IMG/VR virus record: IMGVR_UViG_3300028829_001409
Span: 1 to 46,617 of that record
Length of the DNA stretch: 46,617 nucleotides
Reading direction: 5' to 3' (one strand)
Source of the DNA: a virus
Under the pieces are notes generated by a model. That model did no database searches. It saw nothing but the letters and a program-made list of their open reading frames with translations, and was not told where the DNA came from. The translations under genes and the position numbers were made by a program. This document shows, piece after piece, positions 1-46,617 of the stretch; within the stretch, counting starts at the first letter, position 1; every line of letters begins with the position of its first letter.

Positions 1-1
1 G

Positions 2-823
2 AGAAGAGCAGGTACCGGTGGTAATCCTCCTACTTCATTTACTGGTAATGACGCTTACAACAGATGGACTGCCTACAAAGGCGGAGATAGAAGTGAGTCA
101 GTACTTAACTGGGTTAAGAGAAGAGAACGCTTTATGAATCGTCACAAGAAAAATAACAGACTTAACGGAACTATTGCTGTTATGAAATGGGGAGGTGTAA
201 CTGCTGGTGGTGTTTCACAAATGAAGTCAGTTGTTAATGATTACAAAAAAGTTGTTAGAGAACGTAGAAAAAAATCTCTTGATATAGCAGAAGATTACTT
301 GTTAAAAGCAGTATCTGATAGAGTTAGAACCGCTCTTACTAATAAAGTAGAAGACCATAACTCTAAGAATCCTAAACATAGAGCAACACTAAGAATGCTT
401 ATTGCAGTATTCAACAGAGGTGTTGGTGCATACAGAACTAACCCCGGTTCAGTAAGAGGTAATGTTACATCTGCTGACCAGTGGGCAATGGCCCGTGTCA
501 ACGGTTTTATAAGAGCACTAAGAACTGGTAAATTTAGAAGAAAACCTTACGACCAAGACTTACTACCAAGTTCACATCCATTGTCTTCTAAGAAATCTGG
601 TACTAAAGCAGAATCAGTTAGAGTAGGCCAAGCCGTCAGTTGGTCAATCAAGAAAGACCCAGACCCACCTTCAATTGTTCACGGTATTGTTACATCAGTA
701 AATGATGAAGAAGCAACTGTTATGGTATACGCTCGTTTAGAAAATGGTGACCATCAGAAGACAGATAGAAGTGTGAAAGTGCTTATTTCACAGCTCAGAA
801 TAATATCAGACTTTAGACAATAA
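2..823 (+). CDS. Head-region protein with C-terminal Tudor-like domain, 5' partial
   Basis: The frame is open from the window edge through the first ATG (base 134), so the gene starts upstream and 273 codons are visible. The middle part is basic and carries an AMARVNGFIRAL stretch followed by DLLPSSHPLS; I recall similar segments from structural genes of marine phages but cannot name the family with certainty. The last 65 or so residues (from GQAVSWSIKKDP) are a predicted beta barrel resembling the Tudor-like domain of hypervirulence-associated proteins. It lies directly before the prohead protease, where portal or head-completion genes usually sit, so a head role is inferred from position. 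The 85-base gap downstream holds a promoter. Confidence 0.6.
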   Translation, partial: RRAGTGGNPPTSFTGNDAYNRWTAYKGGDRSESVLNWVKRRERFMNRHKKNNRLNGTIAVMKWGGVTAGGVSQMKSVVNDYKKVVRERRKKSLDIAEDYLLKAVSDRVRTALTNKVEDHNSKNPKHRATLRMLIAVFNRGVGAYRTNPGSVRGNVTSADQWAMARVNGFIRALRTGKFRRKPYDQDLLPSSHPLSSKKSGTKAESVRVGQAVSWSIKKDPDPPSIVHGIVTSVNDEEATVMVYARLENGDHQKTDRSVKVLISQLRIISDFRQ

Positions 824-885
824 AAAACTCAATTCTCAATTCTTAATATAAAATAGTAAAAGACGCACATCTGAAATATATATTA

Positions 886-891
886 TATAAT
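886..891 (+). promoter_or_regulatory. -10 box upstream of the prohead protease
   Basis: A perfect TATAAT lies in an AT-only stretch 17 bases before the protease ATG, and a GAAGGA ribosome site sits between them. No TTGACA-like -35 is visible. It would give a leader of roughly 10 bases and drive protease and capsid expression, which ends at the terminator after the capsid gene. Confidence 0.45.
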
Positions 892-908
892 ATACGATTG
901 AAGGATGT

Positions 909-2168
909 ATGAATAACGAATCTAAAAATATAGACATAGAGTTAAAAGACGAGTCCGGTCAAGTAGAAGCAGTCTTTAGCTTGTTCAATTCCCTCGATAG
1001 TGATGGGGATGTCGTAGTACCGGGCGCAGTAAAATCTGGGTTTAAAAATGACCAAGTACCTATGGTATGGTCTCACAAATGGGATATGCCTATTGGTAAA
1101 GGAACTATAGCTCAAGATGACGACAAAGCAATTTTTAAAGGTGAGTTCTTTATGGACACAGAGTCTGGTAAAGAAGCTTACAATCTAGTTAAGAATATGG
1201 GCGATATGCAACAATGGTCATTCGGCTATAAAGTTAACGATTCAGAATTTGAAAAATTCAAAGATAGCGATGGAACAACCAACGCTAGATATTTAAAAGA
1301 CTTAACAGTTTATGAAGTCTCTCCTGTTCTTGTTGGAGCAAATCAAGATACCTATACACTCGCAATTAAATCAAATACTGAACTATTGAAGGAAGTAGCA
1401 AAAGTAGCTGACCCCGAAGAAGAGTTTGATGATGAATGTTGCGGTACTTGCGAAGCTAAGAAAGCAAAAAAAGAAGAGAACGCTGAAGAAATGAAATCTT
1501 GTAAATACCATGATGGCGGACCTTGTATGAAAGATGATACAAAATCTGATTCTGGGGAAAAAATTAAAGGTGATTGCAAGTATGGAAGTGGAGGAAGTTG
1601 TATGAAAGAATACAATGATGACGAAAGTAAATCTGAAAAAGATATAGAAGTTTCTGAGGAAGGCTCACAGTCTTTCTCTGAAGAAGTCAAAGATGTGCTT
1701 GCTGCATTGGATGACTTAGTAGCCCGAGCAAAAGCAATAGCAATGCTCCGTGGCGAAGACGGGAGAAAATTAGGCGTAAAAGCCACTGAAGCACTTCGTG
1801 CAGTCGCAGACGACTTGAACGACGCTTGGACCGAAATTGACGAGTTCATCGGAGATATCGGAACTGAGGGTGCTTTAGAATTGTCAGATATAGACGAAGA
1901 ACCTGTGGAAGATGAACCAGCTGAAACAGAAGAGGTAGCTGAGGCTTCAACTGATACTATTGATGTTGAAACTGAGGTCGAAGAAGTTACTGAGGAAGAA
2001 GCTCCAGTAGAGGAATCTACTGAAGAAGAACCGGAAGAAGAAGCTGCTGAAGAAGAAACTCCAGAGGATAACACTGAATCACTTGACGATGAGGAATTTG
2101 ACGCAGAGTGGGTAAGGGCACAGCAATTAATTGCTGAATCCTTAATCGAACAAATAGAAGAAGTATAA
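909..2168 (+). CDS. Prohead protease (HK97 gp4-like, peptidase S78) with acidic scaffold-like tail
   Basis: Residues 8-160 match the S78 prohead protease fold: it begins with a VEAVFSLFNSLDSDGDVV segment, has the catalytic histidine in VWSHKWDMPIGKG (H56) and the catalytic serine in QQWSFGYKV (S104). The enzyme trims capsid and scaffold during head maturation. At 419 residues it is about twice the usual length. The extension has a cysteine-rich part (about residues 177-232, seven Cys including two C-K-Y-x-x-G-G-x-C-type motifs) and a glutamate-rich tail (about 320-419) that could act as a built-in scaffold. The neighbours (capsid next, head gene before) support the call. The start is set by GAAGGA 4-9 bases upstream. 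Confidence 0.9.
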   Translation: MNNESKNIDIELKDESGQVEAVFSLFNSLDSDGDVVVPGAVKSGFKNDQVPMVWSHKWDMPIGKGTIAQDDDKAIFKGEFFMDTESGKEAYNLVKNMGDMQQWSFGYKVNDSEFEKFKDSDGTTNARYLKDLTVYEVSPVLVGANQDTYTLAIKSNTELLKEVAKVADPEEEFDDECCGTCEAKKAKKEENAEEMKSCKYHDGGPCMKDDTKSDSGEKIKGDCKYGSGGSCMKEYNDDESKSEKDIEVSEEGSQSFSEEVKDVLAALDDLVARAKAIAMLRGEDGRKLGVKATEALRAVADDLNDAWTEIDEFIGDIGTEGALELSDIDEEPVEDEPAETEEVAEASTDTIDVETEVEEVTEEEAPVEESTEEEPEEEAAEEETPEDNTESLDDEEFDAEWVRAQQLIAESLIEQIEEV

Positions 2169-2175
2169 GCAATTA

Positions 2176-2192
2176 TAGATTGGAGAAATCTA
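2176..2192 (+). promoter_or_regulatory. Hairpin presenting the capsid ribosome binding site
   Basis: TAGATT-GGAGA-AATCTA forms a six-pair stem whose five-base loop is the Shine-Dalgarno sequence, nine bases before the capsid ATG. The major tail gene has the same arrangement with the same loop. Presenting the site in a loop could keep it exposed or tune initiation; the effect is inferred. Confidence 0.5.
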
Positions 2193-2195
2193 ACA

Positions 2196-3437
2196 ATGAG
2201 TAATCAAAACGAACTCATGGATAAAATTGCTGCTAAAAGAGCAGAATTAAAATCTGTTTTTGAGTCACAAGAAGACGGCAAGTACTCCGCTGAACAAAAA
2301 GAGGAAATTAAGTCACGTAACGACGAACTTGCTGAATTAGTTGATGACCTAGGCATTGAGAAGAAAAAAGCTTCCAATGAAAAGGCTCTTCAAGAAGATT
2401 CAAAACCAGTTGCAGAAATGCCTTTAGCTTCTAACGAAGCTGAAGTTAAAACTGTTGGGCAGCTATTTACAGAATCCGACGCTTACAAAAATTACGTAAG
2501 CAATGGCGTTAAAGGTGTTGACTCAAAAATTGAGACAAAAACAACTTTAAACACAACTGGTTATCCACCAGAGGTTTTACGACAAACCGGGATTCTAGAA
2601 TCGGCTCTCAGAGACCCTAATGCTGTTATATCATTATTTGATGTAATCAACACAGACCAAAATGCTTTCTCATACCTTGAGGAAACAACCTTCACAAACA
2701 ATGCTGCTGAAGCAGCTGAAGGTTCTGCTGTTGGTGAAGCTGCATTAGCTTTCACAGAGCAAACAGAAGCTATCCGTAAATTGGGTATATTTATCCCAGT
2801 TACTGATGAACTAGTAGCAGACGAAGCTGGTATCCAAGGATACATTAACAGTAGACTGCAAACAATGATTCGTCTAAGATTGGACAGCCAACTCCTTAGT
2901 GGAAATGGTACTGCTCCTAACTTAGAAGGTATCTTAGACGCTGGTAAAGCATCAGTAGGAAGCACAGACTTTAGCTCCTATGCAGGAACTCTTGGTAAAA
3001 TTGGTGCACTTTATGGTGCTATCACAGATATCAGAGTGAACGCATTCACAGAACCAGACGCAATTATCATGCACCCAAATGACTGGAATGACATTGTCAC
3101 ATCAGTCGGTGCTGATTTCGCTGGAACTTCATCCGCTGGATATGCAGAAAAGTCACCACTTTTCGTAGCAGCTGGTGGAATGGGCGCAGGTCCTTCAGCA
3201 CAAATCTGGGGACTTAAAGTTATTCCTACTACCGCAATTGCCGCAGGAACTGTTCTTGTTGGTAAATTCGGTGGCGGTGAAGCTTGTAATGTTGTTATGA
3301 GACAAGGTATCGATTTAGCGGTAACAGATTCTCATAGTGATTATTTCACAAAGAACATGCTTGCTATTAGAGCAACAATGCGTGTTGGTTTCCCTGTTTA
3401 CAGAGAAGCAGCTTTCCACAAACTAACAAATATGTAA
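2196..3437 (+). CDS. Major capsid protein, HK97 fold
   Basis: 413 residues with the layout of HK97-family capsid proteins. Residues 1-105 or so are a charged, helical N-terminal arm (E/K-rich) like the delta domain removed by the prohead protease. The main body follows, with RQTGILESALRDPNAVISLF, then AAEGSAVGEAALAFTEQ and IPVTDELVADEAGIQGYI, the GNGTAPNLEGIL segment, and an MHPNDWNDI / WGLKVIPTTAIAAGTVLVG stretch typical of the P and A domains. It directly follows the protease and is followed by a terminator, as expected for a strongly expressed head operon. Confidence 0.95.
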   Translation: MSNQNELMDKIAAKRAELKSVFESQEDGKYSAEQKEEIKSRNDELAELVDDLGIEKKKASNEKALQEDSKPVAEMPLASNEAEVKTVGQLFTESDAYKNYVSNGVKGVDSKIETKTTLNTTGYPPEVLRQTGILESALRDPNAVISLFDVINTDQNAFSYLEETTFTNNAAEAAEGSAVGEAALAFTEQTEAIRKLGIFIPVTDELVADEAGIQGYINSRLQTMIRLRLDSQLLSGNGTAPNLEGILDAGKASVGSTDFSSYAGTLGKIGALYGAITDIRVNAFTEPDAIIMHPNDWNDIVTSVGADFAGTSSAGYAEKSPLFVAAGGMGAGPSAQIWGLKVIPTTAIAAGTVLVGKFGGGEACNVVMRQGIDLAVTDSHSDYFTKNMLAIRATMRVGFPVYREAAFHKLTNM

Positions 3438-3463
3438 TATCTGTTAGTACGGAATTTGAAGAT

Positions 3464-3492
3464 AGCCGGGTAAAACCGGCTTTCTTCTTTTT
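3464..3492 (+). terminator. Intrinsic terminator after the capsid gene
   Basis: AGCCGG-GTAAAA-CCGGCT is a six-pair GC-rich stem immediately followed by a T-rich run (TTTCTTCTTTTT). It ends the protease/capsid transcript; a new -10 box lies seven bases further on. Confidence 0.85.
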
Positions 3493-3498
3493 ATAGGG

Positions 3499-3504
3499 TA
3501 AAAT
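3499..3504 (+). promoter_or_regulatory. -10 box restarting transcription of the neck genes
   Basis: TAAAAT nine bases before the ATG of the next gene and just behind the capsid terminator. No clear -35 and no clear Shine-Dalgarno are seen, so the transcript may start at or within a few bases of the ATG. Confidence 0.35.
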
Positions 3505-3513
3505 GATTTTATT

Positions 3514-3765
3514 ATGTCAATTATTAAACCAGAAAAGACAATTTGGAAGATGAAGGATGGCTCCTTCTTCGAGGGTTCTCTAGCAGAATTACCTAAATCT
3601 GGTGCTTCAAAGATTGCACAAGCAGGAAAAGAAGTATCAGAGAAATGGTTAAAAGAGCAAGGTTGGAAAAGCACTTCTGACAAGAAGAAAAAAGCTCCAG
3701 CTAAAAAAGCAGCACCTAAGAAAAAAGTCGAAACCAAAGCTGTCAAACCATCCGAAGATAAATAA
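3514..3765 (+). CDS. Small protein with Lys/Ala-rich tail, unknown
   Basis: 83 residues. The first 50 are compact (PEKTIWKMKDGSFFEGSLAEL), and the last 30 are a basic low-complexity tail of KKAPAKKAAPKKK type like histone-like or nucleic-acid-binding tails. I do not recognise the family. It lies between the capsid and connector genes, where some phages place a small head protein. It could bind packaged DNA or capsid, but that rests only on charge and position. Confidence 0.6.
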   Translation: MSIIKPEKTIWKMKDGSFFEGSLAELPKSGASKIAQAGKEVSEKWLKEQGWKSTSDKKKKAPAKKAAPKKKVETKAVKPSEDK

Positions 3766-3776
3766 AGGAGTCTTAA

Positions 3777-4421
3777 ATGGCTCTTTGTAGCGCTAGTGAT
3801 GTAGAGACCTTTCTAGAGATAGATTTAAGTACTACCATTGAAGGTCACGTTACAAACACTTTCATACCATACGTTGAAGCTGCTATTAAGCGGTATCTTG
3901 GTCATGATGTTGAACAAGCAACGTTTGTAGAAACATTTGACGGTAATGAACAAAAAGATTTATTTCTAAGACACATACCTATTGCGTCTATTACTTCTCT
4001 TACTGAAGATGGTAATACACTTACCTCCGGTAATACTAAAGACTTTGTTCATTATGATAATGGAAGACTTAATAGAATTGCTATACGATGGTCTGGAATC
4101 AAACCTAAAAATATAGTAGTTACTTATGTTGGAGGATATGCCTCAGCAGATATACCAGACCAAATAAAATTTACAGCTGCTCGTGCTGCTGCAAGATTAG
4201 TAATGACATCATTACAAGTCTCTGCAAAAGCAGACACAGGAGTAGTTCGTTCACACTTAGAAGATAATACATCAACAACAAACTTTGATGTAGCCATAAC
4301 CGAGAGAGTAGGAGATTACGACGTAGCATTTGGAGATGTAGTTATACAGAATTTACAACCTGTATTAAGCAATTCAGATATGGCTATGTTAAACCCGTTT
4401 AAAAGCAGATTTTTTGTATAA
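3777..4421 (+). CDS. Head-tail connector (gp6-like)
   Basis: 214 residues. The N-terminal half matches gp6-like connector proteins: it starts with ALCSASDVETFLEIDLS, has a helical part with YVEAAIKRYLGHDVE and a RHIPIASITSLTEDGNTL strand pair. The ring it forms would sit under the portal. AAGGAG lies seven bases before the ATG. It is the first clear neck gene; the next neck gene (head closure) is displaced two kilobases downstream by an inserted three-gene block. Confidence 0.82.
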   Translation: MALCSASDVETFLEIDLSTTIEGHVTNTFIPYVEAAIKRYLGHDVEQATFVETFDGNEQKDLFLRHIPIASITSLTEDGNTLTSGNTKDFVHYDNGRLNRIAIRWSGIKPKNIVVTYVGGYASADIPDQIKFTAARAAARLVMTSLQVSAKADTGVVRSHLEDNTSTTNFDVAITERVGDYDVAFGDVVIQNLQPVLSNSDMAMLNPFKSRFFV

Positions 4422-4422
4422 T
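4417..4422 (+). promoter_or_regulatory. Candidate leaderless promoter for the inserted gene block
   Basis: Perfect TATAAT with exactly six bases to the ATG at 4429, so transcription would begin at the start codon. It overlaps the stop codon of the connector gene. There is no Shine-Dalgarno in between. The same geometry recurs at 6491, 8830 and 41897. Confidence 0.5.
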
Positions 4423-4428
4423 TAGACT

Positions 4429-5070
4429 ATGGTACATAGAAAAGCTCCGTCTCTGGAAGAAGCAACAGAATTCTTTACACAAGACCCCAGCAAAATGTTA
4501 CAAGAATGGGCTGATGAATGGGGCGTAACACACGAAAGAGTTCGTCAACTTAGAATACAATCTGGAGTACCACAACGTGGTGCTTACAATGAGGAAACCG
4601 CAGAAGCTATCCTTGAGGTTATTAGAACAGGACGTGGTGGTTTAACTACACCTAGAACTTATGAAGAGGTGACAATTGGTTTAGAAAGATTTAAAACTTG
4701 GATACAAGACGAAGAAGGTTTACGTCAACGTGTAGAAGAAGCACAAAAAGAAGCCCTTAAGAGTTTAAAAGACCCAATTGAGAAAGAATGCAAATACTGT
4801 CGTGAATGGTTAGCAGTAGAAGATTTTAAAAGAACACAAAAATATCTAGATGGATATACTAAATTCTGTATGCCCTGCCTAGCTTTAATAAAAGAAAAAA
4901 AAGAAGAACTCGGTGATGAAAAATTAAAAACATGTATTTCTTGCACAAAAGAAAAAAAGACATCTGAATTTAGTAGAAATCCTAATTCACAAGATGGTTA
5001 TAAAATCTTTTGTAAAGATTGTCATAAAAATAATAAAAGGAAGATAAGAAGAAGAAATGCCCAGATATGA
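4429..5070 (+). CDS. Helix-turn-helix protein with two C-terminal zinc fingers
   Basis: 213 residues. Around residues 20-45 there is a sigma-region-4-like helix-turn-helix (LQEWADEWGVTHERVRQLRI). A helical linker follows, then two treble-clef-like zinc sites: C121/C124 with C147/C150, and C169/C172 with C195/C198, each with the spacing CxxC-x22-CxxC and a DGYxxFC core. The C-terminus is very basic. This finger type is common in phage DNA-binding and homing-endonuclease-associated proteins, but no HNH catalytic residues are present. It is probably a DNA-binding regulator. It opens a three-gene block inserted between neck genes and has its own -10 box. Confidence 0.7.
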   Translation: MVHRKAPSLEEATEFFTQDPSKMLQEWADEWGVTHERVRQLRIQSGVPQRGAYNEETAEAILEVIRTGRGGLTTPRTYEEVTIGLERFKTWIQDEEGLRQRVEEAQKEALKSLKDPIEKECKYCREWLAVEDFKRTQKYLDGYTKFCMPCLALIKEKKEELGDEKLKTCISCTKEKKTSEFSRNPNSQDGYKIFCKDCHKNNKRKIRRRNAQI

Positions 5071-5302
5071 ACATCAATGTATTCTGCATAAATGTTACTT
5101 TGAATTTGAAGTAACTTACTCAATACACGAAGACCCTTTAATTAAATGTCCTAAGTGTCAATCAGATACTAAAAGACTTATTAGCAAGAATGTAAGATTT
5201 GAAACACCTATAGATGTTGATTGGGAAAAAGACCCTAGTAATTTATCTGAGAAATCTTTTAAAAGTTATCAAAAAGCAAAGAAAATAAAATACAGATGGT
5301 AA
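5057..5302 (+). CDS. FmdB-like zinc ribbon protein
   Basis: 81 residues beginning MPRYEHQC, followed by FEFEVTYSIHEDPLIKCPKC and a KRLIS segment: the signature of FmdB-type zinc ribbons. Metal ligands would be C8, H11 or C13, C31 and C34; the usual second cysteine is replaced by histidine. The family is small and of uncertain function, possibly regulatory or RNA/DNA binding. It overlaps the genes on both sides, so all three of the block are likely co-translated. Confidence 0.75.
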   Translation: MPRYEHQCILHKCYFEFEVTYSIHEDPLIKCPKCQSDTKRLISKNVRFETPIDVDWEKDPSNLSEKSFKSYQKAKKIKYRW

Positions 5303-6480
5303 AAGATGAAGGTACTGAAGAAGTACTACAAGGACCAAATAGATACTTTTTATCTTATAATTCTTATTCTGTAAATCCAGACCCTCTACATCAAAAAAGT
5401 TATGTAGTAAATTTATACGTCCCTTTGCGTGAATTAACTATCGATAGACCCGGTGTAAAACAAATTATACCTATTCATCCCGATTGCAATACTCTTGATG
5501 TAGATAGTCAAGTGATAGACGATGTAAAATTATCAATCACAGAAGAGTTTGGCGAAAAAGGGTACTTTCATCTTAAAAATCAAGGTATAACTATATATGC
5601 AGATACAGTAGATATCTCAGAAGGGGTAAACAGAGCAGCTTTGACTATATCGGACGACAAGACACAGGGGATTATTGATGGTGCTAATTTGTATGAAATT
5701 ATTCGTTCTATGTCAAAAGAAGATATAGGAAACAAAATATTTATACGAGTTAAGTTAATTACTGGATTTGAGCCTAAAGTTATACCAGAAATTATTAAGA
5801 GTTTAGATTCTAAGATAACAAACAAAACAGACATAACGATTGATGAAAAAGAACTTGACTGGCTTAAACAAATTGTAGATAGTACTGAATATGTAGATAA
5901 GATTGATTTGATAGACGTGCTTTGCTACATAAATTTATTGAGAAATAATGTTTATGGTACAGATTCAAATAACCAACCAACTATTTCTTACTGGAATAAA
6001 CAAGAAGTTATTGATACATACAAGAGTGACCCAAATGTATTTAAAGCTTTTGCTCCGATTATTAGTGACATACTTTACCTACACGATTTCATAAATACAA
6101 AAACAATAGAGTTTTGGCCATCTAAGTTAGGAAGTCTAGGAAGTCTAGGTCTAGCTCTACCTTATAAGCAAAAAGCTTACGAATTCCCAATGATAGGTAA
6201 AAAAGAAGATTACAAATTCCATGAAGCTATTACTTGTATATTACTAAATGGTTTTAGGTGTTTTGTAATTTTTAATCTTGACAACAATGCACAATGGTCA
6301 AAAGATTTTTCCAAGATAGTAAATATATATGAACAACTGTGTGTAGAGCTACTAAATATTGTAAAAACATACAATAAAGAAACTGGATACAATCCTCATG
6401 TTCTAGGTAAGAACAATATGCTTTATAGCATAATTTATAAAGAAATGATGATGGGAGACATGCTTAACCAATTTTTATAA
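5296..6480 (+). CDS. AIPR-family (abortive infection) protein
   Basis: 394 residues. The central part has the AIPR pattern: FHLKNQGITIYAD (residues 91-99), where family members have an N-N-G-I-T-I strand, then GIIDGANLYEIIRS (125-138), corresponding to the V-N-G-x-Q-T turn, then the FIRVKLI strand. AIPR proteins are best known from plasmid- and host-borne abortive infection loci; their biochemical activity is not settled. Here the gene sits inside a phage neck operon. A role in excluding competing phages or countering host defence is inferred. DndB/DGQHR-type proteins share the same fold region and are an alternative relative. The start overlaps the upstream zinc ribbon gene by seven bases. 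Confidence 0.65.
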   Translation: MVKDEGTEEVLQGPNRYFLSYNSYSVNPDPLHQKSYVVNLYVPLRELTIDRPGVKQIIPIHPDCNTLDVDSQVIDDVKLSITEEFGEKGYFHLKNQGITIYADTVDISEGVNRAALTISDDKTQGIIDGANLYEIIRSMSKEDIGNKIFIRVKLITGFEPKVIPEIIKSLDSKITNKTDITIDEKELDWLKQIVDSTEYVDKIDLIDVLCYINLLRNNVYGTDSNNQPTISYWNKQEVIDTYKSDPNVFKAFAPIISDILYLHDFINTKTIEFWPSKLGSLGSLGLALPYKQKAYEFPMIGKKEDYKFHEAITCILLNGFRCFVIFNLDNNAQWSKDFSKIVNIYEQLCVELLNIVKTYNKETGYNPHVLGKNNMLYSIIYKEMMMGDMLNQFL

Positions 6481-6490
6481 CTTTTTGTTG

Positions 6491-6496
6491 TAAAAT
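6491..6496 (+). promoter_or_regulatory. Candidate leaderless promoter before head closure gene
   Basis: TAAAAT preceded directly by TG, with exactly six bases to the ATG at 6503 and no Shine-Dalgarno. It would restart neck transcription after the inserted block. Confidence 0.4.
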
Positions 6497-6502
6497 GTAG
6501 CT

Positions 6503-6838
6503 ATGGGTTTAAAGAGCAGACATTTACCAGAGACAATTTCAATTCAATCTGTTTCAGACACAAACATAGACGAAAGAGGTTTACCTTCTGACTCTTGGGC
6601 AGATAGTGCTACAAGTATCAGAGCTAAATTTGAGTCATTAGGTGCTGAAGAGGATAGAGACGGACGTAATACTACTATTGAAACATTTAGAGTTTACATA
6701 CAACCAAATGTTACAGTAACTCCGGGGGATAGGATGAACAGAAGTGGAACATATCACGAAATCATTACAGTTCAACCTGTATTAGACAGATACGGAAAAG
6801 AGTGTTATAAATTTATTCAGTCTCTAGTAAGGACTTAA
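6503..6838 (+). CDS. Head closure / head-tail adaptor protein
   Basis: 111 residues, the usual length for SPP1 gp16-like adaptors. It begins with a short basic segment and an ISIQSVSDTNID strand, then AKFESLGAEEDRDGRNTTIETFRVYIQP and PGDRMNRSGTYHEIITVQPV, matching the beta-barrel of the family (R-D-G-R, then the F-x-V/I-R strand, then G-D-R-hxxxGxxaxI). It closes the connector ring and joins head to tail. Confidence 0.8.
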   Translation: MGLKSRHLPETISIQSVSDTNIDERGLPSDSWADSATSIRAKFESLGAEEDRDGRNTTIETFRVYIQPNVTVTPGDRMNRSGTYHEIITVQPVLDRYGKECYKFIQSLVRT

Positions 6839-6839
6839 T

Positions 6840-8825
6840 ATGCCTAGCGACGGAATGGTCGAAGAATATATAAAAACCCAACAGGGTAACACACTAGGAC
6901 AATCTGCGCGTAAATGGATAGATAATAAGTCCTATCAAGCTTTAACTAAAGGTAATAAACCTAAAGGCAAACAAACTAACACATTTCAAAACTTCTTATA
7001 TAGATATGGTAAAACTTCTGGTACTTTGAAACAAATGCCGGGTGTTAGAAACCTAGGTGTAGTACAAAACTTTGCTAGTGCTCGTAACTTAATTTACCCA
7101 GCAGCTCGTATGATGGGTACTGGTAAGGCTATAACTAAAGCATTAGAAAGCGGTAAGCTTTCTCCTTTAACGGAAAGAGCCAGCCGTGTTGGTGTTGGTA
7201 AGTTATCTGGTTTAGGTATTAACGCATTAGTACAGCCTTTAGGTCTAGGACCTTTACCTTCTCGTATGCTTCGTATAGGTATAGGTAAAGGGTTGTCTTC
7301 AAACAGAAGATTTAGAAACTTTCAGAATAACGCTGTAGCTTTCGTTTCGGGTAAAATGAAAATTAATGGCTCAGCAGCTAATGCTCATATGAAAAAACAA
7401 TACAATGTATTACAAAAAGCACAGATGATGTTAGTTCAAACAGAAATGAATATTAGAGCTTTTGCACCGGACGTAGCAAGTGGTCAGTTTTTACTAGGCA
7501 TGACAGATGGTCCTGCTAAATATCAAAATCAGATTATTGACTTTGACAAAATGACTAAAAAATCAGAATTCAACAAACTGGGAGTAAAGAACTTAGCACC
7601 GGAAGATTCTAAATTTAAATATGAACACAGAGATGTATTTGGGTTCACAAAACCCGGTCAATCTTATCTTGCTCTACAAAACTCTATTATAAGAAGAGAC
7701 TTTAAACCTACAATAGGAAAACATGTAAATAAAGGAACAGAAGCACATCCAGATTGGGATAAAGGAAGTTTCTTTGACGCAGAGATACAAGTAGGCGGAA
7801 GTCCCGATTTTCCATGGATATGGGCTGTAGAATTTGGTGGAAGCATACCGTATTATCAAAGAACTAGTCATCCAGATAAAAAAGGTTTTGGAGGTCAGTA
7901 TAGCGGTAGAAAAGAAGATAAATATATACCTAAGACTAAATATATACAACCTACGTTTTTTGTCAGAAGAGCTATTGAAGTAGCAAGAAAGCAATATAAA
8001 AAAGCGTATAACTTAAGTAGTAAAGTTAATGTTGGTATGTCTAATTCTAAAAAATACTATAACGAGTGGCTAAGAATAGCTAAGCAAAGAAATCAGAAAA
8101 CAGCTCTTAAGAAATATAAACCAGACTATCTTAAAAATACAAAAACAAATGACTTCCTTAGTGAACGTTATATGCTTGATAGAGAATCTAGAGGACATAG
8201 TTTCTTGTCTCAAATGGAGCAGAGAATACCGGGTCCAAGAATAGATTCAGCTCATGGCGCTTTTTACAGTAAAGAGTTAGCAGCAGAACTAGGTTTAAAT
8301 GCAATACCAGAGAATATGAATATATCTATGACTGTACCACTAAGAAAGACTGACAATGCAAAAGTTGTTTCACAGGCAGCTAAAGTATTTATTGAATCTG
8401 GAGGCGGTAGCTTAACCGAAGGTGGAGAGAAATATAAGAAGGTATTTAACAAAGTAGGTAATTACCTATCAAAGCAAGCTGAATATAAGAATGCTCCTAA
8501 GAGATTATTAAACGATACAGAGAGATATATTAAGATATTTAACAATATGAACACAGGAGAAGACACTGCTAGAGGTGCTCGACGTGCTGAATTACTGAAA
8601 GAAGTATACAATTTATCTACCAAGCAGGATGGTAATAAGTTAATAATAAAAGCAAGAAAGCGTAGAAGTGACGCAGGCAGCTCAAAGAAAAAGGGTAAAA
8701 GACCTTATGTGTCTTTTCAAAGCATTCAAAGTCGAAAAGGACAACAATTAGCTAAGGATATGGCGAGTTCATTTGATGTTGATTCATTGTTCAATGACGC
8801 TCTTAACATGGATTTCGACTTTTAA
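6840..8825 (+). CDS. Large neck protein containing an HK97 gp10-like domain
   Basis: 661 residues, basic. Around residues 325-395 it has VEFGGSIPYYQR followed later by QPTFFVRRAIEVARKQYKKAY, the paired signature (V-E-F-G-T ... P-F-x-R-x-A) of gp10-like tail-completion proteins. Family members are usually 100-180 residues, so the long N- and C-terminal parts are additions with no domain I recognise; the C-terminus is Lys/Arg-rich. Its place between head closure and the tail terminator fits a tail-completion role. Translation starts one base after the upstream stop (TAATATG). Confidence 0.65.
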   Translation: MPSDGMVEEYIKTQQGNTLGQSARKWIDNKSYQALTKGNKPKGKQTNTFQNFLYRYGKTSGTLKQMPGVRNLGVVQNFASARNLIYPAARMMGTGKAITKALESGKLSPLTERASRVGVGKLSGLGINALVQPLGLGPLPSRMLRIGIGKGLSSNRRFRNFQNNAVAFVSGKMKINGSAANAHMKKQYNVLQKAQMMLVQTEMNIRAFAPDVASGQFLLGMTDGPAKYQNQIIDFDKMTKKSEFNKLGVKNLAPEDSKFKYEHRDVFGFTKPGQSYLALQNSIIRRDFKPTIGKHVNKGTEAHPDWDKGSFFDAEIQVGGSPDFPWIWAVEFGGSIPYYQRTSHPDKKGFGGQYSGRKEDKYIPKTKYIQPTFFVRRAIEVARKQYKKAYNLSSKVNVGMSNSKKYYNEWLRIAKQRNQKTALKKYKPDYLKNTKTNDFLSERYMLDRESRGHSFLSQMEQRIPGPRIDSAHGAFYSKELAAELGLNAIPENMNISMTVPLRKTDNAKVVSQAAKVFIESGGGSLTEGGEKYKKVFNKVGNYLSKQAEYKNAPKRLLNDTERYIKIFNNMNTGEDTARGARRAELLKEVYNLSTKQDGNKLIIKARKRRSDAGSSKKKGKRPYVSFQSIQSRKGQQLAKDMASSFDVDSLFNDALNMDFDF

Positions 8826-8829
8826 GTGA

Positions 8830-8835
8830 TATAAT
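8830..8835 (+). promoter_or_regulatory. Candidate leaderless promoter before tail terminator gene
   Basis: Extended -10 box (TGATATAAT) seven bases before the ATG at 8843; no Shine-Dalgarno is visible. Confidence 0.45.
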
Positions 8836-8842
8836 TTTCCAA

Positions 8843-9337
8843 ATGGGTATAAAAGCAGTTGGCGTACAGCCAGACCAAAATGTTAACTTTCCGCCAGACG
8901 CGGAGATAGTTTTTCGCGAATGGGCAGTCAATACAGCAATTATTACAAATGTTGTTAGCACAAGAGTTGCTACGAGACTACCAAGAAATGCTGAATTACC
9001 CTTTTTAACTTTTTTCGCTACAGGAGGAAGTTTAATTAGTAACACAAGTGACGCAGCAATAGCTGGTGTTGTTTTTCAAGTAAATTGTTATGCAGGTAGA
9101 TGGGGTGGAGCTAGTACTTCTCAACCAGATTATGCAACTGCTTATCAATTAGCAAATGCAGTTTATGAAGCAGCTTTTAAAACAGGACAAACTAGAGTTG
9201 TGACGCCAACATCAAATACAGCAGGTGTGATTGCTGGTTTTGAAGTCAATTCAGCTCCCGAAAGAATAGAAGAGACTGAAACAGGATTAGGACATTATCA
9301 GCTATCATTAACTATGTATTATAGAGGAACTGGCTAA
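8843..9337 (+). CDS. Tail terminator-like protein
   Basis: 164 residues. After a 30-residue leader it runs VFREWAVNTAIITNVVSTRV, then LPFLTFFATGG, AGVVFQVNCYAG and DYATAYQLANAVYEAAFKTG, the alpha/beta pattern of small tail-terminator proteins (DUF3168/gpU-like). These cap the tail tube and join it to the neck. Position after the gp10-like gene and shortly before the major tail gene supports the call; sequence similarity alone is modest. Confidence 0.65.
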   Translation: MGIKAVGVQPDQNVNFPPDAEIVFREWAVNTAIITNVVSTRVATRLPRNAELPFLTFFATGGSLISNTSDAAIAGVVFQVNCYAGRWGGASTSQPDYATAYQLANAVYEAAFKTGQTRVVTPTSNTAGVIAGFEVNSAPERIEETETGLGHYQLSLTMYYRGTG

Positions 9338-9618
9338 TGAGTAAAAAAAATAAAAAAGTAGAAGTAAAAATGAATCCTTTACTAAACAAGAGTAAAGTTC
9401 GCGACACCGTGAGCGGAATCGTGTTTAGTAGTGAAGAGTGGGTTGAAATAGACTCGGACATCTGGGAGCGCCTCAAAGAAAATAGATATAATCAAGGCGG
9501 AGAGCGCATAAGCGTCTTGATATCTAATGAGGAAGAACCGGATGACAAATTAACAGAGGAAGACAATGAATCTGTTGATGAGGTAGTGGAAGACTTCTTT
9601 ATTGCTGAAGAAGAATAA
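9337..9618 (+). CDS. Small acidic protein of the tail operon, unknown
   Basis: 93 residues. The first part (NPLLNKSKVRDTVSGIVFSSEEWVEID) is basic and mixed, and the last 25 residues are almost all acidic. Its start overlaps the previous stop (TAATG). Small proteins like this precede the major tail gene in other siphoviruses. No function can be assigned. Confidence 0.65.
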   Translation: MSKKNKKVEVKMNPLLNKSKVRDTVSGIVFSSEEWVEIDSDIWERLKENRYNQGGERISVLISNEEEPDDKLTEEDNESVDEVVEDFFIAEEE

Positions 9619-9634
9619 CCGGCAAAGCTGAAAT

Positions 9635-9662
9635 CGACTTGAAAAAGTCGGCTGAGCTCAGC
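9635..9662 (+). promoter_or_regulatory. GNRA-capped hairpin and 12-base palindrome in the major tail leader
   Basis: CGACTT-GAAA-AAGTCG is a perfect six-pair stem with a GAAA tetraloop, followed directly by the self-complementary GCTGAGCTCAGC. There is no T run, so it is unlikely to be a plain terminator. A role in mRNA processing or stability for the highly expressed tail gene is inferred. Confidence 0.45.
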
Positions 9663-9685
9663 TGATTAAGTATAAGTATAAGATA

Positions 9686-9700
9686 TGTTAGGAGATAACA
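9686..9700 (+). promoter_or_regulatory. Hairpin presenting the major tail ribosome binding site
   Basis: TGTTA-GGAGA-TAACA: a five-pair stem with the Shine-Dalgarno GGAGA as its loop, six bases before the ATG. Compare the capsid gene at 2176. Confidence 0.5.
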
Positions 9701-9701
9701 A

Positions 9702-10358
9702 ATGAGCTATAATACAACAGGAACAATATCTGAAGTATTAATTGGTACAGGTGTTCTCTATTTCAAAGATAGGACTACAAGTTCTTTAGCATTTCCGGGT
9801 GATGACGCTGCCGGAGCATGGGTATCCCCGACCGGGATGACTGTTGCTTGGGAAGAAGTCGGATATTCGGAAGATGGCTGGACATTAGAAGTTGATAAAA
9901 CTTTTGAAGATGTCATGGTCGCAGAAGAAGTAGACCCTATTAAAACTCTTAAATCAGCACAAGAAGTAAGACTTACAGGAGAGCTTTCACAAGCTGGACA
10001 AGGTAAGTTACAAATAGCAATGGGTGGCGGTACCATCACAGAAGACGAAACATCAAACTTCTCTTCTGGATACGATGTATATCTACCTCCATTGTCAGAC
10101 TCTTTTACAGAGTATGCTCTTGTGTTACACACAGATGGTCCTGCCGGTGCAGACAGGCAATTCCACGTTCCTCGAGCAGTGAACGTTGGCTCTTTTGCTA
10201 TGGCTCACCAAAAAGCTCCAGCTAAAGTAAGTTTGGCTACAGAATTTAAAGTTCTTGTACCAGACACAACTTTAAATGTTGGTAGCTCCGGCGGTGCGTA
10301 CTATCTCTTCAGAGTTGTAGACAACACTAACGATACTGACGAGTTAGATATTAACTAA
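9702..10358 (+). CDS. Major tail (tube) protein
   Basis: 218 residues, beta-rich. It begins SYNTTGTISEVLIGTGVLYF and continues with EEVGYSEDGWTLEVDKTFEDVMVAEEVDPIKTLKSAQEVRLTGE in overall layout, which resembles siphovirus tail tube proteins (a loop that stacks on the next ring, then E-V-x-L-x-G-E-L). The C-terminal KVSLATEFKVLVPD strand closes the barrel. It lies directly before the frameshifted chaperone pair and has a strong ribosome site, as expected for the most abundant tail protein. Confidence 0.85.
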   Translation: MSYNTTGTISEVLIGTGVLYFKDRTTSSLAFPGDDAAGAWVSPTGMTVAWEEVGYSEDGWTLEVDKTFEDVMVAEEVDPIKTLKSAQEVRLTGELSQAGQGKLQIAMGGGTITEDETSNFSSGYDVYLPPLSDSFTEYALVLHTDGPAGADRQFHVPRAVNVGSFAMAHQKAPAKVSLATEFKVLVPDTTLNVGSSGGAYYLFRVVDNTNDTDELDIN

Positions 10359-10383
10359 AAAATTAGATAGGAGAATATTAAAA

Positions 10384-10734
10384 GTGGTAAAATTTAAAGA
10401 CTTTGATAAGGCTTTAGAAGCAGATAAAGAACCTTTGCAGATTAAAGTAGCAGGAAAAACTTACGAGTTACCCGCTACTTTACCTGCAAGAACAGTGTTA
10501 GCTCAAATGAAATATGCTAACGAAGGTGATGTAATCCCGATGGACTTATTACCAGAATGGATTGGCTCATTAGTGGGCAAAGAAACTCTGGATGATATGT
10601 TAAACAATGGTATGACTTGGGAGCAAATGAATGATTTGCTTTCTTACTTACTAGAAGCATACGGGTTAGCAGCACAACCGGAAGAAGAGGTTGAAGCTGA
10701 AGGGGAAGAAGAGGATTCCGAAGCCCCAAAATAA
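10384..10734 (+). CDS. Tail assembly chaperone, short form (gpG-like)
   Basis: 116 residues from a GTG start; AGGAG lies ten bases upstream and no ATG alternative exists nearby. It has the layout of the first tail chaperone: a beta-rich start (IKVAGKTYELPATLPARTV), then a helical part with MDLLPEWIGSLVGKETLDDML, then an acidic Glu-rich tail. It binds the tape measure during tail assembly. The last sense codons overlap a slippery heptamer, so a fraction of ribosomes make the longer form. Confidence 0.85.
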   Translation: MVKFKDFDKALEADKEPLQIKVAGKTYELPATLPARTVLAQMKYANEGDVIPMDLLPEWIGSLVGKETLDDMLNNGMTWEQMNDLLSYLLEAYGLAAQPEEEVEAEGEEEDSEAPK

Positions 10735-11060
10735 GTTGGTCCGTTCAAGAAATACTTGAACTCTATGGGCCACTAGAAGCAGACTTTCTTCACTTATATA
10801 ACATTGAGTCACCACTTAATGTTGAATGGTTTCGTTTTTTAAGATTAATTTCTTTCATGCCAAATGAAAATTCAACATTCTATAACATACTTCGTAATCG
10901 TCAATTAGAAATGACTGAAGATGGTGAAGTTGTTAAAAAAGAACAAGCAGATACACATAGGTTAAAAATGGCCCTTCGAAAACAACATAACAGAAATAAA
11001 CCGAGACAACGAGTTTCTCTTGATGATATTATGGGTGATATAGGAGGAGCAAGTGGCTAA
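10384..11060 (+). CDS. Tail assembly chaperone, -1 frameshift fusion (gpGT-like)
   Basis: Joined reading: 10384-10731 then 10731-11060, giving 225 residues (116 + 109). The shift site is C CCA AAA, the canonical X XXY YYZ form, immediately before the TAA. The -1 frame continues SWSVQEILELYGPLEADFLH, then LNVEWFRFLRLISFMP, matching the second chaperone domain (W-R-F-L-x-L-L). The frame is open from before the slip site to the tape measure start, which it overlaps by eight bases. Frameshifting at this place is a hallmark of long-tailed phages. Confidence 0.9.
10725..10731 (+). promoter_or_regulatory. -1 ribosomal frameshift slippery site
   Basis: CCCAAAA read as C CCA AAA in the zero frame; re-pairing one base back gives CCC AAA. 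The stop codon TAA follows at once. A hairpin starts 11 bases downstream. Confidence 0.88.
10743..10761 (+). promoter_or_regulatory. Frameshift-stimulating hairpin
   Basis: GTTCAAG-AAATA-CTTGAAC is a perfect seven-pair stem with a five-base loop, 11 bases after the slippery heptamer. The distance is near that of known stimulatory structures. It is AT-rich, so the effect may be moderate. Confidence 0.7.
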
Positions 11061-14000
11061 ATCTGGAGGTGTAGCTCCTTTTCTTGTTTCGTTCAAAGTA
11101 GACATGGACGACGCTACTAATAAGGCGGCGAAAGAAGCAAACAACTTAGCCTCTACGGTCATGGGTGCTTATGGTAAACTTGGCGGTCTTGCTGGTGCAG
11201 TAGGTACTACAGCATTAACAACATTAGCTGGCTTAGCTACAACTATGGCTTTTACAGTCGGTGCAGCTTCTAAATTCGAAGATTCTTTTGCAGGTATTAG
11301 AAAAACTGTTGACGCTTCAGAAGCAGATTTTAACCAATTAGCTGTATCTGTCAGAAAACTTGCAACAGAAATACCTATTGCAACTAATCAATTAAATGCA
11401 ATCGGTGAACTTGGTGGTCAGTTAGGTATTGAATCAACTGGACTTCCAACATTTATTGAAACAATATCTAAATTAGGAGTAGCGACTAGATTATCAACTG
11501 AAACTGCTGCACTTGGTTTAGCTAGAATGAAAACTATTTTCCAGCTCGGAAATGAGGATATATCTAAACTTGCTTCTTCATTAGTTGACTTAGGTAACAA
11601 CTTCGCAGCTCTTGAAGATGAAATACTTTCTACATCATTACGATTAGCAGCAGGTGCTAAAGTAGCTGGAGCAACAGCCGCGGATACTTTAGCAATTGCT
11701 ACTGCTTTACAAGCTGTTGGTGTTCAATCACAAGCAGGTGGTACTGCCGTCGCACGTGTATTTCAGCAATTAACTGTAGCTATACAGGGTGGAAAAGAAC
11801 AGCTTGATGTTTTCTCAAGAGTTTCGGGAGTATTACCAGAACAATTTAAACAATTAGCTGATAACAATCCAGCACAAGCATTTAATATATTTTTACAAGG
11901 ACTACAAAGATTAAGTTCTGAAGGTGGTAATGTTGTCGAAGTTCTTGACGCATTAGGTTTAAAACAACAAAGAACCATTCGAGCTTTGTTAGCTCTATCT
12001 GAGGCAGGAGACCTAGTTACTGAAACATTAGCTAGAGGTAATGCTGCTTTTGAAATTAATAATGCTCTTAACGAAGAGGCTGCTAAACGATTCGAGACTT
12101 TAAAATCACAAACAAAGTTGATGAAGAATGCTTTTACAGAACTTCGTATAGAAATAGGTAATACATTCTTACCACTTGCAAAAGCATTGACACAAACACT
12201 TACTGGTGTTGCACTTGCAGCAGCAGATGATGAGAAGAGTGCTGAAGTAGGTTTTACTAATATGTCTAATTCTATGAAAGTTCTTACTGCTGGTTTCGCA
12301 ACACTAGGTCTTGCTATGGCTATGCCTATATTCAACTTCTTTAAATTTATATCTATACAAGCAAAAGTAGCTTCTCAGACAAGTAAGGCAGCAGTAGCTC
12401 TTCAAGAACTTACAAGACAAGAAATAAAACATCTTGCTTTAAGTAAGAGTAAGGAAGCCCATGCAGTCAAAGCTCGTAAACTAATAGGTAACCAGACAAT
12501 GGCGTATATGAAAATGACCCAAGGACTACGAATGATGTTACCTCAACTTGCTCTTGCAGCAGCAGCTATAGCAGTCTTCGGTTTGGCAAATGCTAGAGCA
12601 AATAAAAATTCCAAAGCTTCAGCAAAAATATTTTTTGAAACTGCTTCTGCATTCGTACCACTACAAAGTAAATTAGAAGAAAAACAAGCAGAATTTAATA
12701 AATTGCAAAATGAAGGTTTCTCATCAGATATATTAAAAATATATAAAAAAGAATTAGAGATTATTAATGAAGAACTTGAAGATATAAATATTTCTGGTGT
12801 TAGAGCATTTATGAACATACCTAAGTTTATGAAAGATATATCTGTAAAAGAAGCAGAAAAAATATCTACTGCATTTAGCGTTTTAGGTAATCAATATAAA
12901 GCTTTAGGAGACTTGACACAAGACCCAATAAAGATTGAAACAGTTCAAATAGCCGGTACAGAAGTTGAATTTGGTAGTAATCAAGGAGGAAGTGCTTTAA
13001 GTTTTGTTAAAAATACTCTTGGAGAAGAAGGAGACTTAGCAGAAGAGTTAGCAAAAGCTATAGGTGTAGAATTGCAGATAGTAGAAGATTTACTAGCTAA
13101 AGGAGATTTGACAGGATTATTACAACTTATTTCCGTTAAAGGATTAGATGACGCTACGATTTTTGCTAATGCAGGAAATGTTATAAATGACACTGTAACT
13201 AATATCGAAAGTGCATTCTCAAGAGCGGAAGCTGGTTCAGATGAATTTACAAAAACACAAAAGAGGCAATTAGGATTTTTAAATAACCAAGTCCCCGCTT
13301 TATCAGAACTTGGTGTTCGCATGAGTAGAATTGATAAAGAACAAGATTTCTTAGCGGAGAGTGCTCAAACATTAGTTGACAGATACAATGCTATGCAAAA
13401 AGAAACCGGCGGTGCAACTATTACCTTAGACGAATTTATTGGAAACTCAATCACAGCTGATAAAGTTATTAAAAAAGTATATGGAAGCACCGATGTAGCA
13501 ACAGATAGTGCAAAAGCTTTTGGAGAAGTTGTAATAGATGTTACTAATTATATCAATGACCAAATAGACAAAATGGGAGAATTGGGAACAGCTTATAGCA
13601 AGTTAAGTCAAGTATCATTTATATCCCCAGATGATATTATTGCGGGAGCACAAGAACTAGAAGATAGAGTATCGTTCATTACTAATGCTATAGCAATATT
13701 AATCAGTCAAGGACAAATCGGTTTAGCTGCACAAGTATCAAGTATAGAAGACACTGGTGAAGCATTTGGTACAGCTGTTGCATTTTTGCGAGGACTCGGG
13801 GATGAAAATTTAGCACCAGCGTTTGCAGACCTTAATCAGCAGTTTGTTGATAGTAATGCAGAACTTTCGGGTATACAAGGAACTGGTGAGCTAGTAACTC
13901 AAGAGCTTAGAGACCAAATACTTGAGACTAACGGATTAAATAGTGTACAAGTAGCAAATGCACAAATCAATTTTGATAACCTACAACTAGTCAAAGCTGC

Positions 14001-15321
14001 AACATCGGCAAGAGAAGATGAACTTAACGCTTTATTGTCAATGTTCCGAATGACGGAAGATATCAAAAAACGAAATAGAGCAATAAGAGATACTCAACAA
14101 GAAATTGCTGAACTGCAACAAGATATAGTCTTTGGTGATATTCAAATAAGTCTTAGAAAGAAGGAACAGTTAGAAGTAGATTTAGCACGTGAAGCTGTTC
14201 TAGAAGCTATAGATAAATTTGGTAAAGAAGGAGTCGTTACTGCAAGCGAAGAGCTTGAAATATTACAGATGAGCCTTAGTTTAGATAAGATGAGAGACAA
14301 ATTAAGCAGTAAGATGACTGCACGTCAAAAGAAATCTTTACGAGACAAAGAAAAAGAAGTTAAGTTCCTAGAACTAGCAGTAGAACAGGGAGTTGCTGAA
14401 AACTTAGACCTAGACGCAGCAAGAGAAGAACTTGAAGAAATGCGTAATCCAATGTCTGAGGTTGAGAAGAAAATCTTAAACTTGCAAGTTAAAGCAGCTG
14501 AAGCAGAACTAGCAGCCGCTAAATCTAGAGCAGAAGGATTATCACCAGATATAATTTCTGCTATTGAATCTTACAATGACCAATTAAAAGTACAGCCGGA
14601 AAGATACCAAAAAATTGCTGACGCTACTTCTAAATACAATGCAATGGTCGCAGAGAATAATATTAAAATAATGCAAAATGGTATAGAGATAGATAAACTA
14701 AGAAGAAAGTATCCAGACCTTAACAACATGTTTATGGGTCTAGCTAAAGAGTTAGGAATACCTACTTCATACGTTCAAGAAGTATTGGTAGCAATGGATA
14801 CAGAGATGGCCGGATTTATCTCATATCAAGACCAAGCAGTAAATAACTTTTTGAATAATACTAATGCTGTTATGAACCATACTAAAAACGTTATAAATGA
14901 GATATCTGAAGAAATGAGAACAAATAATGTCTTTAACGGAATACAAATGTTTGCTAACCCTCATTACACGCAGACCCAAAACCAAAGTGGTACGATGGGA
15001 GTAATTGGTCAAGGCGGATACTATACCGGTAGAAGAGTAGATATGCAGAATTACACAGGTGGTAACGTTCCTATAGGTAGGTCATCACTTGTAGGTGAAA
15101 GAGGACCAGAAGTTATTATGTCAACACCGGGTGGTACATCAGTATTCTCTAATAAAACAGGTCAAGGAACTGGTGGTGTTACAGTAGAGAATATGAATCT
15201 AAATATTACTGGATTACCAGCAGACCCAATAACAGCTAGAAAAATGGCTATGAATATTAGAAAAGAACTTACCAAGCTAGAAAAAGAAGGAACATCCGGT
15301 ACAGGTTTGAGGAATAGGTAA
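11053..15321 (+). CDS. Tail tape measure protein
   Basis: 1422 residues from a GTG start with AGGAGG just upstream. An N-terminal hydrophobic stretch (about 35-75, Gly/Ala/Thr-rich) is followed by a TP901-type core (ASKFEDSFAGIRKTVDASEADF, then ELGGQLGIESTGLPTFIETIS, about 75-365), another hydrophobic segment near 490-510 (LPQLALAAAAIAVFGLANARA), long coiled-coil parts (about 1010-1210), and the typical C-terminal GERGPEVIMSTPGGTSVFSN. It sets tail length; at about 0.15 nm per residue the tail would be around 210 nm. It follows the frameshifted chaperones as usual. Confidence 0.95.
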   Translation: MAKSGGVAPFLVSFKVDMDDATNKAAKEANNLASTVMGAYGKLGGLAGAVGTTALTTLAGLATTMAFTVGAASKFEDSFAGIRKTVDASEADFNQLAVSVRKLATEIPIATNQLNAIGELGGQLGIESTGLPTFIETISKLGVATRLSTETAALGLARMKTIFQLGNEDISKLASSLVDLGNNFAALEDEILSTSLRLAAGAKVAGATAADTLAIATALQAVGVQSQAGGTAVARVFQQLTVAIQGGKEQLDVFSRVSGVLPEQFKQLADNNPAQAFNIFLQGLQRLSSEGGNVVEVLDALGLKQQRTIRALLALSEAGDLVTETLARGNAAFEINNALNEEAAKRFETLKSQTKLMKNAFTELRIEIGNTFLPLAKALTQTLTGVALAAADDEKSAEVGFTNMSNSMKVLTAGFATLGLAMAMPIFNFFKFISIQAKVASQTSKAAVALQELTRQEIKHLALSKSKEAHAVKARKLIGNQTMAYMKMTQGLRMMLPQLALAAAAIAVFGLANARANKNSKASAKIFFETASAFVPLQSKLEEKQAEFNKLQNEGFSSDILKIYKKELEIINEELEDINISGVRAFMNIPKFMKDISVKEAEKISTAFSVLGNQYKALGDLTQDPIKIETVQIAGTEVEFGSNQGGSALSFVKNTLGEEGDLAEELAKAIGVELQIVEDLLAKGDLTGLLQLISVKGLDDATIFANAGNVINDTVTNIESAFSRAEAGSDEFTKTQKRQLGFLNNQVPALSELGVRMSRIDKEQDFLAESAQTLVDRYNAMQKETGGATITLDEFIGNSITADKVIKKVYGSTDVATDSAKAFGEVVIDVTNYINDQIDKMGELGTAYSKLSQVSFISPDDIIAGAQELEDRVSFITNAIAILISQGQIGLAAQVSSIEDTGEAFGTAVAFLRGLGDENLAPAFADLNQQFVDSNAELSGIQGTGELVTQELRDQILETNGLNSVQVANAQINFDNLQLVKAATSAREDELNALLSMFRMTEDIKKRNRAIRDTQQEIAELQQDIVFGDIQISLRKKEQLEVDLAREAVLEAIDKFGKEGVVTASEELEILQMSLSLDKMRDKLSSKMTARQKKSLRDKEKEVKFLELAVEQGVAENLDLDAAREELEEMRNPMSEVEKKILNLQVKAAEAELAAAKSRAEGLSPDIISAIESYNDQLKVQPERYQKIADATSKYNAMVAENNIKIMQNGIEIDKLRRKYPDLNNMFMGLAKELGIPTSYVQEVLVAMDTEMAGFISYQDQAVNNFLNNTNAVMNHTKNVINEISEEMRTNNVFNGIQMFANPHYTQTQNQSGTMGVIGQGGYYTGRRVDMQNYTGGNVPIGRSSLVGERGPEVIMSTPGGTSVFSNKTGQGTGGVTVENMNLNITGLPADPITARKMAMNIRKELTKLEKEGTSGTGLRNR

Positions 15322-15713
15322 TGTTTGCAAAAATAAAAGATAATATAGGTTTGATAGCAACTGCTATTGCTCTTATGGGAACAATAGGAACAGGTTTATC
15401 AACTGCTGGTGAAATAGTAAACACTCTTCAAGGCATTGATGACAGAATGAATCAAGTTGAAGTAGATTTTCAAATGCTAAAAGAAAGCACATTCGTACAA
15501 GGCGATATAGCTGTACTGTTTGAAAAAGTTCAGAAACTAGAAATAGCTAATGATACTAACCAATATGTTCAAATCGAAAAATGGGAATGGGATGATATGA
15601 AAATACAAATTACTCGTCTTGAAACACAACTTGTAGACCAAGACCAAGACTTAAATGTAGTTAGAGAAATACAAACTAGACTTGCGTGGATAGAAGCGAA
15701 CTGTTGTAGATAA
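15321..15713 (+). CDS. Membrane-anchored coiled-coil protein, unknown
   Basis: 130 residues. An N-terminal hydrophobic segment (about 9-32, GLIATAIALMGTIGTGLS) is followed by heptad-like coiled coil to the end. TAATG overlaps join it to the genes on both sides. It could be a tail-tip or tape-measure partner that reaches the membrane, or a holin-like accessory protein; no family was recognised. Confidence 0.65.
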   Translation: MFAKIKDNIGLIATAIALMGTIGTGLSTAGEIVNTLQGIDDRMNQVEVDFQMLKESTFVQGDIAVLFEKVQKLEIANDTNQYVQIEKWEWDDMKIQITRLETQLVDQDQDLNVVREIQTRLAWIEANCCR

Positions 15714-15835
15714 TGATTGATAATAAAGAAAAACATTATTTAAAAGCTTGTAAATCAGACTGGAATTGCGGCGAATACTTTTACGGACCTAAATACAGTA
15801 TGTGCAAACAATGTAGAGATAAGGAGATGTGCTAA
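15713..15835 (+). CDS. 40-residue cysteine-rich small protein
   Basis: Short frame MIDNKEKHYLKACKSDW... ending RDKEMC, with TAATG overlaps at both ends, which supports translation. Five cysteines (C13, C19, C31, C34, C40) include C-K-Q-C, suggesting a small zinc site. Function unknown. Confidence 0.6.
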   Translation: MIDNKEKHYLKACKSDWNCGEYFYGPKYSMCKQCRDKEMC

Positions 15836-17097
15836 TGGCGAATGACCATCAAGTTACAATAGGACATTTAAGTTTTACTTCTCCACAGTCCTTATCTCAT
15901 AGTGCAATGGACGGAACTAGAGATTTAACAATTAGCGGTATTCTTGCTCATACAAACGCTACTGGTCTTGATGTCGAAGAAGTAAAGTATATTAGAAATG
16001 AATTAGAATCTATGGCTAAGAATGGACACTTCCATCCTTTTACTTATACAGGTGATACAGCACTTAAGGGTTATGTAAGAGTTAATTCTTCTGATGTAAC
16101 TATAAATAGATATGGCGGAGCAGGTTTTGGTTATAACATTTCACTAGCTTATTTAGGTAACCCGGGTGAGATACGATTTGAATCACAGTTTTCTGGAGCT
16201 ATATTAGAAAATAATCATAGTGTGAGTTCTACTGATTCACAATTCTTCTCTCCTCCGAGCGGAGCATTCTCAGTACATATACCAGCAGTTGGTACAGGTA
16301 CATCTCCTTCTGTTGAAGAAAGAATAGCTGAACATGGTACATCAACTACTACAATGCAGTTTTTCTCTGGTAGTAATATTAGAAGTAATAATATAGAGTT
16401 TGAATGTAATCCAGAAGATTATTTAAAGGGTGCAGTCAAAATATCAACAAACGGAAAAGTAAGAAATGGCTTACTAAGTCCTAACCTCAATGTTGACCAA
16501 GCAACTATAGAAAACGGATTAGTTAAATTTACTTTGACTAATAGCAATACAGAATCAAGATTTACAGTTTCTCTTTGGGAAAACGACGACTATCGTAGCG
16601 TAAAAGAATTCGCAGTTAGTAAGGGTTCTTCTCAAACAGAGTGGGATGGATGGAACACAGTACAAATAATTAAAAATTATGCTGAGTGTGGAACTTTAAG
16701 GTTCACATCACAAGCAAATACTGATGGTAGTGGTAGGTTAACGTTTGATGTATCGTTAAGAAGAGGCGCAAGATTTTTTAGTATTGTGATAAACTCTTAT
16801 GGTACAGCCGATGAAATACATTTAGAGAGAACAACAGCAGAGGCTAGTACTGCTGGGACAGGTTATATAGTATCTTCAAGCAATGATTCTGAAGGTAACT
16901 ATTTCATCTTAGGCTCTCCAACTACCTTTAGTACAGACTTGACTAATGGTGGTATACACCTTACGGGAACTCAGATGAAAGCTTTTCTAGGTTATGTTCT
17001 AGATGGTTCTTCAGCAGCTGGACAAAATACAGCAGATAATATGCGTGACGCATATCTGGACAGCATATATGAGTACGTAAGGATAATTAAGTCATGA
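15835..17097 (+). CDS. Distal tail-type protein
   Basis: 420 residues from the ATG that overlaps the previous stop; AAGGAG is eight bases upstream, so a GTG six bases earlier is less likely. It lies directly after the tape-measure gene group and before the large tail-tip protein, where the distal tail protein belongs. Visible are an N-terminal beta region (VTIGHLSFTSPQSLSHSAMDGTRDLTISG), a GEIRFESQFSGAIL strand near residue 105, and a C-terminal part that reads like a second beta sandwich. Family signature is weak; the call rests on position and beta-rich composition. Confidence 0.6.
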   Translation: MANDHQVTIGHLSFTSPQSLSHSAMDGTRDLTISGILAHTNATGLDVEEVKYIRNELESMAKNGHFHPFTYTGDTALKGYVRVNSSDVTINRYGGAGFGYNISLAYLGNPGEIRFESQFSGAILENNHSVSSTDSQFFSPPSGAFSVHIPAVGTGTSPSVEERIAEHGTSTTTMQFFSGSNIRSNNIEFECNPEDYLKGAVKISTNGKVRNGLLSPNLNVDQATIENGLVKFTLTNSNTESRFTVSLWENDDYRSVKEFAVSKGSSQTEWDGWNTVQIIKNYAECGTLRFTSQANTDGSGRLTFDVSLRRGARFFSIVINSYGTADEIHLERTTAEASTAGTGYIVSSSNDSEGNYFILGSPTTFSTDLTNGGIHLTGTQMKAFLGYVLDGSSAAGQNTADNMRDAYLDSIYEYVRIIKS

Positions 17098-20000
17098 GTG
17101 TAAATGAAAAGTTAATGGCTCCCGGTACGTTTAATGTGTACCTCAGCTTAGAAACAACACCCAATTCAATCTTAAATACAATAACTCCTTGGGGTAATAT
17201 TGTTTTAACTTCTACACGAGTAAATCCTTCAGAGTTTACTGACGCACAACTTAGAGATATGGCTAGGTATGTTGGTATTGTACAAAATCAAGCAATTACA
17301 GAAGAAGGCATAGAAATTGCAGGTATAGGTATTCTTGGATATCTAGGTGATACTGATTCAAGAGGAATGGTATTAGCTAGAAATGCAGGGGTTGGTGCTG
17401 TTAGGTCTTACACCAGAGATACTCTTGACGATGTTTTAGATAGAAGCGGTTCAACACCTTATGGTATTTTACGTGGAGAAGACGCTACACAGAAAGCAGT
17501 AAGAAAAGGTTCTGTTGTAGAAGTACAGTATGATGATACAGTTTTACTTTTAAATTATGAAGGTAGTAATGGAGATACAACTACTTCTGATGGTTCTGTA
17601 TTTACATCTAATCAACTTGTAACTTTTAGTGGTACTGCTGATATATCAACAGACCAAGCACAATTTGGTAGTACAAGTCTTAATTTAACTACAGACGGAT
17701 TTGTTACTGTAGCTGATAGACCAGAATTAGATTTAACTTATCAAGAGTTTACTTGTGAGTGGTATGAATATAGAACATCATCTAGTGGTAATCCTACCGT
17801 ATGGGCTAGAAACAACGATACATATTCACCATGGATATTCGGTAAAGCCGTTAACGGAAGAAACAAAGCTTTTATTACTCACGATGGTAATGGATACGGA
17901 ACAGGTGATGACTTAAATATGGATATGGGTTCTATTGATTTAAACCAATGGAATCACTTTGCTATATCACACAAGGGTGATTTATTTAGAACATTTAAAA
18001 ATGGAGTACAAGTAGCAGAAGTAGATAGACCAGATTTGTTTGTTAGAGTAAGTTCTGATTCTTTACAAATTGGTAAAGGACAAGACGGAAACTTTTTTGA
18101 AGGTTATCTTGATGGAATGGTTATTACTAGAGGTAACGCAAAGTATTGGGACGCATTTCCCCTTAGTGCTTCTGCACCTACAGCTACTACAGAGAACAAA
18201 ACATATACAGGTAAGCATTACATGGAATCAGCTTACAAGTCTTTAAAAACAATTTGTACATCTTTAGACGCAGAATTTAAAATGCAGAATGACGGTACTA
18301 TTGATGTAGGACCTCGTACTTCATTATTTACAGGTCACGAAGATAGTGAACCTACTGGAATGATTGTAAGAAGACTATCTGGTTTAGACGCAGGTGTTAA
18401 AGGTTATTCTGGTGCAGACTTAAAAACAGAGTTTAGCGCAGAAGACTTTGTTAGTCGTGTCGAGCTAATCGCTTCTAACTATGGTAAAGAAATAAACTTG
18501 GGACAAGCAGACGCAAAAGATAACCCTTACAAAGATTTACACGGTAATGAATTAGAAAGAATACAGATACTCTCTGAGAATGAAGTACCAGACTCTATGC
18601 GTAATATTAGAGCAGAAGCATACCTAAATGAATACAACAAAGTTCAGAGAACTTTATCTGTAGGCCTAGAAGACTATGACTTATCTGGAGATATAGGAGT
18701 AGGAGATGTTATCTTTGTCTTTGACCCAGAGGTTGGTTTCGAAGATACACAAGATGAGGCTACATTAGAAAACAGAGATAGGCACGAGATAGCTTATCAA
18801 GGACAAATTTTAAACCCTGTCAAGATTCGTGTTATGGGTCTCTCATTCCCTATTTCAGACAGTATGGGAGTGTTTTACAGAAATAGTGAAGGAGTCTATA
18901 CAGATTTAACAGACTATGTGTCTTTTGAGTCTGGAGTAACACAGGTAGAAGTAGGTTCTACAAGTCCTAATATAAACGAAGACCTTAGAGCCTCAGCCTC
19001 AGTAATTGCGGTTGGAGGTACGAATGAGTTTACAGTACCAGACGCACCTACAAGTTTTGCAGCTGCTAGTGGTACTTATCAAGACGGAGCAGGTAGACCT
19101 TTTGCTTTTGCTAAATTAACTTGGAACGAACCAACAAACACAGATGGCTCAAGAATTACTGATGGTAATATGTATCGAGTTAGATACAGACAAGTTACAG
19201 ATGTTGACGGAAACAATCTTATTGATAGTAATGACAATCAAGTTACTGACTATGAATATTTAACAGTAGAGTTTGGTACAACTGCTGTAGTTATAAAAGG
19301 TTTAGGTCCAAACAACACTTATGAGTTTGGTGTTGCCTGTATTGACAACTCTGGTTTTTCTGGAGGATTTGCTGTCATTACTGCTTCACAAATGCCTGCC
19401 GACGCAACTATACCACCCGAACCAACAGCTCCAACAGGGTCTTTTGGTTCTATTGCTGCTAGTGCAACTAAAGTACAAATAACACATAAACTTGGTGCTG
19501 CAAAAACTGTTGCTGGTGCAGTTATATCTAGCCCTTCAAACTTTACTTTACCAAGAGATATAGACCACTTAAATGTTTATCGTGGTCTGACATCAAGCTT
19601 TACAATTAGTTCTACTAACTTTGTTGGTGAGATAGCTGCTAGAGCTGGACACATTGACGGAAGTATTCCTGCAATAGCAACATTTGCTGCCTCAACCGCT
19701 GGTACTGCTTTTTATAGAGTTACAGCTGTTGACGTAGCAGGTAATGAGTCTGACCCATCTACCGCAGTACAAGTAGAAGAAGAATTAATATCTACAGCAT
19801 TTATTGATGACGCAACAATTACTACCGCAAAGATTGGTGACTTAGCAGTTACAGACGCAAAGATAGATACACTTACTGCTGCAAAAATAACAGCAGGAAC
19901 TATTAGCGGTAAAGAAATTATTATAGATACAGATAGTTCTGACCCTTCAAATCCAGTACTCGGAACAATAAGAAGTGATAACTATATTACAGGTAATGCT

Positions 20001-21629
20001 GGTTGGATTATAAAGTCTGACGGTTCTGTTGAGTTTGAGACAGGTACATTTAGAGGAGATTTAGACGCAGCTGGAGGTAGTTTTTCTGGAAACTTAAGTG
20101 CAGCAGGAGGTAACTTCACAGGAACACTTTCTGGTGTAGATGGTAACTTTACAGGAACAATTACTGCAAATCAAATATCTGGTGGAACTATTAACGCTGA
20201 CATTTTAGATGGTGGAACAATAGATGGTTCAAGTATAAATCTAGGTAGCGGAACATTTACAGTAGATACTAACGGAGCTATGGTTGCTTCATCTGCGACT
20301 ATCGCAGGAACAATAAATGCTAACTCTGGAACTATTGGTGGAACAAGTATAAATGCAAATACTTTAGAGGGTAGTTTTGATACAAACAATTCAACAGGTT
20401 ACCAACTAACTTCAAATGCTGCAACATTTCATGATGTCACTATTACAGGTACAGTGACTGGTGCAAGCCTTGATGGAACTATAGCCGGAACAATAGCTAC
20501 TGCTAACTCTGGACAAAGGGTTGAAATATCAAGTGGCGCTAGTGAAATAATTCAGTTTTATAGCAACAATGGTCAATCCGGATATATAGCAGATGTATCT
20601 GGAGATTTAACATTACAAGCAGAAATGAACTCAGCCGTTGCATTATCTGGTGGAACAAATGGAATAAAATGGTCTGGTCCTGCATTTTTTGAAGATGGTG
20701 GTAGTTACTCAAATACAACAAATACAAACTTTGTTGTAAGAGCTACTGCAAATGGTAAACCATATTGGGGAAGCGTTCCTGCAAGTGCAGGTGTTACAGC
20801 TTTACAGGTAAATAGCAATATGTTATCTCTTTCTGGTGGTAATACAGGTTCTTTAGTTATAGGAGATAACCATACAAGTAGTCATCATGCTAGTTCTGAC
20901 CATACAGGAAATGGTAATACCAACTTAGCAACTCTTGCTTACGTAAACTCAAGAGGTTTTGGATTTGGTAATTCTAACTTAGGTAGCCATGATAATGGTT
21001 CCCATAATGTTGCTTACGGAACAGGTAATGGTAATGGTAGCTCCAATATAACAGTAGCACAGGTAAATGGATTTGTTGATGACAACTTTAAAGTTAACAG
21101 TGGGTATAACCATGCTCAATCTACACATAACAATGGTAATGGTAACGGCAATATGAACCAAACAAACCACTTTAATTCAAATATATCTGTAAGTAGTCAC
21201 TTTCATCCCAACACAATTATTCACGATTCAAGATTACTAAATGTTAATGCAAATACTGTTCCGGGTATAAATTTTGTTAATAGATTAAATCCAGTTCAAT
21301 CAAACTTTATAGGAAATGTACAAACTAAATTAACTGATAAAGAAAATATATCTGGTTTTATTACTGACCATTTAGAAGCCACTGCATTTACATTAACAGC
21401 ACAAGATGTAGAACAAGCACTTGCTGATGATGGTCATACCGGTGAATATGCAATATATTTAGATAATGTTGATTACTATACGGAAGAACATGGTGAAGAT
21501 TTACCAGAAGGTGAGACTGTAAAAGGTTTCTCACAGGAACACATGATTCCAGTATTAGTACAAGCAATCCAAGATTTATCTGCTAAGATAGATTTACTAG
21601 AAGATAGAATAACAACCTTGGAGGGTTAA
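17094..21629 (+). CDS. Large tail-tip protein with LamG and fibronectin domains
   Basis: 1511 residues. Order: N-terminal tail-hub-like region (1-150); a LamG/concanavalin-like domain (about 150-360, with FTCEWYEYR, LNQWNHFAISHKGDLFRTFKNG and FFEGYLDGMVITRG); more hub (375-640); two fibronectin III domains (about 649-769 and 773-899); a DATITTAKIGDLAVTDAKID linker; repetitive beta-helix-like GNFTGT/GGTINAD repeats (950-1130); a Gly/Asn/His-rich part (1260-1400); and a coiled-coil end (VLVQAIQDLSAKIDLLEDRI) like those after chaperone-type tails. It would hold the tail tip together and bind cell-surface sugars. Confidence 0.8.
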   Translation: MSVNEKLMAPGTFNVYLSLETTPNSILNTITPWGNIVLTSTRVNPSEFTDAQLRDMARYVGIVQNQAITEEGIEIAGIGILGYLGDTDSRGMVLARNAGVGAVRSYTRDTLDDVLDRSGSTPYGILRGEDATQKAVRKGSVVEVQYDDTVLLLNYEGSNGDTTTSDGSVFTSNQLVTFSGTADISTDQAQFGSTSLNLTTDGFVTVADRPELDLTYQEFTCEWYEYRTSSSGNPTVWARNNDTYSPWIFGKAVNGRNKAFITHDGNGYGTGDDLNMDMGSIDLNQWNHFAISHKGDLFRTFKNGVQVAEVDRPDLFVRVSSDSLQIGKGQDGNFFEGYLDGMVITRGNAKYWDAFPLSASAPTATTENKTYTGKHYMESAYKSLKTICTSLDAEFKMQNDGTIDVGPRTSLFTGHEDSEPTGMIVRRLSGLDAGVKGYSGADLKTEFSAEDFVSRVELIASNYGKEINLGQADAKDNPYKDLHGNELERIQILSENEVPDSMRNIRAEAYLNEYNKVQRTLSVGLEDYDLSGDIGVGDVIFVFDPEVGFEDTQDEATLENRDRHEIAYQGQILNPVKIRVMGLSFPISDSMGVFYRNSEGVYTDLTDYVSFESGVTQVEVGSTSPNINEDLRASASVIAVGGTNEFTVPDAPTSFAAASGTYQDGAGRPFAFAKLTWNEPTNTDGSRITDGNMYRVRYRQVTDVDGNNLIDSNDNQVTDYEYLTVEFGTTAVVIKGLGPNNTYEFGVACIDNSGFSGGFAVITASQMPADATIPPEPTAPTGSFGSIAASATKVQITHKLGAAKTVAGAVISSPSNFTLPRDIDHLNVYRGLTSSFTISSTNFVGEIAARAGHIDGSIPAIATFAASTAGTAFYRVTAVDVAGNESDPSTAVQVEEELISTAFIDDATITTAKIGDLAVTDAKIDTLTAAKITAGTISGKEIIIDTDSSDPSNPVLGTIRSDNYITGNAGWIIKSDGSVEFETGTFRGDLDAAGGSFSGNLSAAGGNFTGTLSGVDGNFTGTITANQISGGTINADILDGGTIDGSSINLGSGTFTVDTNGAMVASSATIAGTINANSGTIGGTSINANTLEGSFDTNNSTGYQLTSNAATFHDVTITGTVTGASLDGTIAGTIATANSGQRVEISSGASEIIQFYSNNGQSGYIADVSGDLTLQAEMNSAVALSGGTNGIKWSGPAFFEDGGSYSNTTNTNFVVRATANGKPYWGSVPASAGVTALQVNSNMLSLSGGNTGSLVIGDNHTSSHHASSDHTGNGNTNLATLAYVNSRGFGFGNSNLGSHDNGSHNVAYGTGNGNGSSNITVAQVNGFVDDNFKVNSGYNHAQSTHNNGNGNGNMNQTNHFNSNISVSSHFHPNTIIHDSRLLNVNANTVPGINFVNRLNPVQSNFIGNVQTKLTDKENISGFITDHLEATAFTLTAQDVEQALADDGHTGEYAIYLDNVDYYTEEHGEDLPEGETVKGFSQEHMIPVLVQAIQDLSAKIDLLEDRITTLEG

Positions 21630-21839
21630 ATGGCTTACGAAGACTTTAAGTTCTTTATTCCAGTAGAAAAAACTGCTGAAGAACAGCTTGAATACCTAAG
21701 AAACGATATATTTTCTTTAGAAGCTAGTTATCATAAGTTGCCTGCAACTGAAGATTATGATAAAGATAGAGAAATAGTTGAAGCTCAGATTATGGCTAAG
21801 CGTCAGGAATTTGAAGATTTAGGTGGAAGTTACGAGTAA
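21630..21839 (+). CDS. Small helical protein, unknown
   Basis: 69 residues, starting right after the upstream stop with GGAGG before the ATG. Glu/Lys-rich with a likely coiled coil (EEQLEYLRNDIFSLEASY). It lies between the tail-tip gene and the first unknown-family protein. No function can be assigned. Confidence 0.65.
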   Translation: MAYEDFKFFIPVEKTAEEQLEYLRNDIFSLEASYHKLPATEDYDKDREIVEAQIMAKRQEFEDLGGSYE

Positions 21840-21843
21840 CTAA

Positions 21844-22602
21844 ATGAAATTTGGCTTAGGAGGAAAGCAATTCATTGAATTTTCTACAGATGTAGAAGGA
21901 CTCGAACGAGTAGCTCCAGTACAAAAATCTACACACTTTACACCTCAATGGTTTAAAGAAATGAAAGATTATATACCCCAACAACCAACACCGGATGGAA
22001 GTGTTCCCGGTAGATATGGTAAATCAGAAGAAACTTCTAAAAAATGGTCTAGTGGTACTGTGAAACGTTGTCCTGCAATAATAGACCTAATTACAGAGGG
22101 ATTTATTATACCAATGTGGTGTGACTTTTTATTGCAAAGAGATAATCAAATACTTGAATACGACAATAAAAATTTTCCTTATGGTATTGAATTTCACAAT
22201 AATCAACAAATACACAACTGGAAATTAAAAAAAGGTGATTTTAGAGAAGGTGTAAAGTTTAACAATCCGTGGAGAATATATACACCACCCGGATATTCAG
22301 TAATGTTTATAGCTCCTTATTACCAGTTTGAACAAAGATTTACAGTATTGCCCGGAATAGTAGAAACAGACAGTTATCATCATATAAACTTTCCTACAAT
22401 AATGCATACTAAAAAAGATACAATTATAGAGAGAGGTACACCATTTATACAAGTTATACCTTTTAAAAGAGATGATTGGAACTTTGATGTGTCAACAATG
22501 ACACCAGAACAAACTAAAGCTGACAGGTCAGAAAAACTAGAATTATCTACAAAATTCAAGAACTCATATAGAAACATAACCCGAAGATTAAGTTCTAAAT
22601 AG
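21844..22602 (+). CDS. Unknown-family protein, copy 1 of 3 (possibly DUF6065)
   Basis: 252 residues. It shares with the genes at 37805 and 39938 a set of motifs in the same order: K-x-C-P-a-h-h-D ... G-a-I-I-P-h-W-x-D, V-K-F-x-x-P-W ... T-P-P-G-x-S, P-G-I-V-E-T-D-x-a-H-x-x-N-a-P, and R-G-T-P-a-h-x-V-I-P-a-K-R. I believe this is the uncharacterised DUF6065 family but could not check. The conserved E-T-D-x-x-H-x-x-N cluster could bind metal. This copy sits among tail genes, the other two inside the oxygenase block, which links that block to the tail. Confidence 0.7.
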   Translation: MKFGLGGKQFIEFSTDVEGLERVAPVQKSTHFTPQWFKEMKDYIPQQPTPDGSVPGRYGKSEETSKKWSSGTVKRCPAIIDLITEGFIIPMWCDFLLQRDNQILEYDNKNFPYGIEFHNNQQIHNWKLKKGDFREGVKFNNPWRIYTPPGYSVMFIAPYYQFEQRFTVLPGIVETDSYHHINFPTIMHTKKDTIIERGTPFIQVIPFKRDDWNFDVSTMTPEQTKADRSEKLELSTKFKNSYRNITRRLSSK

Positions 22603-22608
22603 TATCAT

Positions 22609-22626
22609 TGATTCTAGGGAGAATCA
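22609..22626 (+). promoter_or_regulatory. Hairpin with ribosome binding site in loop
   Basis: TGATTCT-AGGG-AGAATCA: a seven-pair stem whose loop and 3' arm carry AGGGAG, two bases before the ATG at 22628. Part of the site is paired, so it could restrain translation, unlike the fully open loops at 2176 and 9686. Confidence 0.45.
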
Positions 22627-22627
22627 T

Positions 22628-22912
22628 ATGACCGAAGATACCACTAATCCTAAAAAGGAAACATTTGAATATAAACTACTCTCACACGGGGATAAATTGT
22701 CTATGGTTTTAGAAGGTATGTTTAATATGGAACAAGCTTTATTTCAACATAATATGAATAAACTCTCCGAGACACATTCCGATTATGATGAATGGAAATC
22801 TACTGATAAAGACATTAAAAAGGAAATAATGAGACTGCGTTTTGTATATGAAAAAATGGGAGGGAACTGGGAGAATACTCAAGAATTTGATGAGTATGGA
22901 GAACCCGTATAA
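22628..22912 (+). CDS. Small helical protein, unknown
   Basis: 94 residues, charged and mostly helical (DKLSMVLEGMFNMEQALFQH, then KDIKKEIMRLRFVYEKMGG). It is coupled to the following fibre gene by a TAATG overlap. Perhaps a fibre chaperone or connector, but only position suggests this. Confidence 0.6.
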   Translation: MTEDTTNPKKETFEYKLLSHGDKLSMVLEGMFNMEQALFQHNMNKLSETHSDYDEWKSTDKDIKKEIMRLRFVYEKMGGNWENTQEFDEYGEPV

Positions 22913-24051
22913 TGGCCCAGACTGAAAATACACATACTACGGAAGAAATGGCTACCAGTACGTCGTATACGTACACTTTTCAAGGTTTTCAAACTGAAAA
23001 TTACACAACAAAAATAGAATCTCAACAAGACATACTTTACCTAGATGGTAAGTCTGTTATATCTGATGGTGCTTTATCTTTAGGTACTTCAACAAACAAT
23101 CCTGTATATTTAGGTGCAGACTCTACAGCTTATGTAAAGCTTGAAACAGATGGTACTCTCAATCTACTATCTGGTAAATTATCTATAAATAGTGATACAG
23201 GTTCAGTAGGACAAGTATTATCTACAGATGGTAGTGGTAATTTATCTTGGCTTACAGTAGATTACACACAATTTGCTTTTTCTAATCTAGCTGTATCTGG
23301 AGAAACAACAGTACAAGCTGATTCAACAAATGATACTTTAACCTTTGCTGAAGGCTCTGGTATAAATATTACAACTTCGGGTAGTACAGTAACTATTGCT
23401 AGTGATACTTCTGCACATAATGCCTTTAAATATATATCACCACTAGATGGAGCGGGTTCAACTTCTGGTAGTCAAATAGAAGCAGATAGTCAAAGTGACA
23501 CACTTACTTTTGTTGCTGGTTCTGGAATGACACTTACATTCGATGAAAACAATGACAAAATTACATTTGCTGCCTCTCAAACAGGTGATACAAATCAAAA
23601 TGCTTTTTCTTCTATTAGTGTTAGCGGTCAATCAACATTAGGTGCTTCACAAACTAGTGAGACAGTAACATTTGATTCTACTACTGATAGAAACGAATTG
23701 GACATTACAACAGATACTTCAAATAAAAAAGTTACCTTCAAAGCTAAGTTACCAAGAACTTTAAGTATGAGTGGTAGAATACCAACAAGGCTAAGTGACG
23801 GAAGTATATCTGGAATGCCTCTCAAAAATCACTTCTTTAACCAAACAGTTAGCGGTGTTAACGTAAGTGGTGGAGGTTCATCAGTAGGTTTTAGCGCTAG
23901 AGCAGTTGTTTGTAAAGAAGCAAATGGTACTACTCATAAAATAACTATGCCTGCGTCCGGTGACAACAGCTTACTATTCTCTCTGGGTGAAAATTCGTCT
24001 GGAAGTTCACTTGGAACACTAGAAATAGATATGACAGAAAGTAATTTATAA
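22912..24051 (+). CDS. Tail fibre protein
   Basis: 379 residues, rich in Ser, Thr, Gly and Asp. It has tandem fibre repeats of the type FSNLAVSGETTVQADSTNDT, with LTFAEGSGINITTSGSTVTI and two further copies (about residues 125-260). The C-terminal 100 residues are a distinct beta domain. Such repeats form triple beta-stranded shafts. It is coupled to the giant fibre gene by TAATG. Confidence 0.78.
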   Translation: MAQTENTHTTEEMATSTSYTYTFQGFQTENYTTKIESQQDILYLDGKSVISDGALSLGTSTNNPVYLGADSTAYVKLETDGTLNLLSGKLSINSDTGSVGQVLSTDGSGNLSWLTVDYTQFAFSNLAVSGETTVQADSTNDTLTFAEGSGINITTSGSTVTIASDTSAHNAFKYISPLDGAGSTSGSQIEADSQSDTLTFVAGSGMTLTFDENNDKITFAASQTGDTNQNAFSSISVSGQSTLGASQTSETVTFDSTTDRNELDITTDTSNKKVTFKAKLPRTLSMSGRIPTRLSDGSISGMPLKNHFFNQTVSGVNVSGGGSSVGFSARAVVCKEANGTTHKITMPASGDNSLLFSLGENSSGSSLGTLEIDMTESNL

Positions 24052-27000
24052 TGGCCGCAAAAAGCCCAATTAGGTATGTATTCGATACAGATGGTAACGT
24101 ATCCGAATTTTCAGAGTTTCAAGCTACGGACTTTATTTCAATAAGTGATGGTGGTACAGGTGCTATAACTGCTTCAGCTGCTAGAACAGCTCTTGGATTA
24201 GAAATCGGAACAGATATTCAAGGTTATGACGCAGAATTACAAGCTTTATCTGGGTTAACTCCAACCGACGGAAACTTTATTGTTGGTAATGGAAGTACTT
24301 TTATTATGGAGTCTGGCTCCACAGTTAGAGACTCTTTAGGATTAGGTACTTCTGATTCTGTAGAATTTAACACCATACAAACTGCTAACTTAACAATAGG
24401 TGGTCCTTCCTTAACATTAGAGGGTGCTACTAATGATTCCTTTGAATCTACATTAGTAGTAACAGACCCGACTGCCGACCGAACAATAACTTTTCAAGAC
24501 GCGACTGGAACGGTTGCTTTATTATCTGATGTAACAGCACAAGATGTTGATTTTGCAGGTGATACAGGAACTGGTGCAGTAGATTTAGACTCACAAACTT
24601 TTACAATTCAAGGTACTACTAACGAAATAGAAACTAGTGCTAGTGGTCAGATTTTGACAGTTGGTTTACCAGACAACGTCACAGTAGGTAATAATCTTAC
24701 TGTAACAGGTAACTTGACTGTATCTGGTACACAAACAATTCTTAATACTGAAACATTAACAGTAGACGATAACACAATAGTCTTAAATAATAATGTAACT
24801 GGTTCTCCTAGTGAAAACGCAGGTATAGAAATTGAAAGAGGAACATCCTCTAATAAATCATTGCTCTGGGATGAAACAAATGATTACTGGACAGTATCTT
24901 CAGAATCTTTTGTTGCTTCTACTTTTATAGGTAACTTAACAGGAAATGTAACTGGTAATGTTACAGGGAACGTAACTGGAGATTTAACTGGAGATGTTAC
25001 AGGTGATGTTACTGGAGACGTAACAGGAAACCTTACAGGAAACGTAACTGGAAACTTAACTGGAGATACAACAGGTAATGTTACTGCTACTTCTGTACTT
25101 GCAGATGGTGTAACAGCTACTACTCAATCTGCTAGCGATAACAGTACTAAAGTTGCAACTACGGCTTATGTTGATTCTCAAGTAGCAACCGAAGATACAT
25201 TAGCAGAAATGAACGATGTAACACTTACAAGTTCACAAAATGGAGATTTTTTAAGATACAACGGAAGCGTATGGATTAATGACGCTGTTGATTTAGCAAC
25301 TGATACTGTAGGAGATTTCGTACAAAGCATAACAGCTGGTACTGGTATATCAGTAGATGTTACTTCCGGAGAAGCACAAACACCTACAATTACTTTATCA
25401 GCAGGTTTAAATGATTTATCAGATATTACTTTAACTTCTACAGCTACAGGAGATATTCTTAGATACAACGGTTCAGCTTTTGTAAACGAACCACTTAACT
25501 TAGGTACTGATACTGAAGGTGCTTACGTTGCAAGTCTTGTTGCTGGTACAGGTATAGACCTTTCTAACAATACTGGAGAAACAGCAACACCAACTATTAC
25601 AGTTGATTTAGGTGACTTTAGTACTTCTGACTTAGCTGAAGGTACTAATCTTTATTACACAACTACTAGATTTGATACTGCTTTTACAGGTAAAGATACT
25701 GGTGACTTGTCTGAAGGAACTAACCTATATTATACAGACGCAAGAGCAGACGCTAGAATTGCTGCCGCTACAACAGATGATTTAACAGAAGGTAGCAACT
25801 TATATTTTACCTCAGAAAGAGTAGATGATAGAGTCGCAGCTTTATTGGTTGATTCTACATCAAGCGGAATAGATATAAGCTATGACGACACTAATAATCA
25901 ACTTACTTTAACTGTAGATTTACCAGAAGTAGAGGACGCACTCGAAGATATTGTAAACGGCCTTGTTGTTGGTGGAACAGGTATAACATCTACTTATGAT
26001 GATACTGCTGGAACTTTAACTTTAACAATACCTCAAGAAGTAGGAACATCAAGCGATGTAACTTTTAATCAAGTTACTGCTGACTTAGTTGGTAATGTCA
26101 CAGGAAATGTTACTGGTAACGTAACTGGTACTGTATCCTCAATAACCAACCACGACACAGATTCTTTAACAGAAGGCTCAACTAACTTATACTTCACTAA
26201 TGCAAGAGCAAGAGGTGCGGTATCAGCTACTGATTCTGGAGGAGATGGTTCATTTAGTTATGATAGCTCTACAGGTGCATTCACATACACTGGACCATCT
26301 GCTTCAGAAGTCAGAGCTCATATAACAGGCGGTACAGGTGTAACAATATCATCTGGTGAAATCGCAATAGGTCAGTCAGTTGGAACTTCTGACAATGTTA
26401 CTTTCAATAATATAGACGCAGACGGCAACGTAGTAATTGACGGAAACTTAACTGTATCTGGAACTACTACAACTGTTGATACAGAAACTATTAACCTTGC
26501 GGACAATGTTATAACCCTTAATTCTAATGCTACAGGTTCAGCTACACAAAATGGTGGACTTGAGATAGAAAGAGGAGATGATAGTAATAAGACTTTACTT
26601 TGGAACGAAACAGACGATAAATGGACTGTTGGTTCTGAGACATTTGTAGCAGGGACTTTTGAGGGAGCCTTGACAGGCAATGTCACAGGTACTGTGTCAA
26701 GTATTAGTAATCACGATACTGATAGCTTAAGTGAAGGCTCCACCAACCTTTATTACACTGACGCAAGAGTTTCTACTTACTTAACAGGTGGAACAGGAAT
26801 TACAGAATCATCTGGAGCTCTTAGCATAGACTTTACAGAGTTTGATACAGATAATGTTGTAGAAGGTACTAGTAACCTATTCCATACTGCTGCACGAGCA
26901 AGAGTAGCTTTATCTGGAAGCACAGGTATAACTTATGACAATAGCACAGGTGCTATATCTATTGACGGAACAGTTGTTACAGAAACCTCTACTGACACGC

Positions 27001-30000
27001 TTACAAATAAAACAATTAATTTTGAAAACAACACAGCAATAATTGAATACGCTGTAACAGTATCAAATGCTTCTGGTGGTAATAAATTTTACTTAGACGG
27101 ACAATTAGCAAGTACTGTACAACTTATACCGGGTGTAACTTACAGATTTGATACATCAGACTCCTCAACATCTGGTCATCCATTTGCTTTATCAGAAACT
27201 AAAGACGGTTCACATGCTAGTGGTTCTAGTTATACACAAGGTGTTACAACTAATGGCTCACAAGGTTCAGCAGGTTCATATCTACAAATAGTTGTAGATG
27301 GTATGACACCTAACTTGTACTACTACTGTACAGCACACTCTGGTATGGGTAATGACGGAATGCTTCGTATTAAGACACAAGATACAGATGATGTATCAGA
27401 AGGTTCTAATAACTTATACTATACAGACGCAAGAGCTCAAGCTGCAATTACAGGTAGTACAGGAATAAACGTTTCATCTGGTGCTGTATCTATAGACAGT
27501 ACTGTTGTTACTGAAACATCTACAGATACTCTTACAAACAAAACAATAAACTTTGAAGATAATACTGCAATAGTAGAGTTCGCAGTCACAGTAGCAAATG
27601 TAAGTGGTAACAAATACCACCTTGATGGAGAAACTTCTGCAAGCATACAATTAATTCCGGGTATAACTTATAGATTTGATACATCAGATAGCTCTGTATC
27701 TGGACACCCATTTGTATTATCTACAACTAAGAATGGTACTCACGCTTCTGGTTCTAACTATACAACTGGTGTTACAACTGTTGGAACTCCCGGAACTTCT
27801 GGAGCTTATACTCAAATTGTTGTTAATGCAGCAACCTCTGATACTCTTTATTATTACTGTTCATCACACTCTGGTATGGGTGGAGACTCAGTTATTTCTA
27901 TTGCAGGTTCTAGTTTATCCGCAAGTACTACTGATGACTTATCAGAAGGTTCAACAAACTTATATTACACCACAGCTAGATGGGATACTAAGATGGCTGC
28001 TGCTGACACAGATGATTTGTCAGAGGGCTCAACCAACCTTTATTATACAGATACAAGAGTTGGTTCATACTTAACAACTAATACATACGCAACACAAAGC
28101 TATGTAAACACACAAGTTTCAAACTTAGTAGATTCAGCACCGGGAACATTAGATACACTTAACGAATTAGCAGCTGCTTTAGGAGATGACGCAGACTTTT
28201 CTACTACCGTAACAAATAGTATTGCAACTAAATTATCCAGTGCTGACTTTAACTCAACCTTTGATACACAATTAGCTACAAAAGATACAGATGATATTAG
28301 CGAAGGTTCTACAAATCTTTATTACACAAATGCTAGATTTGACACACAACTTGGAACAAAAGATACAGATGACCTAACAGAAGGTAGCACTAATCTTTAT
28401 TACACAGACGCTAGAGCACAAGCAGTATCTATAAACAATATACTAGAAGATACTTCCCCACAACTTGGTGGTAACTTAGATATAAATTCAAGCAATATTA
28501 CAGGAATTGGTAATATTGATACAACTGGTGATATAACAATCACATCTACTAGCGATGGTTCAACTGCTGGACCAATTATCAATCTTGTCAGAGATAGTGC
28601 CTCTCCTGCTGACGCAGATTACTTAGGTCAAATTAAATTTAAAGGTGAAGATGATGGCGGAGCTTCTACTGTATATGCAAAGATTACAGGTAAGATTGAT
28701 GACGCTTCCGCTGGAACTGAAGATGGTCTTATTGAATTTGCTACTATAAAAGCTGGTTCAAGCAACATAGCTGCTAGATTAAAAACTACTAACTTCCAAT
28801 TATTGAATGGTACAGGATTAGAAGTTGATGGAAATACAACACTATCCGGAACTCTTAATACACATACAGTTCCTAGCGGTACTGGAACAATAGCTTTAAC
28901 TTCCGATATTCCTAGTGATACAGATGGATTAACAGAAGGCTCATCTAATCTTTACTACACTAATGCTAGAGCAGACGCAAGAATAGCACTAGCTGACTTA
29001 CAAGACTTAGCTAATGTTGGATTCTCTGCACCCGGCTCAAGTGAAAATCAAAAGGTTGTTTCATGGGATGACAGTGCTGGAACATTTGTATTATCTTCAG
29101 TATCTGGTCTATCTGGTTCTGGCGAGACTAACACAGTTTCTAACGTTGGAACAGCTGGTGTTGGAGTATTTAAACAAAAAGCTGGCGAAGATTTTGAATT
29201 AAAGAAAATAAATGCAGGTTCTGCAAAGATTACAATTACTGATGACACTTCTAATAGTGAGATAGACATAGACTTTGGTTCTGTATCAATAGATGATTTA
29301 AGTGATGTAGATACCACAACTTCATCACCTAGTGATGGGCAAGCTCTTAAATGGAACAATAGTGCAAGTCAATGGGAACCCGGAGACGCAAGTTCTCAAG
29401 TTGCACAATTAACTGATGTTACTTTAACTTCTTTAGCTTCCGGAGAACTACTCAAATACAATGGTAGTGCTTGGGTAAACGCAACATTAGATACTGATGA
29501 AGTAACTGAAGGTTCTTCAAACCTTTATTATACAAATGCAAGAGTTCAATCATACCTAACTGGAGGAACTGGTGTAACCCTTTCCGGCAGTGGTGAGTTC
29601 AGTATCGGACAAGCTGTAGCTACAACAAGCGATGTAACATTTAACGACTTAGTAGTATCTGGTGACTTAACAGTTTCTGGTACTACAACTTCTGTAAATA
29701 CAGAAACAATTAACTTAGCTGATAATCAAATTGTTCTTAATTCCAATGCAACTGGCTCTGCTTCAGAGAATGGTGGTATTGAAATTGAGAGAGGTGACGA
29801 TACTAATAAAACACTTATATGGAACGAAAGCTCAGATAAGTGGACAGTTGGCTCAGAGACTTTTGTAGCTGGAACTTTTGAAGGTAATGCTACAGGTATT
29901 ACAACAACAGCTATAACTACTTTGACAGAAGATACATCTCCAGCAGAAGATGACTTCTTAGTAACATTTGATACAAGTGCTTCTGCATTAAAGAAAGTTG

Positions 30001-30815
30001 CAAAATCAAATATCGCAGCAGCAGTTAGCTTCAGTGTTAATGATGAAATGCCTCTTACACTTTCAGACGCAAGTTCAGACCCAATAGAATTTACAAACGT
30101 TGGTACCTCAGCTACAGACATAGACTTAGTTCTGGCTGATGGTTCTAGCGACCCAATTAACATTACAGGCACATCAAACTCCGCAACATCATTTAGAGAT
30201 AGTGATAACGATACAAAGATTGTAGTAGAAGCTACTACTGATGATGACACAATAACAATGACTACTGCTGGAACAGACAGACTTGTTATTGAAAGCACAG
30301 GTGAAGTCAAAGCAAATGGTAAAGACTTAGCTGGTTATTCAGATGGTGTAGAATTTAGCGTTCAACAGTTTAGAGTTACAGCAGACCAAACTACTACAGG
30401 AAGTAATGCACTTGTAGGAAATTGGGAAGTACCAGATGGTAAATTACAAGCTAATTTTGGTAGTAATGTTAGTGAAAGTTCTGCGATATTCTCATTTAGC
30501 AAAACAGGATATTATAAAGTAGAAATTGTAGGCTTAGGTCAAAGTGGTACAGATGGCTCTGCACACCACAATATATATATTGTTGCAAGTGATGATAATT
30601 TTGCAACAACTCCAAGTGGCTCTGATTTTCTTGCTAGAGGTATAACACAAGCAGGTGGTGGTGGAGATAGTGCTTATGCTTCAGCAATTATAGATGTAAC
30701 AGACACAACGAATCATAAAATTAAATTTGAATATTACAACACAGGTGGAAGTTTTGCAGGAAGCACTGACCAAAACAAGACTTATGCGACATTTACCAGA
30801 CTAGGAGATACATAA
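24051..30815 (+). CDS. Giant modular tail fibre with two cupredoxin-like modules
   Basis: 2254 residues built from repeats. Seen in order: a start domain with TDFISISDGGTGAITASAAR; a 65-residue module (V-S-G-T ... N-T-E-T ... E-I-E-R-G ... W-x-V-x-S-E-x-F) three times; a G-[ND]-[VL]-T tetrapeptide run; about 13 copies of E-G-[ST]-x-N-L-Y-Y-T-[DN]-A-R; two about 135-residue modules with blue-copper ligand patterns (H1043, C1093, H1096, M1099; H1219, C1270, H1273, M1276); and a C-terminal jelly-roll-like domain from about 2100 (VEFSVQQFRVTADQTTTGSN to YATFTRLGDT) that is the likely receptor-binding tip. It starts at a TAATG overlap. Confidence 0.85.
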   Translation: MAAKSPIRYVFDTDGNVSEFSEFQATDFISISDGGTGAITASAARTALGLEIGTDIQGYDAELQALSGLTPTDGNFIVGNGSTFIMESGSTVRDSLGLGTSDSVEFNTIQTANLTIGGPSLTLEGATNDSFESTLVVTDPTADRTITFQDATGTVALLSDVTAQDVDFAGDTGTGAVDLDSQTFTIQGTTNEIETSASGQILTVGLPDNVTVGNNLTVTGNLTVSGTQTILNTETLTVDDNTIVLNNNVTGSPSENAGIEIERGTSSNKSLLWDETNDYWTVSSESFVASTFIGNLTGNVTGNVTGNVTGDLTGDVTGDVTGDVTGNLTGNVTGNLTGDTTGNVTATSVLADGVTATTQSASDNSTKVATTAYVDSQVATEDTLAEMNDVTLTSSQNGDFLRYNGSVWINDAVDLATDTVGDFVQSITAGTGISVDVTSGEAQTPTITLSAGLNDLSDITLTSTATGDILRYNGSAFVNEPLNLGTDTEGAYVASLVAGTGIDLSNNTGETATPTITVDLGDFSTSDLAEGTNLYYTTTRFDTAFTGKDTGDLSEGTNLYYTDARADARIAAATTDDLTEGSNLYFTSERVDDRVAALLVDSTSSGIDISYDDTNNQLTLTVDLPEVEDALEDIVNGLVVGGTGITSTYDDTAGTLTLTIPQEVGTSSDVTFNQVTADLVGNVTGNVTGNVTGTVSSITNHDTDSLTEGSTNLYFTNARARGAVSATDSGGDGSFSYDSSTGAFTYTGPSASEVRAHITGGTGVTISSGEIAIGQSVGTSDNVTFNNIDADGNVVIDGNLTVSGTTTTVDTETINLADNVITLNSNATGSATQNGGLEIERGDDSNKTLLWNETDDKWTVGSETFVAGTFEGALTGNVTGTVSSISNHDTDSLSEGSTNLYYTDARVSTYLTGGTGITESSGALSIDFTEFDTDNVVEGTSNLFHTAARARVALSGSTGITYDNSTGAISIDGTVVTETSTDTLTNKTINFENNTAIIEYAVTVSNASGGNKFYLDGQLASTVQLIPGVTYRFDTSDSSTSGHPFALSETKDGSHASGSSYTQGVTTNGSQGSAGSYLQIVVDGMTPNLYYYCTAHSGMGNDGMLRIKTQDTDDVSEGSNNLYYTDARAQAAITGSTGINVSSGAVSIDSTVVTETSTDTLTNKTINFEDNTAIVEFAVTVANVSGNKYHLDGETSASIQLIPGITYRFDTSDSSVSGHPFVLSTTKNGTHASGSNYTTGVTTVGTPGTSGAYTQIVVNAATSDTLYYYCSSHSGMGGDSVISIAGSSLSASTTDDLSEGSTNLYYTTARWDTKMAAADTDDLSEGSTNLYYTDTRVGSYLTTNTYATQSYVNTQVSNLVDSAPGTLDTLNELAAALGDDADFSTTVTNSIATKLSSADFNSTFDTQLATKDTDDISEGSTNLYYTNARFDTQLGTKDTDDLTEGSTNLYYTDARAQAVSINNILEDTSPQLGGNLDINSSNITGIGNIDTTGDITITSTSDGSTAGPIINLVRDSASPADADYLGQIKFKGEDDGGASTVYAKITGKIDDASAGTEDGLIEFATIKAGSSNIAARLKTTNFQLLNGTGLEVDGNTTLSGTLNTHTVPSGTGTIALTSDIPSDTDGLTEGSSNLYYTNARADARIALADLQDLANVGFSAPGSSENQKVVSWDDSAGTFVLSSVSGLSGSGETNTVSNVGTAGVGVFKQKAGEDFELKKINAGSAKITITDDTSNSEIDIDFGSVSIDDLSDVDTTTSSPSDGQALKWNNSASQWEPGDASSQVAQLTDVTLTSLASGELLKYNGSAWVNATLDTDEVTEGSSNLYYTNARVQSYLTGGTGVTLSGSGEFSIGQAVATTSDVTFNDLVVSGDLTVSGTTTSVNTETINLADNQIVLNSNATGSASENGGIEIERGDDTNKTLIWNESSDKWTVGSETFVAGTFEGNATGITTTAITTLTEDTSPAEDDFLVTFDTSASALKKVAKSNIAAAVSFSVNDEMPLTLSDASSDPIEFTNVGTSATDIDLVLADGSSDPINITGTSNSATSFRDSDNDTKIVVEATTDDDTITMTTAGTDRLVIESTGEVKANGKDLAGYSDGVEFSVQQFRVTADQTTTGSNALVGNWEVPDGKLQANFGSNVSESSAIFSFSKTGYYKVEIVGLGQSGTDGSAHHNIYIVASDDNFATTPSGSDFLARGITQAGGGGDSAYASAIIDVTDTTNHKIKFEYYNTGGSFAGSTDQNKTYATFTRLGDT
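24708..24945 (+). repeat. Fibre module, copy 1
   Basis: First copy of the module that starts GNLTVSGTQT and ends near SSESFVAST. It is the most diverged of three copies (others at 26442 and 29661). Confidence 0.7.
24931..25086 (+). repeat. 12-base tandem repeat encoding G-[ND]-[VL]-T
   Basis: About 13 tandem copies of a four-codon unit (GGAAATGTAACT and variants). Most copies differ at synonymous positions, so selection keeps the peptide rather than the DNA. Shorter copies occur near 26090 and 26680. Confidence 0.8.
26442..26672 (+). repeat. Fibre module, copy 2
   Basis: Nearly the same protein sequence as copy 3 (29661) but with many synonymous base differences, so the duplication is old and the protein is conserved. 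Confidence 0.75.
26973..27375 (+). repeat. Cupredoxin-like module, copy A
   Basis: Encodes residues of about 975-1108: VVTETSTDTLTNKTINFE, then YRFDTSDSSTSGHPFALS, then YYYCTAHSGMG. Paired with copy B at 27503. Confidence 0.75.
27503..27905 (+). repeat. Cupredoxin-like module, copy B
   Basis: Second copy, about 60 percent identical by eye in protein, with SGHPFVLS and YYYCSSHSGMGG. All four putative copper ligands are kept in both copies. Confidence 0.75.
29661..29885 (+). repeat. Fibre module, copy 3
   Basis: Third copy of the module beginning GDLTVSGTTT and ending VGSETFVAGTFEG. Confidence 0.75.
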
Positions 30816-31021
30816 TGGAAGTATTTATAGCATTTCTAGCAGGTTTTTCACTAGGTTGGGGTAGTGCTTGGATTGCTAGAACCTTACCCTTTTTAAAAGA
30901 CATTGATGACGAATCTTTAGACTATAATAATGCTAGTGGGAGAAGTGTTAAAGAAATAATTAATTCTAAGTTTGACCCCGAAAATTACTTTAAATTAAAA
31001 GGATATAACAATGGCGACTAG
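30815..31021 (+). CDS. Small membrane protein, unknown
   Basis: 68 residues with one N-terminal transmembrane segment (VFIAFLAGFSLGWGSAWIA) and an acidic, soluble rest. TAATG overlap with the fibre gene; overlaps the next gene by 11 bases. It may anchor or help export something during infection; no family recognised. Confidence 0.65.
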   Translation: MEVFIAFLAGFSLGWGSAWIARTLPFLKDIDDESLDYNNASGRSVKEIINSKFDPENYFKLKGYNNGD

Positions 31022-31469
31022 ACAACATCTTATTAGAGTAGCTACCACAGCAGGTGGTGACTCAAATGGTTTATCTGAATTCATAGCTGGCTCAGCTGAT
31101 GGTGGACCATTAATACCTAGCTATACCACTACTGAAAGAAATGCAATTTCTTCACCAGCTAGTGGAATGATTATATACAATAGCACTGATTCACGTTTAC
31201 AGGTTTATACAGGGTCAAGTTGGCAAGTTTTAGAACAAGGTGACGTTACAGGTGTTACTACAGCAGCTACTTCTGGTTTAAATGGAGGTGCTGATTCTGG
31301 TGCTGTAACACTAGTATTAGACGCAACAAGACTTACAGATGGAACATCTATTGATGTAGATGAAGATAATGATTTAGTAATGTTATACGACAATTCCGCT
31401 AGTGCAATGGTTAAGGTAAAAGCTCAACAGCTTCATACTACCGAAGCAATTCAGTGGATGGGATTATAG
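31011..31469 (+). CDS. Small tail fibre-associated protein
   Basis: 152 residues. After an N-terminal segment with RVATTAGGDSNGLSEFIAGS it has PSYTTTERNAISSPASGMI, then IYNSTDSRLQVYTGSSWQVL, the common fibre motif (G-x-x-I-Y-N-T-x-x-x-x-x-x-x-Y-x-G-x-x-W). This places it with phage fibre or baseplate decoration proteins. AAAGGA lies before the ATG. Confidence 0.7.
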   Translation: MATRQHLIRVATTAGGDSNGLSEFIAGSADGGPLIPSYTTTERNAISSPASGMIIYNSTDSRLQVYTGSSWQVLEQGDVTGVTTAATSGLNGGADSGAVTLVLDATRLTDGTSIDVDEDNDLVMLYDNSASAMVKVKAQQLHTTEAIQWMGL

Positions 31470-31478
31470 GAGAAATAA

Positions 31479-31808
31479 ATGGCGGTATATACAGCAGCAG
31501 AACTTGCAGAAGTAACTGCGCTTGGAACATCTGAAGCAGAAATTTTCAGTAACAGTAACAAGTGCATTATTAAGAATATTATGCTAGCGAACTATACAGC
31601 AACTGATAGAACAGTAGAAGTCAAAGTTATTCCTACAGGGGATACAACTGGCGACCAACATATCGTTTTTGGCGATGTGACTGTTCAAGCAAATTCAACC
31701 ACAGTTATTGACGTAGCTATGGTTATACCTGCTTCAGCTTCAGTAGCTGCAAAATGTTCAGCAGCGACATCTGTAAATATACATGTTTCCGGCGTAGAGG
31801 TGACCTAA
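31479..31808 (+). CDS. Small beta-sandwich tail protein
   Basis: 109 residues, almost all beta: KCIIKNIMLANYTATDRTVEV, then VFGDVTVQANSTTVIDVAMVIP. This resembles short virion decoration proteins that follow fibres in marine phages. AGGAG is upstream; the start lies in a weak AT hairpin. Coupled to the next gene by TAATG. Confidence 0.6.
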   Translation: MAVYTAAELAEVTALGTSEAEIFSNSNKCIIKNIMLANYTATDRTVEVKVIPTGDTTGDQHIVFGDVTVQANSTTVIDVAMVIPASASVAAKCSAATSVNIHVSGVEVT

Positions 31809-33148
31809 TGCCTATTATTGAACCAGAGCCAATCTTTTTAGATAGACTTGGCGGAGATGAAATATACGGATTTGGACAAGACGGAAATGTAACTTTAACA
31901 TCTAATACAACTCTTGCTAGAGATATGTACTATGGTGATTTATCAATTAACGCTGGTGTTACCTTAGATACAAATGGTTATCGTGTATTCGTTAGTGGAA
32001 CTTTAACATTTGCAGACTCAACTTCAAGAATTGGTAGATTTACAACTGTAACAACTGCTGGAACTCTTAAAGGTGGTTTCGCAAAAGGTGTTGCAGCAAC
32101 AGATACTCTAGGTGGTAAATCTGGTTCACAAGACCAATCAACACACGACGGTAATCAATTCTTTGAAGGTGAAAACGAAATGTTTAATCTATCTGTCGCT
32201 ATTGCTGGTCATGCTATTGATATGGATACAGGAACTTATAAATTTATAGGTGGAGGTTCTGGTGGAGGAGACGGAGCAATTACTGCTAATGCAGCAGCAG
32301 GTGCAGATGGAGGAGACTCTAACTGGGCTGATTATCAAACTGTTCAAGCTGACGGAGGTAAAGGTTCACCGGGAAATGCTGCTACAGCAGGTACAGGAGC
32401 AGCTGGAGGTGGAGTTGTTTTAGTTTTAGCAAAGACTGTTGTAGGAGATGGAACAGTAAGAGCTGACGCAGATGATTCTGTAGCTGGTACTGATGGAACA
32501 GCGGGTGCGCCTGCACCAGACGCTTCTACACCGGGTAATACAGTTCCGGGTAATACAAATACTCACCCCGGTAATAATTATTCTTATGGATATAGCTATG
32601 GGTATTCTTACGGGTACTCTTATGGCTATAGCTATCCGGGTAACACAAATACACATCCGGGAAATAACTACTCATATAGTGGTTCTAATCCACATACACA
32701 TTATCACTGGCATGGATTTACAGCTAATAACACACCTACAGGTTTTTATCATTATCATTATGCACACTCGCACCCATATACAAACTATGGTTCTAACCCA
32801 ACTAACTACGGTTCTAACCCAACTAATTATGGTTCTAACTCTGGAGCAAACTATGGTGCTAACTACGGTGCTAACTATGGCTCTAATCCAACTAACTATG
32901 GTACAAACCCTACTAATACAAATCCTACTGTTTATCACACAGGAGGTGCTGGAGGGGCTGGTGCAACAGCTTCAGACGGATATAACGCAGGTGGGGGAAC
33001 AGTCGTCCTAGTTACAGGAACTAAACCTTTGCCTTCTGGACTTACTCTTGCCGCAGCAGCAGGAACTGCTGGAACAGGAACAGCAGGAGCAGGAACAGTC
33101 GTAACAGTATACAATATCGACGCAGACGATACAGACCCGGGAGCTTAA
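31808..33148 (+). CDS. Glycine-rich adhesin with His-x-His cluster
   Basis: 446 residues. The start at the TAATG overlap is chosen because the N-terminus (MPIIEPEPIFLDRLGGDEIYG) aligns with that of the next gene; an in-frame ATG 54 bases upstream is rejected. Residues 1-85 are a fibre-attachment-like domain, then Gly-rich loops (GGGSGGGDGA; GTAGTGTAGAG), YSYG repeats (258-276), a histidine-rich stretch (H296, 298, 300, 302 and 315, 317, 320, 322), NYGSNPT repeats (about 326-373), and a Gly-rich end. Gly-rich tip adhesins and iron-binding HxH motifs are known from T4-type fibres. Several X-Pro-Gly sites lie between residues 235 and 285. Confidence 0.72.
   Translation: MPIIEPEPIFLDRLGGDEIYGFGQDGNVTLTSNTTLARDMYYGDLSINAGVTLDTNGYRVFVSGTLTFADSTSRIGRFTTVTTAGTLKGGFAKGVAATDTLGGKSGSQDQSTHDGNQFFEGENEMFNLSVAIAGHAIDMDTGTYKFIGGGSGGGDGAITANAAAGADGGDSNWADYQTVQADGGKGSPGNAATAGTGAAGGGVVLVLAKTVVGDGTVRADADDSVAGTDGTAGAPAPDASTPGNTVPGNTNTHPGNNYSYGYSYGYSYGYSYGYSYPGNTNTHPGNNYSYSGSNPHTHYHWHGFTANNTPTGFYHYHYAHSHPYTNYGSNPTNYGSNPTNYGSNSGANYGANYGANYGSNPTNYGTNPTNTNPTVYHTGGAGGAGATASDGYNAGGGTVVLVTGTKPLPSGLTLAAAAGTAGTGTAGAGTVVTVYNIDADDTDPGA
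32578..32638 (+). repeat. YSYG tandem repeat
   Basis: Nine or so alternating Tyr-Ser-Tyr-Gly units inside the adhesin, with codon variation between units. Confidence 0.85.
32783..32925 (+). repeat. NYGSNPT / NYGAN tandem repeat
   Basis: About eight units of 12-21 bases (AACTATGGTTCTAACCCAACT and shorter forms) in the adhesin; low-complexity Asn/Tyr/Gly/Pro. Confidence 0.85.
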
Positions 33149-33149
33149 T

Positions 33150-33815
33150 ATGCCAATAATAGAATACGGAAATGCAGCAATACCTACAGACTTTGAAACT
33201 TTTGATGTAATACCAGACTCAATATATGGCTCTGGTATGGATGGAAACGTAACAATATCATCTAACACATCTCTTACAAGAGATATGTTTTATAACAACC
33301 TAACTGTAGACCCCGGAATTGTTTTAGATACCGCAGGGTTCAGAGTATTTGTAAGAAATGTTTTAGCTTTAGCTGCAACATCAACAAATCAAGGCGATAC
33401 AAAGATAGGTAGAGTTGGTGGCGTTTCCTCAACCGGGACTTTGAAGCCCGGAGGTCTTGCAGCCGTCACCAATTCCCTAGGTGGAAATGGTAACGGATAC
33501 ACTGCAACCGCCCCAGATGAAGGTGCTGAATATTTTAATCATCCAGACTTAGCTGTACAAGGAATTGTTGTTCACGCTGGACAAACTACACCAGACCCGT
33601 TAATGGGAGGAGCAGGAGACTCTGTCAATTATGGTGGAGGAGTTGTAGTATTATGTGCTAGAAAAATACAAGGTTATGGGACAATAGAAGCTAGTGGTGA
33701 AACAACTACTGGTGGTGGAGTTATATTTATAGTTTCACAAAACATACCTTTAACAGGAGTTCTAACCGACGTAACAGGATACGCTTCCGGTACAGTCAAG
33801 ACATTCAAGGTTTAG
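33150..33815 (+). CDS. Second adhesin, paralogue of the preceding gene
   Basis: 221 residues. The N-terminal 80 residues match the previous protein (MPIIE; GMDGNVTISSNTSLTRDMFY; GFRVFVRNVL), but the Tyr/His/Asn-rich centre is absent. The C-terminal part is Gly-rich with GGGVVVLCARKIQGYGTIEA, matching GGGVVLVLAKTVVGDGTVRA of the longer paralogue. Likely an alternative or minor tip protein from gene duplication. Confidence 0.7.
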   Translation: MPIIEYGNAAIPTDFETFDVIPDSIYGSGMDGNVTISSNTSLTRDMFYNNLTVDPGIVLDTAGFRVFVRNVLALAATSTNQGDTKIGRVGGVSSTGTLKPGGLAAVTNSLGGNGNGYTATAPDEGAEYFNHPDLAVQGIVVHAGQTTPDPLMGGAGDSVNYGGGVVVLCARKIQGYGTIEASGETTTGGGVIFIVSQNIPLTGVLTDVTGYASGTVKTFKV

Positions 33816-33816
33816 C

Positions 33817-34698
33817 ATGGCTACTGTAAGAATTCATTACAGCAGAGCTGATAGCAATCAATCTGATTATGACCTTTGGTATTACTTTCATAATATGGAG
33901 CAAATAGACCATGAAGAATTAGCAGATTATATAAACGATTATCCTAGAACAAAAATATCTTTTGGTAGCAATGATTACGTAGATATTGATACAGGAGATA
34001 ATACAAAATTACAATGGTATATTAAACGAAAAGACGGAGTTTCTGAACATAACATGGAACTTTGTAATTATGGAGAACTAACACACACTAACTTATGTGT
34101 ATTTTGCTACCAGCAAGGATATCAATGGGAAATTGATTTAAACATACTTCCTAAAACAGAATTTTATATAAATAATACAAGTCCTTACCTTTATAAAACC
34201 TCGGATTATTCATCTATATATGTAGTAGGCATATCAACTATTGGTAGTGAAGAACTAGATGGTGACGGAGATAATGATATTCCTGTAGAAGATGAGAAGA
34301 TAAGGCTTTTTTATGATATAGCTAATTATAAAGATATAGTAATACCAGAAAATGAGAAATGGGTAACAAAATGGGAGCCGTACTCACAATATTATAAAAA
34401 CACAGTAAATAGGATTCAGTTGTTATACTTATTAAATAAATCTTATACAGTAGGAGAAAATGATATGGATATATCAATAGACGCTGACGCATTGCAAGTT
34501 GAGAAAGATGACGCAAAACAAATGCTTGAAAAAGCAGTTGCTAACTGTCTTTATAAACTTGGTGAAGATATCGCAGCTTTTGATGAGGACGCTTTTATAG
34601 CAGATGTTGACGCATACAAAGCTACAAAAAGTTCTACATTAGACGCAACAATAGATTATCTTAAAACATCAATCGACAGCTTAAACGCATTAGCGTAG
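33817..34698 (+). CDS. Tail fibre-region protein, unknown
   Basis: 293 residues. The first half is Tyr/Asp-rich and beta-like (IHYSRADSNQSDYDLWYYFH); the last 90 residues are helical (DDAKQMLEKAVANCLYKLGED, then TIDYLKTSIDSLNALA). The length and position after the adhesins suggest a fibre component or assembly helper. No family recognised. Confidence 0.6.
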   Translation: MATVRIHYSRADSNQSDYDLWYYFHNMEQIDHEELADYINDYPRTKISFGSNDYVDIDTGDNTKLQWYIKRKDGVSEHNMELCNYGELTHTNLCVFCYQQGYQWEIDLNILPKTEFYINNTSPYLYKTSDYSSIYVVGISTIGSEELDGDGDNDIPVEDEKIRLFYDIANYKDIVIPENEKWVTKWEPYSQYYKNTVNRIQLLYLLNKSYTVGENDMDISIDADALQVEKDDAKQMLEKAVANCLYKLGEDIAAFDEDAFIADVDAYKATKSSTLDATIDYLKTSIDSLNALA

Positions 34699-34715
34699 TC
34701 ACTTAGGGGGGATAT

Positions 34716-35183
34716 ATGCGAACAGTATTCTACATCCCAGAAGGGGATGAAGTAGAAGACTACAAAGAAGAGTGGGAAAATAAAACAGCCGAAGTACATA
34801 CTGGTATTTCACCCAATATAAAAGATTATGTTGATGACCCTAGTATTGCTCAATGGGTACATATACCCGAGTTTAAACATATGCTCGCACCTAATAACGA
34901 ATCTAGCGGTGTATATTTTCAAGTAGCTTACATAAATGACTTTGCTGATAGAGATAACTTACCTCAATATCATTGTGAAGTATGGACAAAAAACTTAGAT
35001 AACCCTAGTGAAGAACAGGTTAAAGCTGATACATGGATTATGCAATATGACATTGGTCCTAATTTCTTCCATACTGACCATGTAAGATTAGATGTAGGAT
35101 GGTATGATTTAATTGTAACAATAGATGGAGAAGAAGTAGATAGTCACGAAATATCTATTTATGAAAGTTATGAAGAAGAATAA
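34716..35183 (+). CDS. Acidic beta-rich protein, unknown
   Basis: 155 residues with a strong AGGGGGG ribosome site. Three Trp and many Asp/Glu; the end (GWYDLIVTIDGEEVDSHEISI) reads like an Ig-type strand pair. It lies between fibre genes and the oxygenase block and overlaps the first oxygenase by 23 bases, so it may be a partner or substrate, but this is speculation. Confidence 0.55.
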   Translation: MRTVFYIPEGDEVEDYKEEWENKTAEVHTGISPNIKDYVDDPSIAQWVHIPEFKHMLAPNNESSGVYFQVAYINDFADRDNLPQYHCEVWTKNLDNPSEEQVKADTWIMQYDIGPNFFHTDHVRLDVGWYDLIVTIDGEEVDSHEISIYESYEEE

Positions 35184-35886
35184 TTTATGGAAAAGAGTAG
35201 AACCTAAAGAAATTGTAAAAGGTGTCTGGTCGTGGGAGAATTGTCTAGAAATTCCAGACGGAGTAATAGACATTATGGATAGCGAAGTAGACGCATGGGT
35301 TCCTACTCTTACAGAAGATGATTTTAAAAGAAACGATTCTGTTCAATCAGTAGTACTTGCTAATGGACCAATAAGGTTTAACCCAGAAGATAATTTTAAC
35401 AGGAATGAGTCACAACAATTCTTGAAACAAGTACAAAAGAATGTGTTAGATAAAATAGCTAAATACTTAGAAATGTTTCCAGAAGTTTCTAGAGAAATCA
35501 ATTGGATGGAGAACTGGCAATATATAACATATAGACCACCTAAGCATATGACTTATCATAGCGATAATCATTCTACAAGAAATCCTGCGACTAATCAGCA
35601 CTACCCTGCACCTTACTTTAGAAGAATTACTGCACTTACCTACTTAAATGATAACTTTCATGGTGGAGCATTAGATTTTAGATATTTTCCCGAAGTAGCA
35701 CCTTACAAACCACCAGCTGGTAGTGTAGTTATTATGCCTAGTTCTTACATGTGGTCACACGCTACTACACCATTACTTAATGGTCGAAAATCTGCTTTCT
35801 TAGTTTCTTGTGCAAGTCATTATGACGTAGCAAGTGAAGAAGCAGGAGTAGATATGAAATATGTTAAAGGGAGAGAATTAAGATGA
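35161..35886 (+). CDS. Fe(II)/2-oxoglutarate oxygenase 1, prolyl 4-hydroxylase-like
   Basis: 241 residues with a full jelly-roll oxygenase signature: H133-S-D135 (TYHSDNH), GGALDFRYF, PAGSVVIMPSSYMWSHATTPL with distal H200, and R209 for the 2-oxoglutarate carboxylate. These residues bind Fe(II) and cosubstrate, and the enzyme would hydroxylate a protein or small molecule. The layout is that of the P4H superfamily. An in-frame ATG nine bases later is an alternative start. It opens a run of oxygenase genes joined by ATGA or longer overlaps. Confidence 0.85.
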   Translation: MKVMKKNNLWKRVEPKEIVKGVWSWENCLEIPDGVIDIMDSEVDAWVPTLTEDDFKRNDSVQSVVLANGPIRFNPEDNFNRNESQQFLKQVQKNVLDKIAKYLEMFPEVSREINWMENWQYITYRPPKHMTYHSDNHSTRNPATNQHYPAPYFRRITALTYLNDNFHGGALDFRYFPEVAPYKPPAGSVVIMPSSYMWSHATTPLLNGRKSAFLVSCASHYDVASEEAGVDMKYVKGRELR

Positions 35887-36560
35887 AAAAGTATGCAGGA
35901 GTTATAGAAGTATATGACGATTTCTTTTCAGAGGGACAAGCTGAAAAAATTATAGAAGCAGCAGAAGCCTTAGATAAGTCTAATTTAACTTATGGATTTA
36001 AAGACGCAAGCATAGGTAAAGGACATAAAGGCGGAGAAGTTAGAAGTAACTTGTTGATGAGTATTTCTGATATAGCTTACGCCCCTACAGAAGCTAGAGA
36101 ATACAGAGACGCTGTTAAAAGTGGACAAGAAAAACTGTTAATAGACTTTAGAAATATACAAGATTTATTGTTAAAAAGAATGCAACACTATGTAAATGAT
36201 TACACAAAGAAGTATGAGTTTCCTATATTGTTTGATGAAGGGTATCAGTTACTAAAGTATGGTAACGGACAACAGTACAAAGGCCATTCTGATTATGCGC
36301 CTCATATACCTAGATATTTGTCCGCTTTGATACTTTTAAATCCACATGAGTACGAAGGTGGCGGAACATATTTTCATCATTTTGAAGAAATGATAAAACC
36401 AGAAAAGCCTGCTTTAGTTTTGTTTCCTAGCAATTATGCTTACACGCACCAAGCTATGCCTGTTGTTAGTGGTCATAAATATGCAGTTGTTACTTGGTTA
36501 GGACACCCAATGGACCTTAAAGACATGCCGGATATATATAAACAGGAAATGCCACAATGA
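35883..36560 (+). CDS. Fe(II)/2-oxoglutarate oxygenase 2, prolyl 4-hydroxylase-like
   Basis: 225 residues. The N-terminus (VYDDFFSEGQAEKIIEAAE) is the typical P4H start. The iron and cosubstrate residues are H135-x-D137 (GHSDYAP), H189 (YAYTHQAMPVV) and K199. GGGTYFHHF sits between them as expected. Overlaps both neighbours by four bases. It is about as diverged from oxygenase 1 as from cellular P4Hs, so this is not a recent duplication. Confidence 0.87.
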   Translation: MKKYAGVIEVYDDFFSEGQAEKIIEAAEALDKSNLTYGFKDASIGKGHKGGEVRSNLLMSISDIAYAPTEAREYRDAVKSGQEKLLIDFRNIQDLLLKRMQHYVNDYTKKYEFPILFDEGYQLLKYGNGQQYKGHSDYAPHIPRYLSALILLNPHEYEGGGTYFHHFEEMIKPEKPALVLFPSNYAYTHQAMPVVSGHKYAVVTWLGHPMDLKDMPDIYKQEMPQ

Positions 36561-37120
36561 GTAACTATATAAATGCAATTAAAATGTCGAACCTGTATCA
36601 AGGTAATCAATTAGAAGAACTTAAATATTGGCTAGATAATGAAACACCGCATAGCTCGGGGTGGAATGAAAGTCCCGATGGAACTCATATGGTAAAGCTA
36701 TGTGAAGAATTAAATACATATCATAAAGTCCTTACTGATAAGAGTAGAGAAACGTTTGAAATACACAACTTATTGCCTACGTTCGCTACGTTAAGTTGGT
36801 ATGAAGCTGGTGTAGAAAAATCACCACATACTGATACTGGTCCTGCACAATATACGATACTATACAACTACTTTTCTGAATTTCCACTAAAATTAACTTA
36901 CGGAGATGACGAAATTCTTCTACAAAATGAAGAAGCTGTAGCTTACTGTGGTGGTGACGTTAATCACTCAGTAGAGTCAGTAGATGGTATCAGCATTAGA
37001 TTACATTTTAATTTCGCAACACCGGATAATTATTATTTCATATTAGGAAATTCTACTAAAAATGGATTTGAATTCCCTTCTGGTAGATTAGAGAACGAGG
37101 TAGAACAAAATTGGCTATAG
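36557..37120 (+). CDS. Fe(II)/2-oxoglutarate oxygenase 3
   Basis: 187 residues. H91-T-D93 (SPHTDTGPAQYTILYNY), H137 (GGDVNHSVESVDG) and R148 make a complete Fe(II)/2-oxoglutarate site in a short jelly roll, with no clear P4H N-terminus. The substrate is unknown. It overlaps oxygenase 2 by four bases. Confidence 0.8.
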   Translation: MSNYINAIKMSNLYQGNQLEELKYWLDNETPHSSGWNESPDGTHMVKLCEELNTYHKVLTDKSRETFEIHNLLPTFATLSWYEAGVEKSPHTDTGPAQYTILYNYFSEFPLKLTYGDDEILLQNEEAVAYCGGDVNHSVESVDGISIRLHFNFATPDNYYFILGNSTKNGFEFPSGRLENEVEQNWL

Positions 37121-37803
37121 AACGACAAAACTTTAGATGTGGTGTTGTAATTGATTATGACAACGCAGACATATACGAATCAAGAGTAGAAGAGATAGGT
37201 CACATAAATCCCTCTTTAGAATTTTGGTTATTTCATAATGCACCGGATATTGATAATGCTTTAATTGTTGGTGCAGGATTTGGATTATCTTCCAAACAAT
37301 TAGCTCAAGAAGGAACTACTGTAACATCAGTAGAGCCACAATCAGATAGGTTTGCTTTATTAGAAAGCAATGTTCCGGAAAGTACAAACATTAACAAGAT
37401 GTGTAGTTCTTCAGCTGGAACTACTGATTTAGTATTCTTTGAAGACAACAAATCTGGCGGTGCAATAAATAAAGCTATGGGTGACACAAGCGAATCTGTA
37501 GAAGTTATTACCGTAGACAGTTTAGATTTAACACTTGACTTAATGCTTGTTTATGCAAACGGTAATGAATTAGATGTTATTGATGGTGCAAGTGAGACAC
37601 TTAGTAGCAATCCTAACATGAAAATCATACTTAGATGGATACCAGACCTCATTGATGATGTTGACGCTGCTGTTGCAAAACTAAATGGTCTTGGTAAGAC
37701 TATCAAAATTATTCACTGGAACAATGATGATACAATTACATTTAAAGATGTTGATGATGATTTGTTAAAAGCTATACAAGTAGCAGACTTAATAATGGAG
37801 TAA
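37111..37803 (+). CDS. FkbM-like SAM-dependent methyltransferase
   Basis: 230 residues from a TTG start (a CGAGG site lies ten bases upstream). The SAM-binding glycine motif is NALIVGAGFG (residues 49-58), and the acidic end of strand 2 is VEP (E75). VEVITVDSLDL then DLMLVYANGNELDVIDGASETL matches the FkbM order, but the usual K-x-D-x-E-G-x-E strand is altered to V-Y-A-N-G-N-E. FkbM-type enzymes methylate hydroxyls on sugars and other small groups. Its place after three hydroxylases suggests that it acts on a hydroxylated or glycosylated product. Confidence 0.72.
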   Translation: MAIERQNFRCGVVIDYDNADIYESRVEEIGHINPSLEFWLFHNAPDIDNALIVGAGFGLSSKQLAQEGTTVTSVEPQSDRFALLESNVPESTNINKMCSSSAGTTDLVFFEDNKSGGAINKAMGDTSESVEVITVDSLDLTLDLMLVYANGNELDVIDGASETLSSNPNMKIILRWIPDLIDDVDAAVAKLNGLGKTIKIIHWNNDDTITFKDVDDDLLKAIQVADLIME

Positions 37804-37804
37804 A

Positions 37805-38614
37805 ATGAAAAAATGGTGGGAGGCCAAAGAATATAGTAGGTTATTGGAAGTAAAGAAACATAAAGTCGGCGATGATAAAATTCAATTCCTTACTTCAAGC
37901 CCAGAGTATGTGGACTTAGCTCCACCTAAACCTGCAAGCGAATTTATACCTGCGTATTACAAACAACTACAAAGAGAATGGTCAGAGATGAGAGGAGACG
38001 GTAGTTGGAACTCTGTACCCTATAAAGACCACTCAATGAAAAAATGTCCTACAGTAAAAGATATTATGTTTAGTGGTTATATCATACCTTTATGGTTAGA
38101 CCTTAAGATAAGTCATGATGAAAAGACTGGCTTTAATTGGTATAACAAACATGCTTTTGAAGATACAATTACATATCATAAACCACAATCGATAGGTAAC
38201 CTACCGATACAGTCAGAATCTTTTAATACAGCTTTAAAGTTTGCTAATCCTTGGGATATAGTGACACCTCCGGGTTGGTCTGTACTTATTACACAACCTT
38301 GGTATCACAGAAATTGGGAAATAGAAATATTTCCTAGTGTTGTAGAAACAGATAGTTACCACCAAATGAACATTCCATTTTTATATCATGGTCGGGGTGA
38401 AAGAATATTTAGACAGGGTATGCCTTTAATACAGGTAATACCTATTAAAAGAGACGGTTGGGACTTAGAAAATTTTGAGTCAAGAAAGATGGATGAAGAG
38501 GAAAAAGAATACTATGCTAAGAGTAGAGCTGGTGAGAGAACTAGACAAAATGGTTGGTACCGTTGGTTGACTCAGCAAAATAAGAAAAGATGGAAAGATG
38601 AGGGAATAATATGA
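37805..38614 (+). CDS. Unknown-family protein, copy 2 of 3 (possibly DUF6065)
   Basis: 269 residues; motifs as in copy 1 (21844): MKKCPTVKDIMFSGYIIPLW, ALKFANPWDIVTPPGWSVL, FPSVVETDSYHQMNIP, RQGMPLIQVIPIKRD. The start reads LTSSPEYVDLAPPKPASEFIP, shared with copy 3. It is the longest copy, with a Tyr/Trp-rich C-terminus. No catalytic motif of a named family is visible. Confidence 0.7.
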   Translation: MKKWWEAKEYSRLLEVKKHKVGDDKIQFLTSSPEYVDLAPPKPASEFIPAYYKQLQREWSEMRGDGSWNSVPYKDHSMKKCPTVKDIMFSGYIIPLWLDLKISHDEKTGFNWYNKHAFEDTITYHKPQSIGNLPIQSESFNTALKFANPWDIVTPPGWSVLITQPWYHRNWEIEIFPSVVETDSYHQMNIPFLYHGRGERIFRQGMPLIQVIPIKRDGWDLENFESRKMDEEEKEYYAKSRAGERTRQNGWYRWLTQQNKKRWKDEGII

Positions 38615-39453
38615 AATGTCCTGTACCAAGACACGGTTATCAGTTACCAAAACTAACAGATATATGGTCTAAAAAGCTAAGTACTATAAGTAGGGAAATG
38701 CCAGAAGTAGCATTTACTTTACCTAGACCTAATCAACAGTGGGGACAACTAGAAAACAATGAAGCTAGAGTAAGTCCTCCTATAAATTTTAAGACACCAA
38801 GTAAGTTTGTAAAAGCACCTAATGGTTGTGTATCTACACAGTTTATGCGTAACCGAATGTTTGAAGTGTACTTTCCATGGTCACATGTGAAAATAGAATT
38901 GATGAAAAATCAGTTTGTTGATGAAGTAGATAGATTTGCAGGATGGACAACTTCATCACGTTATTATGGTGCAGTAAAACATCATGGACCATTTGATGAT
39001 GTAATTATGGAAGAAAAGGAAGCTTGGGGCTCTCCGGATAAACCTGTATTGCAGGTTGCACTACCTATAATGTTATTTTCAGATGACCCCGAAGTTTGGA
39101 TGGATGTTATCCCAAGTGATAGGAATGCTGGTCAAAACTTACCTGTATCTACTATACCGGGCTTTATGCCTATACACTCTTGGTCAAGAGGATTATCTTG
39201 GGCTTTTGAGTGGACAGATATGAACAACTTAGAACTAAATTTGAATCACGATACTGTAATGTTTAACTTACTGTTTAGTAAGCCTGTAAAGATTAAATAT
39301 GTTGAATGGAACGAAACATTTAGCAAAGCTTGGAATCAAATAAGTCAATCTTCTGTCAATCGCAGAGATACAAATATGTTATATCCAGACGCATTAGAGA
39401 GAAGACCTAAAACACTACTACCTAAAAAATCATGGTTCTCCAAGCTAAATTAA
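38611..39453 (+). CDS. Unknown protein of the oxygenase block
   Basis: 280 residues. I do not recognise the family. A possible far relative of the unknown-family genes around it, since it has a similar order of Trp/Pro-rich strands (MFEVYFPWSHVKIEL; PVLQVALPIMLFSDDPEVWMDVIPS; VMFNLLFSKPVKIKYVEWNE). It overlaps both neighbours (ATGA at the start, 22 bases at the end). Confidence 0.6.
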   Translation: MKCPVPRHGYQLPKLTDIWSKKLSTISREMPEVAFTLPRPNQQWGQLENNEARVSPPINFKTPSKFVKAPNGCVSTQFMRNRMFEVYFPWSHVKIELMKNQFVDEVDRFAGWTTSSRYYGAVKHHGPFDDVIMEEKEAWGSPDKPVLQVALPIMLFSDDPEVWMDVIPSDRNAGQNLPVSTIPGFMPIHSWSRGLSWAFEWTDMNNLELNLNHDTVMFNLLFSKPVKIKYVEWNETFSKAWNQISQSSVNRRDTNMLYPDALERRPKTLLPKKSWFSKLN

Positions 39454-39938
39454 TAGATAACGTATTCCCAGAAAAAGTTTTTGAACAACTAGTATCAAGA
39501 TGTCAAAGACAACACAAAAGGTTTCTATACACAGAAGATTTTGGTAGATACTTTGTTAATGACTTTGAATGGTTGCCGCTAAAAAACTTTGTACAACCAC
39601 TAAGAGATATGGCTAGAGAAATATTTGAAAGTGATACTTTAGAGCATAGTTACTCTATATTCGCACACTATGAAGGTGAAGAAGCAAAGCTTCCAAAACA
39701 TAAAGACAATAATGCTTGTACCTATACTTTAGACGTATGTTTATATCAAGATACACCGTGGTCTCTATGGGTAGAGGATAAAGAATATTATCTAGAACCT
39801 AATCAAGGTTTAGCATTCTATGGTGAAGACCAAGAACATTGGAGAGAAGAATTTCCAAATAAGCAGACAAATAAAGTAGGTCAGTTGTTTGTTCATTTTG
39901 TAGAACCTACACATTGGTTTTTTACAGGAGATAAATAA
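39432..39938 (+). CDS. Fe(II)/2-oxoglutarate oxygenase 4
   Basis: 168 residues, a short oxygenase with H90-K-D92 (LPKHKDNNACTYTLDVCLY), H136 (EDQEHWREEF) and a basic residue at K144 or K148 for 2-oxoglutarate. The order L-D-V-C-L-Y, then W-x-L-W-V-E-D, then L-x-P-N-Q-G-L-A-F-Y-G matches the family. TAATG overlap with the next gene. Confidence 0.78.
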   Translation: MVLQAKLIDNVFPEKVFEQLVSRCQRQHKRFLYTEDFGRYFVNDFEWLPLKNFVQPLRDMAREIFESDTLEHSYSIFAHYEGEEAKLPKHKDNNACTYTLDVCLYQDTPWSLWVEDKEYYLEPNQGLAFYGEDQEHWREEFPNKQTNKVGQLFVHFVEPTHWFFTGDK

Positions 39939-40681
39939 TGAAGTCAATAAAAGGTAACAATATAAGATTCTATACGCAGATACCTGCATTAGTAGATTTA
40001 GCACCACCAGTCCCTGCAAGTCAGATGATACCGGATTGGTTTAGGAAACTACCTATGGATTTACCTAGAGCAGACCATAAACCTTTTCCTGTTTTAGGAC
40101 CAATACTTAAGAAGTGGTCATCACATACAATTAAGAAGTGTCCCGCAGTAGTTGATTACTTTGCAGAGGGTTACATTATACCTTTGTGGTCTGACATATT
40201 AATTCAAAGGCATGGAGAAGACTTTCATTTTGAAACTAATCACGATGGTGGTATAGGTAGCACAATAGAGTTTCACGACGAAAATCAGTTTAAGACATAT
40301 CCTTTTAAGAGAAAAGATTTAAGAAAAGCTGTAAAGTTTACAAGTCCTTGGTTTTTTGAAACACCTCCGGGATGGTCAATGTTATTCATACCACCACTAC
40401 TACATCCTAATGATGACTTTAGTTTATTCCCCGGCATTGTAGAAACAGATAATTTTCATCAAGTAAACTTTCCGGGAATCTGGCACAGCGAAGGAGATAG
40501 GATACTACAAAGAGGTACACCCTTTCTACATGTCATTCCTTTTAAAAGGTCTAAACATAAGTTACAAGTGACAGAGTTTTTACAGAAGGACTACAAAAAT
40601 AACGACACTGAAAGTTTTAAATTACGTAGTAAAATGACTGGTGGGTATAGAGATATGACAAGAAAAAATCGTAAAAAATGA
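39938..40681 (+). CDS. Unknown-family protein, copy 3 of 3 (possibly DUF6065)
   Basis: 247 residues with the same motif order as copies 1 and 2: IKKCPAVVDYFAEGYIIPLW, AVKFTSPWFFETPPGWSML, FPGIVETDNFHQVNFPGIWH, RGTPFLHVIPFKR. Closest to copy 1 in the last half. It directly precedes the ferredoxin gene and overlaps it by four bases. Confidence 0.7.
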   Translation: MKSIKGNNIRFYTQIPALVDLAPPVPASQMIPDWFRKLPMDLPRADHKPFPVLGPILKKWSSHTIKKCPAVVDYFAEGYIIPLWSDILIQRHGEDFHFETNHDGGIGSTIEFHDENQFKTYPFKRKDLRKAVKFTSPWFFETPPGWSMLFIPPLLHPNDDFSLFPGIVETDNFHQVNFPGIWHSEGDRILQRGTPFLHVIPFKRSKHKLQVTEFLQKDYKNNDTESFKLRSKMTGGYRDMTRKNRKK

Positions 40682-40941
40682 AAGTTTGGATAGACCAAGA
40701 CTTATGTACAGGTGACGGCCTTTGTGCAGAAATAGCACCAGATGTTTTTACTATGAAAAATGATGGCTTAGCATACGTTCAAGAGAGTGTTGGTAATTTT
40801 GGTGCACTTAAAATATTTAGTGCTATTGATGGTAATGACCAAGGTGCAGAAGGCTTAGCAAGAGTTCCAGAGGGTCAAGAAGATATAGTTACAGAGTCAG
40901 CAGAAGAATGCCCGGGAGAATGTATTTTTATAGTACCATAG
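40678..40941 (+). CDS. Ferredoxin with CX2DX2C...CP cluster motif
   Basis: 87 residues. MKVWIDQDLCTGDGLC gives C10, D13 and C16; the third cysteine is in EECPGEC (C78-P), with C82 extra. A PDVFTMKNDGLAYV segment between them is typical of the small single-cluster ferredoxins of Actinobacteria and Pyrococcus, where the cluster is [3Fe-4S] or a [4Fe-4S] with Asp as ligand. An about 25-residue insert makes it longer than usual. It could feed electrons to an oxygenase; 2-oxoglutarate enzymes do not normally need a ferredoxin, so a role in keeping iron reduced or a partner outside this window is possible. Confidence 0.82.
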   Translation: MKVWIDQDLCTGDGLCAEIAPDVFTMKNDGLAYVQESVGNFGALKIFSAIDGNDQGAEGLARVPEGQEDIVTESAEECPGECIFIVP

Positions 40942-40944
40942 AGT

Positions 40945-41091
40945 ATGGTCAATTTATACGAATTAGAATGGGAACTTCTAAAAAGAAGTAAAGTTACTGA
41001 TAGAGCTCCTAGAAGTATTATGGGTGATAAAGAAATAAGTCATGACTATGAATTACTTACATTTGATAAAGAAGAAAAGAAAGAATCATAA
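40945..41091 (+). CDS. 48-residue small protein, unknown
   Basis: Frame MVNLYELEWELLKRSKVTDR... with a highly charged tail, ending inside the 3' end of the opposite-strand transferase gene (46 bases convergent overlap). Starts three bases after the ferredoxin stop, so it is probably part of the same transcript. No clear function. Confidence 0.5.
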   Translation: MVNLYELEWELLKRSKVTDRAPRSIMGDKEISHDYELLTFDKEEKKES

Positions 41092-41894
41092 ACTTCTTTG
41101 TCGTACACGTTCATTAAATAATCTGCTTCTTCTTTTAAAAGAAAACTATCAATACCTACTCTTTTGCCGTGTTCTTCATGGATATGTTCATAATACAAAT
41201 GACAAAGTAATGGGTACGCTATATTAGGGCTTATTAACTTAAAACCATTATTCTTTAAATTATAGTCTTGTATTGGTTCTTCAGACCAAAAGAAAGAATC
41301 ACGGTTCAATCCAGAGTATTTACCAAATTCTTTTGTACCAAAAGCAAAATGTGCAGAAAACTTATTATCAAAATACTCTTCATCTGTTTTTATTTCTTTA
41401 GGGTTCCAGTTAGGTAGCCAACTACAGTATGTTCTTTCTTCTACAAACTCTGCAAAGTATATACCTTTACCTAGAGGATATCTACCTTTTGGCTCATAGG
41501 AAGGCAATAAACCTGTAAGAATAGTCTTATCATCGTGTTTGTCTAGCATACGAATAAGATGTTCGTCCCAAAAGTCACAAAACCAAGTATGTGAGTCTAT
41601 CTGCAATACATAATCTTCATTATCGTAGTTAGATTCTGTTATATACCTACCCTTACCAACACCTAATAAGTCTTCGTGATATGTCTGCATAGTTACCTTG
41701 AAATCACATATTTTAGAATATTTGTCTAGATATGCTTCTAATTCATTCTTAGCTACTTCACTTTTGTAGGTAAGGCAAATACTAAACACTAATCTTTTGG
41801 GATACGCTGCTTTTTTGATAGCGTCTTCTATAGTATGTGTTAATTCAGAATCATCTAAAGCGGGTATTTTAATAAAGATTTTCTTATTATTCAT
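41046..41894 (-). CDS. GlcNAc-transferase, GT60-like (Skp1 hydroxyproline type)
   Basis: 282 residues, the only clear gene on the - strand. It starts with the family pattern IFIKIPALDDSELTHTIEDA and KRLVFSICLTY. The metal/nucleotide-sugar motif is YVLQIDSHTWFCDFWDEHLI (D100-S101-H102), and later FFWSEEPIQDYNLKNNGFKL, then SPNIAYPLLCHLYYEH, matches the S-E-E ... L-W-x-x-G-a ... P ... H-L-a order of these enzymes. The founding member adds GlcNAc to hydroxyproline of Skp1 in Dictyostelium. Next to prolyl-hydroxylase-like genes this is suggestive. Its start codon is only 14 bases from the start of the divergent + strand gene. Confidence 0.8.
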   Translation of the reverse strand: MNNKKIFIKIPALDDSELTHTIEDAIKKAAYPKRLVFSICLTYKSEVAKNELEAYLDKYSKICDFKVTMQTYHEDLLGVGKGRYITESNYDNEDYVLQIDSHTWFCDFWDEHLIRMLDKHDDKTILTGLLPSYEPKGRYPLGKGIYFAEFVEERTYCSWLPNWNPKEIKTDEEYFDNKFSAHFAFGTKEFGKYSGLNRDSFFWSEEPIQDYNLKNNGFKLISPNIAYPLLCHLYYEHIHEEHGKRVGIDSFLLKEEADYLMNVYDKEVYDSFFSSLSNVSNS

Positions 41895-41896
41895 GG

Positions 41897-41902
41897 TATA
41901 AT
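41897..41902 (+). promoter_or_regulatory. Divergent leaderless promoter region
   Basis: Extended -10 box TGGTATAAT with exactly six bases to the + strand ATG at 41909. On the - strand, TAGGAT lies six bases before the transferase ATG. The two start codons are 14 bases apart, so both genes would share this region and have no leader. Confidence 0.5.
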
Positions 41903-41908
41903 CCTAGC

Positions 41909-42100
41909 ATGGATATACCACAATTTCCGGAAGGAACTAAACGCGAAGACGCTATTGATGAGTTGATAGATGACGAGCAATTTAAAGAGACTGTTTTAAA
42001 GCAGTTTAATTATATGCGTATCAAAGGCATTAATTTAGTACAAGACGCTGACGATTTAGTCAACTTGTATCTAAAAATTACAAAGCAATTCGAAGAATAA
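41909..42100 (+). CDS. Small acidic helical protein, unknown
   Basis: 63 residues (IPQFPEGTKREDAIDELIDDEQFKE and so on), all helix and loop. Starts at a TATAAT-N6-ATG site without Shine-Dalgarno. No family recognised. Confidence 0.6.
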   Translation: MDIPQFPEGTKREDAIDELIDDEQFKETVLKQFNYMRIKGINLVQDADDLVNLYLKITKQFEE

Positions 42101-42137
42101 AAACAACCATTTAAAAACCACAAGGCACTCAATGAAG

Positions 42138-42146
42138 TGTTATAAT
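42138..42146 (+). promoter_or_regulatory. Extended -10 promoter of the lysis-side operon
   Basis: TGTTATAAT, 31 bases before the ATG at 42177, with a normal ACGGAGG ribosome site in the leader. No -35 match, as is usual for extended -10 promoters. Confidence 0.55.
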
Positions 42147-42176
42147 ACCCTTAGTATATAACTAACGGAGGTATAT

Positions 42177-42386
42177 ATGGCTGAATCGGTCAAAATAGAA
42201 GATATGGATATTAATCAGTTAAAGACAGCTGTAAATTCATTACTTCAACAACTGCAAAATGCAGACGCTACTATAAGGGACTTAGGTGCCAAAGTAGCAA
42301 ATAAGGAAATCGAAAACTCTAGACTACGGTCTGTGCTTGAAGCTTCCCAACGGGCAATACAAGAACCAGTAGCAGAGGAAGAATAG
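42177..42386 (+). CDS. Coiled-coil small protein, unknown
   Basis: 69 residues, one long coiled coil (INQLKTAVNSLLQQLQNADA, IRDLGAKVANKEIENSRLRS). Strong ACGGAGG upstream. Possibly an oligomerising adaptor for the next gene; no function known. Confidence 0.65.
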   Translation: MAESVKIEDMDINQLKTAVNSLLQQLQNADATIRDLGAKVANKEIENSRLRSVLEASQRAIQEPVAEEE

Positions 42387-42389
42387 CCG

Positions 42390-42623
42390 GTGATGAGTTC
42401 TTTAGAGAACTTTGCAAAAGACGAAAATGCAAAATCTAACAGGGTTGCATGGAGAGATAAAACACCAGAGAATAAACAAGCTTGGGAAGAAGCAATGCTT
42501 GGTGTTGACAAAGGATATGCCCTTAGCGTTATAGCTAGGTGGTTACAAAAAGAAAAAGAATGTCCATTATCTATTCACACTATTAGACATCAATTAAGGG
42601 AAACGCATGACCAAAAATCTTGA
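42390..42623 (+). CDS. Small helix-turn-helix-like protein
   Basis: 77 residues; GTG start used, an ATG follows at the next codon. A helix-turn-helix-like region (KGYALSVIARWLQKEKECPL, then IHTIRHQLRE) suggests DNA binding. Position before the metallophosphoesterase recalls small terminase-like or regulatory genes of other phages, but it is too short and diverged to call. Confidence 0.55.
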   Translation: MMSSLENFAKDENAKSNRVAWRDKTPENKQAWEEAMLGVDKGYALSVIARWLQKEKECPLSIHTIRHQLRETHDQKS

Positions 42624-43827
42624 TGATTTCACAAAAGCAGTAAGGACTGTACAAAACGCTAAAGCTGATAAAAAAGAACACCCCAAAGGTTGGGAGCCGG
42701 GAGTCGTTCTTAATGGTGGTAAAAGTTATGTAGCGTCTGGTCCTGTAAAATCTGAAAAAGAAGCTAGAAAAAAATGGGACAATTATATTGAAATGCTTGG
42801 GTTCAACCCCGGTGAGTTTGAAATAATTGAACCAGTCCATGTTAGAACTTGGGATATGCAAACACCCGAAGGCGTTCAAAGAATGTTTTATTATAAAGCA
42901 GATGTACGCTCTAGGAAACATCTTGAGAATGATAAAGACTTTGACAAGCTTGTCGCAGAAATTAAAAAAGCCAAAAAACCAGCTAGAAAAGTAAAGACAA
43001 AAGAAAACGGTAGCATGGTCGTGTGTCTTTCTGACTGGCAACTCGGAAAGCGCGATGGAGATGGAACAGAAGGAATAATTAAAAGAACAACACAGATGAT
43101 TCCAGATGTTATAGACAGAGTAAAAGAACTTCGTAAAACAGGTAATCCTATAAACAAACTTTATGTGTTTGGATTAGGTGACCTCGTCGAAGGGTGCGGT
43201 GACCATTACGCCATGCAAAATTTCTCAGTCGAGATTGACCAACGTCGCCAAGAAATGGTAGCTAGAAGATTAATTATCAAAGCACTTATGGAGTGGGCTC
43301 CGCATTTTGATAAAATTGTTGTAGCAGCAGTTCCCGGAAATCATGGTGAGAACAGAAAAAACGGTAAGGCACATACTACATTTGGTGACAATATTGATGT
43401 AGCTGTCTTTGACCAGTCACAAGAAGCTTTAGCAATGAATAAAGCATTTGACCATATATCATTTGTCATACCAGAAAATGAATTATGGATTACTTTAGAT
43501 ATAGATGGAGTAATACTGGGGCTAGCCCATGGCCACCAATTTCGTACTGGAGGACGTTATTCACATCAAAAAGCAATCAATTGGTTGTCTGGACAGGCAT
43601 TTGGTAAAACTAATATAGGTGATGTGGATATTCTTTTATCCGGTCATTTTCATCATTTATTTGTAATTAATGAGGGTCAGAGAACTCTTATGCAAGCCCC
43701 ATCTGTTGATGGTGGTTCCGAATGGTTCGAAAATCTAACAGGTAAAAATTCTTATGCTGGAGTTTTAACTTTTACTGTTAAAAACAATAAAAATAAACTT
43801 CCTTGGGATAATATGCAGGTCTTATAA
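42607..43827 (+). CDS. Calcineurin-like metallophosphoesterase
   Basis: 406 residues. The C-terminal two thirds carry all metal motifs: CLSDWQLGK (D143), GLGDLVEG (D192), VPGNHGE (N245-H246), AHGHQF (H308, H310) and LSGHFHH (H347, H349). It thus binds two metal ions and cleaves phosphodiesters or phosphomonoesters. The N-terminal 130 residues are extra and basic, possibly nucleic-acid binding. Related phage proteins are Mre11/SbcD-like or of unknown substrate. TAATG overlap with the next gene; 17 bases overlap with the previous one. Confidence 0.85.
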   Translation: MTKNLDDFTKAVRTVQNAKADKKEHPKGWEPGVVLNGGKSYVASGPVKSEKEARKKWDNYIEMLGFNPGEFEIIEPVHVRTWDMQTPEGVQRMFYYKADVRSRKHLENDKDFDKLVAEIKKAKKPARKVKTKENGSMVVCLSDWQLGKRDGDGTEGIIKRTTQMIPDVIDRVKELRKTGNPINKLYVFGLGDLVEGCGDHYAMQNFSVEIDQRRQEMVARRLIIKALMEWAPHFDKIVVAAVPGNHGENRKNGKAHTTFGDNIDVAVFDQSQEALAMNKAFDHISFVIPENELWITLDIDGVILGLAHGHQFRTGGRYSHQKAINWLSGQAFGKTNIGDVDILLSGHFHHLFVINEGQRTLMQAPSVDGGSEWFENLTGKNSYAGVLTFTVKNNKNKLPWDNMQVL

Positions 43828-44039
43828 TGCAACCTTTAGAGCCATCAGATTTATTTAAAAACTTAAATAATATTAAAAAAGAATTAAGAGAAGTTAAAAA
43901 TAAAGCTGATTTAGCTATTGTTAATAGAGATAAATTGTGGGCAGCTATTAACGATTTAAACAGTAAAAGCTCAAGATTAGAGAAACTTATACTATTATTA
44001 GCATTGATACAATCAGTAATATTAATAGGAGTATTGTGA
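43827..44039 (+). CDS. Coiled-coil/TM protein, XhlA-like lysis accessory
   Basis: 70 residues: an N-terminal coiled coil (NLNNIKKELREVKNKADLAI ... LNSKSSRLEKL) and a C-terminal transmembrane segment (LILLLALIQSVILIGVL). This is the layout of XhlA-type proteins found beside endolysins. It overlaps the amidase gene. A holin accessory role is inferred. Confidence 0.6.
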   Translation: MQPLEPSDLFKNLNNIKKELREVKNKADLAIVNRDKLWAAINDLNSKSSRLEKLILLLALIQSVILIGVL

Positions 44040-44872
44040 GTTTTTACTTAGTAGATAACGAAAACCCAAATGCTAAAGTTAGAGGCAATGGTAACAAGGG
44101 ACAGTACTATTCAACACGTTCAAAAGAAATTCAAGGAATCGTGGTGCACACTGCTGAAGGTGGAAAAAAAGCAGTAAACATTGCGAAATACTTGTCAACT
44201 ACACCCAGAACAGCTTCTGCGCATGTAGTAATAGACGATAACGAAATAGTTGAGCTGGTCCCAGACGACTTTACCGCCTTTCATTGTAGAGGCTCTAATA
44301 GTAAATCATTAGGATTAGAGATTGCTTATTTTGCAGCTAAATGGGGAGAAGACCCTGTTTACGAAGAAGCAGTCATAGCATTATCAGCAAGCTGGTGTGC
44401 GCAAAAAGCAGAAATGTATAATATTCCAATGGAAAGAGTAACCATAGATGAGTGGAACGCTGGTAAAAAAGGTTTCATATCACACGCAGAATGTGACCCG
44501 GGTAGAAGAACAGACCCCGGTAAAAATTTTGACTGGGATAAGTTCTTTTCATACATGAAGGGGATGTCTGTAGATGATTACGATACCGAGTTTGAAGAAG
44601 TAGAAAAACCTAAAAAAGAAACTACAGTTTATGATTTCTCTAAAGTACCTCCTTTTTCGGGAAGAGTACTTAAAAGAAATATGCCTCTTATTAGAGGAGA
44701 AGATGTCAAGCTCTGGCAGAGTGCCGTGGGCGGACTTAGCGGAGACGGAATATATGGTGGAAAGTCTGAACAGACTTGTATCAAATTTCAAAAAGAACAT
44801 GGATTAAAAGCTGACGGAGTTGTCGGTAAAATTACATGGGATACTACCTTCGCTTATCAACAAGATAGTTAG
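44036..44872 (+). CDS. Endolysin: N-acetylmuramoyl-L-alanine amidase with peptidoglycan-binding domain
   Basis: 278 residues from GTG, AGGAG just upstream. Residues 30-175 are Amidase_2: zinc ligands H38 (GIVVHTAEGG), H150 (FISHAECDPG) and D160 (RTDPG), plus H63 in SAHVVID. A charged linker (185-205) leads to a PG_binding_1 domain (about 220-275, MPLIRGEDVKLWQSAV, then GDGIYGGKSEQTCIKFQKEHG, LKADGVVGKITWD). It cuts the amide bond between sugar and peptide in peptidoglycan. No signal peptide, so it needs the holin. Confidence 0.92.
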   Translation: MSFYLVDNENPNAKVRGNGNKGQYYSTRSKEIQGIVVHTAEGGKKAVNIAKYLSTTPRTASAHVVIDDNEIVELVPDDFTAFHCRGSNSKSLGLEIAYFAAKWGEDPVYEEAVIALSASWCAQKAEMYNIPMERVTIDEWNAGKKGFISHAECDPGRRTDPGKNFDWDKFFSYMKGMSVDDYDTEFEEVEKPKKETTVYDFSKVPPFSGRVLKRNMPLIRGEDVKLWQSAVGGLSGDGIYGGKSEQTCIKFQKEHGLKADGVVGKITWDTTFAYQQDS

Positions 44873-44881
44873 GAGATTATT

Positions 44882-45097
44882 TTGAAAAACAGTTACTGGA
44901 AAGATGTAGCTATAAGAGCTATTAGAACAGCTGTGCAGGTTTTTGCAGGCGTACTAATGGCTAATCAAGCAGGAATGTTTGAAGCAGATGTTTTGATGGC
45001 TGGCTTGATTGCCGGTGCGTCAGCCTTAGTCGCAGTCGTTCAAAACGCACTTGAAGACGCGCCATTTGACTTTATGTCAAAAATACCAAAAGGTTAA
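44882..45097 (+). CDS. Holin, r1t-like
   Basis: 71 residues from a TTG start with AGGAG six bases upstream. The N-terminus (YWKDVAIRAIRTAVQVFAGVLMA) matches the W-K-D-x-x-x-R-A-x-x-T-x-x-Q-x-x signature of r1t-type holins; the second hydrophobic segment is LMAGLIAGASALVAVVQNAL. Two transmembrane helices; it lets the endolysin reach the wall. r1t-like holins are frequent in phages of Gram-positives, notably Actinobacteria. Confidence 0.85.
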   Translation: MKNSYWKDVAIRAIRTAVQVFAGVLMANQAGMFEADVLMAGLIAGASALVAVVQNALEDAPFDFMSKIPKG

Positions 45098-45111
45098 GAC
45101 TTCGTAAGAAG

Positions 45112-45172
45112 GCCCGAAAGGGCAGATGTGCGCTAGACTCCGGGGCGGTATAACCGCCTCGTTGTCATTTCT
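45112..45172 (+). terminator. GC-rich double hairpin after the lysis genes
   Basis: First GCCC-GAAA-GGGC (45112-45123), then a nine-pair stem CGGGGCGGT-ATA-ACCGCCTCG (45141-45161, one G-T pair) followed by a weakly T-rich GTTGTCATTTCT. It probably ends the late transcript. It is far more GC-rich than its surroundings, so a packaging (cos) site or small RNA is an alternative. Confidence 0.6.
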
Positions 45173-45191
45173 AAGGTATTATTAATTTGGA

Positions 45192-45254
45192 ATGGGTAAT
45201 ATACATAAAGCTACACATGATAACGATTATGTTGACTGGGAAGAGGAAGAGTAA
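45192..45254 (+). CDS. 20-residue micro-protein, doubtful
   Basis: MGNIHKATHDNDYVDWEEEE ending in a TAATG overlap with the nuclease start. The overlap matches other gene joins in this genome, so it may be a leader peptide coupling translation. Too short to be sure. Confidence 0.3.
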   Translation: MGNIHKATHDNDYVDWEEEE

Positions 45255-45592
45255 TGTTTTACTATAAAGTAGAAGTATTAAGAGTAGTAGATGGAGATAC
45301 AGTTGATGTTAGAATTGATTTGGGTTTTAATGTCTGGCATAAATGTCGTGTACGTCTCATGGGGATTAATGCTCCAGAATCACGAACAAGAGATTTGGAA
45401 GAGAAAGCAAGAGGGCTGGCTGCAAAAGATTGGCTTATAAAAGAGTTAGAAAATGCAGAAGTTGAAATGCAATCACACGGAACAGGTAAATACGGTAGAG
45501 TTCTAGGAACTCTTGTAATAGACGATATAGATATAAATCAAAAGATGGTGGATGAGGGTCATGCTTTATTGTATGACGGTGGTTCTCGTTAA
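45254..45592 (+). CDS. Staphylococcal-nuclease-like (SNase) endonuclease
   Basis: 112 residues: VVDGDTVDV (D13-D15), RVRLMGINAPES (R34, E42), then GKYGRVLGTL (R82) and INQKMVDEGHALLYDGG. All three catalytic residues (R, E, R) of the family are present; the calcium ligand Asp before T/A-P-E is Asn (N39), a common variant. No signal peptide, so it acts in the cytoplasm, perhaps degrading host nucleic acid or in phage DNA metabolism. Confidence 0.88.
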   Translation: MFYYKVEVLRVVDGDTVDVRIDLGFNVWHKCRVRLMGINAPESRTRDLEEKARGLAAKDWLIKELENAEVEMQSHGTGKYGRVLGTLVIDDIDINQKMVDEGHALLYDGGSR

Positions 45593-45651
45593 TAAAAATT
45601 TAACATTTCAAAACCACTGTTAAGATATTTTAATGATATTATAAATCTCTT

Positions 45652-45831
45652 ATGTACGATTTACAAAGTTACTTAGGAAAAATGTCAGCTGGAATGGTTA
45701 GTAGTCAAAAACTAAACCAAGCCAAGTATGGAAAGCCTAAGAAGAAAAAAAGAAATAAAGTTTCATCACAAGCAAACTTTCATCAACAGTATCACATTGG
45801 CTGGGAACTAACAGAGGACGACTTACCTTAA
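45652..45831 (+). CDS. 59-residue basic small protein
   Basis: Starts MYDLQSYLGKMSAGMVSSQK; centre GKPKKKKRNK is strongly basic; ends WELTEDDLP. A TATAAA box lies six bases before the ATG and there is no Shine-Dalgarno. Small basic phage proteins of this place often modulate host functions; no function can be assigned. Confidence 0.55.
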   Translation: MYDLQSYLGKMSAGMVSSQKLNQAKYGKPKKKKRNKVSSQANFHQQYHIGWELTEDDLP

Positions 45832-45848
45832 TATTTTAGGCTGTCTGT

Positions 45849-45854
45849 TATTAT
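45849..45854 (+). promoter_or_regulatory. -10 box before exported protein gene
   Basis: TATTAT preceded by TGT (extended -10), nine bases before the ATG at 45864. Confidence 0.35.
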
Positions 45855-45863
45855 TAGTTTATA

Positions 45864-46145
45864 ATGCCGAGAATCATTAATAAACTCAATACTTTCCTAC
45901 GCTTATTAGTAGTAGGTTTATTAATATATCCTTTACCTATTGCTATGGCTAAACATGTTCCAACACAAGCACCTTATGGACAAAATGCTAGTAATGATGT
46001 TAACGCAGGAACTTTTACTATTGGTATATTAGGTTCAGATGGATTTGAAGATAGTCCACCCGAAAGCTATACAATATTCTTTAGTCAATCTAATGGTGTA
46101 ACTGAAACAAATAGTTTTTGTGTAACTACTTCTTTTGGACGTTAG
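45864..46145 (+). CDS. Exported surface protein, N-terminal part (frame broken)
   Basis: 93 residues. N-terminal signal peptide or anchor: basic MPRIINKLNTFLR, then hydrophobic LLVVGLLIYPLPIAMA and a possible cleavage site after AMA. Then a beta-like part (GTFTIGILGSDGFED; SYTIFFSQSNGVT). The frame stops at TAG directly after SFGR, while coherent coding continues in the +1 frame. Exported proteins are rare in phage late regions; a role at the host surface is inferred. Confidence 0.6.
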   Translation: MPRIINKLNTFLRLLVVGLLIYPLPIAMAKHVPTQAPYGQNASNDVNAGTFTIGILGSDGFEDSPPESYTIFFSQSNGVTETNSFCVTTSFGR

Positions 46146-46617
46146 GTCTAACAACATAACTGATTACACTTTTTCTGATTTGACTAATCAAGCTTCTTGG
46201 AATTTATATGCAGGAACACCATTTGATTATAACCAAACAGACTGGTCTGCACCTACAGGAGATAATGCTTGTGATGACCCAAAGATACTTGATGGTATAG
46301 GAGACCCAAGTAACTTAACTACTTCAGCTAATTTACACGATGGAAGTATAACTATTGACTGGGACGCAGCACCAGACAGATATGAATATAGTGCACAACG
46401 ATACGCAATGAGTTTTGATAAAGCAAACCCAACTATGTATGGTATAGCTACAGGTAATGTAGGAGACGAAAACGCTTTAAATACAGAATACACTTTTAGC
46501 AAATCTTACTTACAATCAGTTCTTGATGCACAAGTAGGCGATACTTTATATTTTGAAATTAGAGCAGACAATGATACTAACTCTCAATACTCTAATTGGA
46601 CTTCTATAGCTAGTTAT
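46126..46617 (+). CDS. Continuation of the exported protein, +1 frame, 3' partial
   Basis: Open frame with no ATG or GTG until far inside (first ATG near 46408); runs off the window. After joining at 46143 it reads RSNNITDYTFSDLTNQASW, then a likely fibronectin III-like domain (DGSITIDWDAAPDRYEY ... GDTLYFEIRADNDTNSQY). Frame, composition and absence of a start argue that it is the rest of the previous gene, broken by a one-base insertion, an assembly error or a +1 programmed shift. Confidence 0.5.

Follow-up and report, generated by a model that had tools for sequence, protein, structure and literature searches.

Why does a phage carry a compact block of oxygenase and other enzyme genes immediately behind its fibre genes? 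This question is raised by a viral DNA stretch of 46,617 nucleotides (IMG/VR record IMGVR_UViG_3300028829_001409, positions 1 to 46,617; hereafter, the window), in which nine + strand open reading frames, g1 to g9, occupy positions 35161-40941 and one − strand frame occupies 41046-41894. The features considered here are as follows.

21844..22602, + strand: tail-region copy of the PHROG 7084 family
31808..33148, + strand: Gly-rich fibre protein (alignment, composition)
33150..33815, + strand: second Gly-rich fibre protein (66-86% identity in relatives)
33817..34698, + strand: fibre-region protein, no assigned role
34716..35183, + strand: small protein of 155 aa ahead of the enzymes
35161..35886, + strand: g1, 2OG-Fe(II) oxygenase (Pfam; invariant H133-x-D135, H200, R209)
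35883..36560, + strand: g2, 2OG-Fe(II) oxygenase (Pfam; invariant H135-x-D137, H189, K199)
36557..37120, + strand: g3, oxygenase-like (invariant H91-x-D93, H137)
37111..37803, + strand: g4, FkbM-like methyltransferase (TIGR01444)
37805..38614, + strand: g5, PHROG 7084 protein (family with predicted dUTPase-like fold)
38611..39453, + strand: g6, unknown family, probably dUTPase-like fold (predicted model, pLDDT 67)
39432..39938, + strand: g7, oxygenase-like (invariant H90-x-D92, H136, R138)
39938..40681, + strand: g8, PHROG 7084 protein, dUTPase-like predicted fold (model pLDDT 76)
40678..40941, + strand: g9, ferredoxin (C-x2-D-x2-C...C-P cluster motif)
41046..41894, − strand: PF11397 (GT60-type) glycosyltransferase, optional neighbour

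The nine adjacent genes and their mostly overlapping ends were as originally predicted. The overlaps amount to 4 bases (g1/g2, g2/g3, g5/g6 and g8/g9), 10 bases (g3/g4), 22 bases (g6/g7) or a single base (g7/g8), and g1 shares 23 bases with the small gene upstream. The sole pair in the block without overlap, g4/g5, lies 1 base apart. No terminator-like site was seen on the + strand from the fibre genes through g9, and purifying selection acts on each of the nine genes (pN/pS 0.07-0.41). The genes preceding the block encode, by composition, fibre proteins rich in Gly, Tyr, His and Asn. In the alignment of the protein encoded at 31808..33148, repeats of Asn, Tyr, Pro and His flank an invariant HTHYHWH...YHYHYAHxHP core.

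The same arrangement was searched for in other viral contigs. In all 33 IMG/VR loci in which the sequence extends 8.5 kb or more beyond the fibre gene, this gene is followed by g1, g2, g4, g5, g6, g8 and g9; the variable members are g3, not found in 10 of the loci, and g7, not found in 4. Because this core of seven genes accompanies the fibre gene throughout, the block is one co-inherited set and not random cargo. The original prediction had gone further, to a single modification pathway: the co-inherited set behind the fibres stood, and the linkage recurs in unrelated cyanomyoviruses, whereas a pathway acting on the fibres is something that we infer.

An alternative reading is that of metabolic cargo, in which oxygenases and ferredoxin would adjust the host's 2-oxoglutarate, iron or redox state during infection and the site behind the fibres is a mere insertion hot spot. 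It matches the published interpretation of such genes in cyanophages and pelagiphages, as part of 2OG/NtcA metabolism, DNA repair or antibiotic protection (PMC3037559, PMC9964418, PMC9146016, PMC9599517). However, an insertion hot spot would be expected to vary more than a set and order fixed with the fibre gene, and the linkage recurs in unrelated phages, with a shared unusual family beside Gly-rich fibres. Metabolic cargo is therefore considered unlikely.

Four oxygenases with intact H-x-D...H...R/K sites had been claimed for the block. The full site is present in g1 and g2, which match 2OG-FeII_Oxy_3 (Pfam; E 4e-9 and 8e-14, respectively) and carry the 2OG-anchoring residue about 10 positions past the last His as an invariant R209 and K199, respectively. 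While the H-x-D...H facial triad is invariant in all four proteins (13-16 homologues each), g3 and g7 show no invariant R/K at the usual anchor position in their 13-16 homologues. For these two proteins no Pfam family was recognised, and both match PHROG 2954, labelled 'ferrochelatase'. The nearest solved structures to g2 are prolyl 4-hydroxylases (E 2e-8), so that g2 is a putative prolyl-4-hydroxylase-type 2OG oxygenase by its match to solved enzymes.

The remaining enzyme assignments are each backed by a family match, in agreement with the original prediction. The g4 protein passes TIGR01444 (FkbM, NCBIfam) with 38.9 bits against a cut-off of 37.7 and stays below the cut-off of Pfam PF05050; g9 is a 4Fe-4S ferredoxin (E 2e-18); and the facing transferase passes PF11397 with 68.8 bits against a Pfam cut-off of 21 (E 8e-19). 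The placing of this GT60-like transferase within the block did not hold: it is present in 8 of 16 whole records, at several different places, and was rejected as a core member in favour of an optional neighbour.

FkbM methyltransferases, GT60-type transferases, ferredoxins and flavin halogenases often belong to natural-product or glycan pathways. This general knowledge would fit a block whose product is a small molecule or whose targets are glycans or proteins of the host surface, for instance to prevent superinfection, and PKHD-type hydroxylases are also among the nearest solved relatives of g2. Nevertheless, the recognised genes of the block include none for carrier proteins, adenylation or sugar nucleotides, and such a role leaves the link to the fibre gene unexplained; we regard it as quite improbable.

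The two copies of one unrecognised family in the block and the third in the tail region, as described originally, all belong to PHROG 7084 (g5, g8 and 21844-22602), and the position of the tail-region copy is shared by 15 other contig stretches. The scores of g5 and g8 for DUF6065 (PF19541), 22.1 and 23.2 bits, lie under the Pfam gathering cut-off of 26.6, and a literature search for the literal name DUF6065 gave no paper. The predicted model of g8 matches a dUTPase-like fold (Foldseek E 7e-4; VIA Z 10.3, 3.3 Å over 131 residues), and that of g6 matches it more weakly (Z 8.7, 2.6 Å over 115 residues). These models resemble the dUTPase/dCTP deaminase superfamily, whose catalytic motifs are not retained in PHROG 7084: with self-made patterns lacking a positive control, none of 25 family members matched motif 2, 4 or 5, and hits to motifs 1 and 3 were limited to 2 members each. 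PHROG 7084 proteins are thus predicted to fold like dUTPases but lack the motifs of these enzymes, and the family has invariant residues of its own (the Cys of KCP, His, Lys, Asn and Arg). By its model, g6 probably shares this fold. Kinship between g6 and PHROG 7084 is suggested by the predicted folds alone, since the profile comparison failed to support it (hhalign probability 0.1). Neither the PHROG 7084 nor the g6 profile gave a useful match to solved structures, and a pattern scan of bacterial and archaeal genomes confirmed no PHROG 7084 relatives.

The predicted fold also bears on a possible role in DNA or nucleotide modification, with nucleotides as the substrates of the dUTPase-fold proteins and bases as those of the oxygenases. 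In haloviruses and in S-RIM4, PHROG 7084 copies do occur close to genes for ribonucleotide reductase or thymidylate synthase, there unaccompanied by oxygenases. Against such a role stand the scarcity of dUTPase motifs described above, the resemblance of g2 to protein hydroxylases, and the test of 20 proteins from an 85-kb relative, whose hits included ordinary DNA methylases only and no base hydroxymethylase. This explanation is judged very unlikely.

A census of PHROG 7084 confirmed 373 viral stretches, from which the 80 best-scoring cyanophage-type loci were examined. A flavin halogenase is present in all 80, 2OG oxygenases in 79, a small chaperone-like gene in 74 and a Gly-rich gene in 69. 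The usual order is fibres, small gene, halogenase, PHROG 7084 and oxygenases, and a concordant layout is found in the isolates syn9, Syn10, S-RIM44, S-CREM1, P-TIM40, Sf-FP1 and Sf-FR1. Syn10 is the source of the VirX1 halogenase. In syn9 (177 kb), all three Gly-rich genes of the genome sit directly ahead of the module, which contains 11 of the 16 oxygenase-like genes; further oxygenase genes adjoin uvsX and uvsW. The window resembles this cyanomyovirus cluster (syn9 gp38-gp54; Syn10) in having a PHROG 7084 gene and several overlapping 2OG-oxygenase genes directly after Gly-rich fibre genes. In contrast, that cluster encodes one or two flavin halogenases together with as many as a dozen or so oxygenases, including JmjC types, and no homologue of g4, g6 or g9 was found there or elsewhere in the phage collection. 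In the window, a tblastn search with cyanophage halogenases gave a best E of only 0.15. It had been stated that no described phage system has this combination, which is too strong: cyanophages hold a sister version, with a halogenase replacing the methyltransferase and ferredoxin. To our knowledge, no paper has described the cyanomyovirus halogenase/oxygenase cluster as a fibre system. Just two independent origins of the fibre linkage may be represented, one in the window lineage and one in the cyanophages.

The fibre-linked block, together with a similar set in unrelated cyanobacterial viruses, suggests that these phages chemically tailor their own fibres. We hold it slightly more probable than its negation that the block is a module oxidising, and here methylating, the fibre proteins of the phage itself. 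The operon g1-g9 would be expressed along with the tail fibres; g1 and g2, and probably g3 and g7 as well, would hydroxylate side chains, likely Pro, Asn, Tyr or His, in the repeats of the upstream Gly-rich proteins, and g4 may then O-methylate the hydroxyl groups. A sugar may also be attached in phages that possess the GT60-like enzyme. The g5, g6 and g8 proteins could be partners in substrate binding or assembly that bring fibre and enzymes together, or could themselves be enzymes with a different chemistry, and the ferredoxin may hold the iron enzymes reduced. The cyanomyovirus sister module has a flavin halogenase in addition. Protein substrates are indicated because of the relatives: g2 resembles prolyl 4-hydroxylases, Sf-FP1 encodes a JmjC_2 oxygenase (1e-19), and in ACG-2014f a glycosyltransferase and an oxygenase have a collagen-repeat gene on one side and a tail fibre gene on the other. 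Against fibre tailoring, gene position does not prove what the substrate is, oxygenase clustering can arise by tandem duplication, and neither the syn9 oxygenases by uvsX and uvsW nor the oxygenase-free PHROG 7084 copies of haloviruses and S-RIM4 follow the pattern. Moreover, no fibre modification known to us requires a dUTPase-like protein or a ferredoxin.

Known systems offer partial parallels. In the Dictyostelium Skp1 pathway, a prolyl hydroxylase is followed by a GT60 GlcNAc transferase; the window likewise has a P4H-like oxygenase alongside a PF11397 transferase, but here the transferase is optional and the target is not Skp1. Viral prolyl hydroxylation is represented by the prolyl 4-hydroxylase of the Chlorella virus PBCV-1 (cited in PMC9301287). 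Like the putative g2 enzyme, it is a prolyl-4-hydroxylase-type 2OG oxygenase, and its presumed substrates are repeat proteins of the virus itself; unlike the window, this is a single enzyme of a eukaryotic virus, with no dUTPase-fold partner, methyltransferase or ferredoxin. In the literature searched for a link between phage oxygenases or halogenases and tail fibres, a single passage was found, on a viral prolyl hydroxylase and collagen-like fibres, whose use it calls 'cryptic'; others may exist.

Marine phages carry many 2OG oxygenases, and cyanophages also flavin halogenases, with no natural substrate known to us. The fixed fibre-gene link offers a concrete candidate substrate and could explain the role of VirX1-type halogenases. 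If fibre tailoring is true, protein hydroxylation and halogenation join the means by which phages diversify their host-contact proteins. More tentatively, and at somewhat less than an even chance, there may be a widespread and so far undescribed class of such systems, in which unrelated phages alter the side chains of their adhesive fibres by means of protein oxygenases, a dUTPase-fold protein exapted as their partner, and a halogenase or else a methyltransferase paired with a ferredoxin; what VirX1 does in its own phage would then be explained.

Finally, two minor points concern the fibre gene at 31808..33148. A tie between having g3 and how the fibre repeats are ordered, judged by eye in the alignment, fails, as the g3-bearing loci L015, L017 and L019 show the other order. 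The open reading frame itself opens at 31754, and the conserved start corresponds to Met19.

The predicted gene block was borne out, and families could be assigned to its genes. The virus record (one record, 46,617 bases) contains the following features:

31754 (ORF start; conserved start 31808, from the alignment), + strand, Gly-rich fibre protein
35161-40941, + strand, nine-gene block (g1-g9), directly after the run of fibre-region genes
41046-41894, - strand, tenth gene, facing the block, PF11397 glycosyltransferase

Pfam, PHROGs and NCBIfam identified g1 and g2 as 2OG-Fe(II) oxygenases, g4 as an FkbM-like methyltransferase and g9 as a 4Fe-4S ferredoxin. The sole match of g3 in these databases is PHROG 2954 and g7 matches only PHROG 2954 and PHROG 3531, in both cases labelled 'ferrochelatase'. 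PHROG 7084 has three members in the window: g5, g8 and a tail-region gene (21844-22602). Relative to related phages, pN/pS is 0.07-0.41 for all nine genes.

Active-site residues were read from alignments with IMG/VR homologues. The H-x-D...H plus R/K site is invariant in g1 (H133, D135, H200, R209) and g2 (H135, D137, H189, K199); the nearest relatives of g2 are prolyl 4-hydroxylases (E 2e-8). In the g3 and g7 alignments the H-x-D and distal His are conserved, but an invariant Arg or Lys is missing at the typical spacing, so the original prediction of four intact oxygenase sites holds in full for only two. The g9 cluster motif, C-x2-D-x2-C...C-P, is conserved among homologues and resembles that of Pyrococcus-type ferredoxins; the best match is 1siz.

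PHROG 2954/3531 match short oxygenase-like H-x-D...H proteins at 36557-37120, 39432-39938 and, in another viral locus, L123:14486-15028. The g3 and g7 sequences suggest that the 'ferrochelatase' label can cover such proteins, and labels of this sort may underlie the ferrochelatase genes claimed in print for pelagiphages and seasonal marine viruses. Pelagiphage 'ferrochelatases' are reported always to adjoin oxygenases (PMC9599517).

The linkage of the block to the fibre genes is the solid part of the analysis. With g8 as the query, a first scan recovered 52 loci with the block in unchanged order and flanked, within each contig's extent, by the fibre genes on one side and by the exonuclease and lysis genes on its downstream side. 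In the reverse test, starting from the fibre gene, 37 loci were re-fetched, 33 of them with at least 8.5 kb after that gene; these include near-identical phages and do not equal 33 independent events. Downstream of the fibre gene, g1, g2, g4, g5, g6, g8 and g9 were present in 33/33, g7 in 29/33, g3 in 23/33 and the transferase, within reach of the sequence, in 8/33. The transferase was found in half of the whole records searched (8/16), at varying positions. No + strand terminator-like site was detected between the fibre genes and g9. Some phages carry a second g8 copy directly after g8 (28-30% identical). Relatives (L106-L120) keep the tail-region PHROG 7084 copy in the same place at 64-69% identity, which marks it as a long-established paralogue rather than a chance insertion.

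Beyond the window, PHROG 7084 occurs in cyanomyoviruses and haloviruses. The gene order in Sf-FP1 is Gly-rich tail fibres, a small gene, a flavin halogenase, PHROG 7084 and oxygenases including a JmjC_2 enzyme, a plan also found in syn9, Syn10, S-RIM44, S-CREM1, P-TIM40 and Sf-FR1. The VirX1 halogenase comes from Syn10 (PMC8407142). A scan with cyanophage sequences yielded 211 viral relatives; among the best 80 of these, the halogenase was present in 80/80, an oxygenase in 79/80, the small gene in 74/80 and the Gly-rich gene in 69/80, with missing genes mostly in loci ending too early upstream, and a different order in L209. In the complete syn9 genome, the three Gly-rich genes (28.9-32.3 kb) directly precede the module, whose oxygenases (37.1-44.8 kb) comprise 11/16 of the oxygenase-like ORFs; a simple binomial gives 4e-12, too optimistic a figure given tandem duplication. 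In many cyanophage-type contigs (e.g., L178, L179, L181, L182 and L187) the oxygenase run has one or two more halogenases at its far end, encoded in the opposite direction.

Related arrangements exist without PHROG 7084: ACG-2014f has a collagen-repeat gene, a glycosyltransferase, an oxygenase and a tail fibre in that order, and three oxygenase-like genes adjoin a tail-collar gene in HTVC027P. The exceptions are S-RIM4 and the haloviruses, with PHROG 7084 but no such fibre/oxygenase neighbours. These lone copies (L058:7908-8792, L059:7899-8768, L056:9935-10729; the haloviruses HF2 and HSTV-2, and cyanophage S-RIM4) have genes for ribonucleotide reductase or thymidylate synthase nearby.

An AlphaFold2 model of g8 (25 input sequences, pLDDT 76) was compared by Foldseek and VIA-align, and dUTPases and dCTP deaminases ranked top (Foldseek E 7e-4; VIA-align Z 10.3, 3.3 A over 131 residues). 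The weaker g6 model (pLDDT 67) again ranked dUTPases first (Z 8.7, 2.6 A over 115), and the g6 sequence profile gave no alignment with PHROG 7084. The modelled PHROG 7084 fold is dUTPase-like with a different site, since dUTPase motifs were essentially absent in pattern tests (author-made patterns without a positive control) and haloviruses, cyanophages and the window share residues of their own: a Cys within a KCP motif plus a single His, Lys, Asn and Arg.

The Gly-rich fibre protein has Asn/Tyr/Gly/Ser/Pro repeats in its middle, surrounding an invariant HTHYHWH...YHYHYAHxHP core; the 141-residue repeat region contains 26 Asn, 25 Tyr, 13 Pro and 11 His. All four are residues modifiable by known 2OG hydroxylases or halogenases. 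Fibre modification is the likeliest reading of the block; the proposal of a single modification pathway is partly supported and also extended. Fibre proteins would be oxidised during phage assembly and then methylated, in some phages also glycosylated; the dUTPase-fold proteins could present substrates or be enzymes themselves, and the ferredoxin could hold iron in the reduced state. Position, co-inheritance and the prolyl 4-hydroxylase relatives of g2 favour this oxidation with later methylation, a step that we infer.

Three rival readings see the block as metabolic cargo, as a pathway directed at small molecules or the host surface, or as a means of modifying nucleotides. Published work (PMC3037559, PMC9964418, PMC9146016) attributes phage 2OG oxygenases to 2OG/NtcA control, to repair of DNA or to metabolism, and reads the halogenase as protection against antibiotics. 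The proteins tested from an 85-kb relative count against nucleotide modification: they include DNA methylases and S-AdoMet synthetase, and none is a base hydroxymethylase. Prolyl hydroxylases and collagen-like viral fibres have been mentioned, their use being termed cryptic (PMC9301287); no description of the cluster as a fibre system was found among the open-access papers searched.

Within the fibre gene (31808-33148), repeat blocks on either side of the invariant His-rich core are exchanged among phages, with NYGSN and PGNNYSY/YGYS types changing places as recombination inside the repeat region might produce. Contig L060 is 99.9% identical to the window over 11844-30281 and diverges just before the end of a 2254-aa gene. 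The differing stretch (30282-30811 versus L060:18439-19381, where L060 has a small tail-fibre-chaperone-like ORF) represents a tip exchange in a second fibre-like protein.
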